Source: a virus. From it: 64,000 nucleotides of DNA. The translations under genes and the position numbers were made by a program. The notes under the pieces were generated by a model, which made no database searches, was not told where the DNA came from, and worked only from the letters and a program-made list of their open reading frames with translations. Location of the stretch: positions 1 through 64,000 of IMG/VR virus record IMGVR_UViG_3300047171_000080. One strand, 5' to 3'. The stretch's first letter is position 1, and the number at the start of each line of letters is the position of its first letter. Of the stretch, positions 1 through 64,000 are shown in pieces.

Positions 1-39
1 GGCGATGACGCCGATTCGCGATTCGATGCACGTATAAAG

Positions 40-76
40 AAAAAAGCGAAGGCCCAGATGCGCTCTGGACCTTCGC
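40..76 (-). terminator. Intrinsic terminator of tRNA-Asn
   Basis: Bases 46-58 pair with 64-76 (13-bp stem with one mismatch, GCGAAGG at its base). Read on the minus strand the stem is followed by a run of T. It lies just 3' of the tRNA-Asn fragment, so it is the host tRNA terminator. Confidence 0.8.
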
Positions 77-81
77 GGACA

Positions 82-126
82 TGGCTCCCGAATCTGGACT
101 CGAACCAGAGACCCGCTGATTAACAG
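82..126 (-). tRNA. 3' half of tRNA-Asn(GTT); phage attachment site
   Basis: The minus strand reads anticodon loop CTGTTAA (anticodon GTT), the 3' anticodon strand, a T arm with loop TTCGAGT, acceptor strand TTCGGGA, discriminator G and encoded CCA at 82-84. No matching 5' half (acceptor TCCCGAA or a D arm) follows to the right, and unrelated sequence begins at about 127. A tRNA cut at the anticodon loop is the usual scar of tyrosine-integrase insertion: this end keeps the spare 3' half and the restored tRNA should lie beyond the integrase at the other end. It is unlikely to be functional by itself. Confidence 0.85.
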
Positions 127-220
127 TGAGCGTATGCGGAAAGCCGCAAACCCCTGTCTTATCGGCCTTTGAATTATTTCTGCTCGAAACAATTGCGCCC
201 GTTTTGCGCCCAAGACGCGA

Positions 221-260
221 AAAGCCCTCGACCCCGCGATGTCGCGAGATCGAGGGCTTT
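221..260 (-). terminator. Terminator at end of late operon
   Basis: AAAGCCCTCGA (221-231) pairs with TCGAGGGCTTT (250-260), with a further CGCGA/TCGCG inner stem. On the minus strand the stem ends in TTTT. It follows the last late gene (stop at 314). The A and T flanks would let it work in both directions, insulating phage from tRNA. Confidence 0.75.
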
Positions 261-313
261 GGCGCCGCCACCCTGACAAGGAGGGACGATGTGGAGTCGG
301 GTGGCGCGAGCCG

Positions 314-607
314 CTAGAGCAGCTGCTCGAGACGCGTCAGCGCGATCCCGACGCCGCTCTTGATCAGATCGACGGCGGACGAATCGACCGACGAAACGGC
401 GCTGCCGGCGGCATCCGTGATGAGCGGGCGAATGAAGTCCGGCACGAACTCGAGCAGCGCCTTTTCTCCGTCGCTTGCGAGCGTCGGCACTTCCGCTTCG
501 GCGTCGCTACCGAGCGTGGTGACGAGCGACTCGCCCGCGGTCTTTGCGGCGCCGAGTAGTGTGGTGCCGAGCGACTTCGCGTCGGCGACGAGTTGGGTCG
601 TATCCAA
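314..607 (-). CDS. Small hypothetical protein, last late gene
   Basis: Encodes 97 residues from a TTG start preceded by AGGAGAA, which is why this start is preferred over the upstream ATG at 646. The protein is alanine-, serine- and leucine-rich, probably all helical, with no cysteines and no clear membrane span. Its place at the end of the lysis-side cluster suggests an accessory virion or lysis role, but I do not recognise the family. The 150 bases upstream (608-760) are non-coding and contain the palindrome GGGCTGCAGCCC. Confidence 0.6.
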   Translation of the reverse strand: MDTTQLVADAKSLGTTLLGAAKTAGESLVTTLGSDAEAEVPTLASDGEKALLEFVPDFIRPLITDAAGSAVSSVDSSAVDLIKSGVGIALTRLEQLL

Positions 608-760
608 GATGGTTCTCCTGTGCGCGCACGCGGCGCGCGGTTGCATGCGATACCGCGCGCTGACGCGGCCGTGGGCTGCAGCCCAACGTCTTGTGGCGCT
701 CTAGCCGAAGCGAGCGCGCTACCGGTTTCGGCACATCAGATGATGTCGCAAAATCGGTAG

Positions 761-1117
761 CTACGGGTTCGCCGCCTTCGCGGCTTTGAGCCCTTGGCGC
801 GCACGATACGCCGCACCGATCGCGAGCGCGATCGCGCCGAGCGCGTGCGGGGATGCGAGATAAGATGCGAACGCATAGTACGACGCGATCGAGCGCCACG
901 GATGGTCGGTGAAGTAGGCCGACCCGAGCGTCCCGATCGCGGTGAGCGATCCGAAGAATGCGGACACCGCGAACGATTTGATCGGTTCGCGCATGGGCGC
1001 CGGTACAGACATCCACGCGGCGTAGAGCGCGGCGAATGGAGACGTCGCCGGCGGCCGGACGTCGGTCGGCACGCCGTCGACGATTTCGTGCGACGGAGTT
1101 GGTGGAAGGCTACTCAT
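761..1117 (-). CDS. Putative holin-like membrane protein
   Basis: Encodes 118 residues. The first 45 are polar and proline-rich. After that come two or three short hydrophobic stretches (about residues 46-68, 78-90 and 92-104) and a basic tail. The ATG overlaps the stop of the upstream gene (ATGA). Size, topology and position among amidase and other cell-wall genes fit a holin or holin accessory protein. This is inferred from context and not from a family match. Confidence 0.55.
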   Translation of the reverse strand: MSSLPPTPSHEIVDGVPTDVRPPATSPFAALYAAWMSVPAPMREPIKSFAVSAFFGSLTAIGTLGSAYFTDHPWRSIASYYAFASYLASPHALGAIALAIGAAYRARQGLKAAKAANP

Positions 1118-1445
1118 TCGGGAACGGCCTTGTGTCGTCGAGAATCTGAAGCTGGCCCGCGCGCAAGAAAAGATGGCAGACCCACGTATTGCCTTTGGTC
1201 AAGAGCGATGGTTCAATGTGCGGCGGATCCACGGACACCAGATCCCATGCTGGTTCGAACGCATACGGTTTAAGCGGGACCTCGTGCCGTCCGAATGCAC
1301 ACGCGCATCTGAAAAAGATGCGGCGTGAACCGTCGTCAACGCGAAAGATGACGACATCGCCGATCTGGAAATCGGCCGAAATCAGTTTACTCCAGTCGGG
1401 CTCCGTTTCGAGCAGAGCGACGAGGCGCGCGGGATACGTCTTCAC
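1110..1445 (-). CDS. Hypothetical protein in lysis cluster
   Basis: Encodes 111 residues from a GTG that overlaps the upstream stop (GTGA), the coupling pattern used throughout this operon. The sequence is soluble, with a central FQIGDVVIFRVDDG segment that looks like a beta-barrel or SH3-like strand set, and two close cysteines near CACAFGRHE. No family recognised. Confidence 0.6.
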   Translation of the reverse strand: MKTYPARLVALLETEPDWSKLISADFQIGDVVIFRVDDGSRRIFFRCACAFGRHEVPLKPYAFEPAWDLVSVDPPHIEPSLLTKGNTWVCHLFLRAGQLQILDDTRPFPNE

Positions 1446-1600
1446 GGTTCTTCTCCAAACTGGAAGAACCGGCCGTCGTATTCGGCCGGTTTGAACGAGT
1501 CCATGATCGCGATCCAAACGACCAGCGCAATTCCGAATAGCGTCCACGCGAATACGAGAATCGAACCCGCGAACGCGATCGCCGAGAAGACGCGCTTCAT
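1442..1600 (-). CDS. Small single-span membrane protein
   Basis: Encodes 52 residues starting MKRVFSAIAF, with one or two hydrophobic stretches (about residues 4-36) and an acidic C-terminus. ATGA overlap with the amidase gene just upstream makes this start more likely than the upstream one. A holin, antiholin or Rz-like helper is possible; nothing in the sequence decides. Confidence 0.6.
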   Translation of the reverse strand: MKRVFSAIAFAGSILVFAWTLFGIALVVWIAIMDSFKPAEYDGRFFQFGEEP

Positions 1601-2322
1601 AGCGCGAGCTTGATTCTGTGCGCGGTCTCGCGCAGCGCATCGCCGCACTCCGTCGCAAACGCGAACGACATCTCCACGCCCGCCGGAAGCGGCGTGAAGA
1701 TCGATAGATCTCCGCGCGTGTTTCCGTCCGACGGCGTGTCGGTCCAGAAGTACGGCTCGTACGCGGCCGGAGATCCGGGGTAGTGCGCCGCCTCAGCGTG
1801 CGTCAGCACATTCATTTCGCCGTAGAACGGGTTCTCATCGAGACGCGTGCCCGAGATGTCGATATCGTATTTCTTCGCGCACGCCGCGATCGCGGCGCAC
1901 AGCCACGTAAGCCCCGTGACCGTCACGGGATCGGGGCCGAAGTTTTGCGGCGTCGCGCCGTCCATGCCGGCGAGGCAGATCCCGATCGCGCCCGTGTTGC
2001 GATGATACGTGTGCGCCGCGTAGTTCGCGCTGAGCGTGCTGCGCGCGTTGTCGCGCACGTCGTGCGTCGTGACGATTTCGTAATGCCCGGCCTTTTCGAG
2101 AATCATCACGTTGTAGTCGGCGAACTCCGAGCACATGCCGGCGACGGACCAGTGCGCGTAGATGCGCGTAATATCCGGATCTTCGTACGTGCCCGAGTCC
2201 GTGCGATTGCCCGCGCTCACGCTGGGCAACGTTTTCATGAACGCGCGCGCCGCGTCGACGATCGCCGGATCGATCGATTCGTCCAGTTTGAATGCGCCGA
2301 GCGGATTGAATGTTTCACTCAT
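1597..2322 (-). CDS. Endolysin, N-acetylmuramoyl-L-alanine amidase
   Basis: Encodes 241 residues of the Amidase_2 (PGRP-like zinc amidase) type, which cut the lactyl-amide bond between MurNAc and L-alanine in peptidoglycan. Visible family features are the first zinc-ligand region IYAHWS (H57), the AAHTYHRNTGAIGICLAG block and the later VLTHAEA segment. The start ATG overlaps the upstream stop by eight bases; the in-frame extension upstream is a shadow of that gene. There is no signal peptide, so a holin is needed for release. Confidence 0.85.
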   Translation of the reverse strand: MSETFNPLGAFKLDESIDPAIVDAARAFMKTLPSVSAGNRTDSGTYEDPDITRIYAHWSVAGMCSEFADYNVMILEKAGHYEIVTTHDVRDNARSTLSANYAAHTYHRNTGAIGICLAGMDGATPQNFGPDPVTVTGLTWLCAAIAACAKKYDIDISGTRLDENPFYGEMNVLTHAEAAHYPGSPAAYEPYFWTDTPSDGNTRGDLSIFTPLPAGVEMSFAFATECGDALRETAHRIKLAL

Positions 2323-3043
2323 CGAGAAGTGCCGCCCATCCGTTCGCACGATCGACCGCGCCGACGCCGTACTTCCAGTTGCCCTTGACGCCGTCGCGCA
2401 GTGCGATCGCCATCGCGCCCTCGTAGCCCGTGTTATAGGCTTCGAAGCCGAGAATGTCGGGATCGCCGTTGGGTACGAGCTTCGCGAGCGCCGGGTTCGC
2501 CGCGAAATCTTTGCGCGCGCGCTCGAGATTATTCCGGAGAATGCTCGCCGCGAAGTCGACGCCGTACAGCGGATCAAGCAGCTTGTCGATAATCTGCGAG
2601 TCGGTGAGCTTTGCGAATTGCGGATCGCCCTTCGCCGTCGTGACGTCTTCTTGCTCGATGCCGACGTCTTCGTGATCGAGCGCTTGCGCGGCCGTCTCGC
2701 CCGGCTTGGCGTCTTGGCGATTCGGGTTGATCGCCTTCGCATCGTCGCGTGACTCGCCGTCGAGTAACGACTGCAGTTGCGAAAGCCTCACGCGATTCTG
2801 CGCAGCCGATTTCACGATGATGCCCGCGAGCGCAACGGCCTGCGATTTCGTCACTTGGTGAATCACGCCGCCGGTCGTCGGCAGCGGTCCGATCGCGATC
2901 GTGCGCGACTCGATCAGCTGCGCGAGAACGGTGATCTTGTCCGGTGCCGGCTTCGTCGGCGTCGCGACGATCGGAAGCGGCGGATGCGGCCGCGTAAGTA
3001 TGATGAGCAGCGATTGAAAAAGGCTCTTGATGAACGTCAGCAC
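2315..3043 (-). CDS. Membrane-anchored transglycosylase-like protein
   Basis: Encodes 242 residues from a GTG start. Residues 4-18 form a hydrophobic N-terminal anchor followed by a proline-rich stretch. The C-terminal third has PLYGVDFAASILRNNLERA and FEAYNTGYEGA, resembling the AYNxG signature of lysozyme-fold lytic transglycosylases. I infer a cell-wall glycan-cleaving role. The catalytic glutamate cannot be assigned with confidence. It lies between the L,D-transpeptidase-like gene and the amidase with overlapping ends. Confidence 0.5.
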   Translation of the reverse strand: MLTFIKSLFQSLLIILTRPHPPLPIVATPTKPAPDKITVLAQLIESRTIAIGPLPTTGGVIHQVTKSQAVALAGIIVKSAAQNRVRLSQLQSLLDGESRDDAKAINPNRQDAKPGETAAQALDHEDVGIEQEDVTTAKGDPQFAKLTDSQIIDKLLDPLYGVDFAASILRNNLERARKDFAANPALAKLVPNGDPDILGFEAYNTGYEGAMAIALRDGVKGNWKYGVGAVDRANGWAALLDE

Positions 3044-3588
3044 GCGAGCTCCAACGGGTCGCCGATGATCGTGTAGACGACCGTTTCCGAATCCAGCTGC
3101 GGCTTCAAGAACGCGACGAGGCGCGCGAGATCCGCGTTATGCAGCCGCGTGCAGCCTTCGGTCTTGCAAAGTTCTTGATAGGCCGCAAACGGGTCTGGAG
3201 CGTTGCTACCGCCGCCGTGGCACATGATGCCGCCGCGGCCGAAGACCGCGAGCTGCCCGATCTTGCCGACGATGCCACCGATCTCGACACCGTTCGCATT
3301 TTCGCCCGACGCATGATGGCTCGCAACGAGCTTCGCGAGTAGCGCTTCGTCGATGTCGCTGACGTCGATTTGCGCGGAGCCCTCGCTCGCGATCGGCGCA
3401 AACTGTTCGATGCTCGTGAGTACGAAATGACCCGGTGGACACCATCCGTCGTGACCGTAGCCCGGGCCGCCCCAGGCGTCGCCGCCCGCTTCGAACTCGA
3501 GATCTCCGAACGAGTCGGTCGCGATCGCACCATTGGGATCAAATACTTTGTATTTTGCGTTGGGACGATCGAAAATTACGTGCAGCAT
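3037..3588 (-). CDS. L,D-transpeptidase (YkuD)-like protein
   Basis: Encodes 183 residues. The motif region MCHGGGSN (H124) followed 22 residues later by TEGCTRLHNADL (C146, R148) matches the HxnSxGCxR active site of YkuD-fold L,D-transpeptidases, which form or exchange 3-3 peptide cross-links through the cysteine. There is no signal peptide. In a phage this could cut or reshape the wall or be carried in the virion. The fold assignment is reasonable; the exact activity is inference. Confidence 0.65.
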   Translation of the reverse strand: MLHVIFDRPNAKYKVFDPNGAIATDSFGDLEFEAGGDAWGGPGYGHDGWCPPGHFVLTSIEQFAPIASEGSAQIDVSDIDEALLAKLVASHHASGENANGVEIGGIVGKIGQLAVFGRGGIMCHGGGSNAPDPFAAYQELCKTEGCTRLHNADLARLVAFLKPQLDSETVVYTIIGDPLELAC

Positions 3589-3608
3589 CGCATCTCCTCA
3601 TGGGCAAG

Positions 3609-3633
3609 AAAAAAAGCCCTCGCGAGCGAGAGC
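3609..3633 (-). terminator. Intrinsic terminator inside late operon
   Basis: On the minus strand GCTCTCG-CTCG-CGAGGGC (7-bp stem with one G-T pair, 4-nt loop) is followed by seven T. It lies between the gene at 3658-4119 and the L,D-transpeptidase-like gene, so it may lower lysis-gene expression unless antitermination acts. Confidence 0.7.
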
Positions 3634-3657
3634 CTGTAGGTGTTTGGGTCGACGGCT

Positions 3658-4119
3658 TTAGCGGGTGACGATCGGTCGAGGCGTCGGCGTCGGACCGCAC
3701 GACTTGTTGTAATCCGCCTCGAGCTCGCCGATGTAGTCGCGAATGCCCGTCGCCTTACTCGAGTCGGCGTCGGCGAGATGCGTCCACGTGCCCGAGACGC
3801 CGGCGATGTCCCGGGCAAGATACGGATCGGTGATTTTCGCGCGCGCGAAGTCTCCAACAATTCTCGCCCACAGAAGCGATGCACGATTCTCGTCGTCGGC
3901 GTGCGAATCGTCGAGGCTAGCGGTGCGCGTGTAGTACGTGAGGACGTCGGCTGAGCGCGCGCGCAGCGAGTCGCAATCGCGGGCGTGAACGTATTGCTCG
4001 TCGTCGTAGATGCTGCGCACGTTCCACCATGCGGATATCGATGCAAGCGCGAGCGCGATGATCACGAGCGGCGCATTGTTGCGCATCCACGAATCGAATG
4101 CGGCGTACGCTTTGTTCAT
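3658..4119 (-). CDS. Single-span membrane protein
   Basis: Encodes 153 residues: short basic N-terminus, one transmembrane helix (about residues 18-33), then a predicted helical region with acidic patches and a proline-threonine tail (PTPTPRP). The layout resembles Rz-type spanins, though no lipobox partner is obvious. Starts at an ATG overlapping the upstream stop. Confidence 0.6.
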   Translation of the reverse strand: MNKAYAAFDSWMRNNAPLVIIALALASISAWWNVRSIYDDEQYVHARDCDSLRARSADVLTYYTRTASLDDSHADDENRASLLWARIVGDFARAKITDPYLARDIAGVSGTWTHLADADSSKATGIRDYIGELEADYNKSCGPTPTPRPIVTR

Positions 4120-4355
4120 ATTGCCACCTCATCGACTAGTACAGCAGCGTCTTCGGGAATTTCGACGGTGCGATGAGCCTTGGCGAGCGATCGCAGTATG
4201 AGCGCACGCGCAACTGGGCCGATCGCCCATCCGCCAGCAGCGGTGAGAATTGTGTGAAACCAAAAGCGATCGGCGAGCCCGATCGCGCCGCCCGCCTGCG
4301 CGTATACGATGACGATGATCCCGTAGACGGCGAGAAATATCGACGAGATCGTCAC
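4116..4355 (-). CDS. Two-span membrane protein, possible holin
   Basis: Encodes 79 residues from a GTG overlapping the upstream TGA (GTGA). Two hydrophobic helices (about residues 3-20 and 31-50) are followed by an acidic C-terminus. A longer reading frame exists upstream but its upper part is out-of-frame shadow of the next gene and contains no usable start near the coding part. Class II holins look like this. Confidence 0.55.
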   Translation of the reverse strand: MTISSIFLAVYGIIVIVYAQAGGAIGLADRFWFHTILTAAGGWAIGPVARALILRSLAKAHRTVEIPEDAAVLVDEVAI

Positions 4356-4750
4356 GGGGATTGCGGCGACGTCATATCCGATGCGTTCAACGATGTGGTC
4401 GACGAGTGGTCGGTCGGAGACGGTGTAGTACGAGTACCGTCCAGTGATGGGGGTAAGTACGCCGTCGGAATTTTGATCGTGTCGACGATCGGCGCCGTCT
4501 CCACGCGCAGCGGCCCCAGTTGAATCGCGATCTTGTTCGACGCGAGCACTCGTTCGAGGATCGATTTCCCGGTCTCGAAGACTCCGAGTGCGGTCATCGC
4601 GATCGGAATGAGCGAACTGTGCTGCAGATGATCGAAACCGAACTCGTAGACCAACAGAAACGTCCCGATCAACGTCGCGAGGCGATATCGCGATACTGAG
4701 CCCAAGCGCGGCGGCGGATTGGAAGATGAGCCCGGCGACTGATTTTGCAC
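4352..4750 (-). CDS. Membrane-associated hypothetical protein
   Basis: Encodes 132 residues from a GTG preceded by a GGGAG-rich ribosome site. A proline-rich N-terminus is followed by hydrophobic segments (about residues 25-40 and 46-56) and a serine- and threonine-rich tail. No family recognised. The 100 bases between it and the fibre gene show no gene. Confidence 0.55.
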   Translation of the reverse strand: MQNQSPGSSSNPPPRLGSVSRYRLATLIGTFLLVYEFGFDHLQHSSLIPIAMTALGVFETGKSILERVLASNKIAIQLGPLRVETAPIVDTIKIPTAYLPPSLDGTRTTPSPTDHSSTTSLNASDMTSPQSP

Positions 4751-4854
4751 TCAAAGCCCTCAACTCCCGAAACGATGATGACTTTTTGGCAACTCGCGCG
4801 CAGCCATCATCGAACGTCGCCCGCGAGGATATCTTTGTAGTGATGACCACGGCG

Positions 4855-5967
4855 CTACGCAATGCGCGTCGCCGTGATAACGAGTAGCCCCGCGGTGCCT
4901 TCTTGCGACATACTCCCCGAGTTGACGAACGTGACCGTCGCTTCTGGTGTGTCGCCGCTCGCCGCCTCACCCGTGATGTCGATATATTGCACCTGCGAAG
5001 CGGCACCGTTGGTGATCGTGCCCTCTTGGTTTATCGAACATCCGGTAAGCGCGATGCGAATGTTGCCGTTGAGCACACCGCACGATGCATAGGCGATGAC
5101 GCGCCACGTTCCGGTTCCGAGCGGCCCCAGCTGCACGCTCGTCGATGTGAGGGACCCGATGCGCACGACCCCTGGCACGGCTGAGCTTCCGACTCCTCCG
5201 GCGGGCCCAGGGGGCCCTGGCTCGCCCTGCAAGCCCATACTGCCTTGCTGGCCCTGCGGGCCCGTCTCGCCAGGGGGCCCGACCGTTCCGCTGACCGCGA
5301 TCGTAATGCGGCCTTCGCTATCGCGCCCGATCGTAACGTTTGATCCAGCGCCGATGATCGTCTGCGCACCGGTGCCGCCGTTGAGCGATGAGACCGTCTC
5401 GCCAATGAAGTCTTCAAGTACCGTCGCAAGATTCGGAAACAGATAAGTAATCGTGCATTGCGTGCCTTCCGTCGCGCCGGGCGGCACCGAAATCGTCGCG
5501 AACGCGCTATAACCTGTCGGCGCGGCAGGAGCGTTCGTCGCCGACGACCCTTGCGTGTACTCGTACTCGAGGCTATCGACGTAGGAATAACCGTTGCCGG
5601 GCGTCGGTCCACTGCCGCTGTTGAATTCGACAGCGTGCTCGTTCGTCGTGATCTGCACTGGCGCAATCGAAATGAGATCGATGCGCGGCGTGCTACCGGT
5701 GTTCGGCGGGATCGTGTACGTTCGCGCGGGAGCGTCCGAGCAATAGAGCCCCTTGACGAAAGCGACCCCGCTGCCTCCGATCGAAAGCGAAAGCGCACTC
5801 GACGACGGCGTGACGACGATGTTGTTTGCGGCGAGAAAGATATTCTGCTGCGCGAACAGCATCGCGAGCACGTTTCCCACGAAGAACCGATGGTTATAGC
5901 TGTCGTCGTTGAGCATCGCTACGGTGACGATCTCTTGGTTTTGATACTGCTCAAACTGGATGCCCAT
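4855..5967 (-). CDS. Tail fibre with collagen-like repeats
   Basis: Encodes 370 residues. The N-terminal 150 residues are beta-rich and would attach to the baseplate. Residues about 228-255 hold Gly-X-Y triplets (GPPGETGPQGQQ, GEPGPPGPAG), the collagen-like trimer stalk common in phage fibres, followed by a compact C-terminal head of about 110 residues that probably contacts the host. Directly downstream of the tail protein I gene. Confidence 0.8.
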   Translation of the reverse strand: MGIQFEQYQNQEIVTVAMLNDDSYNHRFFVGNVLAMLFAQQNIFLAANNIVVTPSSSALSLSIGGSGVAFVKGLYCSDAPARTYTIPPNTGSTPRIDLISIAPVQITTNEHAVEFNSGSGPTPGNGYSYVDSLEYEYTQGSSATNAPAAPTGYSAFATISVPPGATEGTQCTITYLFPNLATVLEDFIGETVSSLNGGTGAQTIIGAGSNVTIGRDSEGRITIAVSGTVGPPGETGPQGQQGSMGLQGEPGPPGPAGGVGSSAVPGVVRIGSLTSTSVQLGPLGTGTWRVIAYASCGVLNGNIRIALTGCSINQEGTITNGAASQVQYIDITGEAASGDTPEATVTFVNSGSMSQEGTAGLLVITATRIA

Positions 5968-6872
5968 TACGATACGACTCCCGATGTGGCGTAGACCGGC
6001 TTCGTGCCGATCGCTTTGATGCTGCGCACGAGCGCGTCGAATTGGGCCGAGAGCGGATTTTCAAACGTGTACGTCGATCCGCCGAGAATGGTCGTGGTGC
6101 CGAGATACGACGTGCCGAGTGTCCACGCGGGCTTATTGCTTGGGTAAGCAAACAGGATGCAGAATTGCGGCGGCGCAATCCCGACGGCCGCGGCGAGCTG
6201 CGGATTCGTCTGCTGATCGAAGACGGTGATCGTCGCGGCCGTGAAGCCGATCGCGGTCACGTAATCAGTGACCACGCCTTGCACGCAATCGTACGTCGTG
6301 AGGAGCAGCGTGAGACGCCGCACGATGCGATAGATATACGACGCGTCGCTCTCGACGACGCCCGTATTCATGTTGACGACGCGTGGAAAGGACGATCCGA
6401 GAAAGTCTTCGACCCACGAGTCGATCTCGGTGCCCGAAGACGTGAACAGCCGCATTGCAGCGAGCGTGCTGTCGATTTGCGAGTCGAGTGCCGCAAGAGT
6501 GGCCGCGAGCCCCGTCGCGAGTGCGTAGGCGACACCGCCCGGGCTGCGCGCTGCATCGCTAAACCATCCGCGCGGCCAGAGCTCGATCTGTGCGCCGATG
6601 TATCCGGCTTGCGAAAGCGCAGGCGATCGATAGCCGGCTACGGTTACCGCGGTCGTCGAGCCGTCAACGTTCGCGGTGAAGATCTGCGGCTCGGGCGGCG
6701 CCTGCTGACCAAAAAACGCCGCAGTGCAGCTCGCGCCGGCATCGGGCGACACGGCGACGTAACCGCCAGGTGTCGTATAGGCTTGCGAGGTGCCTTCGAC
6801 CGTACCGACGATGGTCACGAGAATGCCCGACGGCAGCGCGTTGACGCCCGTTTCGTCGAAGAATTGCAGCAT
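5967..6872 (-). CDS. Baseplate/tail protein I-like
   Basis: Encodes 301 residues. Position directly after the J-like baseplate gene and before the fibre is that of gpI / Mu gp48-type wedge proteins. Residues 10-75 form an Ig-like or carboxypeptidase-regulatory-like strand set, the middle is helical with ALATGLAATLAALDSQIDS, and the C-terminus has VRSIKAIGTKPVYATS, as in this family. Assignment rests on context plus general resemblance. Confidence 0.65.
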   Translation of the reverse strand: MLQFFDETGVNALPSGILVTIVGTVEGTSQAYTTPGGYVAVSPDAGASCTAAFFGQQAPPEPQIFTANVDGSTTAVTVAGYRSPALSQAGYIGAQIELWPRGWFSDAARSPGGVAYALATGLAATLAALDSQIDSTLAAMRLFTSSGTEIDSWVEDFLGSSFPRVVNMNTGVVESDASYIYRIVRRLTLLLTTYDCVQGVVTDYVTAIGFTAATITVFDQQTNPQLAAAVGIAPPQFCILFAYPSNKPAWTLGTSYLGTTTILGGSTYTFENPLSAQFDALVRSIKAIGTKPVYATSGVVS

Positions 6873-6874
6873 CG

Positions 6875-8050
6875 CTACGTCGACGCCGTGATTGTGCCCG
6901 CGACGATCTGCGTTGCGAATGGTGCGACGATATCGGTCCCGCTTTCGCCGTTGAGCACAAGATTATCGATGTTGGTCACGCCCGCGACGCCGAAAAGCAC
7001 GGCGTAGCAGCGGCCGTAGGAAAGCGTCGTGGTGCCACCCGCAGCGTTGAGGCCGATCGCATCAATGAATGCACCGAGCGCGGCTTCTGTCGCGGCGACC
7101 CATTGCGCTTGCGTCTGCCCTGCCGGCGGAGTGCCGCTGAGCGTGTAGGTCGCGTTGATCGTAAGCAACGTAGGTGCGATCACATCGTACGAAATGCCGA
7201 TTGGGCGCACTTTCGCAATTGCGGCGCTAACGTTTTGGATTAAGACGCTGCCCGGCCCACTCGACTGGCCTTGCACGTTGACGACGACTGTGAAGAATCC
7301 ATCGGGATTCTCAGAGCCGTTGGGGTTGATTCCGTCGCCGACCGAAAACGTGAGATTGTCCTGTACGCTCTGGATCGCACCGACGATCGAAGCCGGAGCG
7401 CCGGAGCGCTGGCCTGAGAACGTCGACGCGAACCGCGCCTTCATCGCTGCGTCGGTTTCGGTATCGCTGCCGTTCGTAAACGCAACGGGGTTCGTGAACG
7501 TGAACGATGCGGTAAGCGGTTGCGATCCCGGACCGCTGTAGATCAGAAAGACCGAGTTCGCCGGCGTATTCGAGATCGATCCCGCCGTCTGGCTCACAAC
7601 GGAGATGGCGATCGATGACTGACCGACCGCGAGCACGTACGCGTTGAGGGTCGCGTTATAGGCGGCTTGCGTCGTATCCGCGATGACGAGGAACGGAATG
7701 CTATCCGGATTGAGCAGCGTCGATCCGACGGGAATGTAGACGGCCGTCGTGACAGGCGATTGCGTCGATGCTTCGACGGATCCCGACGACGACACCGCGC
7801 CGAGCCTGACCAAGGAAAACGGTGCGCAGAACGAGTCGACGTCGGCGCCGAAACACGTCGCGAGCCGCGCAACCGAAGCGACGTACGCCGTCTGCTGCTC
7901 TTGCTGCACGCCGAGTAGCGCGACGGCGTTAAAAATCGCGCCTAGCGGCTCGCCCGGCGCCGTTCCGGCGGGAAGCGTTGCCTGCGAGCTATACTGCTCC
8001 GACTCGAGCTGCTGGAGTTCGCTAAACGTTTGCTGCGTGAGAAACGCCAT
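6875..8050 (-). CDS. Baseplate J-like protein
   Basis: Encodes 391 residues of the Mu gp47 / P2 J type that forms the baseplate wedge ring. Characteristic parts are the helical N-terminus with DVDSFCAPFSLVRLGA, the beta central domain (PVGSTLLNPDSIPFLV), the SDTETDAAMKARF block with the segment on to SIVGAIQSVQDN, and a C-terminal part with GQTQAQWVAATEAALGAFI. Gene order J-I-fibre supports the call. Confidence 0.85.
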   Translation of the reverse strand: MAFLTQQTFSELQQLESEQYSSQATLPAGTAPGEPLGAIFNAVALLGVQQEQQTAYVASVARLATCFGADVDSFCAPFSLVRLGAVSSSGSVEASTQSPVTTAVYIPVGSTLLNPDSIPFLVIADTTQAAYNATLNAYVLAVGQSSIAISVVSQTAGSISNTPANSVFLIYSGPGSQPLTASFTFTNPVAFTNGSDTETDAAMKARFASTFSGQRSGAPASIVGAIQSVQDNLTFSVGDGINPNGSENPDGFFTVVVNVQGQSSGPGSVLIQNVSAAIAKVRPIGISYDVIAPTLLTINATYTLSGTPPAGQTQAQWVAATEAALGAFIDAIGLNAAGGTTTLSYGRCYAVLFGVAGVTNIDNLVLNGESGTDIVAPFATQIVAGTITAST

Positions 8051-8058
8051 GCGACCCC

Positions 8059-9543
8059 CTAAAAGCCGTTCGTGAGCGGAAGCGATGGAATCGTTACGAT
8101 CACACCCGACACCGTCTTTACGGAAACGAAGAGCGTGAGTACGGAGCCGACGGTTGGGACCTTGACGATTGAGACCTTGACGATCGGCGCCGGGTCTTTC
8201 GCAAACCCCGCGTCTTGCGCGATCGCGTTTTGCACGCGCGCAACGATGCCCGCGATGATCGCGGGCACGAGCACGCCGTTTCCCGGCTTGCTAATTGTAG
8301 CGCGCACTCCGCTGCCGTATTCCGGATTAAAGAGATCGTCTGCGCGCCCGATCGCATTCTGCTGCGCGTCGCGTGCGGTTGGATTCGTGAGAATGAGCCG
8401 CTGCAATCGCTGATAGGATGCGACGGGATCGTCGAGCGTGTCTTGCGCGAGAAGCAGATTACCCTGTGGCGTGATCGTGAAGTCGCCGTTGTACGGACAA
8501 TCGAGCGAGATCGAGCCGATGATTCCTTGCGCGGCAAGGTTCGTCGGCAAGAGTTGCATCGTCGCAGTGATCGTGACGACCGCGATCGCGGAGTACGTCT
8601 CGTAAAGCGCGGTGATCTGGACTGCGCTCGACGGGTTGGGGCCCGCGGTGAAGAGCCCCAACGGGCTGATCGTTCCGCCCGACGTCGCAGACCACGTGAT
8701 GCCACTCGTTACGGGCGTCGACGAGCCGTCGGTTCCGTTGAGCGTCGCCGCGATCTGGATCTGCGAGTTCGTCGGGATCGAGATAGCGCGCGGCGCGAGC
8801 ACGAGCGTGTACTCGACGATATCGGTGACGGTCGCCGTCCCGATGACGCCGTTGACCTCGGCCGAGATCGTGTCGTTGCCAGCGCGGCTCGCGGGCGCGG
8901 TGTAGAGCCCCAATGACGATACCGTGCCGTACGTCGCGCTCCACGTCGCTACCGTCGTGACGTCGATTACTTCGCCGTTGTCGTACGTCGCCGTTGCGGT
9001 AAACTGCTGCGTTTGCCCGTCGGGAACTTGCGCGGTCGCGGGCGTTACGGCGATAGAAACGATCTCGGGAACAACTGTGACGAGCGCGGAAACCGCGACT
9101 TGGCTTACGCGCGCGTTCGCGAGCGAATTGGCGAGAGTCGTGACCGCGACTTGGCTTACGCGCGCGTTTGGCGATGAAGTGACAAGAGCTTCTAGCGAAA
9201 CTTGAGTAACGCGCGCGTGCGTAATCGTGTAGGTCGCGACCGTGACGATCGTCGACGTTCCCGTCGATGCTACGAGCGTATTGCCGCTTTCATCGGCGAG
9301 TTCGTTGCCTGATTCGGTAGCAATCCGTTTTTGGTTCGAGCCGCCGATGAACGATTGCGTGCCCGTCGGGGCATTTGTGCCGCTGAACGACGCGACGTAG
9401 GCGAAACCTTGCGCAACGGTGATAGCGACAACGCCCGATGCATTCGTCGTCGCGGTGCCGACTGTGGTCGAGCCCTCCGTGACGGTGACGACGATACCCG
9501 CAGGTAATGGGGCCGACGTCGAGTCGACAAATTGGATCGACAA
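8059..9543 (-). CDS. gp25-like wedge fused to Ig-like (BIG_2) domains
   Basis: Encodes 494 residues. Residues 1-65 form a carboxypeptidase-regulatory-like Ig domain. Residues about 105-160 hold three 17-residue repeats of the form ARVSQVAVxxL. Then come two BIG_2-type domains (about 162-245 and 246-325) with the usual TWSATYG / TWSATSG signatures. The last 140 residues (GNLLLAQDTLDDPVASYQRL onward) resemble the gp25/gpW lysozyme-like wedge protein expected just before J. Such a fusion puts cell-adhesion domains on the baseplate wedge. Confidence 0.7.
   Translation of the reverse strand: MSIQFVDSTSAPLPAGIVVTVTEGSTTVGTATTNASGVVAITVAQGFAYVASFSGTNAPTGTQSFIGGSNQKRIATESGNELADESGNTLVASTGTSTIVTVATYTITHARVTQVSLEALVTSSPNARVSQVAVTTLANSLANARVSQVAVSALVTVVPEIVSIAVTPATAQVPDGQTQQFTATATYDNGEVIDVTTVATWSATYGTVSSLGLYTAPASRAGNDTISAEVNGVIGTATVTDIVEYTLVLAPRAISIPTNSQIQIAATLNGTDGSSTPVTSGITWSATSGGTISPLGLFTAGPNPSSAVQITALYETYSAIAVVTITATMQLLPTNLAAQGIIGSISLDCPYNGDFTITPQGNLLLAQDTLDDPVASYQRLQRLILTNPTARDAQQNAIGRADDLFNPEYGSGVRATISKPGNGVLVPAIIAGIVARVQNAIAQDAGFAKDPAPIVKVSIVKVPTVGSVLTLFVSVKTVSGVIVTIPSLPLTNGF
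9092..9219 (-). repeat. Three 51-bp tandem coding repeats
   Basis: The unit around ACCGCGACTTGGCTTACGCG at 9092-9117 recurs exactly at 9143-9168 and in diverged form at 9194-9219, a period of 51 bp. It encodes the 17-residue ARV(S/T)QV repeat of the wedge-adhesin fusion protein and could change copy number by recombination. Confidence 0.8.
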
Positions 9544-9552
9544 GGGACCCCC

Positions 9553-10326
9553 TTACAGTCCGGCTGCCGTTACCTGAGCGAGAATGTGGGCAAACGAAAT
9601 CGCGGAATCCCAATAGGCAAGTTTTGCTACACGGCAGACGAGCGCGCCGAGTATACCTGAGGTTATACCTGCGGCTTGTGCAGCGTTGACGTTGGCGATT
9701 TTCATGCCGTTCAGATACAAGGTCGTACCCATGCCGGAGACCTGTTGCAAGGTGAGATGAACTGCTCGCCCAGCCGAGACGGACGAAGTCGTCGAGCTTC
9801 CGCCGCCATTGACGACTACGCGATACCCGCCGCTCAACGTTTGCAGGTATGAATTATTGCCCGTCGTGCCTAGCGCGAGAATGTTGTTATTATTTGCCAT
9901 TTCTCCAGGCATAAAGAGTAGCGTCGCGGTGTAGTCGGCTACTTGAAGCGCCGCGCCGGGGATGATGAAATAATTCGAGTCATCGCAATACGCGGAGGGT
10001 TCTCCGTCTTTGCCTAGCGGCGGAAACCCAAACGTCGGCGTCCCGTTGAACGTGAGCGGATTCGAACCTACGGTATCAGCGGCCGATGTCGAGCCAGCGG
10101 CATCGTTGAGCGGCCAATAATGGGCAGGGCTTTGCGCGAGAATGACGCTATCGTACGGCGTCGTCGAACCGCCCGAACTACCGCCCCCACCCGCTGTAAC
10201 GAGTTCGGCGATGGTCGTTTGAGAGAGAGCATAGGGGCCGCCACTCGGCCCGTGTTCGATCGGTACGAGATCAGTCGCGTTCGGTGAGGCAACGCTCGGA
10301 AGCGAGGATACGAGTTCGTCGGCCAT
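9553..10326 (-). CDS. LamG-like tail-associated protein
   Basis: Encodes 257 residues. The first 50 look like a fibre-attachment tip (GPSGGPYALSQTTIAELVTA). The rest resembles a concanavalin A-like / LamG domain: AHYWPLNDAAGS at the start, ADYTATLLFMP, TLYLNGMKIA and a closing AYWDSAIS strand. Probably a carbohydrate-binding fibre or appendage. Confidence 0.65.
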   Translation of the reverse strand: MADELVSSLPSVASPNATDLVPIEHGPSGGPYALSQTTIAELVTAGGGGSSGGSTTPYDSVILAQSPAHYWPLNDAAGSTSAADTVGSNPLTFNGTPTFGFPPLGKDGEPSAYCDDSNYFIIPGAALQVADYTATLLFMPGEMANNNNILALGTTGNNSYLQTLSGGYRVVVNGGGSSTTSSVSAGRAVHLTLQQVSGMGTTLYLNGMKIANVNAAQAAGITSGILGALVCRVAKLAYWDSAISFAHILAQVTAAGL

Positions 10327-10328
10327 CG

Positions 10329-11312
10329 TTAGGTCGTCACTTGAATGGCAGCTTGTAATGAGGCGAGATCACCGGGCGCAAAAGGCGCCGACGTGAACGG
10401 ATTTTCGGCAAAGAACGACGGGTATGACACGTAGGACCCCGACAAGCCGACGGCATTTCCGTAGCTTTCGCTCGTGCCATTGCCGATTCCAGATTCAAGC
10501 GTTCGACTGCCGGCGTTGTCGATTCGTGCGACGCTCGTCACTTTCACTCCGGCGATTGCCCCCGTCGGCGCCGTTTGCCCCGAGATAAGCGCAAGATCGT
10601 AACAGTCAACGTTTCCGGGGGTTTGGCTTTGCACGTACGTCGTATCTCCGTCGGACGGAATTTCATCGACGCATTCATAATTCGCCGACTCGCCTTCGGG
10701 CGTGAATTGCGTTACGCGCCCGGCCGCGCTAGGCATATATGTGACGACTTTTTGATTTCCGAGAAAGGTGTTATTGGTCGTACCCGAGCCGTCGCAAATA
10801 TAGTAGTCGTCGATCTCTAAGCCGCTGCTAACCGTTTCGTAGATCGTAACGAGCGAAATGGATGCGCTCGAAGATATTGAGCCCGACGCGGCCAACGCGC
10901 CATTAAGACGAATTGTGAACGTTCCCGGTGAACCGAAGGTGATACCGAGTTCGACGTACGTCCACGCCGCAATAACAGCAGGGTTTGCGGGAATGGAACC
11001 GATGAGCGTCCCACCCGGCTCGTAAAGCGAAAACGCTCCGTATTTTTCATCGACCTTGAGCATCGTTCCATCGGAAAAACCGAGAAGTTCGGTCACGGCC
11101 GCATACCCACTTACGGGCAAGTAGAGCGCAAAACCGACATAAATCGACGAGCCCGACGGTGAAATCGGGAGTCCAATGCTACAGTTGCTTAGGTTTATAG
11201 CATGGCCGCCGAACCTCCCCGGAACGCCCGTCGCATTACTAGGCACACTTACGAAATACGAATCAGACGGCAAGCCCGCCGTTTCGTCGAAGCCGTCGAA
11301 CCACAGTAGCAT
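10329..11312 (-). CDS. Concanavalin A-like tail protein
   Basis: Encodes 327 residues from ATG at 11312 (MLLWFDGFDE); the upstream extension is arginine-rich shadow. The N-terminal 200 residues carry features of a phage lectin-type domain (WFDGFDETA, GRFGGHAINL, YVGFALYLP, TYVELGITFG, IRLNGALAASG, EIDDYYICDG). This family is frequent in phage tails and probably binds surface glycans. Same operon as the LamG-like gene. Confidence 0.75.
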   Translation of the reverse strand: MLLWFDGFDETAGLPSDSYFVSVPSNATGVPGRFGGHAINLSNCSIGLPISPSGSSIYVGFALYLPVSGYAAVTELLGFSDGTMLKVDEKYGAFSLYEPGGTLIGSIPANPAVIAAWTYVELGITFGSPGTFTIRLNGALAASGSISSSASISLVTIYETVSSGLEIDDYYICDGSGTTNNTFLGNQKVVTYMPSAAGRVTQFTPEGESANYECVDEIPSDGDTTYVQSQTPGNVDCYDLALISGQTAPTGAIAGVKVTSVARIDNAGSRTLESGIGNGTSESYGNAVGLSGSYVSYPSFFAENPFTSAPFAPGDLASLQAAIQVTT

Positions 11313-11325
11313 AGCAGCAGTCCCC

Positions 11326-12105
11326 TTATTCCTCGGATTCGGTAATAGACGAGCCCGTCGCGGTGACGGGGCCGACCGTCGGCGGCGGCACGCCGCTCCC
11401 GCTCTGCACGGTCGCGGCGAACGTGTTGAAGGCGGTCTGCACGCTTTCGATGATTGCATTCGCAAGCGTTTGCGCGTCGGATTGCGTCATAACGGAATCG
11501 GGCGCACCGAGGCCGCCCTTACCAATAAGAATTTTACCGAGCGTGTCGTCAAGAATAAGCGCGAGCCCGCCCGGCGTGCCAAGTCGAATCGCTTTCGCGA
11601 CGTCGTCGATGATGACGGTGAAGCCCGACGCCGTCTCAAGTACGAACCGCGATCCCGTGAGCATCGAAAGGCCGCCGAGTGCGTCACCCGCGTCGCCGTC
11701 GTTTGTGAGCTTGATGTACGCGTCGATTTGGCCCGCAGCATTGTAGTGGCATCGCCACAGCTCGCCTGCGGGCGCGCCCGGCGAATCGTCTGGACCATGA
11801 TGGAAGATCTTGATCCAGCCGCTTTGCGTCGGCAACAGCACCGCGCGCTCACCGCCGCGCGGACCATACTGGTCGCCGATCGCCGTCGTGCCGACGGAAA
11901 TGTGCGCATGCGAGATCGGCGCGTCACCATCGTCGCCGAGTACCGACGCCGTATCGCCCTGTAGCGTCTCTGCGGTGCCGGCGAACTCTCCCGTCGGCTG
12001 CCACGAGCCGTTGATCACGACGCCTTCGCGACCGATGAGCGGCGATACGAGTTCTTGCGCCTTAGCCAGTAACGAAGAGGCGAAATCGTTGACGAAATGG
12101 TTCAT
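11326..12105 (-). CDS. Baseplate spike protein (gpV/gp45-like)
   Basis: Encodes 259 residues from ATG overlapping the hub gene stop (ATGA). The block GPRGGERAVLLPTQSGWIK and the following beta-rich repeats (VLETASGFTVIIDD, IRLGTPGGLALILDDTLGKI) match the OB-fold plus beta-helix layout of Mu gp45 / P2 gpV spikes, which puncture the outer envelope. Located directly after the gp27-like hub gene, as expected. Confidence 0.75.
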   Translation of the reverse strand: MNHFVNDFASSLLAKAQELVSPLIGREGVVINGSWQPTGEFAGTAETLQGDTASVLGDDGDAPISHAHISVGTTAIGDQYGPRGGERAVLLPTQSGWIKIFHHGPDDSPGAPAGELWRCHYNAAGQIDAYIKLTNDGDAGDALGGLSMLTGSRFVLETASGFTVIIDDVAKAIRLGTPGGLALILDDTLGKILIGKGGLGAPDSVMTQSDAQTLANAIIESVQTAFNTFAATVQSGSGVPPPTVGPVTATGSSITESEE

Positions 12106-13472
12106 ACGCCGCCCATTGGTGCCTGCGTGTTGGCCGCGTGAATGGCCCACGACCATCCGCCTTCGGAAGGGTCGAACGTCTCGTCGATGCGACGCGGCCA
12201 ATACTTGTCGTTAAACGCCGTATATGGCAAGCCCGACACCTGAAAGAGCGACGTAATATCGACCTGAGCTAGCAGTTTTTCGGTAACGGCCATACTGAAA
12301 TCAATCGAATACTGCTTCATCGACAGCTGCCGCCAGTACGAGAGCGCAAGCGCGTTACACTTCGCGGGCGTCAGATTTGGGAGATAGTAGATGTACCGTT
12401 CGAGACCGCTCTCGCTCGCTGGCTGGTTGAGGCCTTTGAAACTGCCGCCGCTCGAGCTACTCACCGTCGTCGACGTGATCCCAGCCGCGTTCGTCGTCGT
12501 AGACACGTTTTGGTTCGTGCCGAAGAGCGGCGACGACGACGTGATCTTCGAAGACGACGTCTGCGTCACGCCGCCTGCGGATCCGAGGTTCGAATCGACG
12601 CGCCACGTCGTCGACGTCTTCGTGCGCGTCTGGTACGTGCGCACTTCGACGCGGATATTCTTGTTGAATTGGACGCTGTGATCGCCAACGGGCATCGAGA
12701 TGTTGTGGCCATAGGTTGCCGCGATCGTCTTGCGAGTGATCACGTCGGGCGCGACGTAGTTGAGCGTCGCGTTGCTGACCCAAACGTCGACGTCGTCGAA
12801 GAGCGCGCACTGCAAGAGAATTTGCCAGTAGGTTTTGTTGAAGATCCCCGCGGTGAGATTGGTCCCGCCGACCAGTTCCTTGCCGAGCACTTCCGCGATC
12901 GTGAACGACTGCTGTCGCGATCGCAGACCGAGGTTGAACGTCAGTCCTAGCATCGCCGCGATTGCGGCGCCGAACTGCGCGCCCGTCATGTTGATCGGGG
13001 AGAACGTGACCTTGTTGTCGACGAGCGGTGCCGCGAGGCTGCGGCACGGAAAGGTGACCGAGTCATCGGAAAACCGCGCCTCGTAGCGATCGACGACGCC
13101 GAGGAAGCGTTGCGAAAGCTGCGAGATGTCGGTCGAGCCGACGGCGGGCGACGATGGGAAGCCCGCGTAGATCTCCGCGTAGATCGGCTCGCTCGACGTG
13201 TCGTCTGAATTCGCGAGCGCTGCGGTGAAGTCGGGGTTCGACGAGATCGGGAGTTCGATCGACGCTTCGTCCGTGGCGCCGTGCGCGTTGAACGTGATGC
13301 TGTACTTCACCGGGACGTACCGCGAGCCGTTGAGCGCGACGACCGCGCGCGGCGCCGACCTATCGTAGAACGGGTTGAACGTCGTCGGCGAAAGCGCGAT
13401 GAAGTCGCTCTCGGTGTAGGATCCGCCCGGAACAGCCTTTGGGATATTCCCGTCGGGAATCGTTACGCTCAC
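12102..13472 (-). CDS. Baseplate hub protein (gp27/late control D-like)
   Basis: Encodes 456 residues. Position between the LysM-type baseplate protein and the spike, plus the VALNGSRYVPVKYSITFNA start and RFLGVVDRYEARFSDDSVTF block, fits the hub ring that joins tail tube to spike. A serine- and threonine-rich insertion lies at about residues 285-345. Confidence 0.7.
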   Translation of the reverse strand: MSVTIPDGNIPKAVPGGSYTESDFIALSPTTFNPFYDRSAPRAVVALNGSRYVPVKYSITFNAHGATDEASIELPISSNPDFTAALANSDDTSSEPIYAEIYAGFPSSPAVGSTDISQLSQRFLGVVDRYEARFSDDSVTFPCRSLAAPLVDNKVTFSPINMTGAQFGAAIAAMLGLTFNLGLRSRQQSFTIAEVLGKELVGGTNLTAGIFNKTYWQILLQCALFDDVDVWVSNATLNYVAPDVITRKTIAATYGHNISMPVGDHSVQFNKNIRVEVRTYQTRTKTSTTWRVDSNLGSAGGVTQTSSSKITSSSPLFGTNQNVSTTTNAAGITSTTVSSSSGGSFKGLNQPASESGLERYIYYLPNLTPAKCNALALSYWRQLSMKQYSIDFSMAVTEKLLAQVDITSLFQVSGLPYTAFNDKYWPRRIDETFDPSEGGWSWAIHAANTQAPMGGV

Positions 13473-14395
13473 TTTGCACTACCGAGCGGTGGCAAAAGCA
13501 CAGTCACGACTCGCGTCGACGGTAGCCGCGGCGTCGGCACGCCAAGGATAGATGCGAGCGTGAATGCTTTCGTGACGTCACCATAGGTTTGCGACGCGAT
13601 CTCGTAGAGCGACTGATTCTGCACGCGCACGCTGCTCGGGCTCTGCCCCTGCTGCACGTTGCGCTCGATGAGCGTCAGTGCCGAGATGAGCCGCGTCGCT
13701 TGAAAGAAGCGCGGATCTACTTCCGGGAGTGCGGCTGCGTATGTATTTGCCTGCGCTAGAGCCGTCTGAGCGGCCGCGAGAACGCTCGCCGTATTGGAGC
13801 CCTGCGCCGCAAGCGGGCCCGCATTATTGATCGACTGCTGCAGCATCGGAAGCGACGACGGATCGATCGTATCGGTAACGTCCGGGTCGATTGATACGAG
13901 CGTATTGTACGACGACGTCGCCGTCGTCGAGAGCGCGCTGACCTGAGCGTCGAGGCTGACTGGTGCAGTGGTCGAAAACGCGCCGTTTGCATCGCGCGTG
14001 ATCTCGATCGTGATATCGTAGCCGGCGCGCGCTTTGTGGCGATAGGTCGGCACGAACGCCGTCACTTTGCAGAAATACTTCTCGCTCAAATACGAGACGA
14101 GCACTTCGGTCCCGGACACCATGTACGAGCGCAGTGTCTTGATCTTCGTGTCGACGTTGGCCGTGACGTAAAAAGCGCCGATCCAAGTTACCGGATCGGG
14201 CTGCGGGCCGTGGCTCTGGACCGCGCGGCCGCCGCCGTCGAACTCCTTGACCGTCGTGCGCTGTTTGCCAGCGCCGATCTTAAGCTCGGAGGGGCACTCT
14301 TCGCTACCGAAGGTGACCGCCCCGATCGTCAGCGGCGTCTCGCCCGGAGACGCGGGCGTCACCATCGCGGCCGTCAGCGTCGGAACTTGCGCCAC
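13469..14395 (-). CDS. Baseplate/tube-initiator protein with LysM-like end
   Basis: Encodes 308 residues. The N-terminal half (residues 20-140) looks like the baseplate protein that follows the tape measure in myoviruses. The C-terminal 55 residues (QNQSLYEIASQTYGDVTKA to VVTVLLPP) read as a LysM-like module, a fold shared with Mu gp43/T4 gp53-type wedge components. Last gene before the plus-strand insert. Confidence 0.65.
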   Translation of the reverse strand: MAQVPTLTAAMVTPASPGETPLTIGAVTFGSEECPSELKIGAGKQRTTVKEFDGGGRAVQSHGPQPDPVTWIGAFYVTANVDTKIKTLRSYMVSGTEVLVSYLSEKYFCKVTAFVPTYRHKARAGYDITIEITRDANGAFSTTAPVSLDAQVSALSTTATSSYNTLVSIDPDVTDTIDPSSLPMLQQSINNAGPLAAQGSNTASVLAAAQTALAQANTYAAALPEVDPRFFQATRLISALTLIERNVQQGQSPSSVRVQNQSLYEIASQTYGDVTKAFTLASILGVPTPRLPSTRVVTVLLPPLGSAK

Positions 14396-14425
14396 GGACG
14401 ACCCTCCTGTGGTAGGTTCTTAGCG

Positions 14426-14743
14426 ATGGCCAGCAATTGGGCAAAGCGCTTCGTCCAGGACGATGACGGCGAGCCGGAGCTCGTCGACGTCACCCCACCT
14501 CCGAACGCGAGCGCGTGGTTTCTCGCCGAAATGGCAAAGCATCGAGCCGAGGCACACGTGCGGCGCGTGAGAACCGTGCGCTATGCGACGCGCGCGCTCG
14601 CGTGGTGGCTTGCGATGTTGCTGCCGCTGCCGTCGTGGGTCAACGCGATCGCGTTTTGCGTGACCGTTGCCCTCGCGCTCGCAACGCTGCTTGAGGCGGA
14701 GCGATGGCTCACCGCGCATCTCTCGGCACGCGCGGCGATCTAG
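14426..14743 (+). CDS. Plus-strand membrane-protein moron
   Basis: Encodes 105 residues starting MASNWAKRFVQDDDGEP. An acidic N-terminus and a basic stretch are followed by two hydrophobic helices (about residues 55-68 and 71-88). It is the only plus-strand gene within about 34 kb of minus-strand late genes and fills the gap between the tape measure and baseplate genes; its stop overlaps the tape measure stop. Such single inserted genes are usually expressed in the lysogen. No strong promoter is visible upstream and the function is unknown. Confidence 0.6.
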   Translation: MASNWAKRFVQDDDGEPELVDVTPPPNASAWFLAEMAKHRAEAHVRRVRTVRYATRALAWWLAMLLPLPSWVNAIAFCVTVALALATLLEAERWLTAHLSARAAI

Positions 14744-16806
14744 CGGAAGAGCCCGGCCCCGACCGTCTGGGGATTGGCGAGCGTCGGCGTCGTGACGAGT
14801 GAGCCGATGCCTTGAAGGCCGCCCTTCACTTTTTTCGCGAAGTCCGCACCGTCTTTGACGACCATGTTTGGGAAGTGCAGATGCACCGACTGAATCACTT
14901 TATCCTGATCGCGAATCTGCTGCGCGTCGGAGTCGCTGATCGAGCCGAGGCCACCGTGCTTTTTCGCGTAGTCGCGTCGGCTTTGCAGATACTTCGCGCG
15001 CAGAACAGACGCTTCGTCTTGCGATACGCCGCCGTCGGTTAGGAGCAGGCCGAGCGACGCAACGCCACCGAGCCGACCGATGATCGACAGGATGCCGGCG
15101 AACGCCCCCTCGACGGTCGCCGCGCCTGCGCCGATATCCGTCGCCGCAGCGAGAATCTTCGTCCCGATGCTTCCAAAGTTGTTCGCGAACCCGAGCAACG
15201 GTAGAACGATACGGAGATTAAGCATCGAGGCGAACTTCGCACCGCCGGTGACGAGCGCGCTACCGAGACCGCCAAAGATGATGTTGTCGATCATGCCCCA
15301 GAGGCCGCCCGTGGCTTTCGCCGCGCCCGCGCCTCCGGCTGCACCGGCACCGGTGGCCAGCGCCGCGAGATCCGCTTTGGCCGCGAACGACTCCATCGCG
15401 CCGGAGAAGCGATTGAGCGCACCGATCGCGCCCGCGATTCCCAGCACGAAACGAAGGCCGAATGCACCGGTGATCGCAACGCCCGTTTCGAAGATCCGCT
15501 TCGCAACGTCCGGATTCGCCGCGAGGAAGCCGACGAGATTGGTCAGCCGGGTGTTGAGATCTGTTAGCCACGCTGTGAGATGCGGAAGTTCCGGAAGTGC
15601 GATGACCGCCGCGACGTTGCGAAGATTGGTCGTGAAGGCGTTCCACTGATAGAAGAAGTCCTTTGCATACGCTTCCCACTGGCCTTCGACGCCCGGGATG
15701 CGGTTGAACGCGGCCTGATTTCGCGTCATCTGCTCTTGCGTCGTCTTGTCCGCGACGATCGACACGAGCCGCTGCGCTTCTTTTGCGAAGACGGCCTGAA
15801 TGTCGTGGAGCCAGTTCGCACCGCCGTTGCGGCGATCGGCCTTCTCCATCAACTCGCGCATCGTGCGCAGATGCTCGATCATCGGAATGAGCGAGAGCTG
15901 CCCGTCTTTCGTGAGGTACTTAAACGACCCGTCTTTGTCGCGCAGATCGAGATCGCGTAGACCCTGGCGCTTCGCAGTCGCAAGCTCTGCCGAAGGCGTG
16001 ACGGCCATCGCGTTGAGAACGAGATTGTTCATGGCCGTACCGCCCTTGCCTTGCAAGAAGCCGTTCTGCGCCATGACCGCGAGGTATTGGAAGATCGTGT
16101 TCTCGTCGACGCCCATCTTCACGGCGTTCGGGATGAAGTATTTGCCCTGCGTCACGAGTTGGTTGAGCTGCGCGTTCGTCGTGAATTGCAGACGCGCCGT
16201 GTCGTCGAGCATCTTCTTCATCTTCTCGGGCGTGTAGGCCTGAAAGAAGTGCGCGAATTGCGACATCTGCTCGATCGTCTCGGTCGGATCGGTCTTGCCG
16301 CCCGAGGCCATGTATCGCACGTCGGCGTAGCGCGCCATCTGCGGGAACATCGCTTTGAGCTGGTTCGGATCTTTGAACGCGACCGTCGCCGCCTTCTGCA
16401 GCTCGTTCGCGATCGTGACCGCGCTCTGCGCCGTCGCGCCGGAAGTCTCGAGCACCATCGCCTGCAGCATCTTGCGCTGCGCGTCGTTTGCGCCCGTCGC
16501 AAGGGTCACGCCCGTCATCGCACGCTGCAGCTTCGCCGCTTCATCGACGGAGAACGCGAGTGCCGCGCCGCCGACGAGCGCGCCGCCGCCGGCGAACATC
16601 GTGCCCATGCGCGCCTGCTTCGCGCGGATCTCCTCGATACGGCGCTGATAGCGCATCATCGCGGCCGTGTTACGATCGATGAGACCTTGCTGGCGCGCGA
16701 GCTGCTCGTTTGCGGCGCCGGTCGCCGATGCGAGCCGCTGCATGGTGACGAGACCGTTGGATTCGAACTTCAGCGCGATGCCGACGATCCAGTTGCCCAT
16801 CGCCAT
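14740..16806 (-). CDS. Tail tape measure protein
   Basis: Encodes 688 residues. A helical N-terminus (QLARQQGLIDRNTAAMMRYQ), the glycine-rich hydrophobic segment MGTMFAGGGALVGGAALAF, and central hydrophobic helices (about residues 420-600) are those of TP901/Mu-type tape measure proteins, which set tail length and pass into the host membrane at injection. Length would predict a tail of about 100 nm on the usual 0.15 nm per residue rule. Confidence 0.85.
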   Translation of the reverse strand: MAMGNWIVGIALKFESNGLVTMQRLASATGAANEQLARQQGLIDRNTAAMMRYQRRIEEIRAKQARMGTMFAGGGALVGGAALAFSVDEAAKLQRAMTGVTLATGANDAQRKMLQAMVLETSGATAQSAVTIANELQKAATVAFKDPNQLKAMFPQMARYADVRYMASGGKTDPTETIEQMSQFAHFFQAYTPEKMKKMLDDTARLQFTTNAQLNQLVTQGKYFIPNAVKMGVDENTIFQYLAVMAQNGFLQGKGGTAMNNLVLNAMAVTPSAELATAKRQGLRDLDLRDKDGSFKYLTKDGQLSLIPMIEHLRTMRELMEKADRRNGGANWLHDIQAVFAKEAQRLVSIVADKTTQEQMTRNQAAFNRIPGVEGQWEAYAKDFFYQWNAFTTNLRNVAAVIALPELPHLTAWLTDLNTRLTNLVGFLAANPDVAKRIFETGVAITGAFGLRFVLGIAGAIGALNRFSGAMESFAAKADLAALATGAGAAGGAGAAKATGGLWGMIDNIIFGGLGSALVTGGAKFASMLNLRIVLPLLGFANNFGSIGTKILAAATDIGAGAATVEGAFAGILSIIGRLGGVASLGLLLTDGGVSQDEASVLRAKYLQSRRDYAKKHGGLGSISDSDAQQIRDQDKVIQSVHLHFPNMVVKDGADFAKKVKGGLQGIGSLVTTPTLANPQTVGAGLFR

Positions 16807-16809
16807 GCG

Positions 16810-17292
16810 TTACGTGTCCTCTCCCGGATTGAGCCGCACGATCGGCCGCATGCCGACCGCGGCGCCCGCCGCGAGCTCCGCGATCGCGACGACTTCTTCT
16901 TCGCTTTCGTTCATGCCGATTTCGAAAGCGGGTCTCGCCGGCACGGGGTTGCCCGTGCGATGGTTGATGTAACCGAATTCGTGATAGCCCATGATCGGAT
17001 CTGCGGACGCGATCACGGCTTCGTTCTCGAAGACGTCGCGTTTGACCGATTCCATGAGCTCGCCCGTGCGCTTGAGCGGTTCGTCGGGCGAGAAACCAAG
17101 ACGTTCGCGTTCGGCCATCGTCGACGGCGCGAGCGGCGCGAGCTTGCTCTGATCGCCGAAAACGTTCTTCACGTTGGTCTGCACGACGACCGACGCGGTT
17201 TCTGCTGCTTCGTGCAGCACTTCGTCTTGCAGCGCGGCGAGTTTTTCGAAGTGTTCGGCCAGCTGACCGAGACCATCGAAGAACATGCTCAT
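16810..17292 (-). CDS. Virion morphogenesis protein (gp10/Mu G-like)
   Basis: Encodes 160 residues. LAPLAPSTMAERERLG with DEPLKRTGELMESVKRDVF and MGYHEFG..RPAFEIG is the pattern of HK97 gp10 / Mu gpG-like tail completion proteins. Lying between the tail chaperones and the tape measure gene is unusual for this family, which more often sits near the connectors. Confidence 0.7.
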   Translation of the reverse strand: MSMFFDGLGQLAEHFEKLAALQDEVLHEAAETASVVVQTNVKNVFGDQSKLAPLAPSTMAERERLGFSPDEPLKRTGELMESVKRDVFENEAVIASADPIMGYHEFGYINHRTGNPVPARPAFEIGMNESEEEVVAIAELAAGAAVGMRPIVRLNPGEDT

Positions 17293-17295
17293 GCG

Positions 17296-17798
17296 TTACT
17301 TCTCCGACGTCTTCGGTGGATCGCGCCATTCGCCGCGTTCGAAATCATAATCTTCACCGGCGTTGAGGCCGAAGATGATTATCCACTCGCTGAGCTCGCG
17401 CCGCGACATTTCAAGCGCTTCGGAAAGCGTGATGCCGCCGCGCGAGGCATAGAGCAGCGCCGCGACTAGTCTTCGGTCGAGGCGCTCGGTTCGTTTTTTA
17501 GGTCTTCCGCCGCGGGCGGTGAGTAGAGATCGCTGTACCGATCGGCGAGCGTGAACGCGTCGGTAGCCGTTAGCCGCTTTGCGACTTTCATAAACTCGAG
17601 CTCGTTCTTAAACGGCACGACCGGCTCGCCGTCGAGTGTTCGGATCGATGCGATCGCATACGTCTTCATCGCACGCATTGGCGATCGCGAATTACCGACC
17701 ATATCATCGGCTTGCAACGATTCCGACGCGGTCAGCTCCGCGATCTCGACCTTTACGCCGCTCGGAAGTTCGACGAGTGTTCTTTCGCGTTCGCTCAC
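17296..17798 (-). CDS. Tail assembly chaperone GT, made by -1 frameshift
   Basis: The reading frame of the G gene shifts -1 at the slippery heptamer (17493-17499) and continues to the TAA at 17296-17298, adding about 67 residues. The new part includes RRLVAALLYASRGGITLSEA and LNAGEDYDFERGEW, which is the T-domain layout of lambda G-T, and has no start codon of its own near its beginning. The fusion recruits tail tube protein to the tape measure protein. No separate gene is needed in 17296-17465. Confidence 0.8.
17466..17798 (-). CDS. Tail assembly chaperone G
   Basis: Encodes 110 residues from a GTG overlapping the tail tube stop (GTGA). Soluble, acidic C-terminus (LKNEPSASTED). Place between tail tube and tape measure genes and the frameshift site near its end identify it as the G chaperone that coats the tape measure protein before tube assembly. 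Confidence 0.8.
   Translation of the reverse strand: MSERERTLVELPSGVKVEIAELTASESLQADDMVGNSRSPMRAMKTYAIASIRTLDGEPVVPFKNELEFMKVAKRLTATDAFTLADRYSDLYSPPAAEDLKNEPSASTED
17493..17499 (-). promoter_or_regulatory. Programmed -1 ribosomal frameshift site A AAA AAC
   Basis: On the minus strand the zero frame reads CTA AAA AAC ten codons before the G stop, giving the heptamer A AAA AAC, the strongest bacterial -1 slippery sequence. The -1 frame is open to 17296 and encodes a typical T domain. Confidence 0.85.
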
Positions 17799-18259
17799 GA
17801 TACGTTGATCCGCTCGGTGCCTTCGAACTCGACGGTCGCCTTGAGGATCTCTTTGCGCGACCACGTGCCCGGCTTGTAGTTGTTGAACACGCAATACGTG
17901 TGCTGGAATTCCGAAATGTCGGTTTTGTCGGCCGACGGCTCGGTCGTCGTGATCGTGCAATAGATGTCTTGCTCGCCCGCATAGTAATTCGCGTCGAGGA
18001 AGGCCATGAACGTCGCGAAATCAGCCGAGCCGCGCTCGACTTCGATCGAGCCTTTGATTCCGTCGGGGATACGCTTGTTGACGACGCGGCCGCCGTTGTC
18101 GATCACGTCGCTTTTAAGCATCGTGTCGACGTTCTCGACGTTGAACCGCGTGCGGAAGCCGTCGAGCACGATCGTGTCGCCGGTATCGTTCCGCGTGATC
18201 TGCGTCGAGAGCGCGGTGCCGGTAAGGTAGAGCCCCGGAGGTGACGGGGTCGTCGCCAT
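17795..18259 (-). CDS. Tail tube protein
   Basis: Encodes 154 residues immediately after the sheath gene and before the chaperones. GSIEVERGSADFATFMAFLD and the closing EILKATVEFEGTERINVS strands fit the beta-barrel tube proteins of contractile tails (Mu gpM-like). The call rests mainly on order and size. Confidence 0.75.
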   Translation of the reverse strand: MATTPSPPGLYLTGTALSTQITRNDTGDTIVLDGFRTRFNVENVDTMLKSDVIDNGGRVVNKRIPDGIKGSIEVERGSADFATFMAFLDANYYAGEQDIYCTITTTEPSADKTDISEFQHTYCVFNNYKPGTWSRKEILKATVEFEGTERINVS

Positions 18260-18280
18260 AGTGAGTCCTCGCAGAATGCG

Positions 18281-18303
18281 AAAAAGGACGGCTTGCGCCG
18301 CCC
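18281..18303 (-). terminator. Terminator between sheath and tube genes
   Basis: On the minus strand GGGCGGC-GCAA-GCCGTCC (7-bp stem with a GNRA loop) is followed by five T. It may tune the ratio of sheath to downstream products or need antitermination by the late operon. Confidence 0.7.
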
Positions 18304-18328
18304 TCTCTCAGGTGTTGGTTTCGGTGGT

Positions 18329-19900
18329 CTACGCCGCCGTGCTGGCGGGAGTCGAGTTGACCGTCGTGCCGACTTGGATATTGCCGAGCACGATTTTGAT
18401 GTTCGAATTCGTCGTCACGTAGTCGTTCGAGGTGAGCAGCCCTTGCGAGATCGCGGTCGGCGTGTTGTTCGTCAGATCCGCGACGACGTTATATGCTGCG
18501 ATCTGACCCGTGCTGAGCAACCCTTGAAGAGCCGTCTTCAGATCCTTGCGATAGCCCGATCGCTGCTTATCGCTCGCGAGAGCCGTTTGATTCTTGCCGA
18601 CGTACTTACCGCCGATTTGGCGTACGAGTAGCCCGATGAGATTGTCCATGCGGACGTCGCTGATGTTCGCGCCGCTCGAAGTGAGGCCGTGATTGAGGCC
18701 CCACGCGGTTCCGCCGTCGAGCGGGTTCGTCGCATATTGCAGACCGTAGAGTTGGCGTTGGCCTCGCTCGGCATCGCTGAGCGGGCCTTCGATCGTTCTC
18801 TCCGTCGCGAGAATGCCGAGAATGGACTGAGCGTACTGATTTTCCGGATCGACGTACGCGGGGAGCGAAGCGATGAGCCCCACTATGCTGCCGATCGGCG
18901 AGACGAGGCGTTGCGTGCGCGTGACGACGTCGAGGATGTAGTCCCAGTCCATCGCGAGGACGACGTGCTCATACTGAGCCGTCGCTGCGGTTTCGAGCGC
19001 GATCGCTTCCGCCGTGTCGGTGCCGGCTGGTCCGACCGCAAGCCCCGCGATGCATCGTTCGCTCTGGCAGAACGCTTCGAGCGTCGTTGCGACCGAAAGA
19101 TCGTAGCAAGCAGCGAGCATCACCTGCCCGCCTTGGCACGCGCCGCGCAGCGCGTAGAGACCGGTGCGCGTCGCCGCGGTCGTGCCGTCGGTTCCGAGTA
19201 GCACGGCCGTCGTGACGGTTGTCGCGCCGTCGGTCCCACCGGACGCCGTTGCCGTTCCGGTTACCGGGGCAGCGGTTCCGGTTCCGGCCGACGCCATCAC
19301 CTGACCGTTGGGCACCGAGTTGGGTGCCGTGCCGTTGACGGCGGCCAGGACGTTTGCTTTGAACGTCGGCGCATCGAACGCGGGCGCAGATGCGGAAGCG
19401 TATGCGACGATATTGTTATACGTTACCGGGTTTTGATACGGGAACGTGAACGTCAGCGAGTAAACCGGCTTCGCCGTCGCTGTCCCGCTTTGAAGCGAAA
19501 GAGATCGCGTTGCGCGATTCGCAAGCGAGCCCGTGCAGAGATACGTGAAGAGCACGAGCTCGGCACTCGTCGTGTCCAAGATCTCACTCGTTGCGGCCGT
19601 GTCGGTGCCGTCCGTGACGCGCACGCCGACAAACAAAGAGCAACCAGCGCCGTATGCGTCGATCGCTTCGCTCATAAGCGAATTCGGTAGCGTCGTGCCA
19701 TCGCCCAACGCCTGATATCCGTCTTGGTCCGGAACGCTAAACGCCAGCGCCGTTCCGGGCTTGCCCCAGTTCGCCGCACCGGAGATGCCGAGTACGCTAG
19801 TATTCGCGCCCTTTGGTGATACCGACGGCGCCGGGCTATCGCTGACGTACGATCCGTCGTGCGGAAACGAACCGATCTGCGTATTGGTGACGAATCCCAT
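18329..19900 (-). CDS. Contractile tail sheath protein
   Basis: Encodes 523 residues of the Mu gpL / Phage_sheath type. The N-terminus PHDGSYVSDSPAPSVSPKGA with LGISGAANWGKPG, a central domain (ANVLAAVNG) and the C-terminal NTPTAISQGLLTSNDYVTTN arm are typical. This makes the particle a myovirus. Confidence 0.85.
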   Translation of the reverse strand: MGFVTNTQIGSFPHDGSYVSDSPAPSVSPKGANTSVLGISGAANWGKPGTALAFSVPDQDGYQALGDGTTLPNSLMSEAIDAYGAGCSLFVGVRVTDGTDTAATSEILDTTSAELVLFTYLCTGSLANRATRSLSLQSGTATAKPVYSLTFTFPYQNPVTYNNIVAYASASAPAFDAPTFKANVLAAVNGTAPNSVPNGQVMASAGTGTAAPVTGTATASGGTDGATTVTTAVLLGTDGTTAATRTGLYALRGACQGGQVMLAACYDLSVATTLEAFCQSERCIAGLAVGPAGTDTAEAIALETAATAQYEHVVLAMDWDYILDVVTRTQRLVSPIGSIVGLIASLPAYVDPENQYAQSILGILATERTIEGPLSDAERGQRQLYGLQYATNPLDGGTAWGLNHGLTSSGANISDVRMDNLIGLLVRQIGGKYVGKNQTALASDKQRSGYRKDLKTALQGLLSTGQIAAYNVVADLTNNTPTAISQGLLTSNDYVTTNSNIKIVLGNIQVGTTVNSTPASTAA

Positions 19901-19903
19901 TGC

Positions 19904-20104
19904 CTACTCCTTCGATTCCGCTGCGGCCGCAAGCGGCGTCGTGACGGTCGGCGTCGATTGCGCGGGCGCCTTATCCGCGACGGCCACGCAGCGCTTGCGC
20001 AGACTCGGTTTATCGGAAACAGCCTCGACGTCAGCGTCGGCGATCGTATCGCCACGTTTGTAGTCGCGGCCGTTGAGATGGAATTCGTTGACTACTCGCA
20101 GCAC
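19904..20104 (-). CDS. Small tail-associated protein
   Basis: Encodes 66 residues from a GTG one base after the upstream stop. FHLNGRDYKRGDTIADAD looks like a short beta domain, followed by an alanine-rich tail. Mu-like phages have a similarly placed small gene before the sheath gene. Function unknown. Confidence 0.65.
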   Translation of the reverse strand: MLRVVNEFHLNGRDYKRGDTIADADVEAVSDKPSLRKRCVAVADKAPAQSTPTVTTPLAAAAESKE

Positions 20105-20105
20105 G

Positions 20106-20960
20106 TTAGGGTCCTCCGGTGACGTCGGTAATGGGAACGGCGCCGTCGATGGACGTCGCGCTGGATACGGCAAGAATCTTTGTCGCGGGGGTCGTTTTGA
20201 GCACGCCGTACTCGACGGCGAGGATGATGTGATGCTCCCAGAGCGAGTACGACGACTGAGCCGAGTCGATGTGCCCGTCCATGAGCTGCTCGACTTCGAG
20301 CGGCGTGCCGTCGGAGAGAAAGAAGTAGCGGCTGTCTTCCGTGCCGATGGCTTCCGTGAGAATGTCGGCGAGATCGAAACGCTGCTGCGGGCTCGATGCC
20401 CACACGATGAGATCGAGGGAACGCGCAACGCGTTGAACTTCTCGCGCGACGGATCCGTTCGAAGCGCCGACGTTGCATTGCAGTTGCGGCGAACCGGTCA
20501 CCGAAAGACCATCGCCGCTCGCCGTCGCAACAACGCCCGCGATCGCGAGCTCGTTGATCGCCGCGGCGGCGTTCGTCGCGATCGTCTCAAGCGTATCGGT
20601 CGCGCCGGGAGAGAGATATGCCGCACGCACCGGCGTCCCGAAGAAAAGCAGGACGTTGATGCCCGCGCCGCTCGTGCCGGCGAACGTGATGACCCCGTCA
20701 TCGACCGAAGCCGAGAGCGGACACGCCGGTTCTGGTAGATCAAAGGTGTCGTTCTTCGGATAGCGCGATACGTTGCGCGACGTTCCGCGGTCGGAGATTG
20801 AGACGATCGTCTGCTTCTGGTTGAGGATCTTCACGAGTTCGGTCGACGCGGGAAGACCGACGACTACTTGGTTCGGCGTCGCCCATCCGGCAGCATTGAT
20901 CGCGTTATTCGCCGCGTTTTGAAGCGTCTCCATGACGTCTTGCAGTCGCGCGATGCTCAC
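20106..20960 (-). CDS. Tail completion/terminator-like protein
   Basis: Encodes 284 residues. An N-terminal helix pair (LQDVMETLQNAANNAINAAG) and QVVVGLPASTELVKILN, then a beta-rich middle and VAREVQRVARSLDLIVWASS, resemble head-tail joining or tail terminator proteins placed just upstream of the sheath gene. Family not certain. Confidence 0.55.
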   Translation of the reverse strand: MSIARLQDVMETLQNAANNAINAAGWATPNQVVVGLPASTELVKILNQKQTIVSISDRGTSRNVSRYPKNDTFDLPEPACPLSASVDDGVITFAGTSGAGINVLLFFGTPVRAAYLSPGATDTLETIATNAAAAINELAIAGVVATASGDGLSVTGSPQLQCNVGASNGSVAREVQRVARSLDLIVWASSPQQRFDLADILTEAIGTEDSRYFFLSDGTPLEVEQLMDGHIDSAQSSYSLWEHHIILAVEYGVLKTTPATKILAVSSATSIDGAVPITDVTGGP

Positions 20961-21313
20961 GACTTCAAGACCTCGTTGAGCGCTGCGAGAAACTGATGTT
21001 TGTTATACGGCTTCGATACGAAGCGCACGCCGATCGCCGCGAGTTTTTGGATGACCGAGTCCATGCCGGCGGACGAAACGACGATCACGTGTCGCGCGGT
21101 TTTCTGCGCGACGATCATCTTCGCAGCCTCATCGCCGTTGAGGACTGGCATCGATACGTCGAGCACCGCGGCGTCGGGTTTGAATTTGCGACACGCTTCA
21201 ACCGCAAGCGCGCCGTTTTCGACTGCGGCGACAACGGTATGGCCCGCGTTCGTGAGCACTTGGCGAAGAATGTCGCGCGGGAGCGATGAGTCGTCGGCGA
21301 CTACAAACTTCAT
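20957..21313 (-). CDS. Stand-alone CheY-like response regulator receiver
   Basis: Encodes 118 residues, a complete receiver domain and nothing else. The acidic pair D7/D8, phospho-acceptor D52 in LDVSMPVLNG, S81 in VVSSAG and K101 in FVSKPYN are all at the positions required for phosphorylation by a histidine kinase. Both ends overlap neighbouring virion genes (tailspike upstream, tail completion downstream) by four bases, so it is a settled member of the late operon and not a recent passenger. No kinase is encoded in the window. What it does in a phage particle operon is unknown. Confidence 0.9.
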   Translation of the reverse strand: MKFVVADDSSLPRDILRQVLTNAGHTVVAAVENGALAVEACRKFKPDAAVLDVSMPVLNGDEAAKMIVAQKTARHVIVVSSAGMDSVIQKLAAIGVRFVSKPYNKHQFLAALNEVLKS

Positions 21314-23346
21314 CGCACCGCCTCAATCGTGGCGAGGTAGATCGTCGGCAACGTCGTCGTTGCGGACGTTTTCACGGTGAACTCGATGATGTTCGCAACC
21401 GTCGTGTTCACCGTTGCGGCGACGGGCGCGGTGCCGCTCGGCGCAGTGCCGCCGTTCGTCGTCGCGATGCCCGTTGTGCCGTTGTTCGTTTGCGTCAGGA
21501 AACCGACCGCGGTACCAGTTGCGCCGATGCTCTTGATCGTCACGAGCACGGTGAAGCTAAATGCGATAGCCGTTCCGACCGCGCTCGTCGCGTCGGCGAT
21601 CGAAACGACCGCCGCTCCCGTGAGCGATGCCGTTCCGATGCGACACGTCCACGTCGTCGTACCATTCGCAGTCGTGACGGTTGCCTGGCCGAAGACCGTG
21701 ATTCGGTACGTCGAGCCGACTTGCAGCGCGTACGCCGGAATATTCGCCGCGATGATTTGCGCTTCGGTCGTCGTCGCTGCTTGCGAAGTCGCCGTGAAGG
21801 ATGCAAGGCCGCCGGCCACGATCGCGCCCGGGTTGTCCTTGATGACTTTTTGGTACGTCACCGACGTCGAGCCGTCGACGATCGCGGCGCCGGTGTTGCC
21901 GACGAGGTTGACGCCCTGAATCAGAATCGAGGCGTACGCACCCGCACCGAGGTTGATGCCCGTCGTGTTGCCGCTGTAGCCGCCGCACGTGCCAACGGTG
22001 CCGCTTTGGATTTGGATCGCGGTGACGCCGGAGAGCGGCGTGACGGCGATGCCCGTCGTCCAGCCCGCGACGCGGCAGTCGAGTAGCGTGACGTCGGCCG
22101 CACCCGAGATGAAGTTGAAGCCGTAGCTCGTGCCCGACGTGCCGAACGTGTTGAGCACGTTGCAGTTGACGAAATCGAGTCCCGCCGCGCCGCCTGCGTA
22201 CGTCGTCGAGACTTCGACGGCTGCGAAGCCCGTAGCCGTCGACGCAAGCGTGAAGCTACAGGAGCTAAACTTCGTGCGTACGGTCGCGCCCGCGCCCGTG
22301 ATCTTGATGCACGAGCCGCTCGCGTTGTCGAAGTACGTGTTCGTCGCGAATACCGACGAGACGACGTTGCCCGACGTCGGCGCGAGAAGCAGGTTGTTCG
22401 TCGAGCCGAGGATGTCGCAGTTGTCGAGCTGCAAAGCACCGGCTTCGATCGTGCAGATGCCGGCGGCCGCGACCTGCGACGTCGTACCGTAGATGCCCTG
22501 GATGACCGTGTTGATTGCGACGAGGCTCGCGCCCGCGCTATTGAGATAGATGCCGTAGTGCGTGAAGCCGCCGAGTTGGCAATCCTCGACGATCGTCGAG
22601 TTCGCGGAATTCGCACCGACATAGTCGATCGCGTCGTACCACGTCGCCGTCGCTGACTGGCCTTGGAACTGGCAGCGGTAGAAATTCGTGCCGACGTTAT
22701 TGTTGACGTTGACCGCGGCGCCGGACGTCTGCGCGATCGCGGCCGAAAACGTGATGTCGCGATACTGCGAGTACCACTGGCCAGCGGTATGCGTGAAGAG
22801 GCCGCCGACGTTTGCGGTCTGCACGAGGATCGTGTAGCCGCCTGAGTAGTTTGTGCCCTGACCTTGGAAGACGAACTGGTCGCCGACCGTGATCAGCGCG
22901 TTAAACGAATACGTGCCGCCGGGAAAATAGATCGTTGATCCGGCTGGTGCCGCACCGCTGCCGCTGCCCGCCAAAAGCGCGGCGAGCGCGGTCGAGTTCA
23001 TCGTCGCGGAATTGGTCGGCGAGACGCCATACTTTGTGACGTCGTACCAGCCGTTGAGCGGCCCCGAAAGCGCGCTGTTGGGGATCGACTTTGCCGTGAT
23101 GTTCGCGCCCGAAATCGACGGCGCCGTCGTTCCGGCGATGTTGTTTCCGGTCGCGTCCGCGAAGATGGCGACTTCGCCCGCCGTGACGGCGCCTTCGGTG
23201 ACGACGGTTCCGGCGCCGGCAATGTGATTGGTCCCGGTGTCGTCAACCCATTCGAGGTTCAAGCCGTCGGGCGTCCAAACCGCGATGCCTGACGATGGCG
23301 CCGCAGGCGTCGCCGTCGATGGCGCGATTTGGAGCGTTGCGGCCAC
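21310..23346 (-). CDS. Tailspike with right-handed beta-helix
   Basis: Encodes 678 residues from a GTG start. The core begins LNGWYDVTKYGVSPTNSATM with GSTIYFPGGTYSF, the typical entry of pectate-lyase-like phage spikes, followed by about 300 residues of short beta-helix rungs (VEDCQLGGFTHYGIYLNSA, LDNCDILGST). The last 150 residues form a beta-sandwich-like end. It should bind or cleave surface polysaccharide. It sits far from the baseplate genes, next to decoration-type genes. Confidence 0.8.
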   Translation of the reverse strand: MAATLQIAPSTATPAAPSSGIAVWTPDGLNLEWVDDTGTNHIAGAGTVVTEGAVTAGEVAIFADATGNNIAGTTAPSISGANITAKSIPNSALSGPLNGWYDVTKYGVSPTNSATMNSTALAALLAGSGSGAAPAGSTIYFPGGTYSFNALITVGDQFVFQGQGTNYSGGYTILVQTANVGGLFTHTAGQWYSQYRDITFSAAIAQTSGAAVNVNNNVGTNFYRCQFQGQSATATWYDAIDYVGANSANSTIVEDCQLGGFTHYGIYLNSAGASLVAINTVIQGIYGTTSQVAAAGICTIEAGALQLDNCDILGSTNNLLLAPTSGNVVSSVFATNTYFDNASGSCIKITGAGATVRTKFSSCSFTLASTATGFAAVEVSTTYAGGAAGLDFVNCNVLNTFGTSGTSYGFNFISGAADVTLLDCRVAGWTTGIAVTPLSGVTAIQIQSGTVGTCGGYSGNTTGINLGAGAYASILIQGVNLVGNTGAAIVDGSTSVTYQKVIKDNPGAIVAGGLASFTATSQAATTTEAQIIAANIPAYALQVGSTYRITVFGQATVTTANGTTTWTCRIGTASLTGAAVVSIADATSAVGTAIAFSFTVLVTIKSIGATGTAVGFLTQTNNGTTGIATTNGGTAPSGTAPVAATVNTTVANIIEFTVKTSATTTLPTIYLATIEAVR

Positions 23347-23577
23347 CTAGACGACCCTCAAGTTTCCGGCGACGACGATCGTCCCCTCAATGGTGATAGG
23401 CCCCGTCGCGACCTGTTGCGTGCCCGCCGCGACGGTGTACGTCGAACCCGACGCAACGTCGGACGGTAAGCTCGACGAGCCCGACGTTGGCAGAATCGAC
23501 GAGTCGATCGTGTCGGGCGACGTGATCGTCATACGACGACCGCTCGCGTCGAGGTAGAGCGGCTTGCGCGAGGCCAC
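23347..23577 (-). CDS. Small structural protein
   Basis: Encodes 76 residues from a GTG start, directly abutting the tailspike gene. LYLDASGRRMTI at the start and the C-terminal TGPITIEGTIVVAGNLRVV, a short beta-solenoid-like turn, are common in fibre-associated proteins. Possibly a spike cap or chaperone. Confidence 0.6.
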   Translation of the reverse strand: MASRKPLYLDASGRRMTITSPDTIDSSILPTSGSSSLPSDVASGSTYTVAAGTQQVATGPITIEGTIVVAGNLRVV

Positions 23578-23580
23578 GCG

Positions 23581-24102
23581 CTACGCCGTTATGTCGCCTT
23601 CGTTATACGTGAAATTGAACGCCGTCGCCGACGTCGCGATACCGACACGCTGCACAAGATAGCCCGCCGTGAGCGCCGGCGTTGCGACCGCCGCGCCGAC
23701 GGTCCCGAGATAGACGGGCGCGCCAACGGTGAGGCCGGTGAGACCCGACACGTTGCCGTTGAAGTACACGGTCAACGTCGTGCCGCTCGAGCCACCAACG
23801 AGCACGAATCCGTTCGCTTCTTTCGCGGCGCTCGCAGCCGATGCGTCGGCATTGCGAACGTTCAGCGTGCCAGCGTTCGAGTAGACGTTTACGAGCGCGC
23901 CGCTCGCAATCGTTTCCGATGCGAGAACGGAAAGCGTATCGGGACCGATGCCCGTAGGCAACATCGTGTTATCGAGTTGACCTGCTGCATTGAGCGCAAT
24001 GATCGAACCCGCACTCCCAGCGCCGGCCGACGCCTGGAGCGCGCGAACTTGTGTGCGTCGGCCCGTCGTCGGGTCAAGCGTAAGATATGCGTTACCGGCC
24101 AT
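23581..24102 (-). CDS. Decoration/fibre-tip-like protein
   Basis: Encodes 173 residues. It starts MAGNAYLTLDPTTGRR; the middle LPTGIGPDTLSVLASETIASG and VYLGTVGAAVATPALTAG match a beta-rich fold often seen in phage fibre-associated or capsid-decorating proteins (DUF2190-like). No enzyme motifs. Confidence 0.6.
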   Translation of the reverse strand: MAGNAYLTLDPTTGRRTQVRALQASAGAGSAGSIIALNAAGQLDNTMLPTGIGPDTLSVLASETIASGALVNVYSNAGTLNVRNADASAASAAKEANGFVLVGGSSGTTLTVYFNGNVSGLTGLTVGAPVYLGTVGAAVATPALTAGYLVQRVGIATSATAFNFTYNEGDITA

Positions 24103-24114
24103 TTGACGATCTCC

Positions 24115-24777
24115 CTAAGCGAGCACGATAGAGGGCTGCGGATCCCAAAAGATCATCGTCGGAGTCTCAGCGACGCCAACTTGCAGCAAGAAAACAGCAT
24201 TGGGAAGTGCGGGAACGCTTTGCGTAAGCGTGCCGTTTAAGCCGAGGAAGATTGGCGCGCCTGGCGTCCAGTTCCAGAAACTCGCGCTCACCGGTCCGTA
24301 CGTGATGAGGCTGATTTCCGAGCCCGCGATACCAGCGGAGACCGTGATAAACGCCGCGGCTTCGGAGAGTGCGAGGTTCGTCGGATCGTCGTAGATGAGC
24401 GTGCCATCGGCTTGCGAGATGACGATGCGTTCGCCGGAGATATCGATCGCCGCGATCGCGGTGAGTGTCGAAGACGCCGCAGGCCCTGGCGGACCTTGCG
24501 CGCCAGGGTCGCCTTTGGGGCCCTGGATCGCGGCTTGCGTGATCGGCACGGGCGTTACTCCGGGAATCTCGACATCGACGTCGCTCGTCGGCACGATCGC
24601 GACGGTGTTCTTGGCGGCTGGCGCGATCGCGATCGATCGCGCGGAGCTCGCGCTGCGCGAAACGGAGACCCCGCGCGATCCGCTGCGGTTGATCGTCGTC
24701 GACACGCGCGGCGCAGCGACCACGGTCGCGGACGGTGTGGGCGCAACGGTGACGACGACGTCGACGTCATCGCTCAC
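24115..24777 (-). CDS. Collagen-like structural protein
   Basis: Encodes 220 residues from a GTG overlapping the upstream stop (GTGA). A valine- and alanine-rich N-terminus leads to a short Gly-X-Y run (GPKGDPGAQGPPGPA, about residues 82-96) and a 120-residue C-terminal domain that shares the NxxPG..FLGLNGTLTQ style with the decoration gene downstream. Probably a trimeric appendage. Confidence 0.65.
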   Translation of the reverse strand: MSDDVDVVVTVAPTPSATVVAAPRVSTTINRSGSRGVSVSRSASSARSIAIAPAAKNTVAIVPTSDVDVEIPGVTPVPITQAAIQGPKGDPGAQGPPGPAASSTLTAIAAIDISGERIVISQADGTLIYDDPTNLALSEAAAFITVSAGIAGSEISLITYGPVSASFWNWTPGAPIFLGLNGTLTQSVPALPNAVFLLQVGVAETPTMIFWDPQPSIVLA

Positions 24778-25199
24778 GAATGCGTGACGCTCGCAGTGAT
24801 CACGAAGTCGCCGTAGCAGATGCGTTCGGAATCGCCGCTCGGATACGTGACGTAGAGATCGTACACGTATGTATTTTCCGGCGGCGTTTCGGAACCGACG
24901 GCCGCGGCAGTCTGCGCCAGCGGCACGTAGATGCTCTGCGTTGCGCTTGCGGCGAGGAAGAGATCGATCGTCCCGGCCGTACCGCCGAGCACGATGCTCG
25001 CGGTCGCCGTTGGCGTCGACGAGAGCGTGGCGACTGGCGTCGGCGAATTGTAGGCCGTGCGGATCATCATGAGCGCCGAGCAGCCCGTGAGATCTTGAGC
25101 AACCGGCGGATCGCCGCTTACGAGCGTTAGCTGTTGCCGAAACGTAGAGCCCTGCTCGGCCGCCGTATCGCCCGTGAAATCGAGCCGTTGCGCAGCCAT
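24774..25199 (-). CDS. Hypothetical virion protein, BppU-like
   Basis: Encodes 141 residues. QGSTFRQQLTLVSGDPPVAQDLTG..ALMMIR followed by VYDLYVTYPSGDSERICYGDFVIT is the pattern of small beta-sandwich proteins (BppU/DUF-type) attached to fibres and baseplates, here next to the collagen-like gene. Confidence 0.6.
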   Translation of the reverse strand: MAAQRLDFTGDTAAEQGSTFRQQLTLVSGDPPVAQDLTGCSALMMIRTAYNSPTPVATLSSTPTATASIVLGGTAGTIDLFLAASATQSIYVPLAQTAAAVGSETPPENTYVYDLYVTYPSGDSERICYGDFVITASVTHS

Positions 25200-25208
25200 C
25201 GGGCCTCC

Positions 25209-25985
25209 CTAGTTTGAAAGCTTTTCCGCGATGACGATGTTGCCGCTCACACCCGTGAGGTCGCTCGAGAAGATCGACGCGCACTCGTAGCGATCGGAGT
25301 TCGGAAAGTTGATGCGGTCGAGTTCGACGAGCTGCTCACCCGGAATGAGCGGCACGTAGATCAAGAAGCGCTCGCGGTAGAGCACGGTCGGGATCTTGGG
25401 ATCGCGCGCGTCGCTAACTTTGTTCAGCTGCTGCAATCCGACGTAAAGCGATGCGGGCGTCGTGCCCGACGATTCGAACGAGTAGAGCCCGTTCGAAAGC
25501 GTGAGCACTTCCTCGGTCGCTTTCGTGAAGCCGGAATAGCCGGGAGTCGCGGCCGATCCGCTCAACGGTTGTTGCGACGCGGCGCCAGCACCGGGGAACG
25601 GCCGCGAGATGAACACGTTCTCGTCCGTGCGGATCCATAGCGTATCGCGCGTCGGTCTTTTCTGCACGACGGTGAAGACGCTGCCGTCGTTTCCGTAGCC
25701 CGTTTGCGTACAGACGTCCTGAAGTTGCAGCGATTCGTTGTTGCACAGCGCCGTGTAGACCAAAAGATCGAAGGTCTGGTTCTCGATCTTCGCGCGCGAC
25801 GTCGTGCGCGCGACACGCGCCTGTAAGCCGGAGATGACCGGCGTGTTGGCCGAGATCGAGTTATTCGTCGTCGACGACAGACGGCGCACGTCGTACGTCT
25901 GTCCGAGCACCGAAGCCGCGGCGCCGCGGCCTTGCTGGATCGCGTAGTCGATCTGCGCGATATCGGTCGGTCCGAAGAACGACAC
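25209..25985 (-). CDS. Virion protein of unknown role
   Basis: Encodes 258 residues. No recognised domain. The position among head-completion and fibre genes and strands such as RERFLIYVPLIPGEQLVELDRI suggest a structural protein. Confidence 0.6.
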   Translation of the reverse strand: MSFFGPTDIAQIDYAIQQGRGAAASVLGQTYDVRRLSSTTNNSISANTPVISGLQARVARTTSRAKIENQTFDLLVYTALCNNESLQLQDVCTQTGYGNDGSVFTVVQKRPTRDTLWIRTDENVFISRPFPGAGAASQQPLSGSAATPGYSGFTKATEEVLTLSNGLYSFESSGTTPASLYVGLQQLNKVSDARDPKIPTVLYRERFLIYVPLIPGEQLVELDRINFPNSDRYECASIFSSDLTGVSGNIVIAEKLSN

Positions 25986-25994
25986 GGCGCCTCC

Positions 25995-26204
25995 CTACGG
26001 CTCTTTAAGTAGCCGATCGCAAACGGAGTCGATGATCTCGTCTGCAGTCACAACCATCGCGGTGCCCAGCCGTCGCGCTGCCTCGGGCTGAAGCTGCCAG
26101 CACACGAGATGCTCACCATCTTCTTCGACTGAGATCTGCACGAGTGGCGAGTTTTCGACGCGCGTGATATTGAACTCGACGTTCGCCTTTCGCATCTCGC
26201 TCAT
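25995..26204 (-). CDS. Small hypothetical protein
   Basis: Encodes 69 residues, acidic, one domain with paired strands and a helix (ARRLGTAMVVTADEIIDSVCDRL). Its ATG overlaps the stop of the tiny gene upstream. No family recognised. Confidence 0.6.
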   Translation of the reverse strand: MSEMRKANVEFNITRVENSPLVQISVEEDGEHLVCWQLQPEAARRLGTAMVVTADEIIDSVCDRLLKEP

Positions 26205-26347
26205 GAAGTTGCGCGATAGATCACGCTGTAATACGCGCGCGACACGACCACGAAGAACGTGTTGCGCTTGTCGTACACGCCGCGAACATAGATGGCAACG
26301 GCGCGGCGCTGCGGATGCGTTTGACGACGGCGATTATCCGAATGCAT
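26201..26347 (-). CDS. Tiny coupled gene, 48 residues
   Basis: Basic N-terminus then RAVAIYVRGVYDKRN and TFFVVVSRAYYSVIYRATS, which reads like the end of a beta domain. The stop overlaps the next start (ATGA). It may be the 3' part of one gene split by a frameshift together with the 32-codon frame just upstream. Confidence 0.5.
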   Translation of the reverse strand: MHSDNRRRQTHPQRRAVAIYVRGVYDKRNTFFVVVSRAYYSVIYRATS

Positions 26348-26432
26348 CGGCACGAGAGCGTGTCGTGCATTCGGATGCAACGATTGCCGCCGCGTTGCCG
26401 ACGAACCGGATGCGGTCGATCGCCCGCGTCAT
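26334..26432 (-). CDS. Tiny coupled frame, 32 residues
   Basis: Starts at an ATG overlapping the stop of the Prp-like protease gene and reads MTRAIDRIRFVGNAAAIVAS before stopping. It overlaps the following 48-codon frame by 14 bases in another frame. Joined by a single-base shift the two would make one protein of about 80 residues. Confidence 0.4.
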   Translation of the reverse strand: MTRAIDRIRFVGNAAAIVASECTTRSRADAFG

Positions 26433-26776
26433 CTTGAGCAAACATCAACTCTCTCCGGTTCATCGATCACGCGCACGTGCTCGCGATATTGCGATGCAAT
26501 ACGTTTGAGTGCGAGCGTTGCTGTCGCCACGATCGCGTGGACATGCGCGTCATCGCGACCAAACGTCGGCAACGCGATCTCGAGCAAACCCGGCGCGTCC
26601 GTGACATCGACGTTGATCTTCGCGACCTCTTCGAGTCCGAGCCACATCGATTGAAGAACCGTCGAGACGGCTGCGCAGACGACATCGTTTCCGTGCTGCG
26701 CCCAGCCGGCGTGCCCCGCGGCAGCGATCGATGCGATGCGCCCCGCGCCATCTCGTCGGACGCAGACCTCAATCAT
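26429..26776 (-). CDS. prp: Prp-like cysteine protease, probable prohead protease
   Basis: Encodes 115 residues of the YsxB/Prp (DUF464) family. In Firmicutes Prp removes the N-terminal extension of ribosomal protein L27 and also trims phage 80alpha capsid and scaffold. The family block GHAGWAQHGNDVVCAAVS is present with H22 and C34 at the same residue numbers as the catalytic dyad of S. aureus Prp. It lies five genes' length downstream of the capsid gene. Both the scaffold and the capsid protein of this phage begin with a Prp-type motif (F-x-F-D-[LI]-Q-Q-F). No other prohead protease is visible. Confidence 0.85.
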   Translation of the reverse strand: MIEVCVRRDGAGRIASIAAAGHAGWAQHGNDVVCAAVSTVLQSMWLGLEEVAKINVDVTDAPGLLEIALPTFGRDDAHVHAIVATATLALKRIASQYREHVRVIDEPERVDVCSR

Positions 26777-26995
26777 CTACCGCCCGGGCTTGCGATCGAC
26801 GACCTTCGGCGCGCCGCCCTTTTCCCAGTCGTACTGGATGTCTTTGCCTTTGACGCGGATCTGCGCTGCGACAAGATCGGCTTTCGCGCTCGCGGTTGCG
26901 GCAACGGATTGCGCGGCGAGCAGCTTCTTCGTTAGTGCCGCGTTACTTTCGGTTTTGCCCTTGGGCGCGGCGGCTTTGCTGTTGAGCTTTGCCAT
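26777..26995 (-). CDS. Small lysine-rich virion protein
   Basis: Encodes 72 residues from ATG with AAAGGAG upstream. A basic N-terminus is followed by an alanine-rich helix and a basic C-terminus. Overlaps the end of the gene upstream by about 50 bases. Possibly a minor head protein. Confidence 0.6.
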   Translation of the reverse strand: MAKLNSKAAAPKGKTESNAALTKKLLAAQSVAATASAKADLVAAQIRVKGKDIQYDWEKGGAPKVVDRKPGR

Positions 26996-27263
26996 TGTGC
27001 GGCTCCTTTGTCTCAAGCGGAAGCGTCGGCTCCGGAAGTTCTTGCGGCTGCGCGATACCGGTTACGGTCGCAGCGCGAACGCTTGAATAGGCGATCGCAT
27101 TACTCACGCGCAGCTGGCGTGCGATCTCGGCCAAGAGTTCGACCGCAGCGATCGCGACCGTCATGCCGAGCGCCGCGACGGACATCGGCGTCTCGATCGA
27201 CATGAGCTGCTGCCGCGCGTTTTTGGCGCTAGCGACTTGCTGATCGATCTCTTCGTTACGCAA
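26943..27263 (-). CDS. Hypothetical head-region protein
   Basis: Encodes 106 residues, most likely from a TTG overlapping the upstream stop. An N-terminal helix (EEIDQQVASAKNARQQLMS), a hydrophobic stretch (about residues 29-45), and a glutamine- and lysine-rich tail. No family recognised. Confidence 0.55.
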   Translation of the reverse strand: MRNEEIDQQVASAKNARQQLMSIETPMSVAALGMTVAIAAVELLAEIARQLRVSNAIAYSSVRAATVTGIAQPQELPEPTLPLETKEPHNGKAQQQSRRAQGQNRK

Positions 27264-28086
27264 CGGCCCCGCCTCCGCCGCCCTTACCGCCGATGGAACG
27301 CACGTAGTTCTCGCCGCCGAGAGCTTCTTCAAGCTGCTCGCAATAGAGTTTGTATTGTGCGTAGCGCGCGCGCACTTCGTCCGGACGAAACGTCGTGACG
27401 TCCGCTTTTTGAAACTGGAGCGAAAGATTCGCCGATGCCATCTGATTTGCGAGATAATCGCAAAAGGCGATAAGCCCGTAGAGCGTCTGCGATCCGGCAG
27501 CTGAGTTGATCGTAATCTGCACCGGGCAGACCGTGCCGGAGTTCACGACGACGATGTTGGTCGTGCCGACGACCGACGCCGCGATCGTAAACGGCTCGAC
27601 CGACGAGCTCGCGATCTGCAGCTCGGAATAGTACGGCGAAAGATACTGCGGTGAAAAGAGATCCGCCGGCATGACGCCGACGCCCGCGTAGCCGAACTGT
27701 CCGGCTGCGTTGTTCACCGCGAGCGCCGAGTTGAGTGCGATCGCGTAAAGCGGCGACGATTCCGATGGATTGACCTGATTTGCCGGAAGCGCGAAGTCCG
27801 ACTCTTGCACGGTATAGGTTGCCGTGACGAGATTGCCGCTCGCGGGCGTGATCATGTACGTGAGCACGTCGCCCACGGCCGGGCGACCAGCGAGGCGAAA
27901 CGACGACAGCGCGTTACCGGTGAGCAGCTGCTCTTCGCTCGGCGCCATGTTGTTGAGCCGATACTCGAGATCTTCGCGGTACCACGTGAAGCGCCAGCCG
28001 AAGAGTCGGCCAGCTTGCGCGGTGCCGGCGAACGGTACGCCGAGGTGACGTCGGACCGCGACTTTTTGGGTCTCCGTAAGGCTCAC
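27256..28086 (-). CDS. Head-tail connector-like protein
   Basis: Encodes 276 residues directly after the major capsid gene. N-terminal LTETQKVAVRRHLGVPF and a helical C-terminus (EEVRARYAQYKLYCEQLEEALGGEN-type pattern) suit an adaptor. The glycine-rich end GGKGGGGG is disordered. The assignment is by position. Confidence 0.55.
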   Translation of the reverse strand: MSLTETQKVAVRRHLGVPFAGTAQAGRLFGWRFTWYREDLEYRLNNMAPSEEQLLTGNALSSFRLAGRPAVGDVLTYMITPASGNLVTATYTVQESDFALPANQVNPSESSPLYAIALNSALAVNNAAGQFGYAGVGVMPADLFSPQYLSPYYSELQIASSSVEPFTIAASVVGTTNIVVVNSGTVCPVQITINSAAGSQTLYGLIAFCDYLANQMASANLSLQFQKADVTTFRPDEVRARYAQYKLYCEQLEEALGGENYVRSIGGKGGGGGAVA

Positions 28087-28122
28087 GCGCTTGCCTCCGA
28101 CCCGTTATGCAGATGTGTAAGA

Positions 28123-28160
28123 GACCGAGAGCCGGACGCCGGAGCATCCGACCCTCGGTC
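28123..28160 (-). other. Hairpin between capsid and connector genes
   Basis: GACCGAG (28123-28129) pairs with CTCGGTC (28154-28160), with an inner CGGA/TCCG pair. There is no T run, so it may act as an mRNA-stability or processing element separating the highly expressed capsid gene from the next gene. Confidence 0.5.
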
Positions 28161-28171
28161 GAGGCGATCGC

Positions 28172-29695
28172 CTAGTACGGCGAAGCGGCTTGGAGGATCA
28201 CGCCGCGCTTGTAGCGCTGCCAATCCGAGGACAGCACGATCGGCGGCTGCGACGCTTTGTCGGTGCGGGGCACGAAGTCGCCGACGTAGTCGTAGGCGCA
28301 CTTGATGACCTGGCCGAGCGTGTCGATCGCGGCGAGCGAGCGGAACTTGATCCGATTCACCCACCGTTCGTCTGCGACGTCGCCGACGCGCGCAACGATG
28401 TTCGCCGCGTCTTTGGCGCCGCGGAACGGATGCTCCGCGATCACGTCTTTGCCGAAGACGAACGCGTGCCGCAGCGCGAACCCGCCTGCGGGAGCGTTGT
28501 ACGCCGGAAGCTGCGTCGCTTCCGTGAACTCGATGCCCCAGCCGGCGGCGATGACGCCGTCCTTGAAGTAGCGGCCGCGATCCCAGTTGGTCGCCGTCGC
28601 ACGCTGAAAGCCCTGATCGCCGTAGAACGACGCGAGCAACGTCGAGTCGATCGCGCAGCCGTACAGGCCGTTGGGCAGCTTCGGAATACCGCGCCGCTTG
28701 AGGATCGACACGGCGTACGGCAGCATGACCGACGGATTCATCACGTTGGTGATCGCCATTGCTTCCGCCGTGGTGATCATCACGTTGTTCGCGTTGGTCG
28801 GACGGACGACGTACGAACCGTCTTTCTTACGCGGATCGAGCGGCGCGCCCACCGCGAGGCTTGCGAACTGCCCTGCGTCGATCGCGACCATGCGATCGCC
28901 GATGTTCAGCGGGCCGATTGCAGCGTCGAGCGATGCGATACCGCTCGTTCCGAAGGTTTGCGAACCCGTCTGCATATACGACCCGTTCGTGGCGTCCGGC
29001 GTGCCGGCGACCACGTTGGCCAGATCCTTGATCAGCCCCGTCGCCGCGTCGATGAATGCCACCGGCATTTTGTTCGTCGACGATACCGCCGTCGGTGCTG
29101 GATACGACGGCAGCGCCGTCGTGGAGAACTGCGTCAGAAACCCGCTGAGGTTGTCGACTTCGATCGATGCGCTCGTACCGGCCACGGCCGTCTTGACGAA
29201 CGTATCGCCCGAGTCATACGCCTGAAACGCGCGGTTGACGGTGATGAGCTCGAGCGAGTTGCCCGACTTCTGCGCCAGCTTCTCCATGTTATCGATGTAG
29301 AGGTCGGCGATGAACGCTTCTTGCCCGAGAATGTTCGTCGGGATGAAGCCGGGCCATTCGTTGAGCGTTGCGACCCACTGTTCGAACGCACGGACGTCGG
29401 CCGTCATGCCGTTGTCGAGGCCCGTGTTGTTCGCGGGATTGAGCGGCGTCGTGTTCGGCGTGATCAGCGCGGACGACGTGAACGTCTTGGTTTCGCCGAT
29501 GCGCGCATCGAACCAATCTTCGGCCTTGATGTCGCGCGGTCGCAGAACGAGCGTCGGCTCGAGCGAGTCGCGAAGCAGTCGCTCGAGGAACCCGAGCTGC
29601 TCGATGACCTGTTGGACATTGGGCGGGAAGCCGTTCCCGCCGTTGCCGTTGATGGCGAACTGCTGGATATCGAAATAGAAGGGCTTCTTGCCCAT
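28172..29695 (-). CDS. Major capsid protein
   Basis: Encodes 507 residues, ATG preceded by AAGGAG. Position between scaffold and connector genes, size, and the block VRFLERLLRDSLEPT-like start of the N-arm plus NANNVMITTAEAMAITNVMN and the C-terminal DWQRYKRGVILQA fit HK97-fold capsids. The first 14 residues are MGKKPFYFDIQQFA. The FDIQQF-A stretch matches Prp cleavage sites, so the mature protein probably starts at A14. Confidence 0.8.
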   Translation of the reverse strand: MGKKPFYFDIQQFAINGNGGNGFPPNVQQVIEQLGFLERLLRDSLEPTLVLRPRDIKAEDWFDARIGETKTFTSSALITPNTTPLNPANNTGLDNGMTADVRAFEQWVATLNEWPGFIPTNILGQEAFIADLYIDNMEKLAQKSGNSLELITVNRAFQAYDSGDTFVKTAVAGTSASIEVDNLSGFLTQFSTTALPSYPAPTAVSSTNKMPVAFIDAATGLIKDLANVVAGTPDATNGSYMQTGSQTFGTSGIASLDAAIGPLNIGDRMVAIDAGQFASLAVGAPLDPRKKDGSYVVRPTNANNVMITTAEAMAITNVMNPSVMLPYAVSILKRRGIPKLPNGLYGCAIDSTLLASFYGDQGFQRATATNWDRGRYFKDGVIAAGWGIEFTEATQLPAYNAPAGGFALRHAFVFGKDVIAEHPFRGAKDAANIVARVGDVADERWVNRIKFRSLAAIDTLGQVIKCAYDYVGDFVPRTDKASQPPIVLSSDWQRYKRGVILQAASPY

Positions 29696-29831
29696 GCGTT
29701 TCTCCTTAACGAGTGAAGTAAGTAAGAATGTGGCTTCCGCTCATCCAAGCGGGGCCGCAACCGACTCACCGCATCCGCAGGCGCATCGGGAGATCACGAG
29801 CGCGCGCGGGCGCTCGCAGGTTAGTGGACGC

Positions 29832-30557
29832 TTACGCGCGCGACGTCGTGAGACGCGCACGCGCGGCGGCAAATTCCGCCTCGCTCATCTCGAGCGCGTT
29901 CTTGTCCTTCACGTCTTTGTTCGGCGTCGGCCGCGTGAAGCGACCTTGCGGATCGCGTGCGCGCTCGTCGGCCTCTTTGCGTTCGCGTTCGGCCTTCTGC
30001 TCCGGCGTTTCGGTCTCGACCGTTTTGAACTTCGCAGGCTTCGTCTCGCGCATCTTTTCGACGACGTCGTCCGCGCCGATAACGCGGCCGTTCTCGACCT
30101 TTGCCAGCTTCATCGCATCCGCGAACACCGGTAGATCGATATCGTCCTCGTCGGTGATGCCCGCCTTGGCCGCAGCGCGCGCGATCGCCTCACGTACGAT
30201 CGCTTTGTCGCGCGTTGCGATATCGGACGCATACTGCGCCTCGAGCGCCTTCTTCTCGGCATCGAGTCGGTCGGCGAGCTCTTTGAATTTCTGGCTATCC
30301 GCCAGATCCGCTTTCTCGCGATCGTCGATCTTCTTCTTGGCATCCGCGAGCTCGCGTTCGACTTTCTCTTTGGCCTCGCGATTGGCTCTGGCTTCATCGT
30401 TGAGGCGCTTGATCACCGACTTCGCGTGATCGTCGAGCTTGGGATCGGGCTCGGGCGTCGGCGGATCGACTGGCAGCTTCGGCGGATCTGCAGGCGGATC
30501 TCCGGCCGGGGGGTCGGTGAATTGTTGCAAATCGAATCGAAACGAGGGCTTGCGCAT
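29832..30557 (-). CDS. Scaffolding protein
   Basis: Encodes 241 residues from ATG at 30557 with AAGGAG five bases upstream. It is acidic and proline-rich near the start, then a long coiled coil (about residues 45-125, many E/K/A), and a charged tail. This is the phage scaffold pattern between portal and capsid genes. The first residues MRKPSFRFDLQQF repeat the Prp-like motif of the capsid protein, implying cleavage after F13. The 136 bases between it and the capsid gene show no gene. Confidence 0.8.
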   Translation of the reverse strand: MRKPSFRFDLQQFTDPPAGDPPADPPKLPVDPPTPEPDPKLDDHAKSVIKRLNDEARANREAKEKVERELADAKKKIDDREKADLADSQKFKELADRLDAEKKALEAQYASDIATRDKAIVREAIARAAAKAGITDEDDIDLPVFADAMKLAKVENGRVIGADDVVEKMRETKPAKFKTVETETPEQKAERERKEADERARDPQGRFTRPTPNKDVKDKNALEMSEAEFAAARARLTTSRA

Positions 30558-30615
30558 GTAACTCCTTGAGTCCATCCGGAACTCGGAAGGATGAGTAATC
30601 GTCGGCATCCGCCGA

Positions 30616-32259
30616 CTACGAACCGCCGGGTGTTGGTTTGGGATCGGGCGCGGGATCTTCAGGATCGGCTTCCGGCTCGGGGTCGGCCGTTGGCTCGCCC
30701 GTGCCCGCGATCGTCTCGTAGGGCTGGTGCATGCCGGCATCCGCTGCTGCTTTTGCACCAATCGCTTCGGGCTTGATCAGCTGCACGGGCGTCATCGCCG
30801 AGCCGCCGGCAAGAAGCTGAAGGCCGAGCGCGTGCGCTTGAAGATCTGTGCCTTGCAGCGTCTCGTCGTTCGGCCACTCGAGATGACGCTTACAGGTCAT
30901 AGCCGTCTCGAGATTGCCATCGGTATCGATCTCGAAGAGACCCTTTTTGATTCCGAGCAACGTGAGCGACACGAGACCGAGAAGTAAGCCGTCGCCGTAG
31001 GGACGACGCTGCCGACGTACGACGCGGCGCAGCGGCTTCGACTGCTTGTCGATCGCTTTGCCCGACGCCGCGCCTTTGACGTGCTCGGCGCGCGCCTTCA
31101 TGCCGCCGATGACCTCGAGCGCCATCTCGCGGATGTCTTTGGCGAACTCGCGCTCTTCGCGCAAACCCTGGCCCGAGATCTCAAGCAGCTTCGCGTCCGC
31201 ATCTTTGCCCTGACCGACGAGCGTCTGCGTTGCGCCGCGCACCATCGTGCCGTCTGCGCCGGTTTGCGTCGCCATGCCGCCCGCAGGCTTTTCGTAGCCA
31301 GCTGGAAGCGAGGCGCCAGCGAAGTCGAGACCGCCCTTGCGAACGAAGAGCATCGGATCGGCGGAGAAACGTAGACCGCGATCGAGCTGCGAAAGACTGT
31401 AGTCGAGCCCGACGCACATATCGACCGCAGGCCACCATAGCGCCATGCCATCGACGTCGCGCCGGCGTCCGCCGAGATTCTTCACGTAGATCGCTGGCGT
31501 CACGCCATCGAAGCCGTGTTTTAGCGGCTCGCCGAATTCGACGAACTCGATCGTTGAGCCGTTCTTGCGCTTCTCGCCGAGATGCGCGAAGTCGCCGTCG
31601 GCGAGCGGCTCATATTGGATCGTGACGCTCGGCCCAACGACGAAGCGATACCAAAACGTGTCAACGCCTTTGTGCTCTTCGCGCGCCGTAATGCCGTGCA
31701 CTATCGCCTCTGCAGCATCCGCGTTGATCGGATACGTTACGACGAGGGCGAGAAGATCTTCGCTTGCGGCATTGGTCGACGTGCCTGCACCACGGTAAAT
31801 CGGCTCGCACCACTTCGCCGGCAAAACTTCGTAGTGCGGCGCGCGTTGCTCGGAGACTTCCACAAGGACCGCAACGCCGCCGCACGCCCCGTCGAGATAC
31901 GCATCATTGACGACGTCGTCAATGTGCGTTTGCTCGATGAGATCGCCAATCGCGGTCGTCGCGTCTTCGTCAGACTTGCCTTTGATCGTCGAGCATCGGA
32001 TCGTCGGGAACTGCTCGTCGCCGAAGAGTTCGCCTTGTGTATCGGACACGATCTCGTACGCCAGATTGAACTGCATCGACGGGCGCCGGTTGCGCATCGG
32101 GATGTAGCTGCCGTCCGAGCCTTTTTCCGTATCGAACGAGTAAGGGAGTTCGTCGTAAAACGTGCCCGCGAGCATGCGCTCAAGGCCTTCGAGCTTTCGG
32201 TAGCGATCGTTCGCGCCTTGCGGGAGTTTGAGGCCTTCGAGGATCTCCCGAAACGCCAC
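30616..32259 (-). CDS. Portal protein
   Basis: Encodes 547 residues between terminase and scaffold genes. PYSFDTEKGSDGSYIPM..RRPSMQFNLAYEIVSDTQGELFGD at the start and PAIYVKNLGGRRRDVDG, then the helical stem, are typical of the SPP1-like (DUF935-unrelated) portal group. The C-terminus is rich in D/P. It forms the twelve-fold DNA channel of the head. Confidence 0.8.
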   Translation of the reverse strand: MAFREILEGLKLPQGANDRYRKLEGLERMLAGTFYDELPYSFDTEKGSDGSYIPMRNRRPSMQFNLAYEIVSDTQGELFGDEQFPTIRCSTIKGKSDEDATTAIGDLIEQTHIDDVVNDAYLDGACGGVAVLVEVSEQRAPHYEVLPAKWCEPIYRGAGTSTNAASEDLLALVVTYPINADAAEAIVHGITAREEHKGVDTFWYRFVVGPSVTIQYEPLADGDFAHLGEKRKNGSTIEFVEFGEPLKHGFDGVTPAIYVKNLGGRRRDVDGMALWWPAVDMCVGLDYSLSQLDRGLRFSADPMLFVRKGGLDFAGASLPAGYEKPAGGMATQTGADGTMVRGATQTLVGQGKDADAKLLEISGQGLREEREFAKDIREMALEVIGGMKARAEHVKGAASGKAIDKQSKPLRRVVRRQRRPYGDGLLLGLVSLTLLGIKKGLFEIDTDGNLETAMTCKRHLEWPNDETLQGTDLQAHALGLQLLAGGSAMTPVQLIKPEAIGAKAAADAGMHQPYETIAGTGEPTADPEPEADPEDPAPDPKPTPGGS

Positions 32260-32271
32260 GTTGCCCCCTTG

Positions 32272-33744
32272 TTACCGCACCATCTGGAACTCGATGGACG
32301 CCGGACCCAACTTCTCGATTCGTCGCTCGACGTAGACCATGTAGCCGGCGGCGTCGCTCATGTGCGTGCGCTTCGCAAGTTCGGGCGTCGACGTGCTCTT
32401 AACGATCTCGTCGTTCGTACCGGCCTTGGTTTTCACGCTGCGCCAGTCGGCTACGAGTTCGGGACACTTGAGCGGATCAACGATGAGCCCGAAGCCTTCT
32501 CCACTCGTGCGAAACTGCTGGTTCATTTCGCTGAGGCGATCGCCGACACTCGGGTTGGCCGTCGGCACGCGAAACATTACGCGAATACCGTGGCGCCGAA
32601 GACCGTTTACGATCGATTCCCAGTTCGTGCGAATCGCCGACTGCGACGACATCAGCTGTGATCGCGCGCCGCCCGATGCATCGCCATAGATGATCACGCC
32701 CCATCGCCGTGCGTGCTCAAGGTAGCGTTTCAGAAACTCTGCGAGTACGTCTTCGGTGCCGGCGTCTGGGATCGCGATCTCGTCGATGAAGTAGAAGTAC
32801 CGACGCTGCCACTCGGCCATCGGAAACTGCGATTGCAAACGACCGTCTTTGTACTCGACTACCGGCTGCTGCACGTGAGCTTGCGCAATCGCGCTGCACT
32901 GATAGCCGACGTTGAAGTCGAGCATCCACAGCAGCTCTTTTTGCGCTAGCCCCATCGGCGGAAGACCGGGCGGCGGCGCTCCCGCGTTCACCGCCCAGTT
33001 GAACGATCGATAGGCGCCGCCGCCCGATGTCGCATACTCGCCGTCGATCTCGACCGGATGCCGGTCTTCCGACATCGACGCTTCGAGATTTTTGACGTAG
33101 CCCGGATCGACTTTAAGCAGTAGCCAGTTATCGCGAGTGGACAACTGCCAGCACTTCCAGCCGGGAACTGCCCACTGCCGCTCGACGAGCTCGTATAGCC
33201 AGTGTCCGGGCGCCACGCCCGTCGGATTGAACGACAGGCGGCCTTGCGGCTCAAGGCCCGGAATCTGCCCGGTGCGCACGTTGTGACGAAGACGCGTGCT
33301 GATCGACGTCCACATCTCTTCGCCGCGAGGTCCCCACGTTTGCGGTTCCTCAAGGATCATCGTCTGGACGTTCGCGCCTTTGACGCGCAACGCGGCCTCG
33401 GCCGACCACGCGTGCAGCTTCGCGCCGTTGGTAAGCTGCAGCCACGGCACGTTGCGCCGATAGGTGAAGTCGACGTTTTCTTTGAGGCCTTGATCAACAA
33501 GCACGTCGCGGTAGGTGTCGAAGAGCCCCTCGCGTAGCTGACGATACGTCGCGCCGATAGCGACGTGATTCGCGTCGGGAAACGCCTCCATGCGTTCGAG
33601 CCACAGCCACCACACCCACGACGTGGTTTTGCCCGATCCGTTGCCGCCGCGGCTGCCGCCCCATTTCTTGTCGTAATAGACCATCTCGATCTGCAACGGC
33701 AAGAAGTCGACCTTTTGGTCGACGTATTCTACGTCATCGCTCAC
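32272..33744 (-). CDS. Terminase large subunit
   Basis: Encodes 490 residues. ATPase part: Walker A GGNGSGKT (residues 33-40), Walker B TMILEEPQ. Nuclease part: acidic sites in LLWMLDFNVG and VIIYGDASGG. It cuts concatemers and pumps DNA into the prohead through the portal. The order TerS-TerL-portal is standard. Confidence 0.9.
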   Translation of the reverse strand: MSDDVEYVDQKVDFLPLQIEMVYYDKKWGGSRGGNGSGKTTSWVWWLWLERMEAFPDANHVAIGATYRQLREGLFDTYRDVLVDQGLKENVDFTYRRNVPWLQLTNGAKLHAWSAEAALRVKGANVQTMILEEPQTWGPRGEEMWTSISTRLRHNVRTGQIPGLEPQGRLSFNPTGVAPGHWLYELVERQWAVPGWKCWQLSTRDNWLLLKVDPGYVKNLEASMSEDRHPVEIDGEYATSGGGAYRSFNWAVNAGAPPPGLPPMGLAQKELLWMLDFNVGYQCSAIAQAHVQQPVVEYKDGRLQSQFPMAEWQRRYFYFIDEIAIPDAGTEDVLAEFLKRYLEHARRWGVIIYGDASGGARSQLMSSQSAIRTNWESIVNGLRRHGIRVMFRVPTANPSVGDRLSEMNQQFRTSGEGFGLIVDPLKCPELVADWRSVKTKAGTNDEIVKSTSTPELAKRTHMSDAAGYMVYVERRIEKLGPASIEFQMVR

Positions 33745-34391
33745 GCGGTCTCAGCGACGTCGAGGTCAGCCGGCTTCTCCGCTGGCATGAGCACGAAGCG
33801 GCGCACCTGCTTCGACTTCCGTTCCTCGTCTGCGTTCGGGGTACTTGGCTCGCCCGGCTTCTTCCCATTGATCGCGCGCGTGAGCTCGACGCCGCCGCGG
33901 ATGCTTGTGACGAGTTTCTGATACGTCTCGACGCGACCCTCACGCGTGATGATGTCGCGACCGCTCTGCTCGCGCGTTGTCGCCAGATCGCCGTCTTTCT
34001 GCTCGACGAACTTCGTCAGCAGATCGTCCGCTGCCATCATCAGGCCTGCGGCGATGCGCGCGTGGTAGAGGAGATCTTTACCGACTTCGGCCGCGATCGC
34101 GTCGAGCGTGCCATCTGCCTGCAGCGTCTCGATCGCTTTGCCGGTCGCGATGTCCACGACTTTGGCTTGCGCGCGCTGCTGAATGACCTTCGCCTCAGCT
34201 CGCCCCACATGGGGTGAGACCTGGGGCGTCCAGTGCTCAGCTATGCGACGCTTCCGGATCGTCTTCCGATCGATTCCAAGACGCCGTCCGATCGACGCTT
34301 CGGACTCGCCGCCTTCGTAGGCTTTGCGAATCTGTTGCCATTCTTCCGGTGTCCGCGTTCGATCGTTAGCGCGGCGAGGTTCATCGCCCAT
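33741..34391 (-). CDS. Terminase small subunit
   Basis: Encodes 216 residues from ATG at 34391 (GAGGG upstream). An N-terminal helix-turn-helix (TPEEWQQIRKAYEGGESEAS then RRLGIDRKTIRKRR) binds pac or cos DNA; a central helical region follows. The stop overlaps the large-subunit start. A start at 34430 is possible but lacks a ribosome site. Confidence 0.8.
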   Translation of the reverse strand: MGDEPRRANDRTRTPEEWQQIRKAYEGGESEASIGRRLGIDRKTIRKRRIAEHWTPQVSPHVGRAEAKVIQQRAQAKVVDIATGKAIETLQADGTLDAIAAEVGKDLLYHARIAAGLMMAADDLLTKFVEQKDGDLATTREQSGRDIITREGRVETYQKLVTSIRGGVELTRAINGKKPGEPSTPNADEERKSKQVRRFVLMPAEKPADLDVAETA

Positions 34392-34448
34392 GTAGCCCTC
34401 AAGCCATCCGGCCCGTAGAGATCGACGCATCCGCGTCGCGTCGCGCGC

Positions 34449-34651
34449 CTAGCGCGTGATCCAGAGAAAGACGGCCGTCGCGGCGACCGGGACCAGACTC
34501 AGCGCGATCGCGGCGCCCGTACTGATGCAGATAATCGCCGACCTTTCGTGCGATCTTGAGCGAGCATCTTCTGCGCTTGATCGGCGGCGATCCGAAGCGC
34601 GCGCTGCGACGAGCTCGGTGCTTCGAGTGTCGCGGCCTTCTCGTTAGTCAC
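34449..34651 (-). pseudogene. Frameshifted small membrane protein
   Basis: A 50-codon frame starts at a GTG overlapping the upstream stop and reads as a charged helix (LRIAADQAQKMLAQDRTK) but stops at 34499. In another frame, from about 34550 to the TAG at 34449, the sequence encodes a clear transmembrane helix (IICISTGAAIALSLVPVAAT). That frame has no start. One missing or extra base near 34540 would join them into a 67-residue tail-anchored protein. Confidence 0.5.
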
Positions 34652-34982
34652 ACGTAGGGCGTGGCAATTCGTAGTCTACCCACGCCTCGAGTGCGGCGCG
34701 CTTCGATGCGTATTCTTTGAATTGCCGAGGCGGAAGATACGAGCCCGGCTCTTCGGCTCGCACGCTATACGAGCGGCTGTACGTGAAGAGCCCGGGGTTC
34801 TTCGTCGACGGAGCGATGACGTCGTGCACGACGAGTACGAACGCGCACTCGTGCTCCACGTATCCGCGAACGGGCATGTCCGTGTGCGCTTCGACCGGAT
34901 TTTGATCCGGATCCGGCAGCGTCTGCGCACTCGCGACCGCGGTAAGCGCGGCAAGTGCTGCGACGAACGCGAGCTGTTTCAT
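34644..34982 (-). CDS. Secreted protein with signal peptide
   Basis: Encodes 112 residues. Residues 1-19 are a clean signal peptide (MKQLAFVAALAALTAVASAQ). Mature part has cysteines in HECAF and PTCD that could pair. It lies at the head of the late operon before the terminase genes. Unknown function; an exported moron or spanin partner are possible. Confidence 0.6.
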   Translation of the reverse strand: MKQLAFVAALAALTAVASAQTLPDPDQNPVEAHTDMPVRGYVEHECAFVLVVHDVIAPSTKNPGLFTYSRSYSVRAEEPGSYLPPRQFKEYASKRAALEAWVDYELPRPTCD

Positions 34983-34985
34983 GCG

Positions 34986-35072
34986 TCACGACTCCGTTTC
35001 GGTTTTCTTTCGCTCGCCGAGGTTCGAGCGGTTGGCACGCGCGAGCTCGACCTTTCGTGTGATCGACATCAT
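34986..35072 (-). CDS. Very small basic protein, first gene of late operon
   Basis: Encodes 28 residues (start MMSITRKVELARAN). Two adjacent ATG codons begin it, and it lies just left of the double-operator promoter. It could be a leader peptide. Confidence is low because of length. Confidence 0.4.
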   Translation of the reverse strand: MMSITRKVELARANRSNLGERKKTETES

Positions 35073-35084
35073 GGGCGCACGTAG

Positions 35085-35127
35085 TTGACGGTTACAGTAA
35101 CATGATGTATTCTTTGGTTACAGTAAC
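35085..35127 (+). promoter_or_regulatory. Rightward promoter with two GTTACAGTAAC operators
   Basis: TTGACG at 35085-35090, 17-bp spacer, TATTCT at 35108-35113. GTTACAGTAAC, an inverted repeat of GTTAC around one base, occurs at 35091-35101 (in the spacer) and again at 35117-35127 (over the start site), 26 bp apart. The same half-sites cluster in the replication gene at 53.5 kb. It faces the late operon, so it is a likely switch point for both directions. Confidence 0.75.
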
Positions 35128-35153
35128 AACGCGCAAACGAAAGCGAGCCCGAC

Positions 35154-35354
35154 ATGACCATCCAAATCGAGATCCGCAACGTATACGGCAACGAGACGAT
35201 CTACCCGGCGAACGAGACCGCGGCGACGTTCGCTCGCATCGCCGGCACGAAGACGCTTAAGCCCGAGACGCTGCGGCTGGCGAAGTCGCTCGGCTACACG
35301 ATCGACGTCGTGCCGTGCGCGGCGCAAGTCGCCGCGATGGCGGGTGCATTCTGA
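35154..35354 (+). CDS. Small hypothetical protein
   Basis: Encodes 66 residues; two or three short strands then a helix (PETLRLAKSLGYTIDVVPC). First gene of a rightward operon behind the double-operator promoter. No family recognised. Confidence 0.6.
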   Translation: MTIQIEIRNVYGNETIYPANETAATFARIAGTKTLKPETLRLAKSLGYTIDVVPCAAQVAAMAGAF

Positions 35355-35461
35355 TGGCCGCTCGCAAGTTACCGCCCGTTGGCGCGAAGTGCGACGGTTG
35401 CGGCATTCTGCTCGCATCGACGCTGCACTACAAGTGCGAGTTCTGCGTGGCGCGCGCCTAA
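35354..35461 (+). CDS. Zinc-ribbon mini-protein
   Basis: Encodes 35 residues, start MAARKLPPVGAKCDGCG, with CDGC and CEFC pairs, a minimal four-cysteine zinc ribbon. The start overlaps the stop before it (TGATG) and its stop overlaps the next start (TAATG). Confidence 0.65.
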   Translation: MAARKLPPVGAKCDGCGILLASTLHYKCEFCVARA

Positions 35462-35697
35462 TGGGTTTCTACGTTGAAGGCGGCGGCACGCGCGAGAGCA
35501 TCGTGGAGTACGTGCGTCGTAATCCCGGATCGTCGCGCTACGTGTTACCGAAAGTCGTGTCGCATTACTATCGCTTCGGCTCCGATCGTTTTCTCGCGAT
35601 CGTCGACGCGCTCGTATCTGAAGGGCAGCTGGTCGAAGTCGTCCGCCCGCAGGTCGGCAACTTTGCCGCGAGCACGACGTATTACGCGGCCGAGTAG
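35461..35697 (+). CDS. Possible winged-helix protein
   Basis: Encodes 78 residues. SIVEYVRRNPGSSRYVLPKVV, then DRFLAIVDALVSEGQLVEVVRPQ and TTYYAAE, has the helix-helix-helix-wing shape of small winged-helix DNA binders. Family not identified. Same rightward operon as the zinc ribbon. Confidence 0.6.
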   Translation: MGFYVEGGGTRESIVEYVRRNPGSSRYVLPKVVSHYYRFGSDRFLAIVDALVSEGQLVEVVRPQVGNFAASTTYYAAE

Positions 35698-35715
35698 CCC
35701 TCCGTGTTGAAGGAC

Positions 35716-35726
35716 GATACTGTAAC
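35716..35726 (+). promoter_or_regulatory. Operator-like site GATACTGTAAC
   Basis: One mismatch from the inverted repeat GTTACTGTAAC found twice upstream at 35.1 kb. Lies 20 bases before the last gene of this short operon. A third, weaker copy is at 37525-37535. Confidence 0.4.
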
Positions 35727-35745
35727 CGCGTGCCATTCGACTGGG

Positions 35746-35970
35746 ATGGCGATGACGAGCGCTGAGAAAGTGCGAGCGTTCCGTGAGCGCGCGCGCTCGG
35801 CGGGCAAGTGCGCCGTGTGCGGCAAGGCGCCGCCGGCGACCGACAAGACGATCTGCGATGAGTGCAACGAGGCGGCGAAGGTGCGCGTCGCAGACGGCCG
35901 TGCGAAAGCGAAGAAGCCGAAACGTAAGAAAGCGTCGGCGAAAAAGAAATCGGCGAAGGCGAAGCGCTAG
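35746..35970 (+). CDS. Zinc-ribbon protein with lysine-rich tail
   Basis: Encodes 74 residues. CAVCGKAPP...TICDEC makes a four-cysteine zinc ribbon, and the last 30 residues are almost all K/A/R, a likely nucleic-acid-binding tail. A similar ribbon (CITCAKEKPP..CATC) is encoded at 61727-61894. The stop overlaps the convergent gene stop. Confidence 0.65.
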   Translation: MAMTSAEKVRAFRERARSAGKCAVCGKAPPATDKTICDECNEAAKVRVADGRAKAKKPKRKKASAKKKSAKAKR

Positions 35971-36209
35971 GCGTTCGACTCGTAGTACTCGCGCTCGACC
36001 GCGTCGGTGCGAGCCTTCATGTCAGCTTCGATCGCTTCGCGCACGGGCGCGATCGCCATCTCGATGATCGCATCGCCGATCCCGCCCGAGTAGCGCGCTG
36101 CGCGCCGCGCCGGATACATGAGGCGAAAGCGCGCGCGCGCCGCGATCAGTTCCGCGTTGCAGTCGGCCTCGATCGCGAGGATCTTTGCGCGGTACTCCTC
36201 ATCGGTGAT
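35967..36209 (-). CDS. Small helical protein, start uncertain
   Basis: The frame reads about 80 helix-forming residues (DEEYRAKILAIEADCNAELI, REAIEADMKARTDAVEREYY) but has no ATG, GTG or TTG at its beginning. An ATC six bases after GAGGA is the best candidate, and an in-frame TAG lies just upstream. Coding character is clear; the start is not. Confidence 0.45.
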   Translation of the reverse strand: MTDEEYRAKILAIEADCNAELIAARARFRLMYPARRAARYSGGIGDAIIEMAIAPVREAIEADMKARTDAVEREYYESNA

Positions 36210-36221
36210 GAGCGTTCCTCG

Positions 36222-36467
36222 CTACACGGCTGCGTGACGCATCGCCACGACTTCGTATCCGAAGAGCCACGTGCCGATCGCGAGAACACGTTCGGTGCAG
36301 CCGACCGAATCCGCGCAGCGCCCGATGGCGGCGGCGAGATAGCTCGACGTATCGACTCGAGAGAGTTCGATCGGGGCGAAGCAGAGATCGCATCGATATG
36401 CGACCGGGGGCATCGGTTTCTTGCATCCCGACGCCCCGTGACAAGACTGGCAGTCGTCTCCGCGCAC
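36222..36467 (-). CDS. Cysteine-rich small protein
   Basis: Encodes 81 residues. CQSCHGASGC and CDLC near the N-terminus suggest a zinc site. No family known to me. Part of the leftward set running from 37428. Confidence 0.55.
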   Translation of the reverse strand: MRGDDCQSCHGASGCKKPMPPVAYRCDLCFAPIELSRVDTSSYLAAAIGRCADSVGCTERVLAIGTWLFGYEVVAMRHAAV

Positions 36468-36469
36468 CG

Positions 36470-36781
36470 CTACGAGGCGGGCTCCGTCTGCCAGATTGCA
36501 ACCTGAATGCTGTCGTTCGCATAGCCGGCCACGGGCGCGTGATTCGGGTTCGAGTGCCCGGAGAGCGAAATCGAGAGCGGCACGCCTTGTCCGACAGCGC
36601 CGGATTTCACGATCGCGATCGCGGCTTCTTTGCCGGCGGCGATCTGCGCTTTGCTCTCGTCGGTGAGCGTGTAGTCGCTCTCCGCATATTGCACTTCGAG
36701 CGCGGCAACGGCTTTATCGATCGCGTCGCCGACGAGGACGTCATCGGTACCCGCGACGGTCGCGTTTAGGGTCCAGCTCAT
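36470..36781 (-). CDS. Hypothetical protein, single beta-type domain
   Basis: Encodes 103 residues from ATG at 36781. A helical middle and a final GYANDSIQVAIWQTEP strand. Phages of high-GC hosts often carry similar small proteins. Function unknown. Confidence 0.6.
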   Translation of the reverse strand: MSWTLNATVAGTDDVLVGDAIDKAVAALEVQYAESDYTLTDESKAQIAAGKEAAIAIVKSGAVGQGVPLSISLSGHSNPNHAPVAGYANDSIQVAIWQTEPAS

Positions 36782-36820
36782 GGTCAATCGTTTCTGCGAT
36801 CGTACGACCGCGGACGTGTG

Positions 36821-37195
36821 TTAGGCAGCGCCGCAGTAACGGCGGCGGTGTTCTTGAGCGAGCGCGGCTTCGAGCGATTCGAGCGTATCGAACTCGCCGT
36901 TTTCGGCGCGATCGCGCAGCGACGGGTTCATCTTGAGCAGCGGGGCGACGCGACGGAAGCGCCAGCCTTTGAACCGCGCGATCAGCTCGAGCTTGTCGGC
37001 GATCGAAAGATAGGCCCAGAGATCGCCGCGGCATTCGGGCGGCACGTTTTCAGCCGAAAGATCGACCTTTGGCTCTTCGGGCTCTTCCCACGGGATGATC
37101 GGTTCGATTTTCGACGGGCCCGCCGCCGCGAGGATACGGTCATACGAACGCGCGCCCTTCCGACGCATCACCGTGTCGCCGCGGGGTCGCGCCAT
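36821..37195 (-). CDS. Hypothetical basic protein
   Basis: Encodes 124 residues starting MARPRGDTVMRRKG. The middle WEEPEEPKVDLSAENVPPEC is acidic, and the C-terminal half is helical (SIADKLELIARFKGWRFRR). No domain recognised; a DNA-associated role is possible from the charge pattern. Confidence 0.6.
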   Translation of the reverse strand: MARPRGDTVMRRKGARSYDRILAAAGPSKIEPIIPWEEPEEPKVDLSAENVPPECRGDLWAYLSIADKLELIARFKGWRFRRVAPLLKMNPSLRDRAENGEFDTLESLEAALAQEHRRRYCGAA

Positions 37196-37203
37196 CGTCA
37201 CTC

Positions 37204-37428
37204 CTATTTGGGCGGCAGGTGCGTCGAGCCGATGTGAAAGCCGTCGCCCGATGCGCACGGGTACACGTTCTGATATTTCTTCGCGGCTTTTTTCGCCGCG
37301 GCGCGCGTGAGATAGAGCTGCTTCTGTCGGCCGTCGGCATTGAAGCATCCGCGGCCGCGTCGCGACGAGCAGAGCGTCGGCGCGATGAGTTCGCGCGAGC
37401 TCGCGGTGCCGGGCAGATGAGACTTCAT
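37204..37428 (-). CDS. Small zinc-finger-like phage protein
   Basis: Encodes 74 residues. LYLTRAAAKKAAKKYQNVYPC with GDGFHIGSTH is the K-x-Y...YxC..G.WHIGH pattern of a small protein found in many actinophages and other phages. First gene after the attenuator. Confidence 0.6.
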   Translation of the reverse strand: MKSHLPGTASSRELIAPTLCSSRRGRGCFNADGRQKQLYLTRAAAKKAAKKYQNVYPCASGDGFHIGSTHLPPK

Positions 37429-37441
37429 CCGATCACCACGC

Positions 37442-37468
37442 AAAAAAAGCGCTGCTCTTGGCAACGCT
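37442..37468 (-). terminator. Terminator in leader (attenuator)
   Basis: On the minus strand AGCGTTGC-CAAGA-GCAGCGCT (8-bp stem, one G-T pair) is followed by seven T. It lies between the promoter at 37530-37557 and the first gene start at 37428, so transcripts end before any gene unless antitermination occurs. Confidence 0.75.
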
Positions 37469-37529
37469 TCCGAATCCGCTAGCCGAATTTTGTGACACAA
37501 AACTCGGGGATGACTATCGACGCGGCTAC

Positions 37530-37557
37530 AGTATCACGCGGTTTGCGCCGCCGTCAA
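37530..37557 (-). promoter_or_regulatory. Leftward promoter TTGACG-16-GATACT
   Basis: The -35 TTGACG (37557-37552) and -10 GATACT (37535-37530) are 16 bp apart on the minus strand. The -10 lies in GATACTGTAGC, a two-mismatch version of the GTTACTGTAAC operator. Predicted start near 37522. Confidence 0.6.
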
Positions 37558-37571
37558 CTTTTGCTCGTAAA

Positions 37572-38255
37572 TTATGCGTTGCGCCAGTCGTACGGGCGGC
37601 CTTCGATGATTGCGCGGCCGAGCTCGTACATGATCGTCGCCGTCGACTTTCCCGTCGTTTCGATCGCGGCTGCGGTGCGCTCGGAAATGCGCCCAGTGAC
37701 ATGGATGTTACGCGGAACGCCCGGCTCGATCCGCGGCCGGCCCGCGCCCGAATCACCGCGGCACTCCGCGCACGAGTGTGTGTTATGGGGACCGGTGATG
37801 CGACACGGAAGTCCACCGCCGCAATCGCATGGCTCGCCGCAGATGAGCGGTCTCTTCGTCGAGCGCGATCGGCCCTTGCTTCCGCCGCCGCCTTGTGTAT
37901 CGGGCCCGCGCATGAGCCACTCAGTAGACGGCTCTTTTTCGACTTGGCGCGCCACGGCCGCATTGATTTCGGCCATACCAATTGGCACGGCGTCGGAATC
38001 GTATGCGCCCGCGTTTGCCGGCGGATCGTCGCCTCGCTCCGCACGCGCGACGTCGTGTTCGGCTGCGAGCGCGTCGACGAACTGGGCCACGCGCGAGTTG
38101 GGATAGAGGCGAACGACGCGTGTCGGCTCTTCAGGATCGCACTCCAGCTGCTCGAGCTCGATCGTCGAGGCTTGCGCTTCGTCCGGCGTCTGCATACACG
38201 CGATGCAACGACCGTCTGACCCGATCGCATAGCCGTCGTTGGGACAGGTGCTCAT
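37572..38255 (-). CDS. Zinc-binding regulator-like protein
   Basis: Encodes 227 residues from ATG at 38255. An N-terminal CPNDGYAIGSDGRCIAC ribbon, a second cysteine cluster near residues 145-172 (CGEPCDCGGGLPC ... HSCAEC), and a C-terminal RNIHVTGRISERTAAAIETT segment that could be a ribbon-helix-helix. Two metal sites plus RHH-like end suggest a DNA-binding regulator. Inference only. Confidence 0.6.
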   Translation of the reverse strand: MSTCPNDGYAIGSDGRCIACMQTPDEAQASTIELEQLECDPEEPTRVVRLYPNSRVAQFVDALAAEHDVARAERGDDPPANAGAYDSDAVPIGMAEINAAVARQVEKEPSTEWLMRGPDTQGGGGSKGRSRSTKRPLICGEPCDCGGGLPCRITGPHNTHSCAECRGDSGAGRPRIEPGVPRNIHVTGRISERTAAAIETTGKSTATIMYELGRAIIEGRPYDWRNA

Positions 38256-38270
38256 CTCGTCGATCAAGTG

Positions 38271-38326
38271 AAAAGCCCTCCGCGCACCGATGTGCTCGGA
38301 ACGAGAGATTCCGCACGCGGTGGGGC
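38271..38326 (-). promoter_or_regulatory. Structured leader with three-way junction
   Basis: Minus-strand RNA can form a closing stem CCGC/GCGG enclosing hairpins GGAA-TCTCTCG-TTCC and GCAC-ATCG-GTGC, followed by GGGCTTTT. It lies 16 bases before the gene starting at 38255. It may be a terminator-type control element. I know no riboswitch class that it matches. Confidence 0.4.
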
Positions 38327-38351
38327 GTTGCTTCGAGAGCACGACCGCCCC

Positions 38352-38388
38352 AAAAAAGAACGGGGACGCGAATTGCTTCACATCCCCG
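38352..38388 (-). terminator. Terminator of the tRNA-like small RNA
   Basis: On the minus strand CGGGGA (38388-38383) pairs with TCCCCG (38366-38361); the stem continues through wobble pairs and GAA/TTC to a GCAA loop. It is followed by TTCTTTTTT. A good intrinsic terminator about 150 nt after the RNA's predicted start. Confidence 0.8.
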
Positions 38389-38390
38389 GA

Positions 38391-38512
38391 CGGTCAGGCT
38401 TGATACCCCTAGACCGAATTCTATCACGACGGCCCCTCGACGTCGAGGATTCCTCTCGTGTTGGAGGGCCCGGGGATCGAACCCGGAGCGGATAGGGGTA
38501 TCAAGCCTTCCG
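38391..38512 (-). repeat. Inverted repeat of the tRNA-like arm
   Basis: AGGCTTGATACCCCTA at 38396-38411 is repeated as its complement at 38493-38508. Each copy lies in its own hairpin with the same loop and bulged A but a different lower stem (CGGTC/GACCG at 38391-38416, CGGA/TCCG at 38489-38512). Within the RNA the two copies can also pair with each other over 16 bp. The perfect palindrome CCTCGACGTCGAGG (38435-38448) lies between them. Confidence 0.75.
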
Positions 38513-38542
38513 TCGACACCATCGAAGCCCCCCAACACCGAT

Positions 38543-38571
38543 ATCGTACCATATAAACCTAGCGAGGTCAA
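38543..38571 (-). promoter_or_regulatory. Promoter of the tRNA-like RNA
   Basis: TTGACC (38571-38566), 17-bp spacer, TACGAT (38548-38543) on the minus strand. The expected start about seven bases on is at 38536-38538, the first base of the 12-bp end stem of the RNA. It is back to back with the rightward promoter at 38577. Confidence 0.7.
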
Positions 38572-38576
38572 TAGGT

Positions 38577-38612
38577 TTGACTTCGCTCGATTAAATAATT
38601 ATTATTTAATCG
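38577..38612 (+). promoter_or_regulatory. Promoter with perfect palindromic operator
   Basis: TTGACT (38577-38582), 17-bp spacer, TATTAT (38600-38605). CGATTAAATAA (38588-38598) and TTATTTAATCG (38602-38612) form a perfect 11-bp inverted repeat around TTA, covering the -10. It is strikingly AT-rich in this GC-rich region. The predicted transcription start falls on the GTG at 38612, implying a leaderless mRNA and likely autoregulation. Confidence 0.8.
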
Positions 38613-39109
38613 TGGAAGAGCAAAGCGAGTCGAAGCGAGTCAAGCGCGGCAAGGGAAGACCGGCTCTCGGAGACGATGTGCGCCGGCGTGCCGTGGGCAT
38701 TTCGCTCGATCCGAAAATTGCGGACGAGCTGCGCGATCGCGCGGCCGCGCTCGGCATATCTCAGGGCAATCTGATCGCTCGCCTTCTTCGCGAATCGTCT
38801 ACGGACTTAACCGATAGCACGACCGCGCCCGAATTGCTCGAACGGCTCTCGACGTTCTTGCCCAAGGTGAGCGGCGTCTCGATGAACTTCGTCGATAAAG
38901 ATCATCGCGCGGGGCAGATCGTCTTCGGCAATCACATGGCCGTCGTCTGGATCTTTTACGATCCCGAGCTCGGCGCGCGACTCGCATTTCGGTGGGCCCA
39001 GCGGGTGATCGACGGCAAGGTATCGTTCGAACCGTCAGAGGTCGTCGACATCACCCGCTGGACCGAGTCGCAGATCGTATCGCACATTCTGACCGAGCCC
39101 GCGAACTAG
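38612..39109 (+). CDS. Ribbon-helix-helix-like regulator
   Basis: Encodes 165 residues from GTG. The basic start KRVKRGKGRPALGDD and RRRAVGISLDPKIADELRDR..ALGISQGNLIARLL fit an N-terminal RHH or MetJ/Arc-like DNA-binding unit (residues 10-65). The C-terminal 90 residues (MNFVDKDHRAGQIVFGNHMA) form an unknown beta domain that may sense a ligand. Probably represses its own palindromic promoter and perhaps the divergent RNA. Confidence 0.65.
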   Translation: MEEQSESKRVKRGKGRPALGDDVRRRAVGISLDPKIADELRDRAAALGISQGNLIARLLRESSTDLTDSTTAPELLERLSTFLPKVSGVSMNFVDKDHRAGQIVFGNHMAVVWIFYDPELGARLAFRWAQRVIDGKVSFEPSEVVDITRWTESQIVSHILTEPAN

Positions 39110-39456
39110 GTGGCGGTCTCCAATATCGACGCCTCGTCGACGAAGCGTCGCACGAGCTTGTTGAGCTCACGCAGCTCGTCGACGAGATCGGCGATCGAGT
39201 CGCGCGTTCCGATCGCGACTTCGAACTCGACGCGCTTTACCGCAATCTCAGCTCGGCCGACTTCGGAGAAGTCCGAGCCGTCGTCGCCCTCGACGCTTTC
39301 GATCGCCTGATCGAAGTCTGCGAGTAATTCGTTGCGCTCGCGCCACAGGCTTTCGGGCTCGACGTCGACGCAGTCTGCGCAGTTATTGCACGGCCCATTG
39401 CCTTCGTCGCATTCGAAGACGTTCGCATTCTTGGGAGATTCGATCTCGGCGCTCAC
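39106..39456 (-). CDS. Small acidic protein with cysteine cluster
   Basis: Encodes 116 residues. CDEGNGPCNNCADC near the N-terminus suggests a metal site; the remainder is a helical hairpin (LADLVDELRELNKLVRRFV-type). Last gene of the long leftward early operon; its stop overlaps the convergent regulator's stop. Confidence 0.55.
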   Translation of the reverse strand: MSAEIESPKNANVFECDEGNGPCNNCADCVDVEPESLWRERNELLADFDQAIESVEGDDGSDFSEVGRAEIAVKRVEFEVAIGTRDSIADLVDELRELNKLVRRFVDEASILETAT

Positions 39457-39644
39457 TGTTCGTCCTCTGCTTTCGCGTCGGCATCGTACGAAATAGTCAA
39501 CCAGCCGCCTTCGCCCGGCTCGAAATTCGATTCGACTTGAATCTGCGCGCCGCGAAAGACGAGCCCAGATATGGAGTCGATGACTTCCACGTCGCAGCTG
39601 TCGCCGAGATCCGCCATCGCTTCTTTGAGATCTCCGATAGTCAT
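39453..39644 (-). CDS. Small hypothetical protein
   Basis: Encodes 63 residues from ATG overlapping the previous stop (MTIGDLKEAMADLGDSCDVE). The pattern DLKEAM..L.D..DVEV..ISGL is a small phage domain that also appears, diverged, at 57301-57618. Function unknown. Confidence 0.6.
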   Translation of the reverse strand: MTIGDLKEAMADLGDSCDVEVIDSISGLVFRGAQIQVESNFEPGEGGWLTISYDADAKAEDEQ

Positions 39645-40207
39645 AGTTCCAAATTTCTTTCTGCGCTTTCGCGCGTTAAGATGCATGTGTGGGCCCACGA
39701 AAATTCTTCACGCATGACCGCACGGTCGACGCTTGCGCCGCATCGGCCGCAACTCGCGATGTTGTAGCTCAGATAGACGTCGCCGTATGTGCGCGGCAAG
39801 GGCGTGGTTGACGCGATCGGCGGCGGCACGGCCTCGCCGCACTTGTGCATGATGACGATCCCGAACGATGGGCGTGACGGCGCCGGGCGAAACGACGCGC
39901 CGCAATCGGGACACGCCTCGACGCCGACCGGGAAGATACGCGGCGGACCGGCCATGCGCTTCGCGCGCGCCTGCGCTTCGAGTTCTTCGCGCGTGTATTT
40001 GCCGACCGGCGGCGGTGCGTCGAATAGCGATGCGACGAAGTCGAGGACTGGAGCGACTGCATCTTTTCGTATCTCTAAGGGCCCCGCGGCTTCGCTGCCG
40101 CGGTGCAACGGACCAAAGGCAGCGAACGGCACGCAATCTTCACACAGCGCCGCACCATGCCAAATGGTGCGGTGGCCATCGCTTGAGTGCTTCATCATGC
40201 TAGGCAT
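39641..40207 (-). CDS. Zinc-ribbon protein
   Basis: Encodes 188 residues. Cysteine pairs CEDC (residues 22-25), CPDC and C in KCGEA, CGRC plus a final HTC outline two zinc ribbons separated by an arginine-rich linker. No family recognised. Confidence 0.6.
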   Translation of the reverse strand: MPSMMKHSSDGHRTIWHGAALCEDCVPFAAFGPLHRGSEAAGPLEIRKDAVAPVLDFVASLFDAPPPVGKYTREELEAQARAKRMAGPPRIFPVGVEACPDCGASFRPAPSRPSFGIVIMHKCGEAVPPPIASTTPLPRTYGDVYLSYNIASCGRCGASVDRAVMREEFSWAHTCILTRESAERNLEL

Positions 40208-40419
40208 TACGCGTTACGTGGCGGCTCGATCGCCATGCTCGCGAAATCGCGTTGAACGCCGGCTTCCTCGACGCGTGCGGCGGACCTCGACATTCGAATC
40301 TCCGCGTCGAGGCGTTTCCATTTGCCGTGAAGATCGCGGAACATCACGCCGAAGAAGACGAAGCCGATCGTCGCGATCGCGAGCCCGAGCGAAAGGCCCA
40401 TCTCGAACTGAGCGCTCAC
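40207..40419 (-). CDS. Small membrane protein
   Basis: Encodes 70 residues from a GTG overlapping the exonuclease stop. One transmembrane helix (about residues 6-24) followed by a charged helix. Unknown. Confidence 0.6.
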   Translation of the reverse strand: MSAQFEMGLSLGLAIATIGFVFFGVMFRDLHGKWKRLDAEIRMSRSAARVEEAGVQRDFASMAIEPPRNA

Positions 40420-40973
40420 GCTGCCCCCGATTGCAGAGCCGCATTCTTCGTGCGCAGCCAGTGAAAGAGATCGCGCACGTGCTGCGCATCTGCAAGGGCG
40501 TCGTGCGGCCGCGCGTTCGTGACGCCGGTCAGCTTCTCGAGCTCTCCGAGCTTCGGCGGAACTTCTAAGCCGAAGGCACCCATGATGAGCACCTCGATGC
40601 AGATGAGGTGATGGTGCCACTGCGGCGTGACGATCTTGCGGATCTTCTGATCGTCGAACGACGGAACTGCACCGACGAGATAGACATCTTTGCTCGGTAT
40701 CAGCCCGCGATCGCGGACGAGCTTTCGCAGAAATGTCATCTCGGCGAGGAGCGTCGACGGCGACCACTGCTCCGTCTTCGAGCACACGTCGACGTACGCG
40801 GTGTTCTGCAATACCCAGGGCGACGGGTTGCGGCTATGCGCGATCATGCGATTGCGGCGCGAGATCTCGTTACCGTGCGCGTCCTCGAGGATCCAGGCGA
40901 GTTGCCAGATCTGATCACCGTCTTCGAGTCCGGTCGTTTCCGTGTCGAGAAAGAGATAGAGCGTTGTGCTCAT
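40416..40973 (-). CDS. DnaQ-like 3'-5' exonuclease
   Basis: Encodes 185 residues from ATG at 40973. LYLFLDTETTG carries the first D and E of the DEDDh exonuclease motif, SFDDQKI supplies the middle acidic site, and RPHDALADAQ the final H and D. Resembles epsilon/RNase T-like proteins. It may trim DNA ends in replication or recombination. Overlaps both neighbours by four bases. Confidence 0.8.
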   Translation of the reverse strand: MSTTLYLFLDTETTGLEDGDQIWQLAWILEDAHGNEISRRNRMIAHSRNPSPWVLQNTAYVDVCSKTEQWSPSTLLAEMTFLRKLVRDRGLIPSKDVYLVGAVPSFDDQKIRKIVTPQWHHHLICIEVLIMGAFGLEVPPKLGELEKLTGVTNARPHDALADAQHVRDLFHWLRTKNAALQSGAA

Positions 40974-41188
40974 TCCTTGTCCCCCAAAAGCGCCTGCACG
41001 GCCTCTACGCCGGGCTTCGGCTTGTGAATACACGCGTAGCAATAGCAGTCATTCTTGCTCGCGCGCCGTTCGCTGTGGCGCTCGAAGTTACACTTTCGCG
41101 TCGCGTGATCGTCGGCGTTACAAAACACGCACTTTGAATCGAGACGAATACTCGGCGCGGCTTTTGCGTCTTCGGCTCCTGCGCTCAT
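40970..41188 (-). CDS. Zinc-knuckle-like small protein
   Basis: Encodes 72 residues. CVFCNADDHATRKC resembles a CCHC zinc knuckle, then CYCYAC further on. Probably nucleic-acid binding. Confidence 0.6.
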   Translation of the reverse strand: MSAGAEDAKAAPSIRLDSKCVFCNADDHATRKCNFERHSERRASKNDCYCYACIHKPKPGVEAVQALLGDKE

Positions 41189-41637
41189 CACTCGCCCTCC
41201 AAAGGCGCTTGCAATTCTAAAACAGTCGTATGCACATAATTTTTATCTTCGAATTGTTGGGCGAACCGGGCGCTTTCGATTAAATCGAAAGGGCCGTGTG
41301 CTTGTAGCAAATCGTGGTCGTCTTGCGTCCATTCGACCATTATGTATTTTTTAGCGCCGCGTAAAACTTCAACGGCGCGTAGTGCGGAAGTGAGGCGCTC
41401 ATACTGCATGCGCGACGTGCGTTCGGCCGCGTCCCGTTCGCGCGTCACCGCCGCGAGTTTGGCTTCGAGGTCGTCGATGCGCTCCGCCATCTTTTCCATG
41501 TGTTCGCAATGTAGACTGAGCAAAGCCGCGTCCGAGTGTTCGTGTTCTCGGCGGAGATTGCATAAAGAAAAGCCGCAAGAGTAAGCCGTGGCGATTAGTC
41601 GCGCCTCGCCAACTGCGTCCGTTGGGTCGTGGTTCAT
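41188..41637 (-). CDS. Coiled-coil protein, paralogue of 41897-42433
   Basis: Encodes 149 residues. N-terminus MNHDPTDAVGEARLIATAYS matches MNQPYDAVGEAKRMIADFE of the gene two places upstream; both continue into a coiled coil (DDLEAKLAAVTRERDAAERT). Recent duplication and divergence likely. Unknown function. Confidence 0.65.
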   Translation of the reverse strand: MNHDPTDAVGEARLIATAYSCGFSLCNLRREHEHSDAALLSLHCEHMEKMAERIDDLEAKLAAVTRERDAAERTSRMQYERLTSALRAVEVLRGAKKYIMVEWTQDDHDLLQAHGPFDLIESARFAQQFEDKNYVHTTVLELQAPLEGE

Positions 41638-41900
41638 GGTCGCACCACGAAGATGGCTAGTAGCTCAAGGCGACTCGACACGCCGAACGTACGCATGATG
41701 GCGATGATCTGGTTGCGGATCGTCGACCTCGAAAGCCGAAGCGTCGCGGCGATCTCGCGCGCGTCCCTACCGGAGAGCACGTGGTCGAATACGACGCGCA
41801 GCGCCGGCGAAAGATCGTTATCAGCGATACGGCAGCCGCTATGGCGCGACATGAGAGGTTTGGGCGCACGAGGGCGCGGTTCTATTGAAAGCGTGGTCAT
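41634..41900 (-). CDS. LuxR/GerE-type helix-turn-helix protein
   Basis: Encodes 88 residues from ATG overlapping the upstream stop. LSPALRVVFDHVLSGRDARE and IAATLRLSRSTIRNQIIAIMRTFGVSSRLEL are the four-helix GerE domain found at the end of NarL/FixJ regulators. There is no receiver domain attached. A separate receiver protein is encoded at 20957-21313. Confidence 0.8.
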   Translation of the reverse strand: MTTLSIEPRPRAPKPLMSRHSGCRIADNDLSPALRVVFDHVLSGRDAREIAATLRLSRSTIRNQIIAIMRTFGVSSRLELLAIFVVRP

Positions 41901-42433
41901 TCGCATGCCCGCAGTGCAGCTTTACGCGATTCCTTGGCCACGTCTTCCGACGCAATCTCTGCGAGGCGAGTCTCGAGACGTCTTTCCGCTCGACGAATAA
42001 TCGCTTTCGCAGGCTCGACATCTGTCCGATGAAACGTGGATTTCAACATATCGTCAACTTCCGCAGCAATTGCGAGCGCGCGTTCGGAACGGTTTCGTTC
42101 TTGCGTCATCACCTCAAGCTTCTGCTTAAGTTGCGCCTCACGTAACCCGATCTCAGCCGCCGCACTCTGAAACTTCTCAAGTGACTCTTGCGACGTCGCG
42201 AGCTTTTCAACTAACTGCCAAGCCGTGACCCGCGCTTTGTGCAACGCAGTTTCGGACGTCGCAAGCTTGGCTTCTAGGTCTTCAATGAGCGCGACGAGCG
42301 CGCGTCGGTTGCGATCGTACGCCTCGTCTCTGCGCTCCGTCTGACCTTCGTACCGCGTGCGGCCATTGGCGATGATCTCAAAATCAGCAATCATTCGCTT
42401 CGCTTCTCCTACTGCATCATACGGTTGATTCAT
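41897..42433 (-). CDS. Coiled-coil protein, paralogue of 41188-41637
   Basis: Encodes 178 residues from ATG at 42433. Long coiled coil (about residues 45-120) and a basic helical tail (RRAERRLETRLAEIASED). Shares its N-terminal motif with the gene at 41188-41637. Confidence 0.65.
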   Translation of the reverse strand: MNQPYDAVGEAKRMIADFEIIANGRTRYEGQTERRDEAYDRNRRALVALIEDLEAKLATSETALHKARVTAWQLVEKLATSQESLEKFQSAAAEIGLREAQLKQKLEVMTQERNRSERALAIAAEVDDMLKSTFHRTDVEPAKAIIRRAERRLETRLAEIASEDVAKESRKAALRACE

Positions 42434-42669
42434 CGTCGCATTGCATCCCAAAAGAAGAGGAGCGCTCGATGAAGTAGGAAGTGATTAGACGTTACCCACT
42501 GACTCAGTAGATGATCTGCTGCACGCATACGCGCTGCCGCGTCTTCAGACGGACTCGGATCCTCGTCCGCGCGCAGCGCGTCGATGACAAGACTGTCGAG
42601 TTCCTTAACGGCCGTCGTTACGTCTGCTATCGTGAAAGGCGGGTGAAACGTGTGGAAGTTGCTGCTCAT
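42430..42669 (-). CDS. Small helical protein
   Basis: Encodes 79 residues, mostly helical (ADVTTAVKELDSLVIDALRA). ATGA overlaps at both ends. No family recognised. Confidence 0.6.
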   Translation of the reverse strand: MSSNFHTFHPPFTIADVTTAVKELDSLVIDALRADEDPSPSEDAAARMRAADHLLSQWVTSNHFLLHRALLFFWDAMRR

Positions 42670-42977
42670 GCGTTGCTCCCATTCGCATCGCGGCACGCCT
42701 GTAGAAAGCGCGCCGCATCGTCTTCAGCCATCCCGAGATTGCGTGCCACCCGATAGAAGGTCTCGTCGCGGATCGCGGCTGCAGATGCTTCAAGAAGGTA
42801 GATGCCTTGCTGACGCGCCTCGTCCGCATCGAGAAACACTTCGAGTCGGTTTCCGTCGTCGTCAGCGATGGCCATCCGAACACGCCCTTTTTTGCCGAAA
42901 AGCCCAAAGAGCGACTCGATCTCGATGTGCATCTCGTGAGCGGGGATCCGCTCGCGCTCTGGACCGATGTCACTCAT
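42666..42977 (-). CDS. Hypothetical protein
   Basis: Encodes 103 residues from ATG at 42977 (another ATG at 42992 is possible). A beta part (GRVRMAIADDDGNRLEVFLD) and a helical C-terminus. Unknown. Confidence 0.6.
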   Translation of the reverse strand: MSDIGPERERIPAHEMHIEIESLFGLFGKKGRVRMAIADDDGNRLEVFLDADEARQQGIYLLEASAAAIRDETFYRVARNLGMAEDDAARFLQACRDANGSNA

Positions 42978-43185
42978 CGTTGCGGTACCCATGCGTTAAG
43001 CAGTCGCCTTCATCCGTCGGCACGCACACAGGTTGCTCGTCGAAGCGCTTCTCAATTGCCTCGTACTCTGCTTGGTTTCGCTCCGAGGACGCATAGTATG
43101 CGTCCATCGCTTCTCGAAATCCCGACGCCGGGCAATAATCACGAACAGTGACCTTGATGACGTTTGAGCTGTCTTCTTCGATCAT
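42970..43185 (-). CDS. Small acidic protein
   Basis: Encodes 71 residues with a central amphipathic helix (REAMDAYYASSERNQAEYEA). Unknown; coupled on both sides. Confidence 0.55.
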   Translation of the reverse strand: MIEEDSSNVIKVTVRDYCPASGFREAMDAYYASSERNQAEYEAIEKRFDEQPVCVPTDEGDCLTHGYRNDE

Positions 43186-43349
43186 GCTTTCACCCTCCCC
43201 GATCGCGACCGGAATACGCTCGTAGGACAGAGCGTGATGTATTTGAGGACCTTAATTTTTGCTGGTCCATCGCCGATCTCAAAAAATACCGCAACGCGGT
43301 CGTGATCTTTGTATTTTGCGCGGCAGACGCATTGCTCGTTTTCGTTCAT
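43182..43349 (-). CDS. Small hypothetical protein
   Basis: Encodes 55 residues starting MNENEQCVCRAKYKDHDRVA, a compact beta-type sequence. Both ends overlap neighbours through ATGA, which supports translation despite its size. Confidence 0.55.
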   Translation of the reverse strand: MNENEQCVCRAKYKDHDRVAVFFEIGDGPAKIKVLKYITLCPTSVFRSRSGRVKA

Positions 43350-43654
43350 CCCTTCCACCCCACGTAAGCGCCTTCAAAGAATGTATGGCGATGATCGGTG
43401 TCCGGGAAGTGCCCCGCGACAAGTTCGCAGCGGTATCGCTTATCGATCCAAAATTCGTAGGTGCATGCCGAAGCCGGTTCGTAATTGCGCGCGGCTTCCC
43501 AGATGCACGCTAAGTCGTAGCCCGTATACGACACGTCGCTCTCATCGCGAGCACCTATCGCTTTGATCGCCGCGTCCATCGCTGCGCGTTCATGCTCGGT
43601 CATTGCGCGTCGATTCCGGGAGCCGCGCTCGATCGTGTCGCTGAATTGCATCAT
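43346..43654 (-). CDS. Hypothetical protein with conserved cysteines
   Basis: Encodes 102 residues. Helical N-terminus; C-terminal YRCELVAGHFPDTDHRH resembles the C..x..GH..H motif of small metal-binding phage proteins. Unknown. Confidence 0.55.
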   Translation of the reverse strand: MMQFSDTIERGSRNRRAMTEHERAAMDAAIKAIGARDESDVSYTGYDLACIWEAARNYEPASACTYEFWIDKRYRCELVAGHFPDTDHRHTFFEGAYVGWKG

Positions 43655-45528
43655 CGTTTGCCTTTCGAATTGGGAAAGAGTGCGTCGACGGCGCGCACGC
43701 CGCCATCGCTTGTGTACTCAATGAGTCCAAGGCTGCGCAGCTTGCCGAGATAATTGCGAAAGCCGCCGCCAGTGGTCGACATGCCGAGCCATGACGCGAG
43801 ATCCGATCGCGTCACCGTTTTCGGATATGCGCCGACGAGCTCGTGAAGAACGCGCGACTCGGATTTGAGTTTGGACATCCACATCGACACGATCGCGGCG
43901 CTCGTGCGCGGCGCCGCCGCGATCGCGTCGCGCATCATCTCAACGCCCGCATCAGTCAGCGCGACGAGATCGTTGCCCGGATAGTGAATGAGGCCGCCCG
44001 TGCGCAGCGAGCCCAGGTAGTTGCGAAAGCCGCCGCCCGATGCGGAGTAGCCAGCCATGACGGAGACTTGCGTGCGCGACGCCGGCGTCGGGTGAAGCGC
44101 GGCGAGCGCATCGAGGATCTTGGCACCGCCGCCGGAGACGCCGGGCAAATTGAGAGATCGTGGAAGGGTAGACAAGGCAACAGCCGCTGACGATGCGCGC
44201 GCTACCCGTTCTGCTCGCACCGTCCGGTTCTGTGTTTTCGCGGTCGTCTTTGGAGCCGCACCCTCCGCCGGAGCGACCGGCGAGACGTCGACGCGTACCC
44301 GATTCATCTTCTCAAATATCTCGTTGAAGACGTCGTTGACGCGGCGCGTTGCGACGCTGAATTCCTTGTCTAATTCCGCGACTAAATGGGTCAATGGCGG
44401 CATCACAGCATCTCGTGCCGACGTAAACGCATCGGCAAGTTTGCGCAACTCGACAACGTCAACGATCGGAACTTTCGTCTCGATCGTTACGACGTCGCAA
44501 GAGTGAGCTTCGAGTTCGGACACCCGTGCGCGCAGCTTCGCGACAATGTCGGGAGTAGCGGTCGCAATGTCCGGACTTTCGCTCTCGCTCTCGACGTCGT
44601 CGGCCGCCATCGCGTCACGCAGCCGCTCGAGATCGACCGCCGCGAACTGCTTGGGCTCCGCGATCGTTTCGCCGACTTCCGGCGCACGAGACGAATCGAA
44701 CGTCTCGCGCAGCGCGAACCGGTGCTGCTCGATCATGCCGAGCCAGTGGGGCGAGATGAACCACGCCTCGCCGTCGCGCAGTCGCGCGAGCGACGCGAGT
44801 ACTTCACGTGCGCGATCGGGCGTCGTCGCGGATCCGAGATACGCCTTGATCTGCTTCTGATCCAGCGGTGAGAACGTCCGCATCGCGATCACGAGCTCGG
44901 CCTGCTTAAGCGTACGCTTCGACTGCTCGGCGGCGCTCTGCGTCGCCGTCTTCAGTCCAATGCCGACGCCGCGGCCGCCGGTGTGTATGTCGGCCAGCGC
45001 GATCTCGCAGCGGTTCTCCGCTTTGGACTGCGACGTTTCGGGTGCGAGTAGATGGACTTCGTCGACGAAAAACGCGAGTGGTTTCTTGCGGCGCGCGTGC
45101 AGCTTCATCTTCTCGCGCGCGAAGTCGGCAACGAACGTGCACCGCTCGTCGCCTTCGAAGGCGGAGAGATCAATGAGCGCGCTTACATTCGCCTCGTAGA
45201 GTTCGCGCGCGAGAAGCGCGCCGCGCGATGCGGAGATCTCGACGTCGGCATGGTGGCCACCGAAGATTGGTATCGGTAGACCCGGGCCGACGCCGTCCGC
45301 TGCGGCGCGTAGTCCCCAAAGGGTGCCTAGCGGGTCGAACGCGTTGAAAACGCCGCCGCACTTTTGCGTCTGCTCGATCATCACGGCGAACGCATTGCTC
45401 TTGCCGGCACCGCTCATCCCAAGCGCGGCGACGCGGCGAGTGACGAAGTCGATCGGGATGTCGAGATCGGACGAAAGGTGCAGAGTTCGGATCGCGGTCG
45501 AAGCGCTACTCAACAGCGTCGCCCGCAT
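43651..45528 (-). CDS. HerA/FtsK-like ATPase with tandem winged helices
   Basis: Encodes 625 residues. Walker A GMSGAGKS (residues 37-44), Walker B LAFFVDEVHLLAP, and TATQSAAEQSKRTLKQA with MRTFSPLD are HerA-type (DUF87) features of a DNA-pumping hexamer. The last 190 residues contain two copies of a winged-helix unit, each with GGGFRNYLGxLRxxGLI. A central coiled-coil linker joins them. HerA usually works with the NurA nuclease in end resection; no NurA is seen. Roles in replication, packaging or partition are open. Confidence 0.75.
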   Translation of the reverse strand: MRATLLSSASTAIRTLHLSSDLDIPIDFVTRRVAALGMSGAGKSNAFAVMIEQTQKCGGVFNAFDPLGTLWGLRAAADGVGPGLPIPIFGGHHADVEISASRGALLARELYEANVSALIDLSAFEGDERCTFVADFAREKMKLHARRKKPLAFFVDEVHLLAPETSQSKAENRCEIALADIHTGGRGVGIGLKTATQSAAEQSKRTLKQAELVIAMRTFSPLDQKQIKAYLGSATTPDRAREVLASLARLRDGEAWFISPHWLGMIEQHRFALRETFDSSRAPEVGETIAEPKQFAAVDLERLRDAMAADDVESESESPDIATATPDIVAKLRARVSELEAHSCDVVTIETKVPIVDVVELRKLADAFTSARDAVMPPLTHLVAELDKEFSVATRRVNDVFNEIFEKMNRVRVDVSPVAPAEGAAPKTTAKTQNRTVRAERVARASSAAVALSTLPRSLNLPGVSGGGAKILDALAALHPTPASRTQVSVMAGYSASGGGFRNYLGSLRTGGLIHYPGNDLVALTDAGVEMMRDAIAAAPRTSAAIVSMWMSKLKSESRVLHELVGAYPKTVTRSDLASWLGMSTTGGGFRNYLGKLRSLGLIEYTSDGGVRAVDALFPNSKGKR

Positions 45529-45583
45529 CTTGACGGAGCATCTCTGCGACCGCGTTTGGCGGCCATGTTTCCGATTTCTTCAT
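45506..45583 (-). CDS. 25-codon coupled micro-gene
   Basis: MKKSETWPPNAVAEMLRQDA, start overlapping the stop upstream (ATGA) and end overlapping the ATPase start by 23 bases. Could be a leader peptide coupling translation into the ATPase gene. Confidence 0.4.
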   Translation of the reverse strand: MKKSETWPPNAVAEMLRQDAGDAVE

Positions 45584-45831
45584 GGTAGCTGTGACTCGCG
45601 TGGTTTGCACGTTTCGCAACCTATCTCGCACCGTTCACACGTGCGAGCCAGAAGATTGTTTTTGATTAGATAGGTGATCGCAGCGTCCCAGCCGCGCATA
45701 AAAGCCTCCGGAGCATAGAAGCCCGGTTCACCGACAACGGAATAATTAGCCGAAATCTCGTTGCGCTCTCTATCGGCGCTTATTTTCTCGACATCATCCC
45801 ACACGGGTGACGTTTCAAATCGGAAACCCAT
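45580..45831 (-). CDS. Small protein with cysteine-rich end
   Basis: Encodes 83 residues. C-terminal CERCEIGCETCKP is a likely zinc site. Helical middle. Unknown. Confidence 0.55.
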   Translation of the reverse strand: MGFRFETSPVWDDVEKISADRERNEISANYSVVGEPGFYAPEAFMRGWDAAITYLIKNNLLARTCERCEIGCETCKPRESQLP

Positions 45832-46388
45832 CAGGCGATGAACCTCGGCTTCCGTTGCTTCGTGTGACGTTTTTGAGGACGCGCGGACGCGCGCTTCGAT
45901 GAATTGGCGCGACGCTTGAGCACCGCGAGCTGTAACGCGCGGATCGTCTCCTCGTCGAAGATCGCGTGAAGCTCGAGTCGGATCTCGATGCGGCGTCCGC
46001 GACCGTCTTTAATTGGCGGCGGTAAGGTGCCGACGGTGACGATCCGATCGTTCCGATACGCGACATTCTCCAGCGCATCGCATACGCTCTTGATGCACGA
46101 TTGGCCGTCGAATCCGCAGTCGTAGAGCTGGTACGAAACGGTGACCGCGGCCGATTGCCACGGATCGTGCGGCCAGAGCGGATCCGATACGATCGCGAAC
46201 CACGCTTCGGACGTCACACGATCCTCGAACGCTTTCACGGCCGGATTCGTGAACATCGCTTTGACGCCGTTGCGGAGAACGCCGCGACCGTACTTGCGAT
46301 TGATGCTTTCGGGATCGCGAACAGAGAACGTAACGACGATCGGCTCCGGAAGCGCGATCGCGCGCTCTTTCGCTTTCGCATACGTCAT
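45831..46388 (-). CDS. rusA: RusA-like Holliday junction resolvase
   Basis: Encodes 185 residues from ATG at 46388. FDGQSCIKSVCDALENVAYRN-type block (D-x-x-S-x-IK-x-x-x-DAL-x-N-x-x-x-ND) is the RusA core, with acidic residues for metal binding; the basic C-terminal tail would hold DNA. Resolves recombination intermediates before packaging. Confidence 0.75.
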   Translation of the reverse strand: MTYAKAKERAIALPEPIVVTFSVRDPESINRKYGRGVLRNGVKAMFTNPAVKAFEDRVTSEAWFAIVSDPLWPHDPWQSAAVTVSYQLYDCGFDGQSCIKSVCDALENVAYRNDRIVTVGTLPPPIKDGRGRRIEIRLELHAIFDEETIRALQLAVLKRRANSSKRASARPQKRHTKQRKPRFIA

Positions 46389-47308
46389 CGCGGCATCTCC
46401 GAGTACTCGCGTCCGGAAAGTAATCGTCCGGCTTCGGTTTTTCCAAAACGCCGAACGCGCTCCCATCCCGGATGATAGCGATCGATCAGATCTTCTTCGA
46501 GCACCGTGCCGTTGTCGCGCCGGATCCGCGTTGTCGCGCCCGCGCGATCGACGAACCGGCCATCAGCATGAAGCAAGTGGGTCGCACGGTCGCGATCGCA
46601 GACACGCCACGCGCCCCACTGTTTGAAAAAGAACGGTATGCCGTGCGCCTCGCAACGATTGCGAACGTCGAGAGCCCACCGCGAATGCATCGGTCGCGCG
46701 CCCGGACCGCTCTCGCCACCGACGATCACCCAGTCGATGCCGGCGAGATCGACCTTGTCGATCGGACCGAGCATGGGCTCGACGCTCAAAAAGCGCACGG
46801 CCGCCGGGGTCTCGCGCAGCATGTCCGCACGCCACGCATACTCGTTCGATTCGATCGAAACGCCGAGCCAGATGTGCTTTTCGACTCGGTCTTCAAACGC
46901 AATCTTTTCGTCGAAATGGATCTGCGTAAAGCCGTTCTCATAGATCTTGCGCACGATGCGCCGCATGCGCTCCGGGCGTTTCGTAAGCACCTGATAGGTG
47001 TGCCCGTACGGCGTCAGCATCTCAAGAAACACGCGCGCAATGAAATCGTCCGGCACGTCTTTGTGAAACAAATCGGACATCGAATTCACGAAAACGACCG
47101 ACGGCTTGCGCCACGATCTCGGCTGCGCCAATCGCTCGGGCCGCAGCGTCAAGTCGAAACCGTTTTGGAATGCGTGTCCCGCCACGCCGCGCCACCGTTC
47201 TGCAAACGTCTTCGCATAGCAGTGATCGCAACCGGGCGAAACCTCATGGCACCCCGTTACCACATTCCATGTGCGCTCGGTCCACTCGATCTTCGACTTC
47301 GCGCTCAT
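46385..47308 (-). CDS. DUF5131 (phage Gp37/Gp68) radical-SAM-like protein
   Basis: Encodes 307 residues. TGCHEVSPGCDHCYA holds the C-x7-C-x2-C cluster of this family, followed by SVVFVNSMSDLFHKDVPD, VLTKRPERM, VSIESNEYAWRADMLR and VIVGGESGPGARP, its usual conserved blocks. The fold is a TIM barrel binding an iron-sulfur cluster. Substrate unknown; base or RNA modification is plausible. Confidence 0.85.
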   Translation of the reverse strand: MSAKSKIEWTERTWNVVTGCHEVSPGCDHCYAKTFAERWRGVAGHAFQNGFDLTLRPERLAQPRSWRKPSVVFVNSMSDLFHKDVPDDFIARVFLEMLTPYGHTYQVLTKRPERMRRIVRKIYENGFTQIHFDEKIAFEDRVEKHIWLGVSIESNEYAWRADMLRETPAAVRFLSVEPMLGPIDKVDLAGIDWVIVGGESGPGARPMHSRWALDVRNRCEAHGIPFFFKQWGAWRVCDRDRATHLLHADGRFVDRAGATTRIRRDNGTVLEEDLIDRYHPGWERVRRFGKTEAGRLLSGREYSEMPR

Positions 47309-48012
47309 ACGAGCGCCTTCGATTGCATGAGAGCGTCGAATGCCTGAACTTGTTCGGCGACATGCGCGCGCTCGTACGGCGTCTTCGCAAGTGCGTAGAG
47401 AGACGGTAGACCCGCGTCGATCGCCTCCCTGATCTCCACTGACTCAGCGTTGCGGCCGCGGCAGTACCACTCGAGCGCGCGCGGCTCGCCCATCTCGACG
47501 AGCTTCCCGCCTTTGCCGAGTCCGTCGTCGAAGACAAAGAAGCTCGACGTGTGCCAGAGCAGCGTGACGCCAGGATTGCGCTCGATCGCGATGCCAGCCG
47601 CGTCCCTCGCCCCCGGCAACTCCTCTACCACGCTTCCCCGCCTGCGTTTCTCGCGCAAATTGAGAAACGGGCAATTTATCGCGCTCCACCGCGCGCAGTC
47701 GACGTGCGACGGCGGCTCCGACGAAATCCGATTGACGCCGCACATCGGGCCGACGACGAATACGAACTTCTTGCCAAGCTGGTGCCCGCAGACCCAGCAG
47801 ATCTTTTCACGGATTGCGCGCGCCCACTTTTTGGGATCCATTGCGCGAAATTCCGGCTTCATCACGACCTGCTGATGGCCGATCGTCGTCGGCACCCACG
47901 CGACGAACCAGGGAACCGGATAGCCGCGATCGTCGAGGTGCAGCGAGCGCATCATCGGCGGCAGCGGCGTAAGTTCTGACCGCATCTCGCGCGGGCAAAC
48001 GGCTTCGCGCAC
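47305..48012 (-). CDS. Conserved phage cysteine protein
   Basis: Encodes 235 residues. ICWVCGHQLG, VVGPMCGVNRISSEPPSHVD and CARWSAINCPFL form a highly conserved block known from many phages of Proteobacteria and Actinobacteria. Metal binding is likely. Function not established. Confidence 0.75.
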   Translation of the reverse strand: MREAVCPREMRSELTPLPPMMRSLHLDDRGYPVPWFVAWVPTTIGHQQVVMKPEFRAMDPKKWARAIREKICWVCGHQLGKKFVFVVGPMCGVNRISSEPPSHVDCARWSAINCPFLNLREKRRRGSVVEELPGARDAAGIAIERNPGVTLLWHTSSFFVFDDGLGKGGKLVEMGEPRALEWYCRGRNAESVEIREAIDAGLPSLYALAKTPYERAHVAEQVQAFDALMQSKALV

Positions 48013-48743
48013 TACTTGTCACCCGCCTCATCAAAGATCGACATCTGCCGATCTTTGAGCTCGCCCATGATTCGTAAAGCCATGTGCGAGATGCACTGGA
48101 TCTTAAGGACTTTCTTTTTCGTGTGCTTACACTCGCCGCACGTATCGAGGCGTTCGAAGTCGAACATCGCGAGGGCGTTGCACCCAACGCTCTGATCGCT
48201 TTCGGGATCAAACCATTCTTCGTCGCAAAGCTTGAACGTCGTCAACGCCTGCTTTACGCCAAAGATGACCTTCGTGTTCACCGCATACTGCAACGCTTCG
48301 AACAGTGCGGGATCCGTGATCGTCGGGGGTGCGAGTCGCTTCAGACCTTTGGGTTCGTCATCGCCTTCGGGATCCGCAGCAGCGGCTTTCTTCTTCGAGC
48401 GATTCGGTTTGGGTTTTGGCGAGGTGTCGATCACGGCATCTCTGCCGTCGACCGTCGTCTCGAGCACCGCGCCGGTTTTACCGTCGAGCACATAATTCGG
48501 GTGATACGAGCACGTCAGCATATGCCCGAGCGTGCTCTTGCATTCGATGCAGTGGCCGTTCGGGCACTCGGCTCCGTGCGGGACACCTTTGGTAGCTCCG
48601 CATTGATCGCATTTCTTTGCGGCGATCGATCGTGACGTGGCGTTAATCGTAAGCGATCGTGACGCGTTGGTTCGCGTCGACGTACTTTTCTTCGCTCGCG
48701 GCGGTCTAGCCGAAGTTTTCCTGCGGGTAGGGCCTTTAGCCAT
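48012..48743 (-). CDS. Zinc-binding protein with basic N-terminus
   Basis: Encodes 243 residues. A K/R/S-rich leader (about 40 residues) is followed by CDQCGATKGVPHGAECPNGHC.. and a second pair CGEC, then an acidic helical end. Probably nucleic-acid binding. Family not recognised. Confidence 0.6.
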   Translation of the reverse strand: MAKGPTRRKTSARPPRAKKSTSTRTNASRSLTINATSRSIAAKKCDQCGATKGVPHGAECPNGHCIECKSTLGHMLTCSYHPNYVLDGKTGAVLETTVDGRDAVIDTSPKPKPNRSKKKAAAADPEGDDEPKGLKRLAPPTITDPALFEALQYAVNTKVIFGVKQALTTFKLCDEEWFDPESDQSVGCNALAMFDFERLDTCGECKHTKKKVLKIQCISHMALRIMGELKDRQMSIFDEAGDK

Positions 48744-48912
48744 TCGTTCTCCCTCGCTGATTGAGATCAGCCACTAACACGTAGATCGCGACGTCTCGGT
48801 CGTCGCTCGAAATTCTTGGAATCGCGACGGTAATGCCGCGGGTGATCAAGGCGGACGCGATCGCGATCGCGTCGGGCATCGAATACCCACCCCCCCCCCC
48901 CCCCCCCGTCAT
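48736..48912 (-). CDS. Small protein encoded through a G18 tract
   Basis: ATG at 48912 overlaps the upstream stop (ATGA) and reads MTGGGGGGGYSMPDAIAIAS, 58 residues in all. The seven glycines come from an 18-base G run. With this tract length the frame is open; any change not divisible by three would break it, leaving only the internal ATG at 48879. Confidence 0.55.
   Translation of the reverse strand: MTGGGGGGGYSMPDAIAIASALITRGITVAIPRISSDDRDVAIYVLVADLNQRGRTNG
48890..48907 (-). repeat. G18 homopolymer tract in coding frame
   Basis: Eighteen uninterrupted C on the plus strand (G on the coding strand), starting five bases after the ATG at 48912. Tracts this long slip at high rate during replication. 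A sequencing or assembly length error is also possible. Confidence 0.8.
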
Positions 48913-49154
48913 AGGATCGTAAACCCGCGTTTTTCAAACGCCTCGATTATGTCAATGACGATCTCCGGCGCATCGGCTGGAGCAACGCCCACGGTCCGTG
49001 CAATCAACAGCACGTCGATACGGCTGAATCTCGCAAGGGCGACACATGAAGAACAGAGCGTGTGCGCGTCGTCCGCCCAGGTGCATCCGCCATCGCACGC
49101 TCGGCGATCGGTGCATCTGCAGATACGGCACTTCCCAGAGGGCGGCGTTCTCAC
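48909..49154 (-). CDS. Zinc-finger phage protein
   Basis: Encodes 81 residues from a GTG overlapping the nuclease gene stop. GKCRICRCTDRRACDGGCTWAD..LCSSC is a common phage zinc-ribbon (C-x2-C-x-CT-x4-AC-x-GGC-x-W). Helical C-terminus. Confidence 0.75.
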   Translation of the reverse strand: MRTPPSGKCRICRCTDRRACDGGCTWADDAHTLCSSCVALARFSRIDVLLIARTVGVAPADAPEIVIDIIEAFEKRGFTIL

Positions 49155-49780
49155 GACATCACCGCCTTGACGTCGTCGCCAGCGCACGCTGCCGTCGCGT
49201 CGAATAAAGTGATCGCATCAACCGCACGATCGCTGACCACATGCGCCTTGAGAGGGTCGAACACCGCAAAGTCCTCGATAAATTTACCGACAGTAGCCGG
49301 ATCAAAGCCGCCGGCGCCGACGCGCCGCCGTGTGTAGACCAGCTGACGCGTCTTGAACTCAATCAGCATCGCGACTTTGTTGCCGCGCGCCGGGCGCCTT
49401 AGCGTCTCAACATGGATCCATGCGATGAGCTTGCGATCGAGAGCAACTAACGCGAGCATATCCGCTCCGTCTAGCGTGATCGCACGATCGCCAGTTCGCG
49501 ATCGCCGCAGAGCGAAGCGATAAACCGGAAAGCAACCGGCTCGTTCGTACATCCGCGTCGTGCATTTCACTTGAACACGGCTAAAACGTCCGTCGCCGAG
49601 ATCAACGACGATGTCGTACGGCTGACCCGCGTCGGCGATCATCGCATTCCAGCCTTGCAAAATAAGATCTGCGCAGACGAGATGCTCCGCAGCCTTGGCG
49701 ACCTGGAGCGTCGACGATAAACCGTCCGCACGCTTTGCCTGCGATCTACGAATGCGGATGTCGGCAGGTTCTGGCATCAT
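49151..49780 (-). CDS. PD-(D/E)XK nuclease-like protein
   Basis: Encodes 209 residues. KAAEHLVCADLILQGWNA supplies a helix with the first acidic residue, followed by PYDIVVDLGDGRFSRVQVKCT, which fits the D-x(n)-(Q/E)-x-K core of PD-(D/E)XK resolvase-like endonucleases. Seen in many phages next to replication genes. The C-terminal 100 residues are unassigned. Confidence 0.7.
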   Translation of the reverse strand: MMPEPADIRIRRSQAKRADGLSSTLQVAKAAEHLVCADLILQGWNAMIADAGQPYDIVVDLGDGRFSRVQVKCTTRMYERAGCFPVYRFALRRSRTGDRAITLDGADMLALVALDRKLIAWIHVETLRRPARGNKVAMLIEFKTRQLVYTRRRVGAGGFDPATVGKFIEDFAVFDPLKAHVVSDRAVDAITLFDATAACAGDDVKAVMS

Positions 49781-49953
49781 GCGACTTCCTTTTGGCCGCG
49801 GAGCGGCCGCGATTCGGCGTAGCGCGCTAGCATGATCAACAGCGACGAAAGGATCGTATTGCCATCGGATCTCTCTATGTCGGCGTAGCGATAAAGCGCC
49901 GTGACGAGAATCTCGTGCTCGCGGCGCGTGAGCGGCTCCAACGCTAACCCCAT
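49777..49953 (-). CDS. Small helical protein
   Basis: Encodes 58 residues from ATG at 49953 (MGLALEPLTRREHEILVTAL), a single helical domain. Unknown. Confidence 0.5.
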   Translation of the reverse strand: MGLALEPLTRREHEILVTALYRYADIERSDGNTILSSLLIMLARYAESRPLRGQKEVA

Positions 49954-50180
49954 GACGTCAGACTCGCGATCCGTTCGCGCGCCGCCATCGCGAGATGAAA
50001 GCACGACTCGCAGCGGCACGCTTCGACCGTCGCGCACAGTGTTTCGAGCGCCGCGACGCGCGCGCCGATCGACCCGGGCGCACTTTCCTTTGCGCGCGGT
50101 ATATTCGTTCGCAGCAACACGTCCGATGGGACGCTTTGCGTCGCCGTCGATTGGATCTCGGCAGTCTTCTTGCGACTCAC
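49944..50180 (-). CDS. Small hypothetical protein
   Basis: Encodes 78 residues from a GTG overlapping the previous stop (GTGA). C-terminal half is helical with CRCESC. Unknown. Confidence 0.5.
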   Translation of the reverse strand: MSRKKTAEIQSTATQSVPSDVLLRTNIPRAKESAPGSIGARVAALETLCATVEACRCESCFHLAMAARERIASLTSWG

Positions 50181-50371
50181 GATGGCGGCACCGCGAGGCG
50201 GTATTTTACGAGCTCGCAAAACTGTTCCGGCGACACGACGAGTTCGCCGCGCTCGAACCGATACGTGGCTTCGGTATCCGTCGCGACAACCGAAAGCAAT
50301 GAACCGAGCTTCGAGATGTCGATGGTCGAGCGCGGTACTTCGCTCGCGCTTTCGAAGAGCGGGCCGTTCAT
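50177..50371 (-). CDS. Small hypothetical protein
   Basis: Encodes 64 residues, start MNGPLFESASEVPRSTIDIS; a beta-alpha sequence (TYRFERGELVVSPEQFCEL). Unknown. Confidence 0.55.
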   Translation of the reverse strand: MNGPLFESASEVPRSTIDISKLGSLLSVVATDTEATYRFERGELVVSPEQFCELVKYRLAVPPS

Positions 50372-50670
50372 GCGACGCCTTCCACATCGGCGTTACGCCG
50401 TACGAGCGCACAAAGGCGTTCACAAAGCGTATCGTACGGCAGCGCCGCGATCGCGGCGCGCACGAGCTCGCGATCGCAAACTACAGCTGGCTGATGAGTC
50501 GGACGGAAATACCTCGCGCGACGAAGCGCTGCTGCAGTCGATTTCCGGTCACGATCGGGAAAGGCCGCGATCGCCGCGGCGACGCCGCCTTCGCGATACC
50601 GCTCAAGTAATGTCGCTTCATCGCGCGTGCTCCAAACCAGTCGCGTCGTACGCGTTCGCCCGCTGCCCAT
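50368..50670 (-). CDS. SANT/Myb-like helix-turn-helix protein
   Basis: Encodes 100 residues from ATG at 50670. LVWSTRDEATLLERYREGGV and IAAFPDRDRKSTAAALRRARYF is the W-x2-xE...L...R-x3-A-x3-R pattern of SANT/GcrA-like domains. Directly follows the helicase gene (TGATG overlap). A similar domain is in 52285-53040. Confidence 0.65.
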   Translation of the reverse strand: MGSGRTRTTRLVWSTRDEATLLERYREGGVAAAIAAFPDRDRKSTAAALRRARYFRPTHQPAVVCDRELVRAAIAALPYDTLCERLCALVRRNADVEGVA

Positions 50671-52052
50671 CAGACGAACTCCATCTGCGGCTCTTCGACC
50701 GGCTCTGGCTGTGGCTCGAACCACGGCGGATTTCCGCCCTCGAGCCACATGGATCGCGCCCCGACAAACTCCATGTTGTCGACGACGCCGCTCTCGCCCT
50801 CACGCGCGCCGAGCACGATGAATTTGCCCTCGCGGCGTTCGTCCGGCGTGCCGTTGGGTCTGGGACGATAGGGCGCGACGATCGCGTGTGCATGGCCTTC
50901 GGGGTTGCCCCCATCGCGTATATCGCGCATCGTCGGCGGCCCGTTCATGCCTTCGCGGTTCACGTGCTGGACCGCGTGCACAACGAGTCCAAATTCTTTC
51001 GCGAGTCGCAGCAGCGATCGATAGACGAAATCCATGCGGTCGTTTTTGGTCGATCGATCGCCCTTGGCCGCATCGACGTCGCCTAGAAAGTTGATGCCGT
51101 CGATGCAGAGCGCACGGATCCGCTGCGTGCGCGAGAGCACGCGTAGCTCGCGACGCAGATCCGAGAGCCGCATAACGCTCCGCAGATCGTAGAGATAGAG
51201 CGGCCGCTCCGCCATCTTCTCGATACCGAGTGCGATCTTGGTGAACTCGTATTCGGACAAATCGCCTTCGCGCTGCCGGCGAACCGAAACACCGCCGTAA
51301 AGCGCGCCGTAGCGCATCGAGATCTCCGCTTCTTGCATTTCAAGCGATGCGAGCGCGACGGCGCCGTAGTGCGCGGCGATGAAATCGCAGAGTTGAAACA
51401 GATTCGCGCTCTTGCCCGACTTTGCGGCCGCTGGCCAGAGCACCATTTCGCCCGGCATGACGGCGCCGATAAGCTTGTTGAGGCGAGGGTACGGCGTCAG
51501 GATCGCGTCGCTATCAACGGTGCCGGTCGAGCGCTCGAGCAAACGCATATAATTCGCTTTAAGCGCGGCGTAGATGTGAACGCCGCCGGTCTTTGGAGCT
51601 CCGCGATCGACAGCAGCGGAGAACGCAGTTTCTGCTTCCGCGATCGCGGCGTCTACGTCCATCTCGCCGTCGAATCCGATCGACGAAATCCGCTGGCCGG
51701 CTGCGATGAGATCGCGGAGTCGAGACTTCTCGCGCACGATGTTGGCGAAATACTCGGCCGTACTCGCATCGCCAAGCGACTCGGCACAGAGCGACGACAG
51801 ATACGCAAGGCCACCGACGTGCTCGAGCTTCTGGCGATCGCGCAGTCTTTCCGCGACGCTAATCTTATCGACCGGTTTACTCGCCGTTGCGAGTTCCGTG
51901 ATCGTGCTCCAAATAGTTTCATGCACGACGGAATAGAAATCGCGCGGCGCAACGATGTCGACCGCGGCGTCCACTGCTTCACGTGAAACAAGTGCGGCAC
52001 CAATCGTTGCCATTTCCGACTCAAGCGACGACGGCGGAATACGATCGCTCAT
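50670..52052 (-). CDS. DnaB-like replicative helicase
   Basis: Encodes 460 residues from ATG at 52052. N-terminal PSSLESEMATIGAAL..PRDFY..VHETIW is the DnaB N-domain. The RecA-like core has Walker A AAAKSGKS (about residues 208-215), LASLEMQEAEISMRY and ALCIDGINFL. The C-terminal Q/H motif is VVHAVQHVNRE. Unwinds DNA at the phage origin; loader is likely the product of 53037-53966. Confidence 0.85.
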   Translation of the reverse strand: MSDRIPPSSLESEMATIGAALVSREAVDAAVDIVAPRDFYSVVHETIWSTITELATASKPVDKISVAERLRDRQKLEHVGGLAYLSSLCAESLGDASTAEYFANIVREKSRLRDLIAAGQRISSIGFDGEMDVDAAIAEAETAFSAAVDRGAPKTGGVHIYAALKANYMRLLERSTGTVDSDAILTPYPRLNKLIGAVMPGEMVLWPAAAKSGKSANLFQLCDFIAAHYGAVALASLEMQEAEISMRYGALYGGVSVRRQREGDLSEYEFTKIALGIEKMAERPLYLYDLRSVMRLSDLRRELRVLSRTQRIRALCIDGINFLGDVDAAKGDRSTKNDRMDFVYRSLLRLAKEFGLVVHAVQHVNREGMNGPPTMRDIRDGGNPEGHAHAIVAPYRPRPNGTPDERREGKFIVLGAREGESGVVDNMEFVGARSMWLEGGNPPWFEPQPEPVEEPQMEFV

Positions 52053-52288
52053 GCGATCACTCCGAGCGCGCGTAGATGCTCCACGAGAGCGTCGGCAGCG
52101 CGCGCGCGCACGCCCGGGATCTGCACGCATGTTCCGCGCGCCTTGTGCGTCCCGATCGCGTTACGGCTCAAAAGTTCCGCGTTGCAATCCGGGCAGTGGA
52201 CCGCACCAAACTCCGACAGGCGTTTTTCACGAGCGGCATGATATTGCTGGTGCGCACTACCCGTGCGTCGCATCGCGAGTACGCTCAT
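52049..52288 (-). CDS. Small C2H2-like zinc-finger protein
   Basis: Encodes 79 residues from ATG at 52288. VHCPDCNAELLSRNAIGTHKARGTC has two cysteines, H and C in zinc-finger spacing. The C-terminus is helical. Lies between helicase and SANT-like genes. Confidence 0.6.
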   Translation of the reverse strand: MSVLAMRRTGSAHQQYHAAREKRLSEFGAVHCPDCNAELLSRNAIGTHKARGTCVQIPGVRARAADALVEHLRALGVIA

Positions 52289-53040
52289 TTCGTCGCGGCC
52301 TTCGCGAGCTGCTCGATGCACGCGTACACCGCGGGCCCTGCGACTCGCAGATCTCGCACGAGTTGCGGCACGACGAAATTCGTGAGCCGCTTGCGCACGA
52401 TGTCCGTGTCGCCTTTGTCGATCGTCGCCTTGAGCGGGCCGCCCGGCATTGCGATCGGATCGGGTTCTTTGGCCGCATGCGTGCCGTTCGCAAGCGTCGG
52501 GCCCACGTAGTCCGCCTTGATCGTGCAAATTTGCATGCGCAGATCCTCGGCGCGCTTAACGGCCGCCGCGTGCAGCTTTTCGAGCCGTTTCGTCTTGCGA
52601 TTTTTCGCGGCGGCTTCGCGCTCTTGGGCGCGTCGGAGTTGCTGCGCCGCGGCGTAGTCGCGTTCGGCCGCAAGCTGCGCGAGCTTGGCTTGCGTCGCCG
52701 CGATCCGCGCGTCGTATTTTTCCTGGATCGTAAGCTTTTGGGCCGCAGTTTTCTTCCCGGAAGTTCCGGGGTTGCGGGCGACGACGACGTCGTTTCCGTG
52801 TCCCGCGCTCTTGCCGGCGAGCGAGATGCCATTCACGGCACACGCCTGTCGGATGCCGCCTTCGGAGCGATCGGAGAAGTGCGCGGCCGCAGCGGAAAAA
52901 CCGCCCGAGTCTACCAGCTCGCGGAGTTTCGAAACGCGCTCGTCGTCCCAAAATTTACTCACCGATACCCCCCCCCCCCCGGTGTGGATAAAGTGCGGGA
53001 ACCATGCGACGATCGCCGCAAGCAAGACGCCTCGGATCAT
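52285..53040 (-). CDS. HTH/SANT-like protein fused to a membrane peptide through G13
   Basis: As sequenced, ATG at 53040 (overlapping the replication gene stop) gives 251 residues: a hydrophobic stretch MIRGVLLAAIVAWFPHF, then glycines from a G13 run, then a SANT-like domain (VSKFWDDERVSKLRELVDSG to RQACAVNGISL), a long coiled coil and a C-terminal domain. The natural start of the soluble protein is probably the GTG at 52962, with the G run as its ribosome site. A change in tract length would separate a short membrane peptide from the DNA-binding protein. Confidence 0.6.
   Translation of the reverse strand: MIRGVLLAAIVAWFPHFIHTGGGGVSVSKFWDDERVSKLRELVDSGGFSAAAAHFSDRSEGGIRQACAVNGISLAGKSAGHGNDVVVARNPGTSGKKTAAQKLTIQEKYDARIAATQAKLAQLAAERDYAAAQQLRRAQEREAAAKNRKTKRLEKLHAAAVKRAEDLRMQICTIKADYVGPTLANGTHAAKEPDPIAMPGGPLKATIDKGDTDIVRKRLTNFVVPQLVRDLRVAGPAVYACIEQLAKAATK
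52968..52980 (-). repeat. G13 homopolymer tract
   Basis: Thirteen C on the plus strand. Lies between the membrane peptide frame and the GTG at 52962. With 13 bases the two are in one frame; one base more or fewer ends the upper frame within four codons (YR-stop or GIGE-stop). Confidence 0.75.
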
Positions 53041-53966
53041 GCGCGCTGATCCTCGGGCACCGTGTAGGGCAGCCCGTCGATCGAACCGTCGTCCACGCCG
53101 CGACGTGCGCCGATGATCGGCTTCGAATCGCGCGGCGGAAGAAAAGCGACGGCGGTCTTCGCCGACGCCCCGAAAAGCGGTTTGCCGTTTTGCGATAGCC
53201 ATGCGTCGCAGAATGCTCGCCACGTATCGGCGACAGAGGCGCCACGAGAGCGAAAGATCGCGAGCGCAGCCACGTAATCAGGCCCATGTTTTTTTTGCGC
53301 GTCTGGCGATTTCGCGTTGCCGAAAGCCGCGAGAAACTTTTGGGCCACGCGCTTGAGCGGCTCGATTTCCTCGGGCAGCATGGCCGGAAGCGACTCTGGC
53401 AACAGAGGCGGTTCGAGGCTTTTTTCCGTTCCGAGCGCGGTAGTTACGCTAGTAACTACCGAAGTAGCGTCAGCTACTTCTCTGTTCTTACTTCTCTGTT
53501 CTACCGGGTTACATTGCGTTACCGTAACGTTACGCCGCGTTACACGTAACGCTTGTGTAACGCCATTCTCGCCGTTACTTGGCGCGTTACCCGATGCGTT
53601 ACGCTGTAACGCTTTTTGCTCGCGATGTTTGCGAACGCGTTCTGCGCTGGACGACCTTCTAGGCGTCGTTTGCTCTTCAAAACGGGCCACCATTATGCAG
53701 CCGTCCTCACGAATGACCCAGAGCCCGATGTCGACGAGCTCTTCCAAAATCGATCGCATTCGGGAGCGCTCGACGTACAGATCGTCGGCCAATTCGTCGA
53801 TCGTAAAGAAGCCGACGCTGCTCTGAAATGTTCCGACTTCGAAGCCGTCGTCGGCGCATTCTTGGGCCAAAGTGAGCCCTTTGAAGTAGACGAAACCAGC
53901 CCGATCGGATACGCGCCTGAGCCGCTTTGAATGGCGAACGCTAGTCTCGACTTTAACGAACGGCAT
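53037..53966 (-). CDS. Phage replication organizer/origin-binding protein
   Basis: Encodes 309 residues. N-terminal winged helix: FVKVETSVRHSKRLRRVSDR, GFFTIDELADDLYVERSRMR, LVDIGLWVIREDGCIMV. A variable linker (residues about 110-175) is coded by the iteron-like repeats. The C-terminal helical domain (PDYVAALAIFRSRGASVADT) probably contacts the DnaB-like helicase. Layout matches replication proteins of the lambda O/DnaD type. Confidence 0.75.
   Translation of the reverse strand: MPFVKVETSVRHSKRLRRVSDRAGFVYFKGLTLAQECADDGFEVGTFQSSVGFFTIDELADDLYVERSRMRSILEELVDIGLWVIREDGCIMVARFEEQTTPRRSSSAERVRKHREQKALQRNASGNAPSNGENGVTQALRVTRRNVTVTQCNPVEQRSKNREVADATSVVTSVTTALGTEKSLEPPLLPESLPAMLPEEIEPLKRVAQKFLAAFGNAKSPDAQKKHGPDYVAALAIFRSRGASVADTWRAFCDAWLSQNGKPLFGASAKTAVAFLPPRDSKPIIGARRGVDDGSIDGLPYTVPEDQRA
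53441..53610. repeat. Iteron-like cluster, candidate replication origin
   Basis: Within 170 bp of the replication gene are TAGTTAC-GCTA-GTAACTA (53441-53458), hairpin GAAGTAGC-GTCA-GCTACTTC (53461-53480), a perfect 14-bp tandem repeat TACTTCTCTGTTCT (53475-53502), and nine or more GTTAC/GTAAC half-sites at 53508-53610. These include GTTACCGTAAC (53518-53528), GTTACACGTAAC (53539-53550) and GTTACGCTGTAAC (53598-53610). An origin inside the initiator gene is the lambda O arrangement. Confidence 0.7.
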
Positions 53967-54026
53967 GAAAACTGAAAACCATCCTCGGTCATAAGAAGCG
54001 AGCTCGCGGCACCGAAATTTGAAGCA

Positions 54027-54260
54027 TCAGGGCGTCACCGCCGCGCGTATGATCTGCGCGACGAAATAGAGCCCGCAGAGCCCCAGAATCGTCCACTGGA
54101 TGGCATCGCCGCGAGACATCTTGCGCGGCAGACGCGCGGGATGTTCAGACTCGCGCCAGCCCGATCGCCATGTCGCCGGCTGCGGCAACGCGCCGTCCTG
54201 GCCACGCTCGTACCGTCGACGTTGACCGGCTGCGATCGTCGCGTACGGATGCGCCTTCAT
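54027..54260 (-). CDS. Small C-terminally anchored membrane protein
   Basis: Encodes 77 residues. A basic soluble part precedes one transmembrane helix near the end (about residues 54-72, AIQWTILGLCGLYFVAQIIR). Unknown. Confidence 0.6.
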   Translation of the reverse strand: MKAHPYATIAAGQRRRYERGQDGALPQPATWRSGWRESEHPARLPRKMSRGDAIQWTILGLCGLYFVAQIIRAAVTP

Positions 54261-54544
54261 CGACCTGATCCTCGCGCTGCGCGGCGCGCCCTATAGAAAT
54301 CGAGCAACTCGCATAGCGAGCCGATCATCGGCGTTTCGCCTGCGTTCGCGATAGCGACGAGCCGCGAGCGAAAGCATTCCGGACAGACCGGCCACATCGA
54401 TATCTCGTCTCGGACCTGTGAACCCACGGTTTGCGTAGGCACGAAAAGGCATTCGGGCTCGCCGGGCATCGACAGATTCGGTCCCGAGCAAAGAACCGTT
54501 CCGCTGCGTATATTTTGCCGCTGCTCATCTACTAAGATCTTCAC
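54257..54544 (-). CDS. Small cysteine-containing protein
   Basis: Encodes 95 residues. VCPECFRSRLVAIANA with an earlier C could form a zinc site. Helical, basic C-terminus. Unknown. Confidence 0.6.
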   Translation of the reverse strand: MKILVDEQRQNIRSGTVLCSGPNLSMPGEPECLFVPTQTVGSQVRDEISMWPVCPECFRSRLVAIANAGETPMIGSLCELLDFYRARRAARGSGR

Positions 54545-54816
54545 GCCTCGGCCGCCGCCGTCTCACGCGGCTCAAGCACGATCTGACCGAGCAACGTGCA
54601 CGTGACACTCGGATTGTTTTTGACCAAAACGCCAAATGCGACTCCGAACGACTCGGCACTTTCGATCTCCGCCATCGTTTCTGGCGTGACGGGCGTATAC
54701 GAATAGAGCCCGCTTTCGCCGGATTTTTTGGGCGGGAACGCGACCTCCATCGTCTGGGTCGCGGCGTCGTATCCGTACTCCGCGATCGCGCGGGAGTTTG
54801 CGGGCTTTCTATCCAT
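54541..54816 (-). CDS. KTSC-domain protein
   Basis: Encodes 91 residues. SRAIAEYGYDAATQTMEVAF, GLYSYTPVTPETMAEIESAE and SFGVAFGVLVKNN follow the KTSC fold (S-x-I-x4-YD...L-x-V-x-F...Y-x-Y...A-x-S-x-G-x-x-F). KTSC proteins accompany lysyl-tRNA synthetase or stand alone in phages; the role is not known. Confidence 0.75.
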   Translation of the reverse strand: MDRKPANSRAIAEYGYDAATQTMEVAFPPKKSGESGLYSYTPVTPETMAEIESAESFGVAFGVLVKNNPSVTCTLLGQIVLEPRETAAAEA

Positions 54817-55822
54817 GCGTCCGTCCTTTCAGCCGCTGAAGAAATACGTTGACCGAGCGCATCGATAACCGCCGTAGCTCGTATGTGGTCTCGCCGTCGA
54901 TCTCAAGCGAGACCGACGCGATGAGATCCGATGCCTCGGTTTCGGAGAGCTTCGCGCGCTCGATCGCGCGCTCAAGATTGGTCACGACGCCATCTGCGAG
55001 CAATCCACCGGAACCGTGAAGTGCCGCATTATGCGTTGCTGGCGGCCGCTCTTGATCAGCGGGGTACGCCGAAGGTAACGGCAACGCGTTGAGCGCGGCG
55101 ATGAGCGTTTCGGCTTCGCGAGCATCGAGCGACTCGAGCTTTGTACTGCCGGTCGCACTGACGGACCGTACGAGCTCTTTCATGCGATCGGACTCGAGCG
55201 CGATTTCGCGAGCAAGTGCGCTCGTTCGGATCTGCGCGCGCTGCCGATCGCTGGGTGGCCCGACCTCTTCGCGGTTTTCTGCGCCGCGCTGCGTCGGCAA
55301 CGCCTGACCCGAATTATGCTCGGGACGGCACAGCGACGTTATCGCTTTACCGCCGCCGACGAATGTGATGAGCGTAACGTACCCGAACTTGATCGTGTCG
55401 TTCGCGCCTTCGCACATCGTCGGATCGTCGGTCGGCTGACCGCCGCGCGAGTACTTCACTTTCGGCGGCATCGTCTTGCCGTGTTTTTTCTCTTCGCCGA
55501 AGTCCCGGCGCTTGTACAAGTCGCCGCGGTAGTAGACGCCTTCGCCTTCGCCATCGCGAAACGTCACGTGCTTCGCACCGATCAAAGACCAATCGAACGT
55601 CTCGTGCATCGCGTACGGCAGCGTGTAGCCGCCGCGCGGGATCTCCGCGCCCGACGACCACCCGCGCGCGCCGAACTGCCGCATCGCAGCGTACGCATCG
55701 TCGATGCTCGCTACTTCAACGAACAGCTCCATGCCGATCTGATTGACCACGCGCAGCGTCGCGCGGCGCGCATTCGCGTTGCGCAGATCGCGGACGTTGT
55801 CCGCAACTTCCGGCGCGCTCAC
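54809..55822 (-). CDS. Hypothetical protein, 337 residues
   Basis: N-terminal half is a compact alpha/beta region (GMELFVEVASIDDAYAAM, WSSGAEIPRGGYTLPYAMH, FDWSLIGAKHVTFRDGEGEG). A cysteine-containing central part (TMCEGANDTIKFGYVTLI) and a helical C-terminus follow. I cannot place it in a family. It neighbours the unknown 55819 gene and may work with it in DNA metabolism. Confidence 0.65.
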   Translation of the reverse strand: MSAPEVADNVRDLRNANARRATLRVVNQIGMELFVEVASIDDAYAAMRQFGARGWSSGAEIPRGGYTLPYAMHETFDWSLIGAKHVTFRDGEGEGVYYRGDLYKRRDFGEEKKHGKTMPPKVKYSRGGQPTDDPTMCEGANDTIKFGYVTLITFVGGGKAITSLCRPEHNSGQALPTQRGAENREEVGPPSDRQRAQIRTSALAREIALESDRMKELVRSVSATGSTKLESLDAREAETLIAALNALPLPSAYPADQERPPATHNAALHGSGGLLADGVVTNLERAIERAKLSETEASDLIASVSLEIDGETTYELRRLSMRSVNVFLQRLKGRTHG

Positions 55823-56601
55823 GCCGACGCCTCGACGGTTTTCATCGGAGCGGACACGGCGTGTGGCTTGATCGTCAGCTTGTCGCGGCCGCGCGCACGT
55901 GGCATCGCGGCTTTGATCGCGGTCTCCACGGCGGTTCCGGTATGCTTCTTCGCGATCCCCATGATCGCGACCGAAGATCCCGGCGTGATTACTTCCGGAC
56001 GTCGATGCGCCGCGACCGTAATGGTCACGGACGTGTCGCCGGGGGCGCCGGCGAGCGCGCGCGCAAGCTCCTTGACCGTCGTCGTGAACGTGCGTTCCTC
56101 GACGTCGGCAGCGGGCGCGACCGTGACAAGTTTCGCGGCCTCGTCCGGCGACAGATCGCGAGCGATCAGCTGCAGCGAATGGACGTCCGGCCGATACGCC
56201 TCGAACGTGCTTTCCAATTCGAAGAGAACGGTCGGATCTGGGATCGAGACCTTCGTAACGTCCGCGGCGTCGCGACGTTTCTGCAGGCGGCGCATGACGC
56301 CATCCTCGCCGATGCGGTTGACCCAGTCGATCGGTGCGATGTACTTCGCCAGTCGGTCCTCTCTGACCGCACGAGCTTCTTTTACGATGCTCTTGAGGCG
56401 ATCGTCATCGATCGAGTCGATGAGCGCGTCGAACTGCTCGCGGCTAGCGAGAAGCGCGTCGCGTTCGGCTGGCGACGCGTTCGAGACGCGGAACAGCCAC
56501 ATGAGGTTGGCGACGTCTACCTTGAGCGGATCCGCCGCCAATTTGGCGACGATGCGCGCGGTGTCGGTAAGGACGACCGGTGCGAGCGTGCTATCGGACA
56601 T
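55819..56601 (-). CDS. Hypothetical protein, 260 residues
   Basis: Helical N-terminal half with many charged residues (DALIDSIDDDRLKSIVKEAR); C-terminal half is beta-rich and basic (KHTGTAVETAIKAAMPRARG). Overlaps the genes on both sides. No family recognised. Confidence 0.65.
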   Translation of the reverse strand: MSDSTLAPVVLTDTARIVAKLAADPLKVDVANLMWLFRVSNASPAERDALLASREQFDALIDSIDDDRLKSIVKEARAVREDRLAKYIAPIDWVNRIGEDGVMRRLQKRRDAADVTKVSIPDPTVLFELESTFEAYRPDVHSLQLIARDLSPDEAAKLVTVAPAADVEERTFTTTVKELARALAGAPGDTSVTITVAAHRRPEVITPGSSVAIMGIAKKHTGTAVETAIKAAMPRARGRDKLTIKPHAVSAPMKTVEASA

Positions 56602-56719
56602 TGCGGTCGCTCACGATCGCGCGCAACACCACATAGGTGCCGATGCAGACGAGAAGTATGGTCACGACGCCGATAACAATCGCGGCGTTGACGTCGGAAG
56701 CGTTGCTGAGGTCGCTCAT
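56591..56719 (-). CDS. 42-residue membrane peptide
   Basis: Starts MSDLSNASDVNAAIVIGV and carries one transmembrane helix (about residues 12-34). Stop lies 11 bases inside the next gene; start overlaps the previous stop. A possible small inhibitor or membrane anchor. Confidence 0.5.
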   Translation of the reverse strand: MSDLSNASDVNAAIVIGVVTILLVCIGTYVVLRAIVSDRNVR

Positions 56720-56889
56720 ACGTTCGACTCCAAACGTAGTTCGTCGCTGGCATCGGTGGTAAGCCGATAGAGCTGGACCACAAGGATCTTTGCAGCCACG
56801 GCGTTGGGAGCGTCGGTTTCTGCGAACTCAAGCATCGCCGACGCGCGACGCAGTTCGGACGCGATGTCTTTACGTGTTCTCGCGGTCAT
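56716..56889 (-). CDS. Small helical protein
   Basis: Encodes 57 residues, MTARTRKDIASELRRASAML onward, a two-helix sequence. ATGA at both ends. Unknown. Confidence 0.55.
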   Translation of the reverse strand: MTARTRKDIASELRRASAMLEFAETDAPNAVAAKILVVQLYRLTTDASDELRLESNV

Positions 56890-57146
56890 GCGACCACCCG
56901 GGGAGAGGTCTCTTCGGCCAGCGTTCCGAGGTCGTCTGCGAGTTTTTGGATGAGCGGTCGTAATAGGCTCGCCGGCGACACGCCTTCAGAAATGCGGCAG
57001 AGCGATGCGCGGGCTTGAGCGACGAGTCGATCGTACTCTTCGATCGCGTAGCACGATGCGCAGTACGGGCGCTGCAGAGGCAACCCGCGGCGATCGTAGA
57101 CGGTGAAAAGTTTTAGGGCCGGAGCAGCGCAGTCGATGCATTCCAT
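56886..57146 (-). CDS. Zinc-ribbon protein
   Basis: Encodes 86 residues. CIDCAAPALKLF...PYCASC gives a four-cysteine ribbon; helical C-terminus. Unknown. Confidence 0.6.
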   Translation of the reverse strand: MECIDCAAPALKLFTVYDRRGLPLQRPYCASCYAIEEYDRLVAQARASLCRISEGVSPASLLRPLIQKLADDLGTLAEETSPRVVA

Positions 57147-57304
57147 TAACGCGTCACCATCGTGAAAACGAGGGATAGCACGTCGTGGCCATGCGTGATA
57201 ACGTTCAAACTCGGACCGCTCGGGCTAAATCGCGCTAACGGGCTATTTGACGTGGACTTTGCGGTGCGCGATACACAGCTTGCAGGATGTGCGGATACGC
57301 TCAC
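57146..57304 (-). CDS. 52-residue hypothetical protein
   Basis: GTG start overlaps the previous stop (GTGA) and the TAA overlaps the next start (TAATG), filling this gap exactly. The composition (serine-rich, then NVITHGHDVLSLVFTM) is not distinctive. Confidence 0.45.
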   Translation of the reverse strand: MSVSAHPASCVSRTAKSTSNSPLARFSPSGPSLNVITHGHDVLSLVFTMVTR

Positions 57305-57618
57305 GGCGTCACGCTCTCCCAAAACGAGTCGGCGATCTTCGCCGGGCGGACCGGCTCGACGCCGATCGACGGTGACGGAACCGGCTTGCCGATCGCGGCA
57401 TAGTCACCGTCCTCGACGACGATAACAAACTCTTGCGTAAGCGGTCCATCGGATGAACCCAAACGAAACGGCTTCGAGAGCGACGCCTGCACGACCGAGA
57501 GCATGGCGTCACGGTCCTTACCGACGGTATCGACCAGACTATCGTCAATGTATACGTCGACGTGATCGGGAACGCCGACGAGAGCGGCACGCAGATCCCC
57601 GGCGCAAAAACGGTTCAC
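57301..57618 (-). CDS. Small conserved-type phage protein
   Basis: Encodes 105 residues from GTG. DLRAALVGVPDHVDVYIDDS is a motif (DL..AL.G.PDD..V.V) seen in many phage proteins of unknown role. Beta-type middle. ATGA/GTGA coupling at both ends. Confidence 0.6.
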   Translation of the reverse strand: MNRFCAGDLRAALVGVPDHVDVYIDDSLVDTVGKDRDAMLSVVQASLSKPFRLGSSDGPLTQEFVIVVEDGDYAAIGKPVPSPSIGVEPVRPAKIADSFWESVTP

Positions 57619-58019
57619 GCGAACGCACCCGACGCGAGCTTTGCGAAATAGTTTTTGTCGATAACGGGCAGAGGCGCTTCGGTGAGCTCGTAATCGTAGC
57701 TGCAATGAAAGCAACGCGCGACGTCGTCGGCACCGATCGCGACGGCAGCGCGATCAGAATGCGATGCGCAGGCAGTCTCGTACCAGGATTTGCCGCGACC
57801 GAGGCGCGCCGTAGGCGTGTGCCGCGCGTGCAGGCCGCAGAGATTTTGCTCGGTCTTTGGGTCATAATGGCCGGCGCGAGCGTTGCACAGGCGCGTCGCA
57901 TTGCGTCCGCGTTTGAGTGCGCGATCGCACGTAGCGATCTCCGCGCGAACGATTCGCCGCGTGCCGTTCGCGCGCGAAATCAGCTTGACGGGGGTGGCCC
58001 AGTCGGGTAACGTGGACAT
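57615..58019 (-). CDS. Cysteine-containing early protein
   Basis: Encodes 134 residues from ATG at 58019 (GGGACTG upstream). CDRALKRGRNATRLCNARAG, CGLHARH and CFHC suggest zinc binding. An in-frame ATG at 58115 overlapping the upstream stop would add 32 residues through the hairpin at 58035-58064; the shorter form is preferred but not certain. Confidence 0.55.
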   Translation of the reverse strand: MSTLPDWATPVKLISRANGTRRIVRAEIATCDRALKRGRNATRLCNARAGHYDPKTEQNLCGLHARHTPTARLGRGKSWYETACASHSDRAAVAIGADDVARCFHCSYDYELTEAPLPVIDKNYFAKLASGAFA

Positions 58020-58034
58020 CGGTACAGTCCCTAT

Positions 58035-58064
58035 GCGGCCGCGATGGTGAGACATCGCGGCCGC
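58035..58064 (-). other. Perfect 12-bp hairpin in early mRNA
   Basis: GCGGCCGCGATG (58035-58046) and CATCGCGGCCGC (58053-58064) pair fully around a six-base loop. No T run follows, so it is probably a processing, pausing or protein-binding site between the excisionase-like and downstream early genes. Confidence 0.6.
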
Positions 58065-58111
58065 GGTCGTTTCCGCGATCGTCGCGGAGCCGCCGGCGCA
58101 GAGCGCCGAAA

Positions 58112-58348
58112 TCATTTGCCGCCTGCTGCGGCTGCGGGCCGACCAGTCGCGAGGTAGGACAGCCAGTCGACCTCCGCAACGCGATCGATCTTGCCGACGC
58201 GCGTCGGCAAGAGCGCGCCCGTTTCGATGAGGCGCGTGACGGTTTCGCTCGAGACGCCGTAGGTGCGCTCGATCTCGGCCTTCGTGAGGAGCTTCTGCCC
58301 GGTGAGGGCGCGAGCGCGCAGCGTCGCGGCGCCGCGGAAGCCGCTCAC
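58112..58348 (-). CDS. Excisionase-like HTH protein
   Basis: Encodes 78 residues. LLTKAEIERTYGVSSETVTR then GALLPTRVGKIDRVAEVDWLSY is the HTH_17/MerR-like winged helix of small excisionases and DNA-binding adaptors. Position near the start of the early operon agrees. It is far from the integrase gene, so an alternative is a transcription regulator. Confidence 0.65.
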   Translation of the reverse strand: MSGFRGAATLRARALTGQKLLTKAEIERTYGVSSETVTRLIETGALLPTRVGKIDRVAEVDWLSYLATGRPAAAAGGK

Positions 58349-58527
58349 GCGACCATCCCTGGGCGAGATCCGCTCGCGAGCATAGCCGTCTCGACGCGGA
58401 GTCGGTTTCGTAGCGCGAGCGCTTCGCGGGCGTGGCGATCAAGCATAGCTTGTGCCTCGACGGCCATCTCCTCGGCGCGCGCGATCTCCCGCGCAGTGCC
58501 GGGGCGTGATATGGTTTCGCGAGCCAT
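58345..58527 (-). CDS. Small helical protein
   Basis: Encodes 60 residues from ATG at 58527, one long helix (AREIARAEEMAVEAQAMLDR). Unknown. Confidence 0.5.
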   Translation of the reverse strand: MARETISRPGTAREIARAEEMAVEAQAMLDRHAREALALRNRLRVETAMLASGSRPGMVA

Positions 58528-58531
58528 GACG

Positions 58532-58786
58532 CTATGCAACCGCCGCGGCGTTTTTGCTCTGCTCGATTTCGCTTTCGAGCGGAGCTGCGATGATTATCGC
58601 CAGATCAGCGACGTCAACACGCAAGAGTTCGGCCAGGGTGGGAATAGCTCGAGCTGGCGGACGAGTTTTGCCGTGCGCCCAGCTATTGACCGTGCCGCGC
58701 GACGTCTTAATGCCACGTTCTGTCAATGCAGTCGCAATAAACGTCTGCGAGATACCGCGGAACAAGTCCGAAAGTGTACGGCTCAC
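58532..58786 (-). CDS. Cro-like repressor
   Basis: Encodes 84 residues from GTG (VSRTLSDLFRGISQTFIATA). ATALTERGIKTSRGTVNSWAHGKTRP is an XRE-type helix-turn-helix, followed by IPTLAELLRVDVADLAII. First gene of the leftward early operon, divergent from the CI-like gene. The promoter's predicted start coincides with the GTG, so translation may be leaderless. Confidence 0.75.
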   Translation of the reverse strand: MSRTLSDLFRGISQTFIATALTERGIKTSRGTVNSWAHGKTRPPARAIPTLAELLRVDVADLAIIIAAPLESEIEQSKNAAAVA

Positions 58787-58787
58787 A

Positions 58788-58844
58788 GGACGACTGTACG
58801 TCCTAGCGGGCCATAATGTCAAGTATGTCGGACGAATTCGTCCG
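58788..58844 (-). promoter_or_regulatory. Early promoter with two operator palindromes
   Basis: On the minus strand TTGACA (58822-58817), 18-bp spacer, TACAGT (58798-58793). GGACGACTGTACGTCC (58788-58803) overlaps the -10, and the perfect palindrome CGGACGAATTCGTCCG (58829-58844) lies just upstream of the -35. Both share GGACG/CGTCC arms, as expected for CI/Cro operators. Predicted start at 58786. Confidence 0.75.
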
Positions 58845-59286
58845 GCGGCCACGTCACAGTTACGTCATGGACGAGACAGATGCGATTCGCGCGCGTGTTG
58901 CGGCGTCGTTATCGGCCTGGATGGCCCATGCTCGACTTAGTCCGACCGATCTCAACAAACGAACGAGTATTTCGCGCGATACCATCTACGCAATTAAGGA
59001 CGGTAAGCGGCTGCCCGAAATCGAAAATTTGGCGCTGCTTGCAAAAGAACTCGGGACTTCCGCCGGTGCGATCCTCGATGGTGTTATGCCTTCAGCTAAC
59101 TTGCCTCTTGGCGCCGTCCCGTCGGCTTCGGAACTTCGACTAGCCGTAGCCCGGGCCGGAGAAGTGAAGGGGCTGTCGGACGATCTTGATGGCCTAATTC
59201 TAGCGCTTCAAGACGTTCTAAACGATCTCGGCGTGCAGCGCAACTTACGTGAATTGATTCGAGCGAAGCGGCTAATCGCTGGATAG
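58825..59286 (+). CDS. CI-like lysogeny repressor
   Basis: Encodes about 153 residues. ARLSPTDLNKRTSISRDTIYAI with KDGKRLPEIEN..LLAKELGTS is a typical XRE DNA-binding domain. The C-terminal 75 residues are helical with no LexA-type Ser/Lys protease, so induction is not by RecA-stimulated self-cleavage. ATGs at 58816, 58825 and 58867 are all possible; CATAAT at 58812 favours 58825. Confidence 0.75.
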   Translation: MSDEFVRRPRHSYVMDETDAIRARVAASLSAWMAHARLSPTDLNKRTSISRDTIYAIKDGKRLPEIENLALLAKELGTSAGAILDGVMPSANLPLGAVPSASELRLAVARAGEVKGLSDDLDGLILALQDVLNDLGVQRNLRELIRAKRLIAG

Positions 59287-59306
59287 GGTGTTGATGAGTC
59301 ACGTGC

Positions 59307-59696
59307 TCACGCGCCCAATCGAAGAGTGGAGTCTTGGAGTGCGCCACGATGGGCCTCACGCCGGATATCGACGCTCCACGATCGGGGCGCCCCGCTCGGC
59401 GTCCGGCCCGCCGAGGGCAGTATCGTAATCGAACATCTGTTCGCTCGCAAGTCTTGACTTACTTGGATCTGCACGGTCGGCTCCTGGACGGCAAATGCGG
59501 GCTGTGGATAGTCGAGGGTGGTGTGTAAATCGTCCGGTTTCGGTTCCTGGTCAGAATCCAACGCGCTGAACGCCAACTCCCTAGCGAAAAAATAAACTTC
59601 GTCGCGCGGAGCGTGAGCGGCGCCCCAATCTGTTAAGAGACGGCTAACCCGCTTCAGCGACGTTGGGTGCATTGCCGATAGTCGTGGCATGAACAC
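59307..59696 (-). CDS. Uncertain hypothetical gene
   Basis: The frame encodes 129 residues (GTG start, HPTSLKRVSRLLTDWGAAHA, DEVYFFARELAFSALDS). Codon pattern looks coding on this strand, but a shorter frame on the other strand overlaps and there is no ribosome site. It is convergent with the repressor gene. Confidence 0.4.
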   Translation of the reverse strand: MFMPRLSAMHPTSLKRVSRLLTDWGAAHAPRDEVYFFARELAFSALDSDQEPKPDDLHTTLDYPQPAFAVQEPTVQIQVSQDLRANRCSITILPSAGRTPSGAPRSWSVDIRREAHRGALQDSTLRLGA

Positions 59697-59717
59697 GCTA
59701 GATATCGCTATCGCCTA

Positions 59718-60560
59718 GTGGGCAAAGTTGCGGGCATCGGCTGCCTTGGAATCATCGCCATTTTTGCGCTCATTTGGACCGTTGTCGGCGTCATGATGAT
59801 TTTCGCACCAACCCCAGAAGCGCCACGATATCTAGGATTTTTCGCGCTAGCGCTAGAGGTCGCGGTTTTCGCTGGCATCCTGGCCGCTGCGACACAAGAC
59901 CCAGTTATTCGAAGCCGATCGATCGGCACGATCGTGGGCGCAGTCGTCACGATTTTCGTGTGCGTCGGAATGAACATGAATTCAAAACCGGCGTCGCAAG
60001 TTGCTCAGGCCGCGTCCACCGATGCGCCCGTCGTCGCAGATGCGCCAACCGATCCGCCGGTGACCGCCGAGCCAACACCGAACGAGCACGACGCGCGCGA
60101 AAAGGTCCACGAGTACTGGGAACCCGTCATGACCGGGTTCGCATCGGCGAACGTCTTGCTGCAAGGCGCGGCGTATAGCGTTAGTCAAGGCGACAGCGTT
60201 CAGGCGCAGCAATATCTCAAAGAGGCATCGGAGTGGCTCGATCGCGTCAACGGAGCGGTGTCGTCCAACGTACCCGATGGCGACGACTGGTCGGCAATCT
60301 CCATGCATCTTGGCGAAGCCGCGCAACAAGAACGCAACGGAGTAAACGAAGCCGAGGACGCGCTCGATCAAGGGTCGTCGAAAAAATGGGCTGACGCGAT
60401 CGATGATGCGAAAGAGGCTGGCGATCAGCTCGCAGATCAAACGCATCTAGCGCGCGTCTGGTACATTACGCACGGCGGCAGCGGTGCAGATCTAGACGAC
60501 GAGCAGACAGCGACGAAGGCCGTCGACTCCATGCTCTCTGCGCTCGCCGGTTCCAAATGA
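59718..60560 (+). CDS. Membrane protein, possible superinfection-exclusion moron
   Basis: Encodes 280 residues from GTG. Three transmembrane helices (about residues 6-29, 39-58, 70-85), a proline-rich linker, then a helical domain of about 170 residues with no known motif. On the lysogeny side of the phage, transcribed with the repressor, so it is likely made in the lysogen. The function is unknown; exclusion of related phages is a guess. Confidence 0.6.
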   Translation: MGKVAGIGCLGIIAIFALIWTVVGVMMIFAPTPEAPRYLGFFALALEVAVFAGILAAATQDPVIRSRSIGTIVGAVVTIFVCVGMNMNSKPASQVAQAASTDAPVVADAPTDPPVTAEPTPNEHDAREKVHEYWEPVMTGFASANVLLQGAAYSVSQGDSVQAQQYLKEASEWLDRVNGAVSSNVPDGDDWSAISMHLGEAAQQERNGVNEAEDALDQGSSKKWADAIDDAKEAGDQLADQTHLARVWYITHGGSGADLDDEQTATKAVDSMLSALAGSK

Positions 60561-60841
60561 TCGCGCGCGCTCTGTTCGGCGTCGCACTTGCGCTGGCGAT
60601 CGCAGTATCGCCCGCGATCGCGAGTCGTCACCCGGTCGCGTCGGGGAGTCTGCAACTCTTCGCGACCGAGTCCGCCGCGCAGTCGCACTGTCCGAAAGAC
60701 GAAGTCGTGTGGCTCAACACGAACACCGGAATCTACCACGAAAAAGGCATGCGCTGGTACGGGCGCACGCACAACGGCGCCTACGTTTGCCGGGCGGAAG
60801 CCGACGCTGCGGGCGATCGCGATACGCGAAACGGACAATAG
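60557..60841 (+). CDS. Secreted small protein
   Basis: Encodes 94 residues: signal peptide (about residues 1-22, ALFGVALALAIAVSPAIA), then VVWLNTNTGIYHEKGMRWYG and GAYVCRAEADAAGDR, a family of small periplasmic proteins often found in bacterial genomes. Two cysteines could bond. Likely a moron of host origin. Confidence 0.7.
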   Translation: MIARALFGVALALAIAVSPAIASRHPVASGSLQLFATESAAQSHCPKDEVVWLNTNTGIYHEKGMRWYGRTHNGAYVCRAEADAAGDRDTRNGQ

Positions 60842-60974
60842 CATCCCGCGCATCGTACAAGCGCCGCACGGCGTCTGTCATTGGACGACGTAAATCGAAA
60901 GTAACCAGAAAATCTAAGACCTCTGTTACTGTTTTACTAAAGTAACGAAATTTTTCGCCGTGGTGTCGGCTTTA

Positions 60975-61187
60975 ATGGCAATAGGACAAATGGATAATAC
61001 GTCCGGAGCGGATGATCTGCGCAAGCAGCCCGTCGACCTCGCGAAGATCCGCGAGATGAAAGCGGTCATCGCGCGCAAGATCGCGGACGGCGAAATGTCG
61101 CCTGAGGAAGGCGATCGCATCTTCAAGGCGCTGACGTCGGACGCGCCGATCGCGGCGACAGAAGCGCGCCCGCTAAACGAATATTAG
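60975..61187 (+). CDS. Small hypothetical protein
   Basis: Encodes 70 residues from ATG at 60975. A helical body with KIREMKAVIARKIADGEMSP. The AT-rich 130 bases upstream contain GTTAC and GTAAC 12 bases apart (60924-60945), a possible weaker operator. Unknown function. Confidence 0.55.
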   Translation: MAIGQMDNTSGADDLRKQPVDLAKIREMKAVIARKIADGEMSPEEGDRIFKALTSDAPIAATEARPLNEY

Positions 61188-61201
61188 TCAGCCTCGAAGT
61201 G

Positions 61202-61230
61202 TTGACATGACACGCGCGCGGGTGTATAAT
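61202..61230 (+). promoter_or_regulatory. Consensus promoter TTGACA-17-TATAAT
   Basis: TTGACA (61202-61207), 17 bp, TATAAT (61225-61230), a perfect sigma-70 consensus. The predicted start seven bases on is the ATG at 61237, so the toxin-antitoxin-like mRNA would be leaderless. Confidence 0.85.
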
Positions 61231-61236
61231 GTTGAC

Positions 61237-61473
61237 ATGACAACGAAGGCGCCGGACGGATTCATCGACATGATGCACCTCGTTTTGCGCCTCGTTCAGC
61301 GTCGCGTAACCTGGAGCGAAATCGACGCCGTCGTCGCAAATCCGCAGAAAACCGTCGCCGCCAAATTCGGCCGCACGAATTACTTCGGCGTCGTGAACGG
61401 CCGCCGACTCCGCGTCACGGTCGATTCCGAAGGCTTCGTGTGGACCGTCGCCATCGCAGAAAGAACAGTATGA
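61237..61473 (+). CDS. DUF4258-like toxin candidate
   Basis: Encodes 78 residues from ATG at 61237. HLVLRLVQRRVTWSEIDAVV..NPQKTV...NYFGVVNGRRLRVTVD..GFVWTVAI follows the DUF4258 pattern, a RelE/BrnT-related fold. It overlaps the DUF2283-like gene, forming a two-gene module. Confidence 0.7.
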   Translation: MTTKAPDGFIDMMHLVLRLVQRRVTWSEIDAVVANPQKTVAAKFGRTNYFGVVNGRRLRVTVDSEGFVWTVAIAERTV

Positions 61474-61730
61474 TCGTTGAACTTTCCCCGCGGGGATCAG
61501 CCTACATTCGATACCGCACCGATCCCGTTGCCGAGCCCACCATGTTCGTAGGCGGCGAAGACTCTGAGGTCCTGGCCGACGTGAACGATCGCGGCGACAT
61601 CATCGGCATCGAGATCGTTGACGTGAACGTGCCGGAGAGCGTGCAGCAAGCTCGTACGTTCGCCGCAGAGCGCGGCCTCGAGTTTCCGATTGATCTTCTC
61701 TCGGCGTCTAAGAGCATTCGTGTCGCTTGA
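61470..61730 (+). CDS. DUF2283-like antitoxin candidate
   Basis: Encodes 86 residues. IRYRTDPVAEPTMFVGGEDS.. VLADVNDRGDIIGIEIVDVN is the DUF2283 pattern (Y-D...D-x-G-x-x-V-GIEI). Coupled to the DUF4258 gene through ATGA. A type II toxin-antitoxin role is inferred. Confidence 0.7.
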   Translation: MIVELSPRGSAYIRYRTDPVAEPTMFVGGEDSEVLADVNDRGDIIGIEIVDVNVPESVQQARTFAAERGLEFPIDLLSASKSIRVA

Positions 61731-61894
61731 CGCCCGAACGTCGCGCCCAATTGACCGATGCGAAGCGGCGTCAACGCGCGCGCGCACGAGCGGCCGGTCT
61801 ATGCATCACATGCGCTAAAGAGAAGCCTCCGAGCGGACACGTCACCTGTGCTACCTGCATCGAGGCGCGCGTCGCCGCACGTCGCGATTCTTGA
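61727..61894 (+). CDS. Zinc-ribbon micro-protein
   Basis: TTG start overlaps the previous stop (TTGA); 55 residues. A basic helix (ERRAQLTDAKRRQRARARAA) precedes CITCAKEKPPSGHVTCATC. It resembles the ribbon of the protein at 35746-35970. Confidence 0.55.
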   Translation: MTPERRAQLTDAKRRQRARARAAGLCITCAKEKPPSGHVTCATCIEARVAARRDS

Positions 61895-61988
61895 AGAGGC
61901 AGCCGACGAAGATCGACCGCGCACCGATCCGCCGACGCCGGATCTCTACGAGTACTAGGGCTCGACCCAACGGCCGCGTGTGGGAAAA

Positions 61989-62279
61989 CTATGGTCGGTA
62001 GACGTCGTGCGTGCCGACGCGACGCCAGATGACATGCTTTTCGCCCGGCAAGATCTCTGCACCAAATTGGAACGTGGCGCGACCATCACCCTCGAAGTGG
62101 AACTCGAATAGATCCGGATCCGAGCGCAGCCGTTCAATCCCTAGCGAAGCCCGCGGCGGACGCCCTGCCTTTAAGTCCTCAATGAACTTTTCGACGGCAG
62201 CTTTGAAGCGAGTGCGCTGCGTTTCAGTGAGGCCCTTAAGATCCTTTTTGAAACGATCGGTCTGATCGTATGTGGGCAA
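61989..62279 (-). CDS. RelE/ParE-superfamily toxin-like protein
   Basis: Encodes 96 residues. FKKDLKGLTETQRTRFKAAV, LRSDPDLFEFHFEGDGRATF and HVIWRRVGTHDVYR follow the phage-type RelE fold. Some such proteins are mRNA-cleaving toxins. Directly downstream of its likely partner gene. Confidence 0.7.
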   Translation of the reverse strand: MPTYDQTDRFKKDLKGLTETQRTRFKAAVEKFIEDLKAGRPPRASLGIERLRSDPDLFEFHFEGDGRATFQFGAEILPGEKHVIWRRVGTHDVYRP

Positions 62280-62290
62280 AACGCACGCGC

Positions 62291-62551
62291 CTAGAGCGAA
62301 TCCAGGAACTCTTCTGAGGATTCATAGCGAGTAACGCGCCCGGCTGCGATGTCGTCATCTGCTTCGCGTTCACCGGCCTGCCATTCCGCAGTCCAAAACC
62401 AACGCTGTGGATCGGCAATCATAACGATTACGGAATCGTCCGGATCTTGAGCGTACCCCTCGGGAAGCGACACACAAAATGCTGTACATCCCGCCGACGT
62501 ACTCGGGCGCTCAGACTCCGTGAATCGGATCTCAGCCGGTGCAGTTATCAC
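62291..62551 (-). CDS. Antitoxin-like partner
   Basis: Encodes 86 residues from a GTG overlapping the upstream stop (GTGA); a longer frame to 62665 exists but its upper part overlaps clearly coding sequence of the gene before. C-terminal WQAGEREADDDIAAGRVTRY and SSEEFLDSL is typical of antitoxins that wrap RelE toxins. Confidence 0.65.
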   Translation of the reverse strand: MITAPAEIRFTESERPSTSAGCTAFCVSLPEGYAQDPDDSVIVMIADPQRWFWTAEWQAGEREADDDIAAGRVTRYESSEEFLDSL

Positions 62552-62991
62552 GTCGCGCTCGCCGCGGATCCGGGTAGTGGAATCTGCGCGAGGCGCAAGA
62601 TAAACGACGCGATCACTTTTCCTCGACTCAAAAAACGCACGGAATAATTCCCCGCCTTTGGCCATTGTGTGTTACCGAAGCCTACTACTGATTTGGCGTT
62701 GAAGTCGTCTGGCTTGAAGACGACGTCTGGCACGGGTTGGACATTGATAGGATCGCCGTTCTCCGGCACGATGTCGACAACGCATTGCATCAAAAAACCC
62801 GAGAACTGTCGTTGAAACCCAAAAACGGCAAAGAAAGATGGTGTAGTCGCGGGAAACGAAAACGCGTTGATCTGATCCATCACCGTATGAAAATAAAGCC
62901 GCCGTTGCGGATCCTGACTGAAGTTTTCGCACGCAAAAGCCATCGTGATGTTGACATCCTGCGTGATAACAATCGGCTTTTCTTCACCCAT
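62548..62991 (-). CDS. DUF6941-like protein
   Basis: Encodes 147 residues, beta-rich: ITMAFACENFSQDPQRRLYFHTVMD and KAGNYSVRFLSRGKVIASFIL fit a family of stand-alone proteins common in mobile elements. Function not known. First gene of the three-gene set with the toxin-like pair. Confidence 0.6.
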   Translation of the reverse strand: MGEEKPIVITQDVNITMAFACENFSQDPQRRLYFHTVMDQINAFSFPATTPSFFAVFGFQRQFSGFLMQCVVDIVPENGDPINVQPVPDVVFKPDDFNAKSVVGFGNTQWPKAGNYSVRFLSRGKVIASFILRLAQIPLPGSAASAT

Positions 62992-63087
62992 TAATTAACG
63001 CTAGCCATCGAACGCGTGTTCGTCATCACGGCAGACCAATTCAACTTCTAGGTCGGAGAACCTAGGTTCGACCCGCGGTGTGACGGC

Positions 63088-64000
63088 TCACGCCGCCTTC
63101 TTCGGCCGATTTTTCCCACGCATACGCTTGGGTTGCGCGACGAAGTCGCGCGTGACGCCGAGTAGATCTCCCATGCGCGCGGCCGCGGCTTTCCCCATGC
63201 CAGGCATCGTGTGCGCATACAGATCCAACGTGACTCGCACGCTCGAGTGCCCGAGCAGCTCGGAAACAACCTTCGGGTTCTCGCCGGCACCAAGTAGCAG
63301 CGTGGCGCACGTGTGCCGCAGATCGTGGAAGCGAACACGGCGGACGCCCGCGCGCTCGAGCGCCGGAAAGAAATGTCGGCGCTCGAAGTTCGATGCGTGC
63401 AGCGCGGTCCCGCGATCGGTGCAGAACACGAGGTTCGTCTTGGCTTCGAGCGCGCGCCAGCGATGCCGATGTGCCCGTAGCTCGTCGATAACGGTCGCTG
63501 GCACGTCGATCTTGCGCTTCGACGTCTTGGACTTCGGCCGCCCGAACGTCCGGTCGTCTTTGAGCGCTTGGCGCACAAGCATCGTGCCGGCGTCGAGGTT
63601 TACTTCGCGCCAGTGCAATCCGGAGATCTCGCCGAGTCGAAGACCCGTCGCGATCGCGAGATGGAAGACGGCGCGGTAGCGATCGTCGGCGACAGCCGCG
63701 AGCAGCGCGCGCGCTTCGTCCGCCGTTAGGAAGTCGATCTCGCGTTCTTCTTTCGGCCGCGTGACTCCGACGATCGGACTCGCAACGAGGATGCGGTCTT
63801 GCTTGACCGCCCAGTTGAGGACGACGCGCAACGTGTCGTACGCGACGCGTACGGGTGACTCGCTCTTGCCGTCTGCACGAAGCCGATCGAGCGCCGCGAT
63901 GATCTGGCGATGCGTGATGCTGTCGAGTCGGATGTGGCCGAGCGACGGTTCGACGAGCGCCATGCCGTATCGGTAGTTTCGAATCGTTTTCGCTTCACGC
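63088..64000 (-). CDS. int: Tyrosine integrase (5' end beyond window)
   Basis: At least 304 residues are visible and the N-terminus continues past the window edge (EAKTIRNYRYGMALVEPSLG at the cut is the usual SAM-like arm entry). Catalytic residues: R in ATGLRLGEI, H-x-x-R in FHDLRHTC, H in LLGHSSVR, and Y in TLDLYAHT. Catalyses integration at tRNA-Asn. No gene is apparent between 62992 and 63087. Confidence 0.9.
   Translation of the reverse strand, partial: REAKTIRNYRYGMALVEPSLGHIRLDSITHRQIIAALDRLRADGKSESPVRVAYDTLRVVLNWAVKQDRILVASPIVGVTRPKEEREIDFLTADEARALLAAVADDRYRAVFHLAIATGLRLGEISGLHWREVNLDAGTMLVRQALKDDRTFGRPKSKTSKRKIDVPATVIDELRAHRHRWRALEAKTNLVFCTDRGTALHASNFERRHFFPALERAGVRRVRFHDLRHTCATLLLGAGENPKVVSELLGHSSVRVTLDLYAHTMPGMGKAAAARMGDLLGVTRDFVAQPKRMRGKNRPKKAA

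Follow-up and report, generated by a model that had tools for sequence, protein, structure and literature searches.

The receiver locus and its structural operon

The source record, a virus contig from IMG/VR, is 64,519 bp long and carries a contractile-tail operon and, near one record end, an integrase gene (63088-63963). The window, meaning the whole stretch of DNA that was analysed, comprises 64,000 nucleotides of this record. On the minus strand, the operon runs from the terminase, portal and major capsid protein (MCP) genes through 27256-28086, a stopper gene (25209-25985) and a cassette to a gene for a response-regulator receiver, and continues with the terminator, sheath, 17795-18259, 16810-17292 and tape measure (Table 1). 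The receiver ORF has 118 codons, begins with an ATG at 21313 and has a stop codon that ends at 20957. The four-base overlaps with both neighbours described in the initial annotation are exact, and the names given there to these neighbours required revision: the “tail-completion” gene is now called a tail terminator, and the “tailspike” shows only a sub-threshold pectate-lyase-like match, of 25.8 bits against a cut-off of 27.

Table 1. Features of the receiver locus and of the surrounding structural operon, with the evidence for each name
Feature	Coordinates	Strand	Basis
Neck-type protein	16810-17292	-	
Tube	17795-18259	-	Named solely from its position after the sheath
Tail sheath	18329..19900	-	phrog_23, E 5e-24
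Tail terminator, directly downstream of the receiver	20106..20960	-	phrog_13532; AlphaFold model compared with PDB
Terminator GTG overlapping the receiver stop, 4 bp	20957..20960	-	ORF coordinates, sequence
Receiver, CheY-type, stand-alone	20957..21313	-	PF00072; residues; same-site orthologues in L151 and L156
Receiver ATG overlapping the stop of the spike-like gene, 4 bp	21310..21313	-	ORF coordinates
Spike-like protein, 678 aa	21310..23346	-	Weak pectate-lyase-like match
Remaining cassette between stopper and receiver	23347..25199	-	Four ORFs below
Cassette ORF	23347-23577	-	
Cassette ORF	23581-24102	-	
Cassette ORF, collagen-like	about 24115-24780	-	
Cassette ORF	24774-25199	-	phrog_1084
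Head stopper-like neck protein	25209..25985	-	AlphaFold and Foldseek; residues 198-258 co-inherited with the receiver
Major capsid protein (MCP)	28172..29695	-	phiKX1 coat protein, 28% identity, E 3e-21

The predicted structures of the two neck proteins were compared with the PDB. The AlphaFold model of the product encoded directly downstream of the receiver (pLDDT 88) has the neck of phage 812 as its top PDB match (E 2.8e-6), with further matches to E217/Pa193, P1, T4 gp15 and lambda gpU, and on this predicted structure the protein is best called a tail terminator. For the stopper (pLDDT 79), Foldseek pointed to the neck proteins of Pam3, Chi, Douge and GTA with probabilities of 0.98-1.0, but with E values of about 0.01 or weaker, and its designation as head stopper-like is moderately supported by the model. 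The predictions indicate that the genes ancestrally flanking the receiver site encode a head stopper, upstream, and a tail terminator. With these identities, the receiver would sit where the genes for the proteins that link head and tail meet.

The window phage has some 4 kb of cassette between its stopper and receiver genes, and this spike cassette is missing from the corresponding site in relatives. In the region 23347-24780, the gene 23581-24102 and the frame 24115-25284, the latter past its collagen-like stretch, both match phrog_4368, probably as a repeated surface-protein module.

Identity of the receiver

The Pfam family Response_reg (PF00072) matched residues 4-112 of the product with 70.2 bits and an E value of 2.1e-19, the curated Pfam cut-off being 30.2 bits, in agreement with the initial annotation of a complete stand-alone receiver. 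The residues listed there for phosphorylation were found at the same numbers, namely the acidic pair D7/D8, the phospho-acceptor D52, the switch residue S81 and K101; residue 80, beside S81, is likewise a serine. The codon score of 0.35 per residue is at the level of the adjoining structural genes. A chance ORF was rejected on the Pfam match (E 2e-19) and this normal codon score, and a segment of host DNA or a contig border was rejected because the gene belongs to a structural operon, shares its direction and overlaps its neighbours by 4 bp.

Among solved structures, the closest class is CheY of the Thermotoga type (PDB 1tmy and relatives), which gave the best match in both the protein comparison (E 1.5e-16) and the profile comparison (E 3.6e-25), with Spo0F and DivK ranking behind. 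The likeness to CheY lies in the single receiver domain and the same active site. Unlike CheY, the window receiver is phage-encoded in a virion operon with no chemotaxis genes recognised nearby, and the position of Tyr106 is not conserved: in the alignment it is F98 in the window receiver, T in L151 and A in L156, the two related virus records described below. A conserved aromatic residue at this position, as expected of a CheY member, was thus not found across the three phage receivers, and the alignment does not point to a FliM-type output common to them.

At an E value of 0.1, neither HATPase_c nor Hpt domains were found in the 64.5-kb record, which is possibly incomplete; a complete phage-encoded two-component system, with a cognate histidine kinase or HPt protein, was not found in it, and the phosphoryl donor would therefore come from the host or be acetyl phosphate. 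From the domain match and the residues retained, the product is almost certainly an orphan, single-domain receiver of the CheY type that is functional and competent for phosphorylation.

Relatives with and without the receiver gene

Relatives of the window locus were found with two-row alignments, and single-protein scans of viral contigs with the receiver, sheath, terminator and MCP returned no relatives. The pattern-based scans reach only near relatives, so that receiver carriers are under-counted. The same gene at the same position was nevertheless recovered: in L150/L151 and in L156, stopper and terminator have the receiver exactly between them and no spike cassette. The first two are records of one virus, being 100% identical across 4386 bp, and L156 is distant, with an MCP match of merely E 2e-16 and a stopper match of 1e-67. 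These other carriers are contig fragments of 4.9-5.9 and 16.9 kb, giving three independent viruses in all. The view that the gene is unique to this phage was rejected on these records. Its rarity, claimed in the initial annotation, is borne out, since only three of 100 related virus records exceed the PF00072 cut-off, two of them at this site (L151 and L156) and the third (L153) with a different receiver. In the phage collection, most receiver matches fall on unannotated gut or Listeria-labelled contigs that are possibly bacterial, and these were not counted as evidence.

The window receiver is 47% identical to that of L150/L151 and 36-37% identical to that of L156. The end of the receiver gene runs into the start of the terminator in each of the three viruses, with an overlap of 4 bp in the window, 8 bp in L151 and 1 bp in L156. 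D7, D8, D52, S81 and K101 are invariant, among 30 invariant columns of 118. A tree was built from 27 receivers, three from the neck site and the rest from cellular genomes, CheY proteins and phage-collection records. The three neck-site receivers group together (91/89, and in 90% of bootstrap trees), a result that may be taken as supportive, not as proof, as L156 sits on a long branch. The PF00072 match (E 2e-19), together with five residues invariant in three diverged viruses, argues for a functional receiver.

The receiver of L153 (IMGVR_UViG_2883327909_000003), a related myophage, is a stand-alone protein of 140 aa encoded at 1492-1914, 23% identical and with active-site residues intact. 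Its gene follows one for a tail-fibre-like protein and adjoins a phrog_1084-like gene. At around 1501-1740, L154, L155 and L187 carry degenerate receiver-like proteins of the same kind, which fall below the Pfam cut-off and stop near profile position 80.

Most relatives lack the gene. In 17 of the 23 loci where both the stopper and the terminator genes were recognised, the two are directly adjacent, with at most 16 nt between them, and on this count a universal neck gene was rejected. A virion structural protein would be expected to be kept in all phages with this neck, and the receiver is not. L043 and L148, the closest of the relatives whose records span this region, have an MCP 53% identical to that of the window, and their stopper and terminator genes adjoin without a receiver; in the 61-kb record of L148, a receiver was found nowhere. 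The initial annotation had named two observations that together would refute its reading, the first being absence of the gene from related phages with identical flanks and the second a lack of D52 conservation in homologues. The gene is indeed absent from these nearest relatives, but D52 is conserved wherever the gene occurs.

Other genes also enter the site, the gap between stopper and terminator being 1417 nt in L135 and 658 nt in L152, where it holds other small ORFs. L148 has a cassette at 13350-16883 that parts its 27256-like gene from its stopper gene and encodes, among others, a repeat protein of 675 aa rich in Ala and Ser (14525-16552). Accessory genes thus cluster near the neck genes, but where they do so varies.

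Such variability would be expected if the junction simply tolerated extra genes, with the receiver carried along without any phage function, and the spike cassette in the window and the small ORFs in L135 and L152 agree with this. Against it, all five phosphorylation residues are kept at 36-47% identity, and the place and the terminator overlap are the same in three viruses, whereas decay would be expected of a neutral gene across so much divergence; we regard a mere passenger as unlikely. Judged from these comparisons, the receiver looks old and functional in signalling, and not like a random passenger.

Co-inheritance with the head stopper

The presence of the receiver goes with one part of the stopper. 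In the MCP tree, the window groups with the receiver-less L043 and L148 (100/100), and a grouping of the receiver-bearing trio is rejected (p 7e-7). In the stopper tree, it is the MCP grouping that is rejected (p 0.005); the window and L150 are joined (99/97), with L156 placed beside them at weak support (75/75). Both groupings are compatible with the trees of the terminator and the sheath.

The stopper itself is an intragenic mosaic, whose N-terminal 60 residues track capsid kinship and whose last 61 track the presence of the receiver. Over residues 1-60, identity is highest between the window and L043 (71%). Over residues 198-258, the last 61, it is 69, 57 and 51% among the receiver-bearing phages and 20-31% to the receiver-less ones. 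The C-terminal motif of the stopper can be written as GEQL-x-E ... SDRYE ... D-x-TG. The receiver-bearing trio has 28 exclusive columns, of which the last 61 residues contain 15, and any other trio of stoppers has at most 16 overall and at most three in that segment. This pattern was drawn from five aligned stoppers and was noticed after looking. Because the stopper end tracks the receiver while the capsid gene does not, and given the divergence of the carriers, the association is likely to be old. The sequences compared show an association of receiver and stopper that appears to have outlasted the exchange of capsid genes and also, for the window virus, the insertion of about 4 kb between the two genes.

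Inheritance alongside the C-terminal region of the stopper lends some weight to a role in assembly, in which the receiver would be a neck component or switch that binds this region of the stopper or the terminator. Its phosphorylation state, taken from the host, would then control the joining of head and tail; alternatively, the receiver would travel in the virion and act on the next cell. In keeping with this are the place of the receiver between the stopper and terminator genes in three viruses, the fact that stopper residues 198-258 follow its presence and the capsid gene does not, and the persistence of the link in the window despite about 4 kb between the genes. However, most relatives have a working neck without a receiver (17/23 loci), and the pattern comes from few sequences and from inspection after the fact. 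Recombination in the middle of the stopper would moreover transfer its 3' end together with the receiver without any contact between the products, and such hitchhiking would yield the same mosaic picture. Taken jointly, these neck and virion roles are possible though doubtful. The specific form in which a phospho-regulated neck would read the host phosphorelay and gate joining through the stopper C-terminus, or carry the receiver packaged in the neck to the next cell, is less probable still.

Comparison with known systems

Stand-alone receivers in late phage regions are already known, and gp44 of Alteromonas phage H4/4 is a precedent. This protein of 153 aa, in which no DNA-binding domain was seen when read by eye, is likewise a stand-alone late-region receiver with an intact active site and 4-bp overlaps on both sides. 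It differs in having a C-terminal extension and in belonging to a podovirus, where it is flanked by holin-like and terminase genes and is away from neck genes. The corresponding gene of Alteromonas phage R8W was reported as a PhoB or DNA-binding response regulator (PMC8228385). In the Mycobacterium prophage prophiGD05-1, an annotated DNA-binding protein matches the receiver search and has a histidine kinase beside it.

Other phage systems share only some of these features. Gut phages bear spo0A homologues in which the DNA-binding domain is kept and the receiver is absent (PMC10294663); these too are phage genes derived from response regulators, but the window gene is a receiver without a DNA-binding domain. 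PIT4 is an early phage product that binds kinase domains and acts on host two-component systems; unlike the window receiver, it is encoded by an early gene, and it is not described as a receiver (PMC10714779). Komagataeibacter phage phiKX1, a distant relative of the window phage (MCP 28%, sheath 30% and portal 26% identical), has the same structural-operon order with adjoining stopper-like and terminator-like genes, but neither a receiver nor a spike cassette between them.

Jumbo phages bear divergent cREC domains linked to NAD+/cyclic-nucleotide enzymes (PMC7824862), which resemble the window gene in being phage-borne and receiver-like without a histidine kinase. By analogy with the proposal made for them, the receiver fold could do chemistry other than phosphotransfer; the conserved aspartates, and the existence of cREC as phage-borne receivers outside two-component systems (PMC7824862), would allow this. 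The cREC domains are divergent in sequence and tied to NAD+/ADP-ribose enzymes, whereas the receiver described here is a standard CheY-like one with neck and spike genes as neighbours. No NAD+/ADP-ribose or cyclic-nucleotide genes adjoin it, the spike-like, stopper and terminator genes standing there instead, and this alternative is considered very improbable.

Proposed role of the receiver

From gene order and the trees, the receiver is considered a cargo gene that has long occupied the junction of stopper and terminator in a contractile-tailed phage group. Our leading proposal for its action, put forward tentatively, is that of a late-made receiver, fed by host kinases, that drains or redirects a host phosphorelay. 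It would be translated late, along with the neck proteins, and D52 would accept phosphoryl groups, the donor being a host histidine kinase or acetyl phosphate. The receiver might then drain or redirect the host signal, as a phosphate sink or as a diffusible output of the CheY/DivK kind, and so tune a host pathway late in infection.

This proposal draws on the same site and terminator-start overlap in three viruses, on the tree grouping (91/89), on CheY as the closest solved class, on the late-region precedent of H4/4 gp44 in a cultured lytic phage and on PIT4 as an example of phages acting on host two-component kinases (PMC10714779). Against it, the late position and the co-inheritance with the stopper suit a virion role equally well, the Tyr106 position reads F/T/A, and the comparison covers three independent viruses only. 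The sequence facts support a functional receiver, and the choice among its targets is one that we infer. On balance, a host-directed receiver is ranked above a role in neck assembly or the virion, which in turn is ranked above a passenger.

Phage-carried receivers are usually discussed as accessory genes. In this case, several capsid lineages keep a receiver at the gene junction for the joint of head and tail, and part of the stopper is inherited along with it. If its phosphorylation is used, the phage would either tune host signalling at virion assembly or couple its own assembly to host physiology. In the open-access literature searched, no report was found of a receiver at a phage neck locus or stopper-terminator junction.

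Host matches and other genes of the record

A search with the stopper in 398 Pseudomonadota genomes gave an already known Acidisoma locus as the sole match, and the integrase and DnaB matches to plasmids were too weak to name a host. Elsewhere on the minus strand, 46385-47308 encodes a protein that matches DUF5131 very strongly (E 6e-96), 49151-49780 a PD-(D/E)XK endonuclease-like protein (E 1e-6) and 3037-3588 a YkuD-like L,D-transpeptidase with a weak match (E 7e-4). A DdrB-like single-strand DNA-binding protein (PF12747, E 4e-26), of a family best known from Deinococcus, is encoded at 54809-55822 on the same strand.
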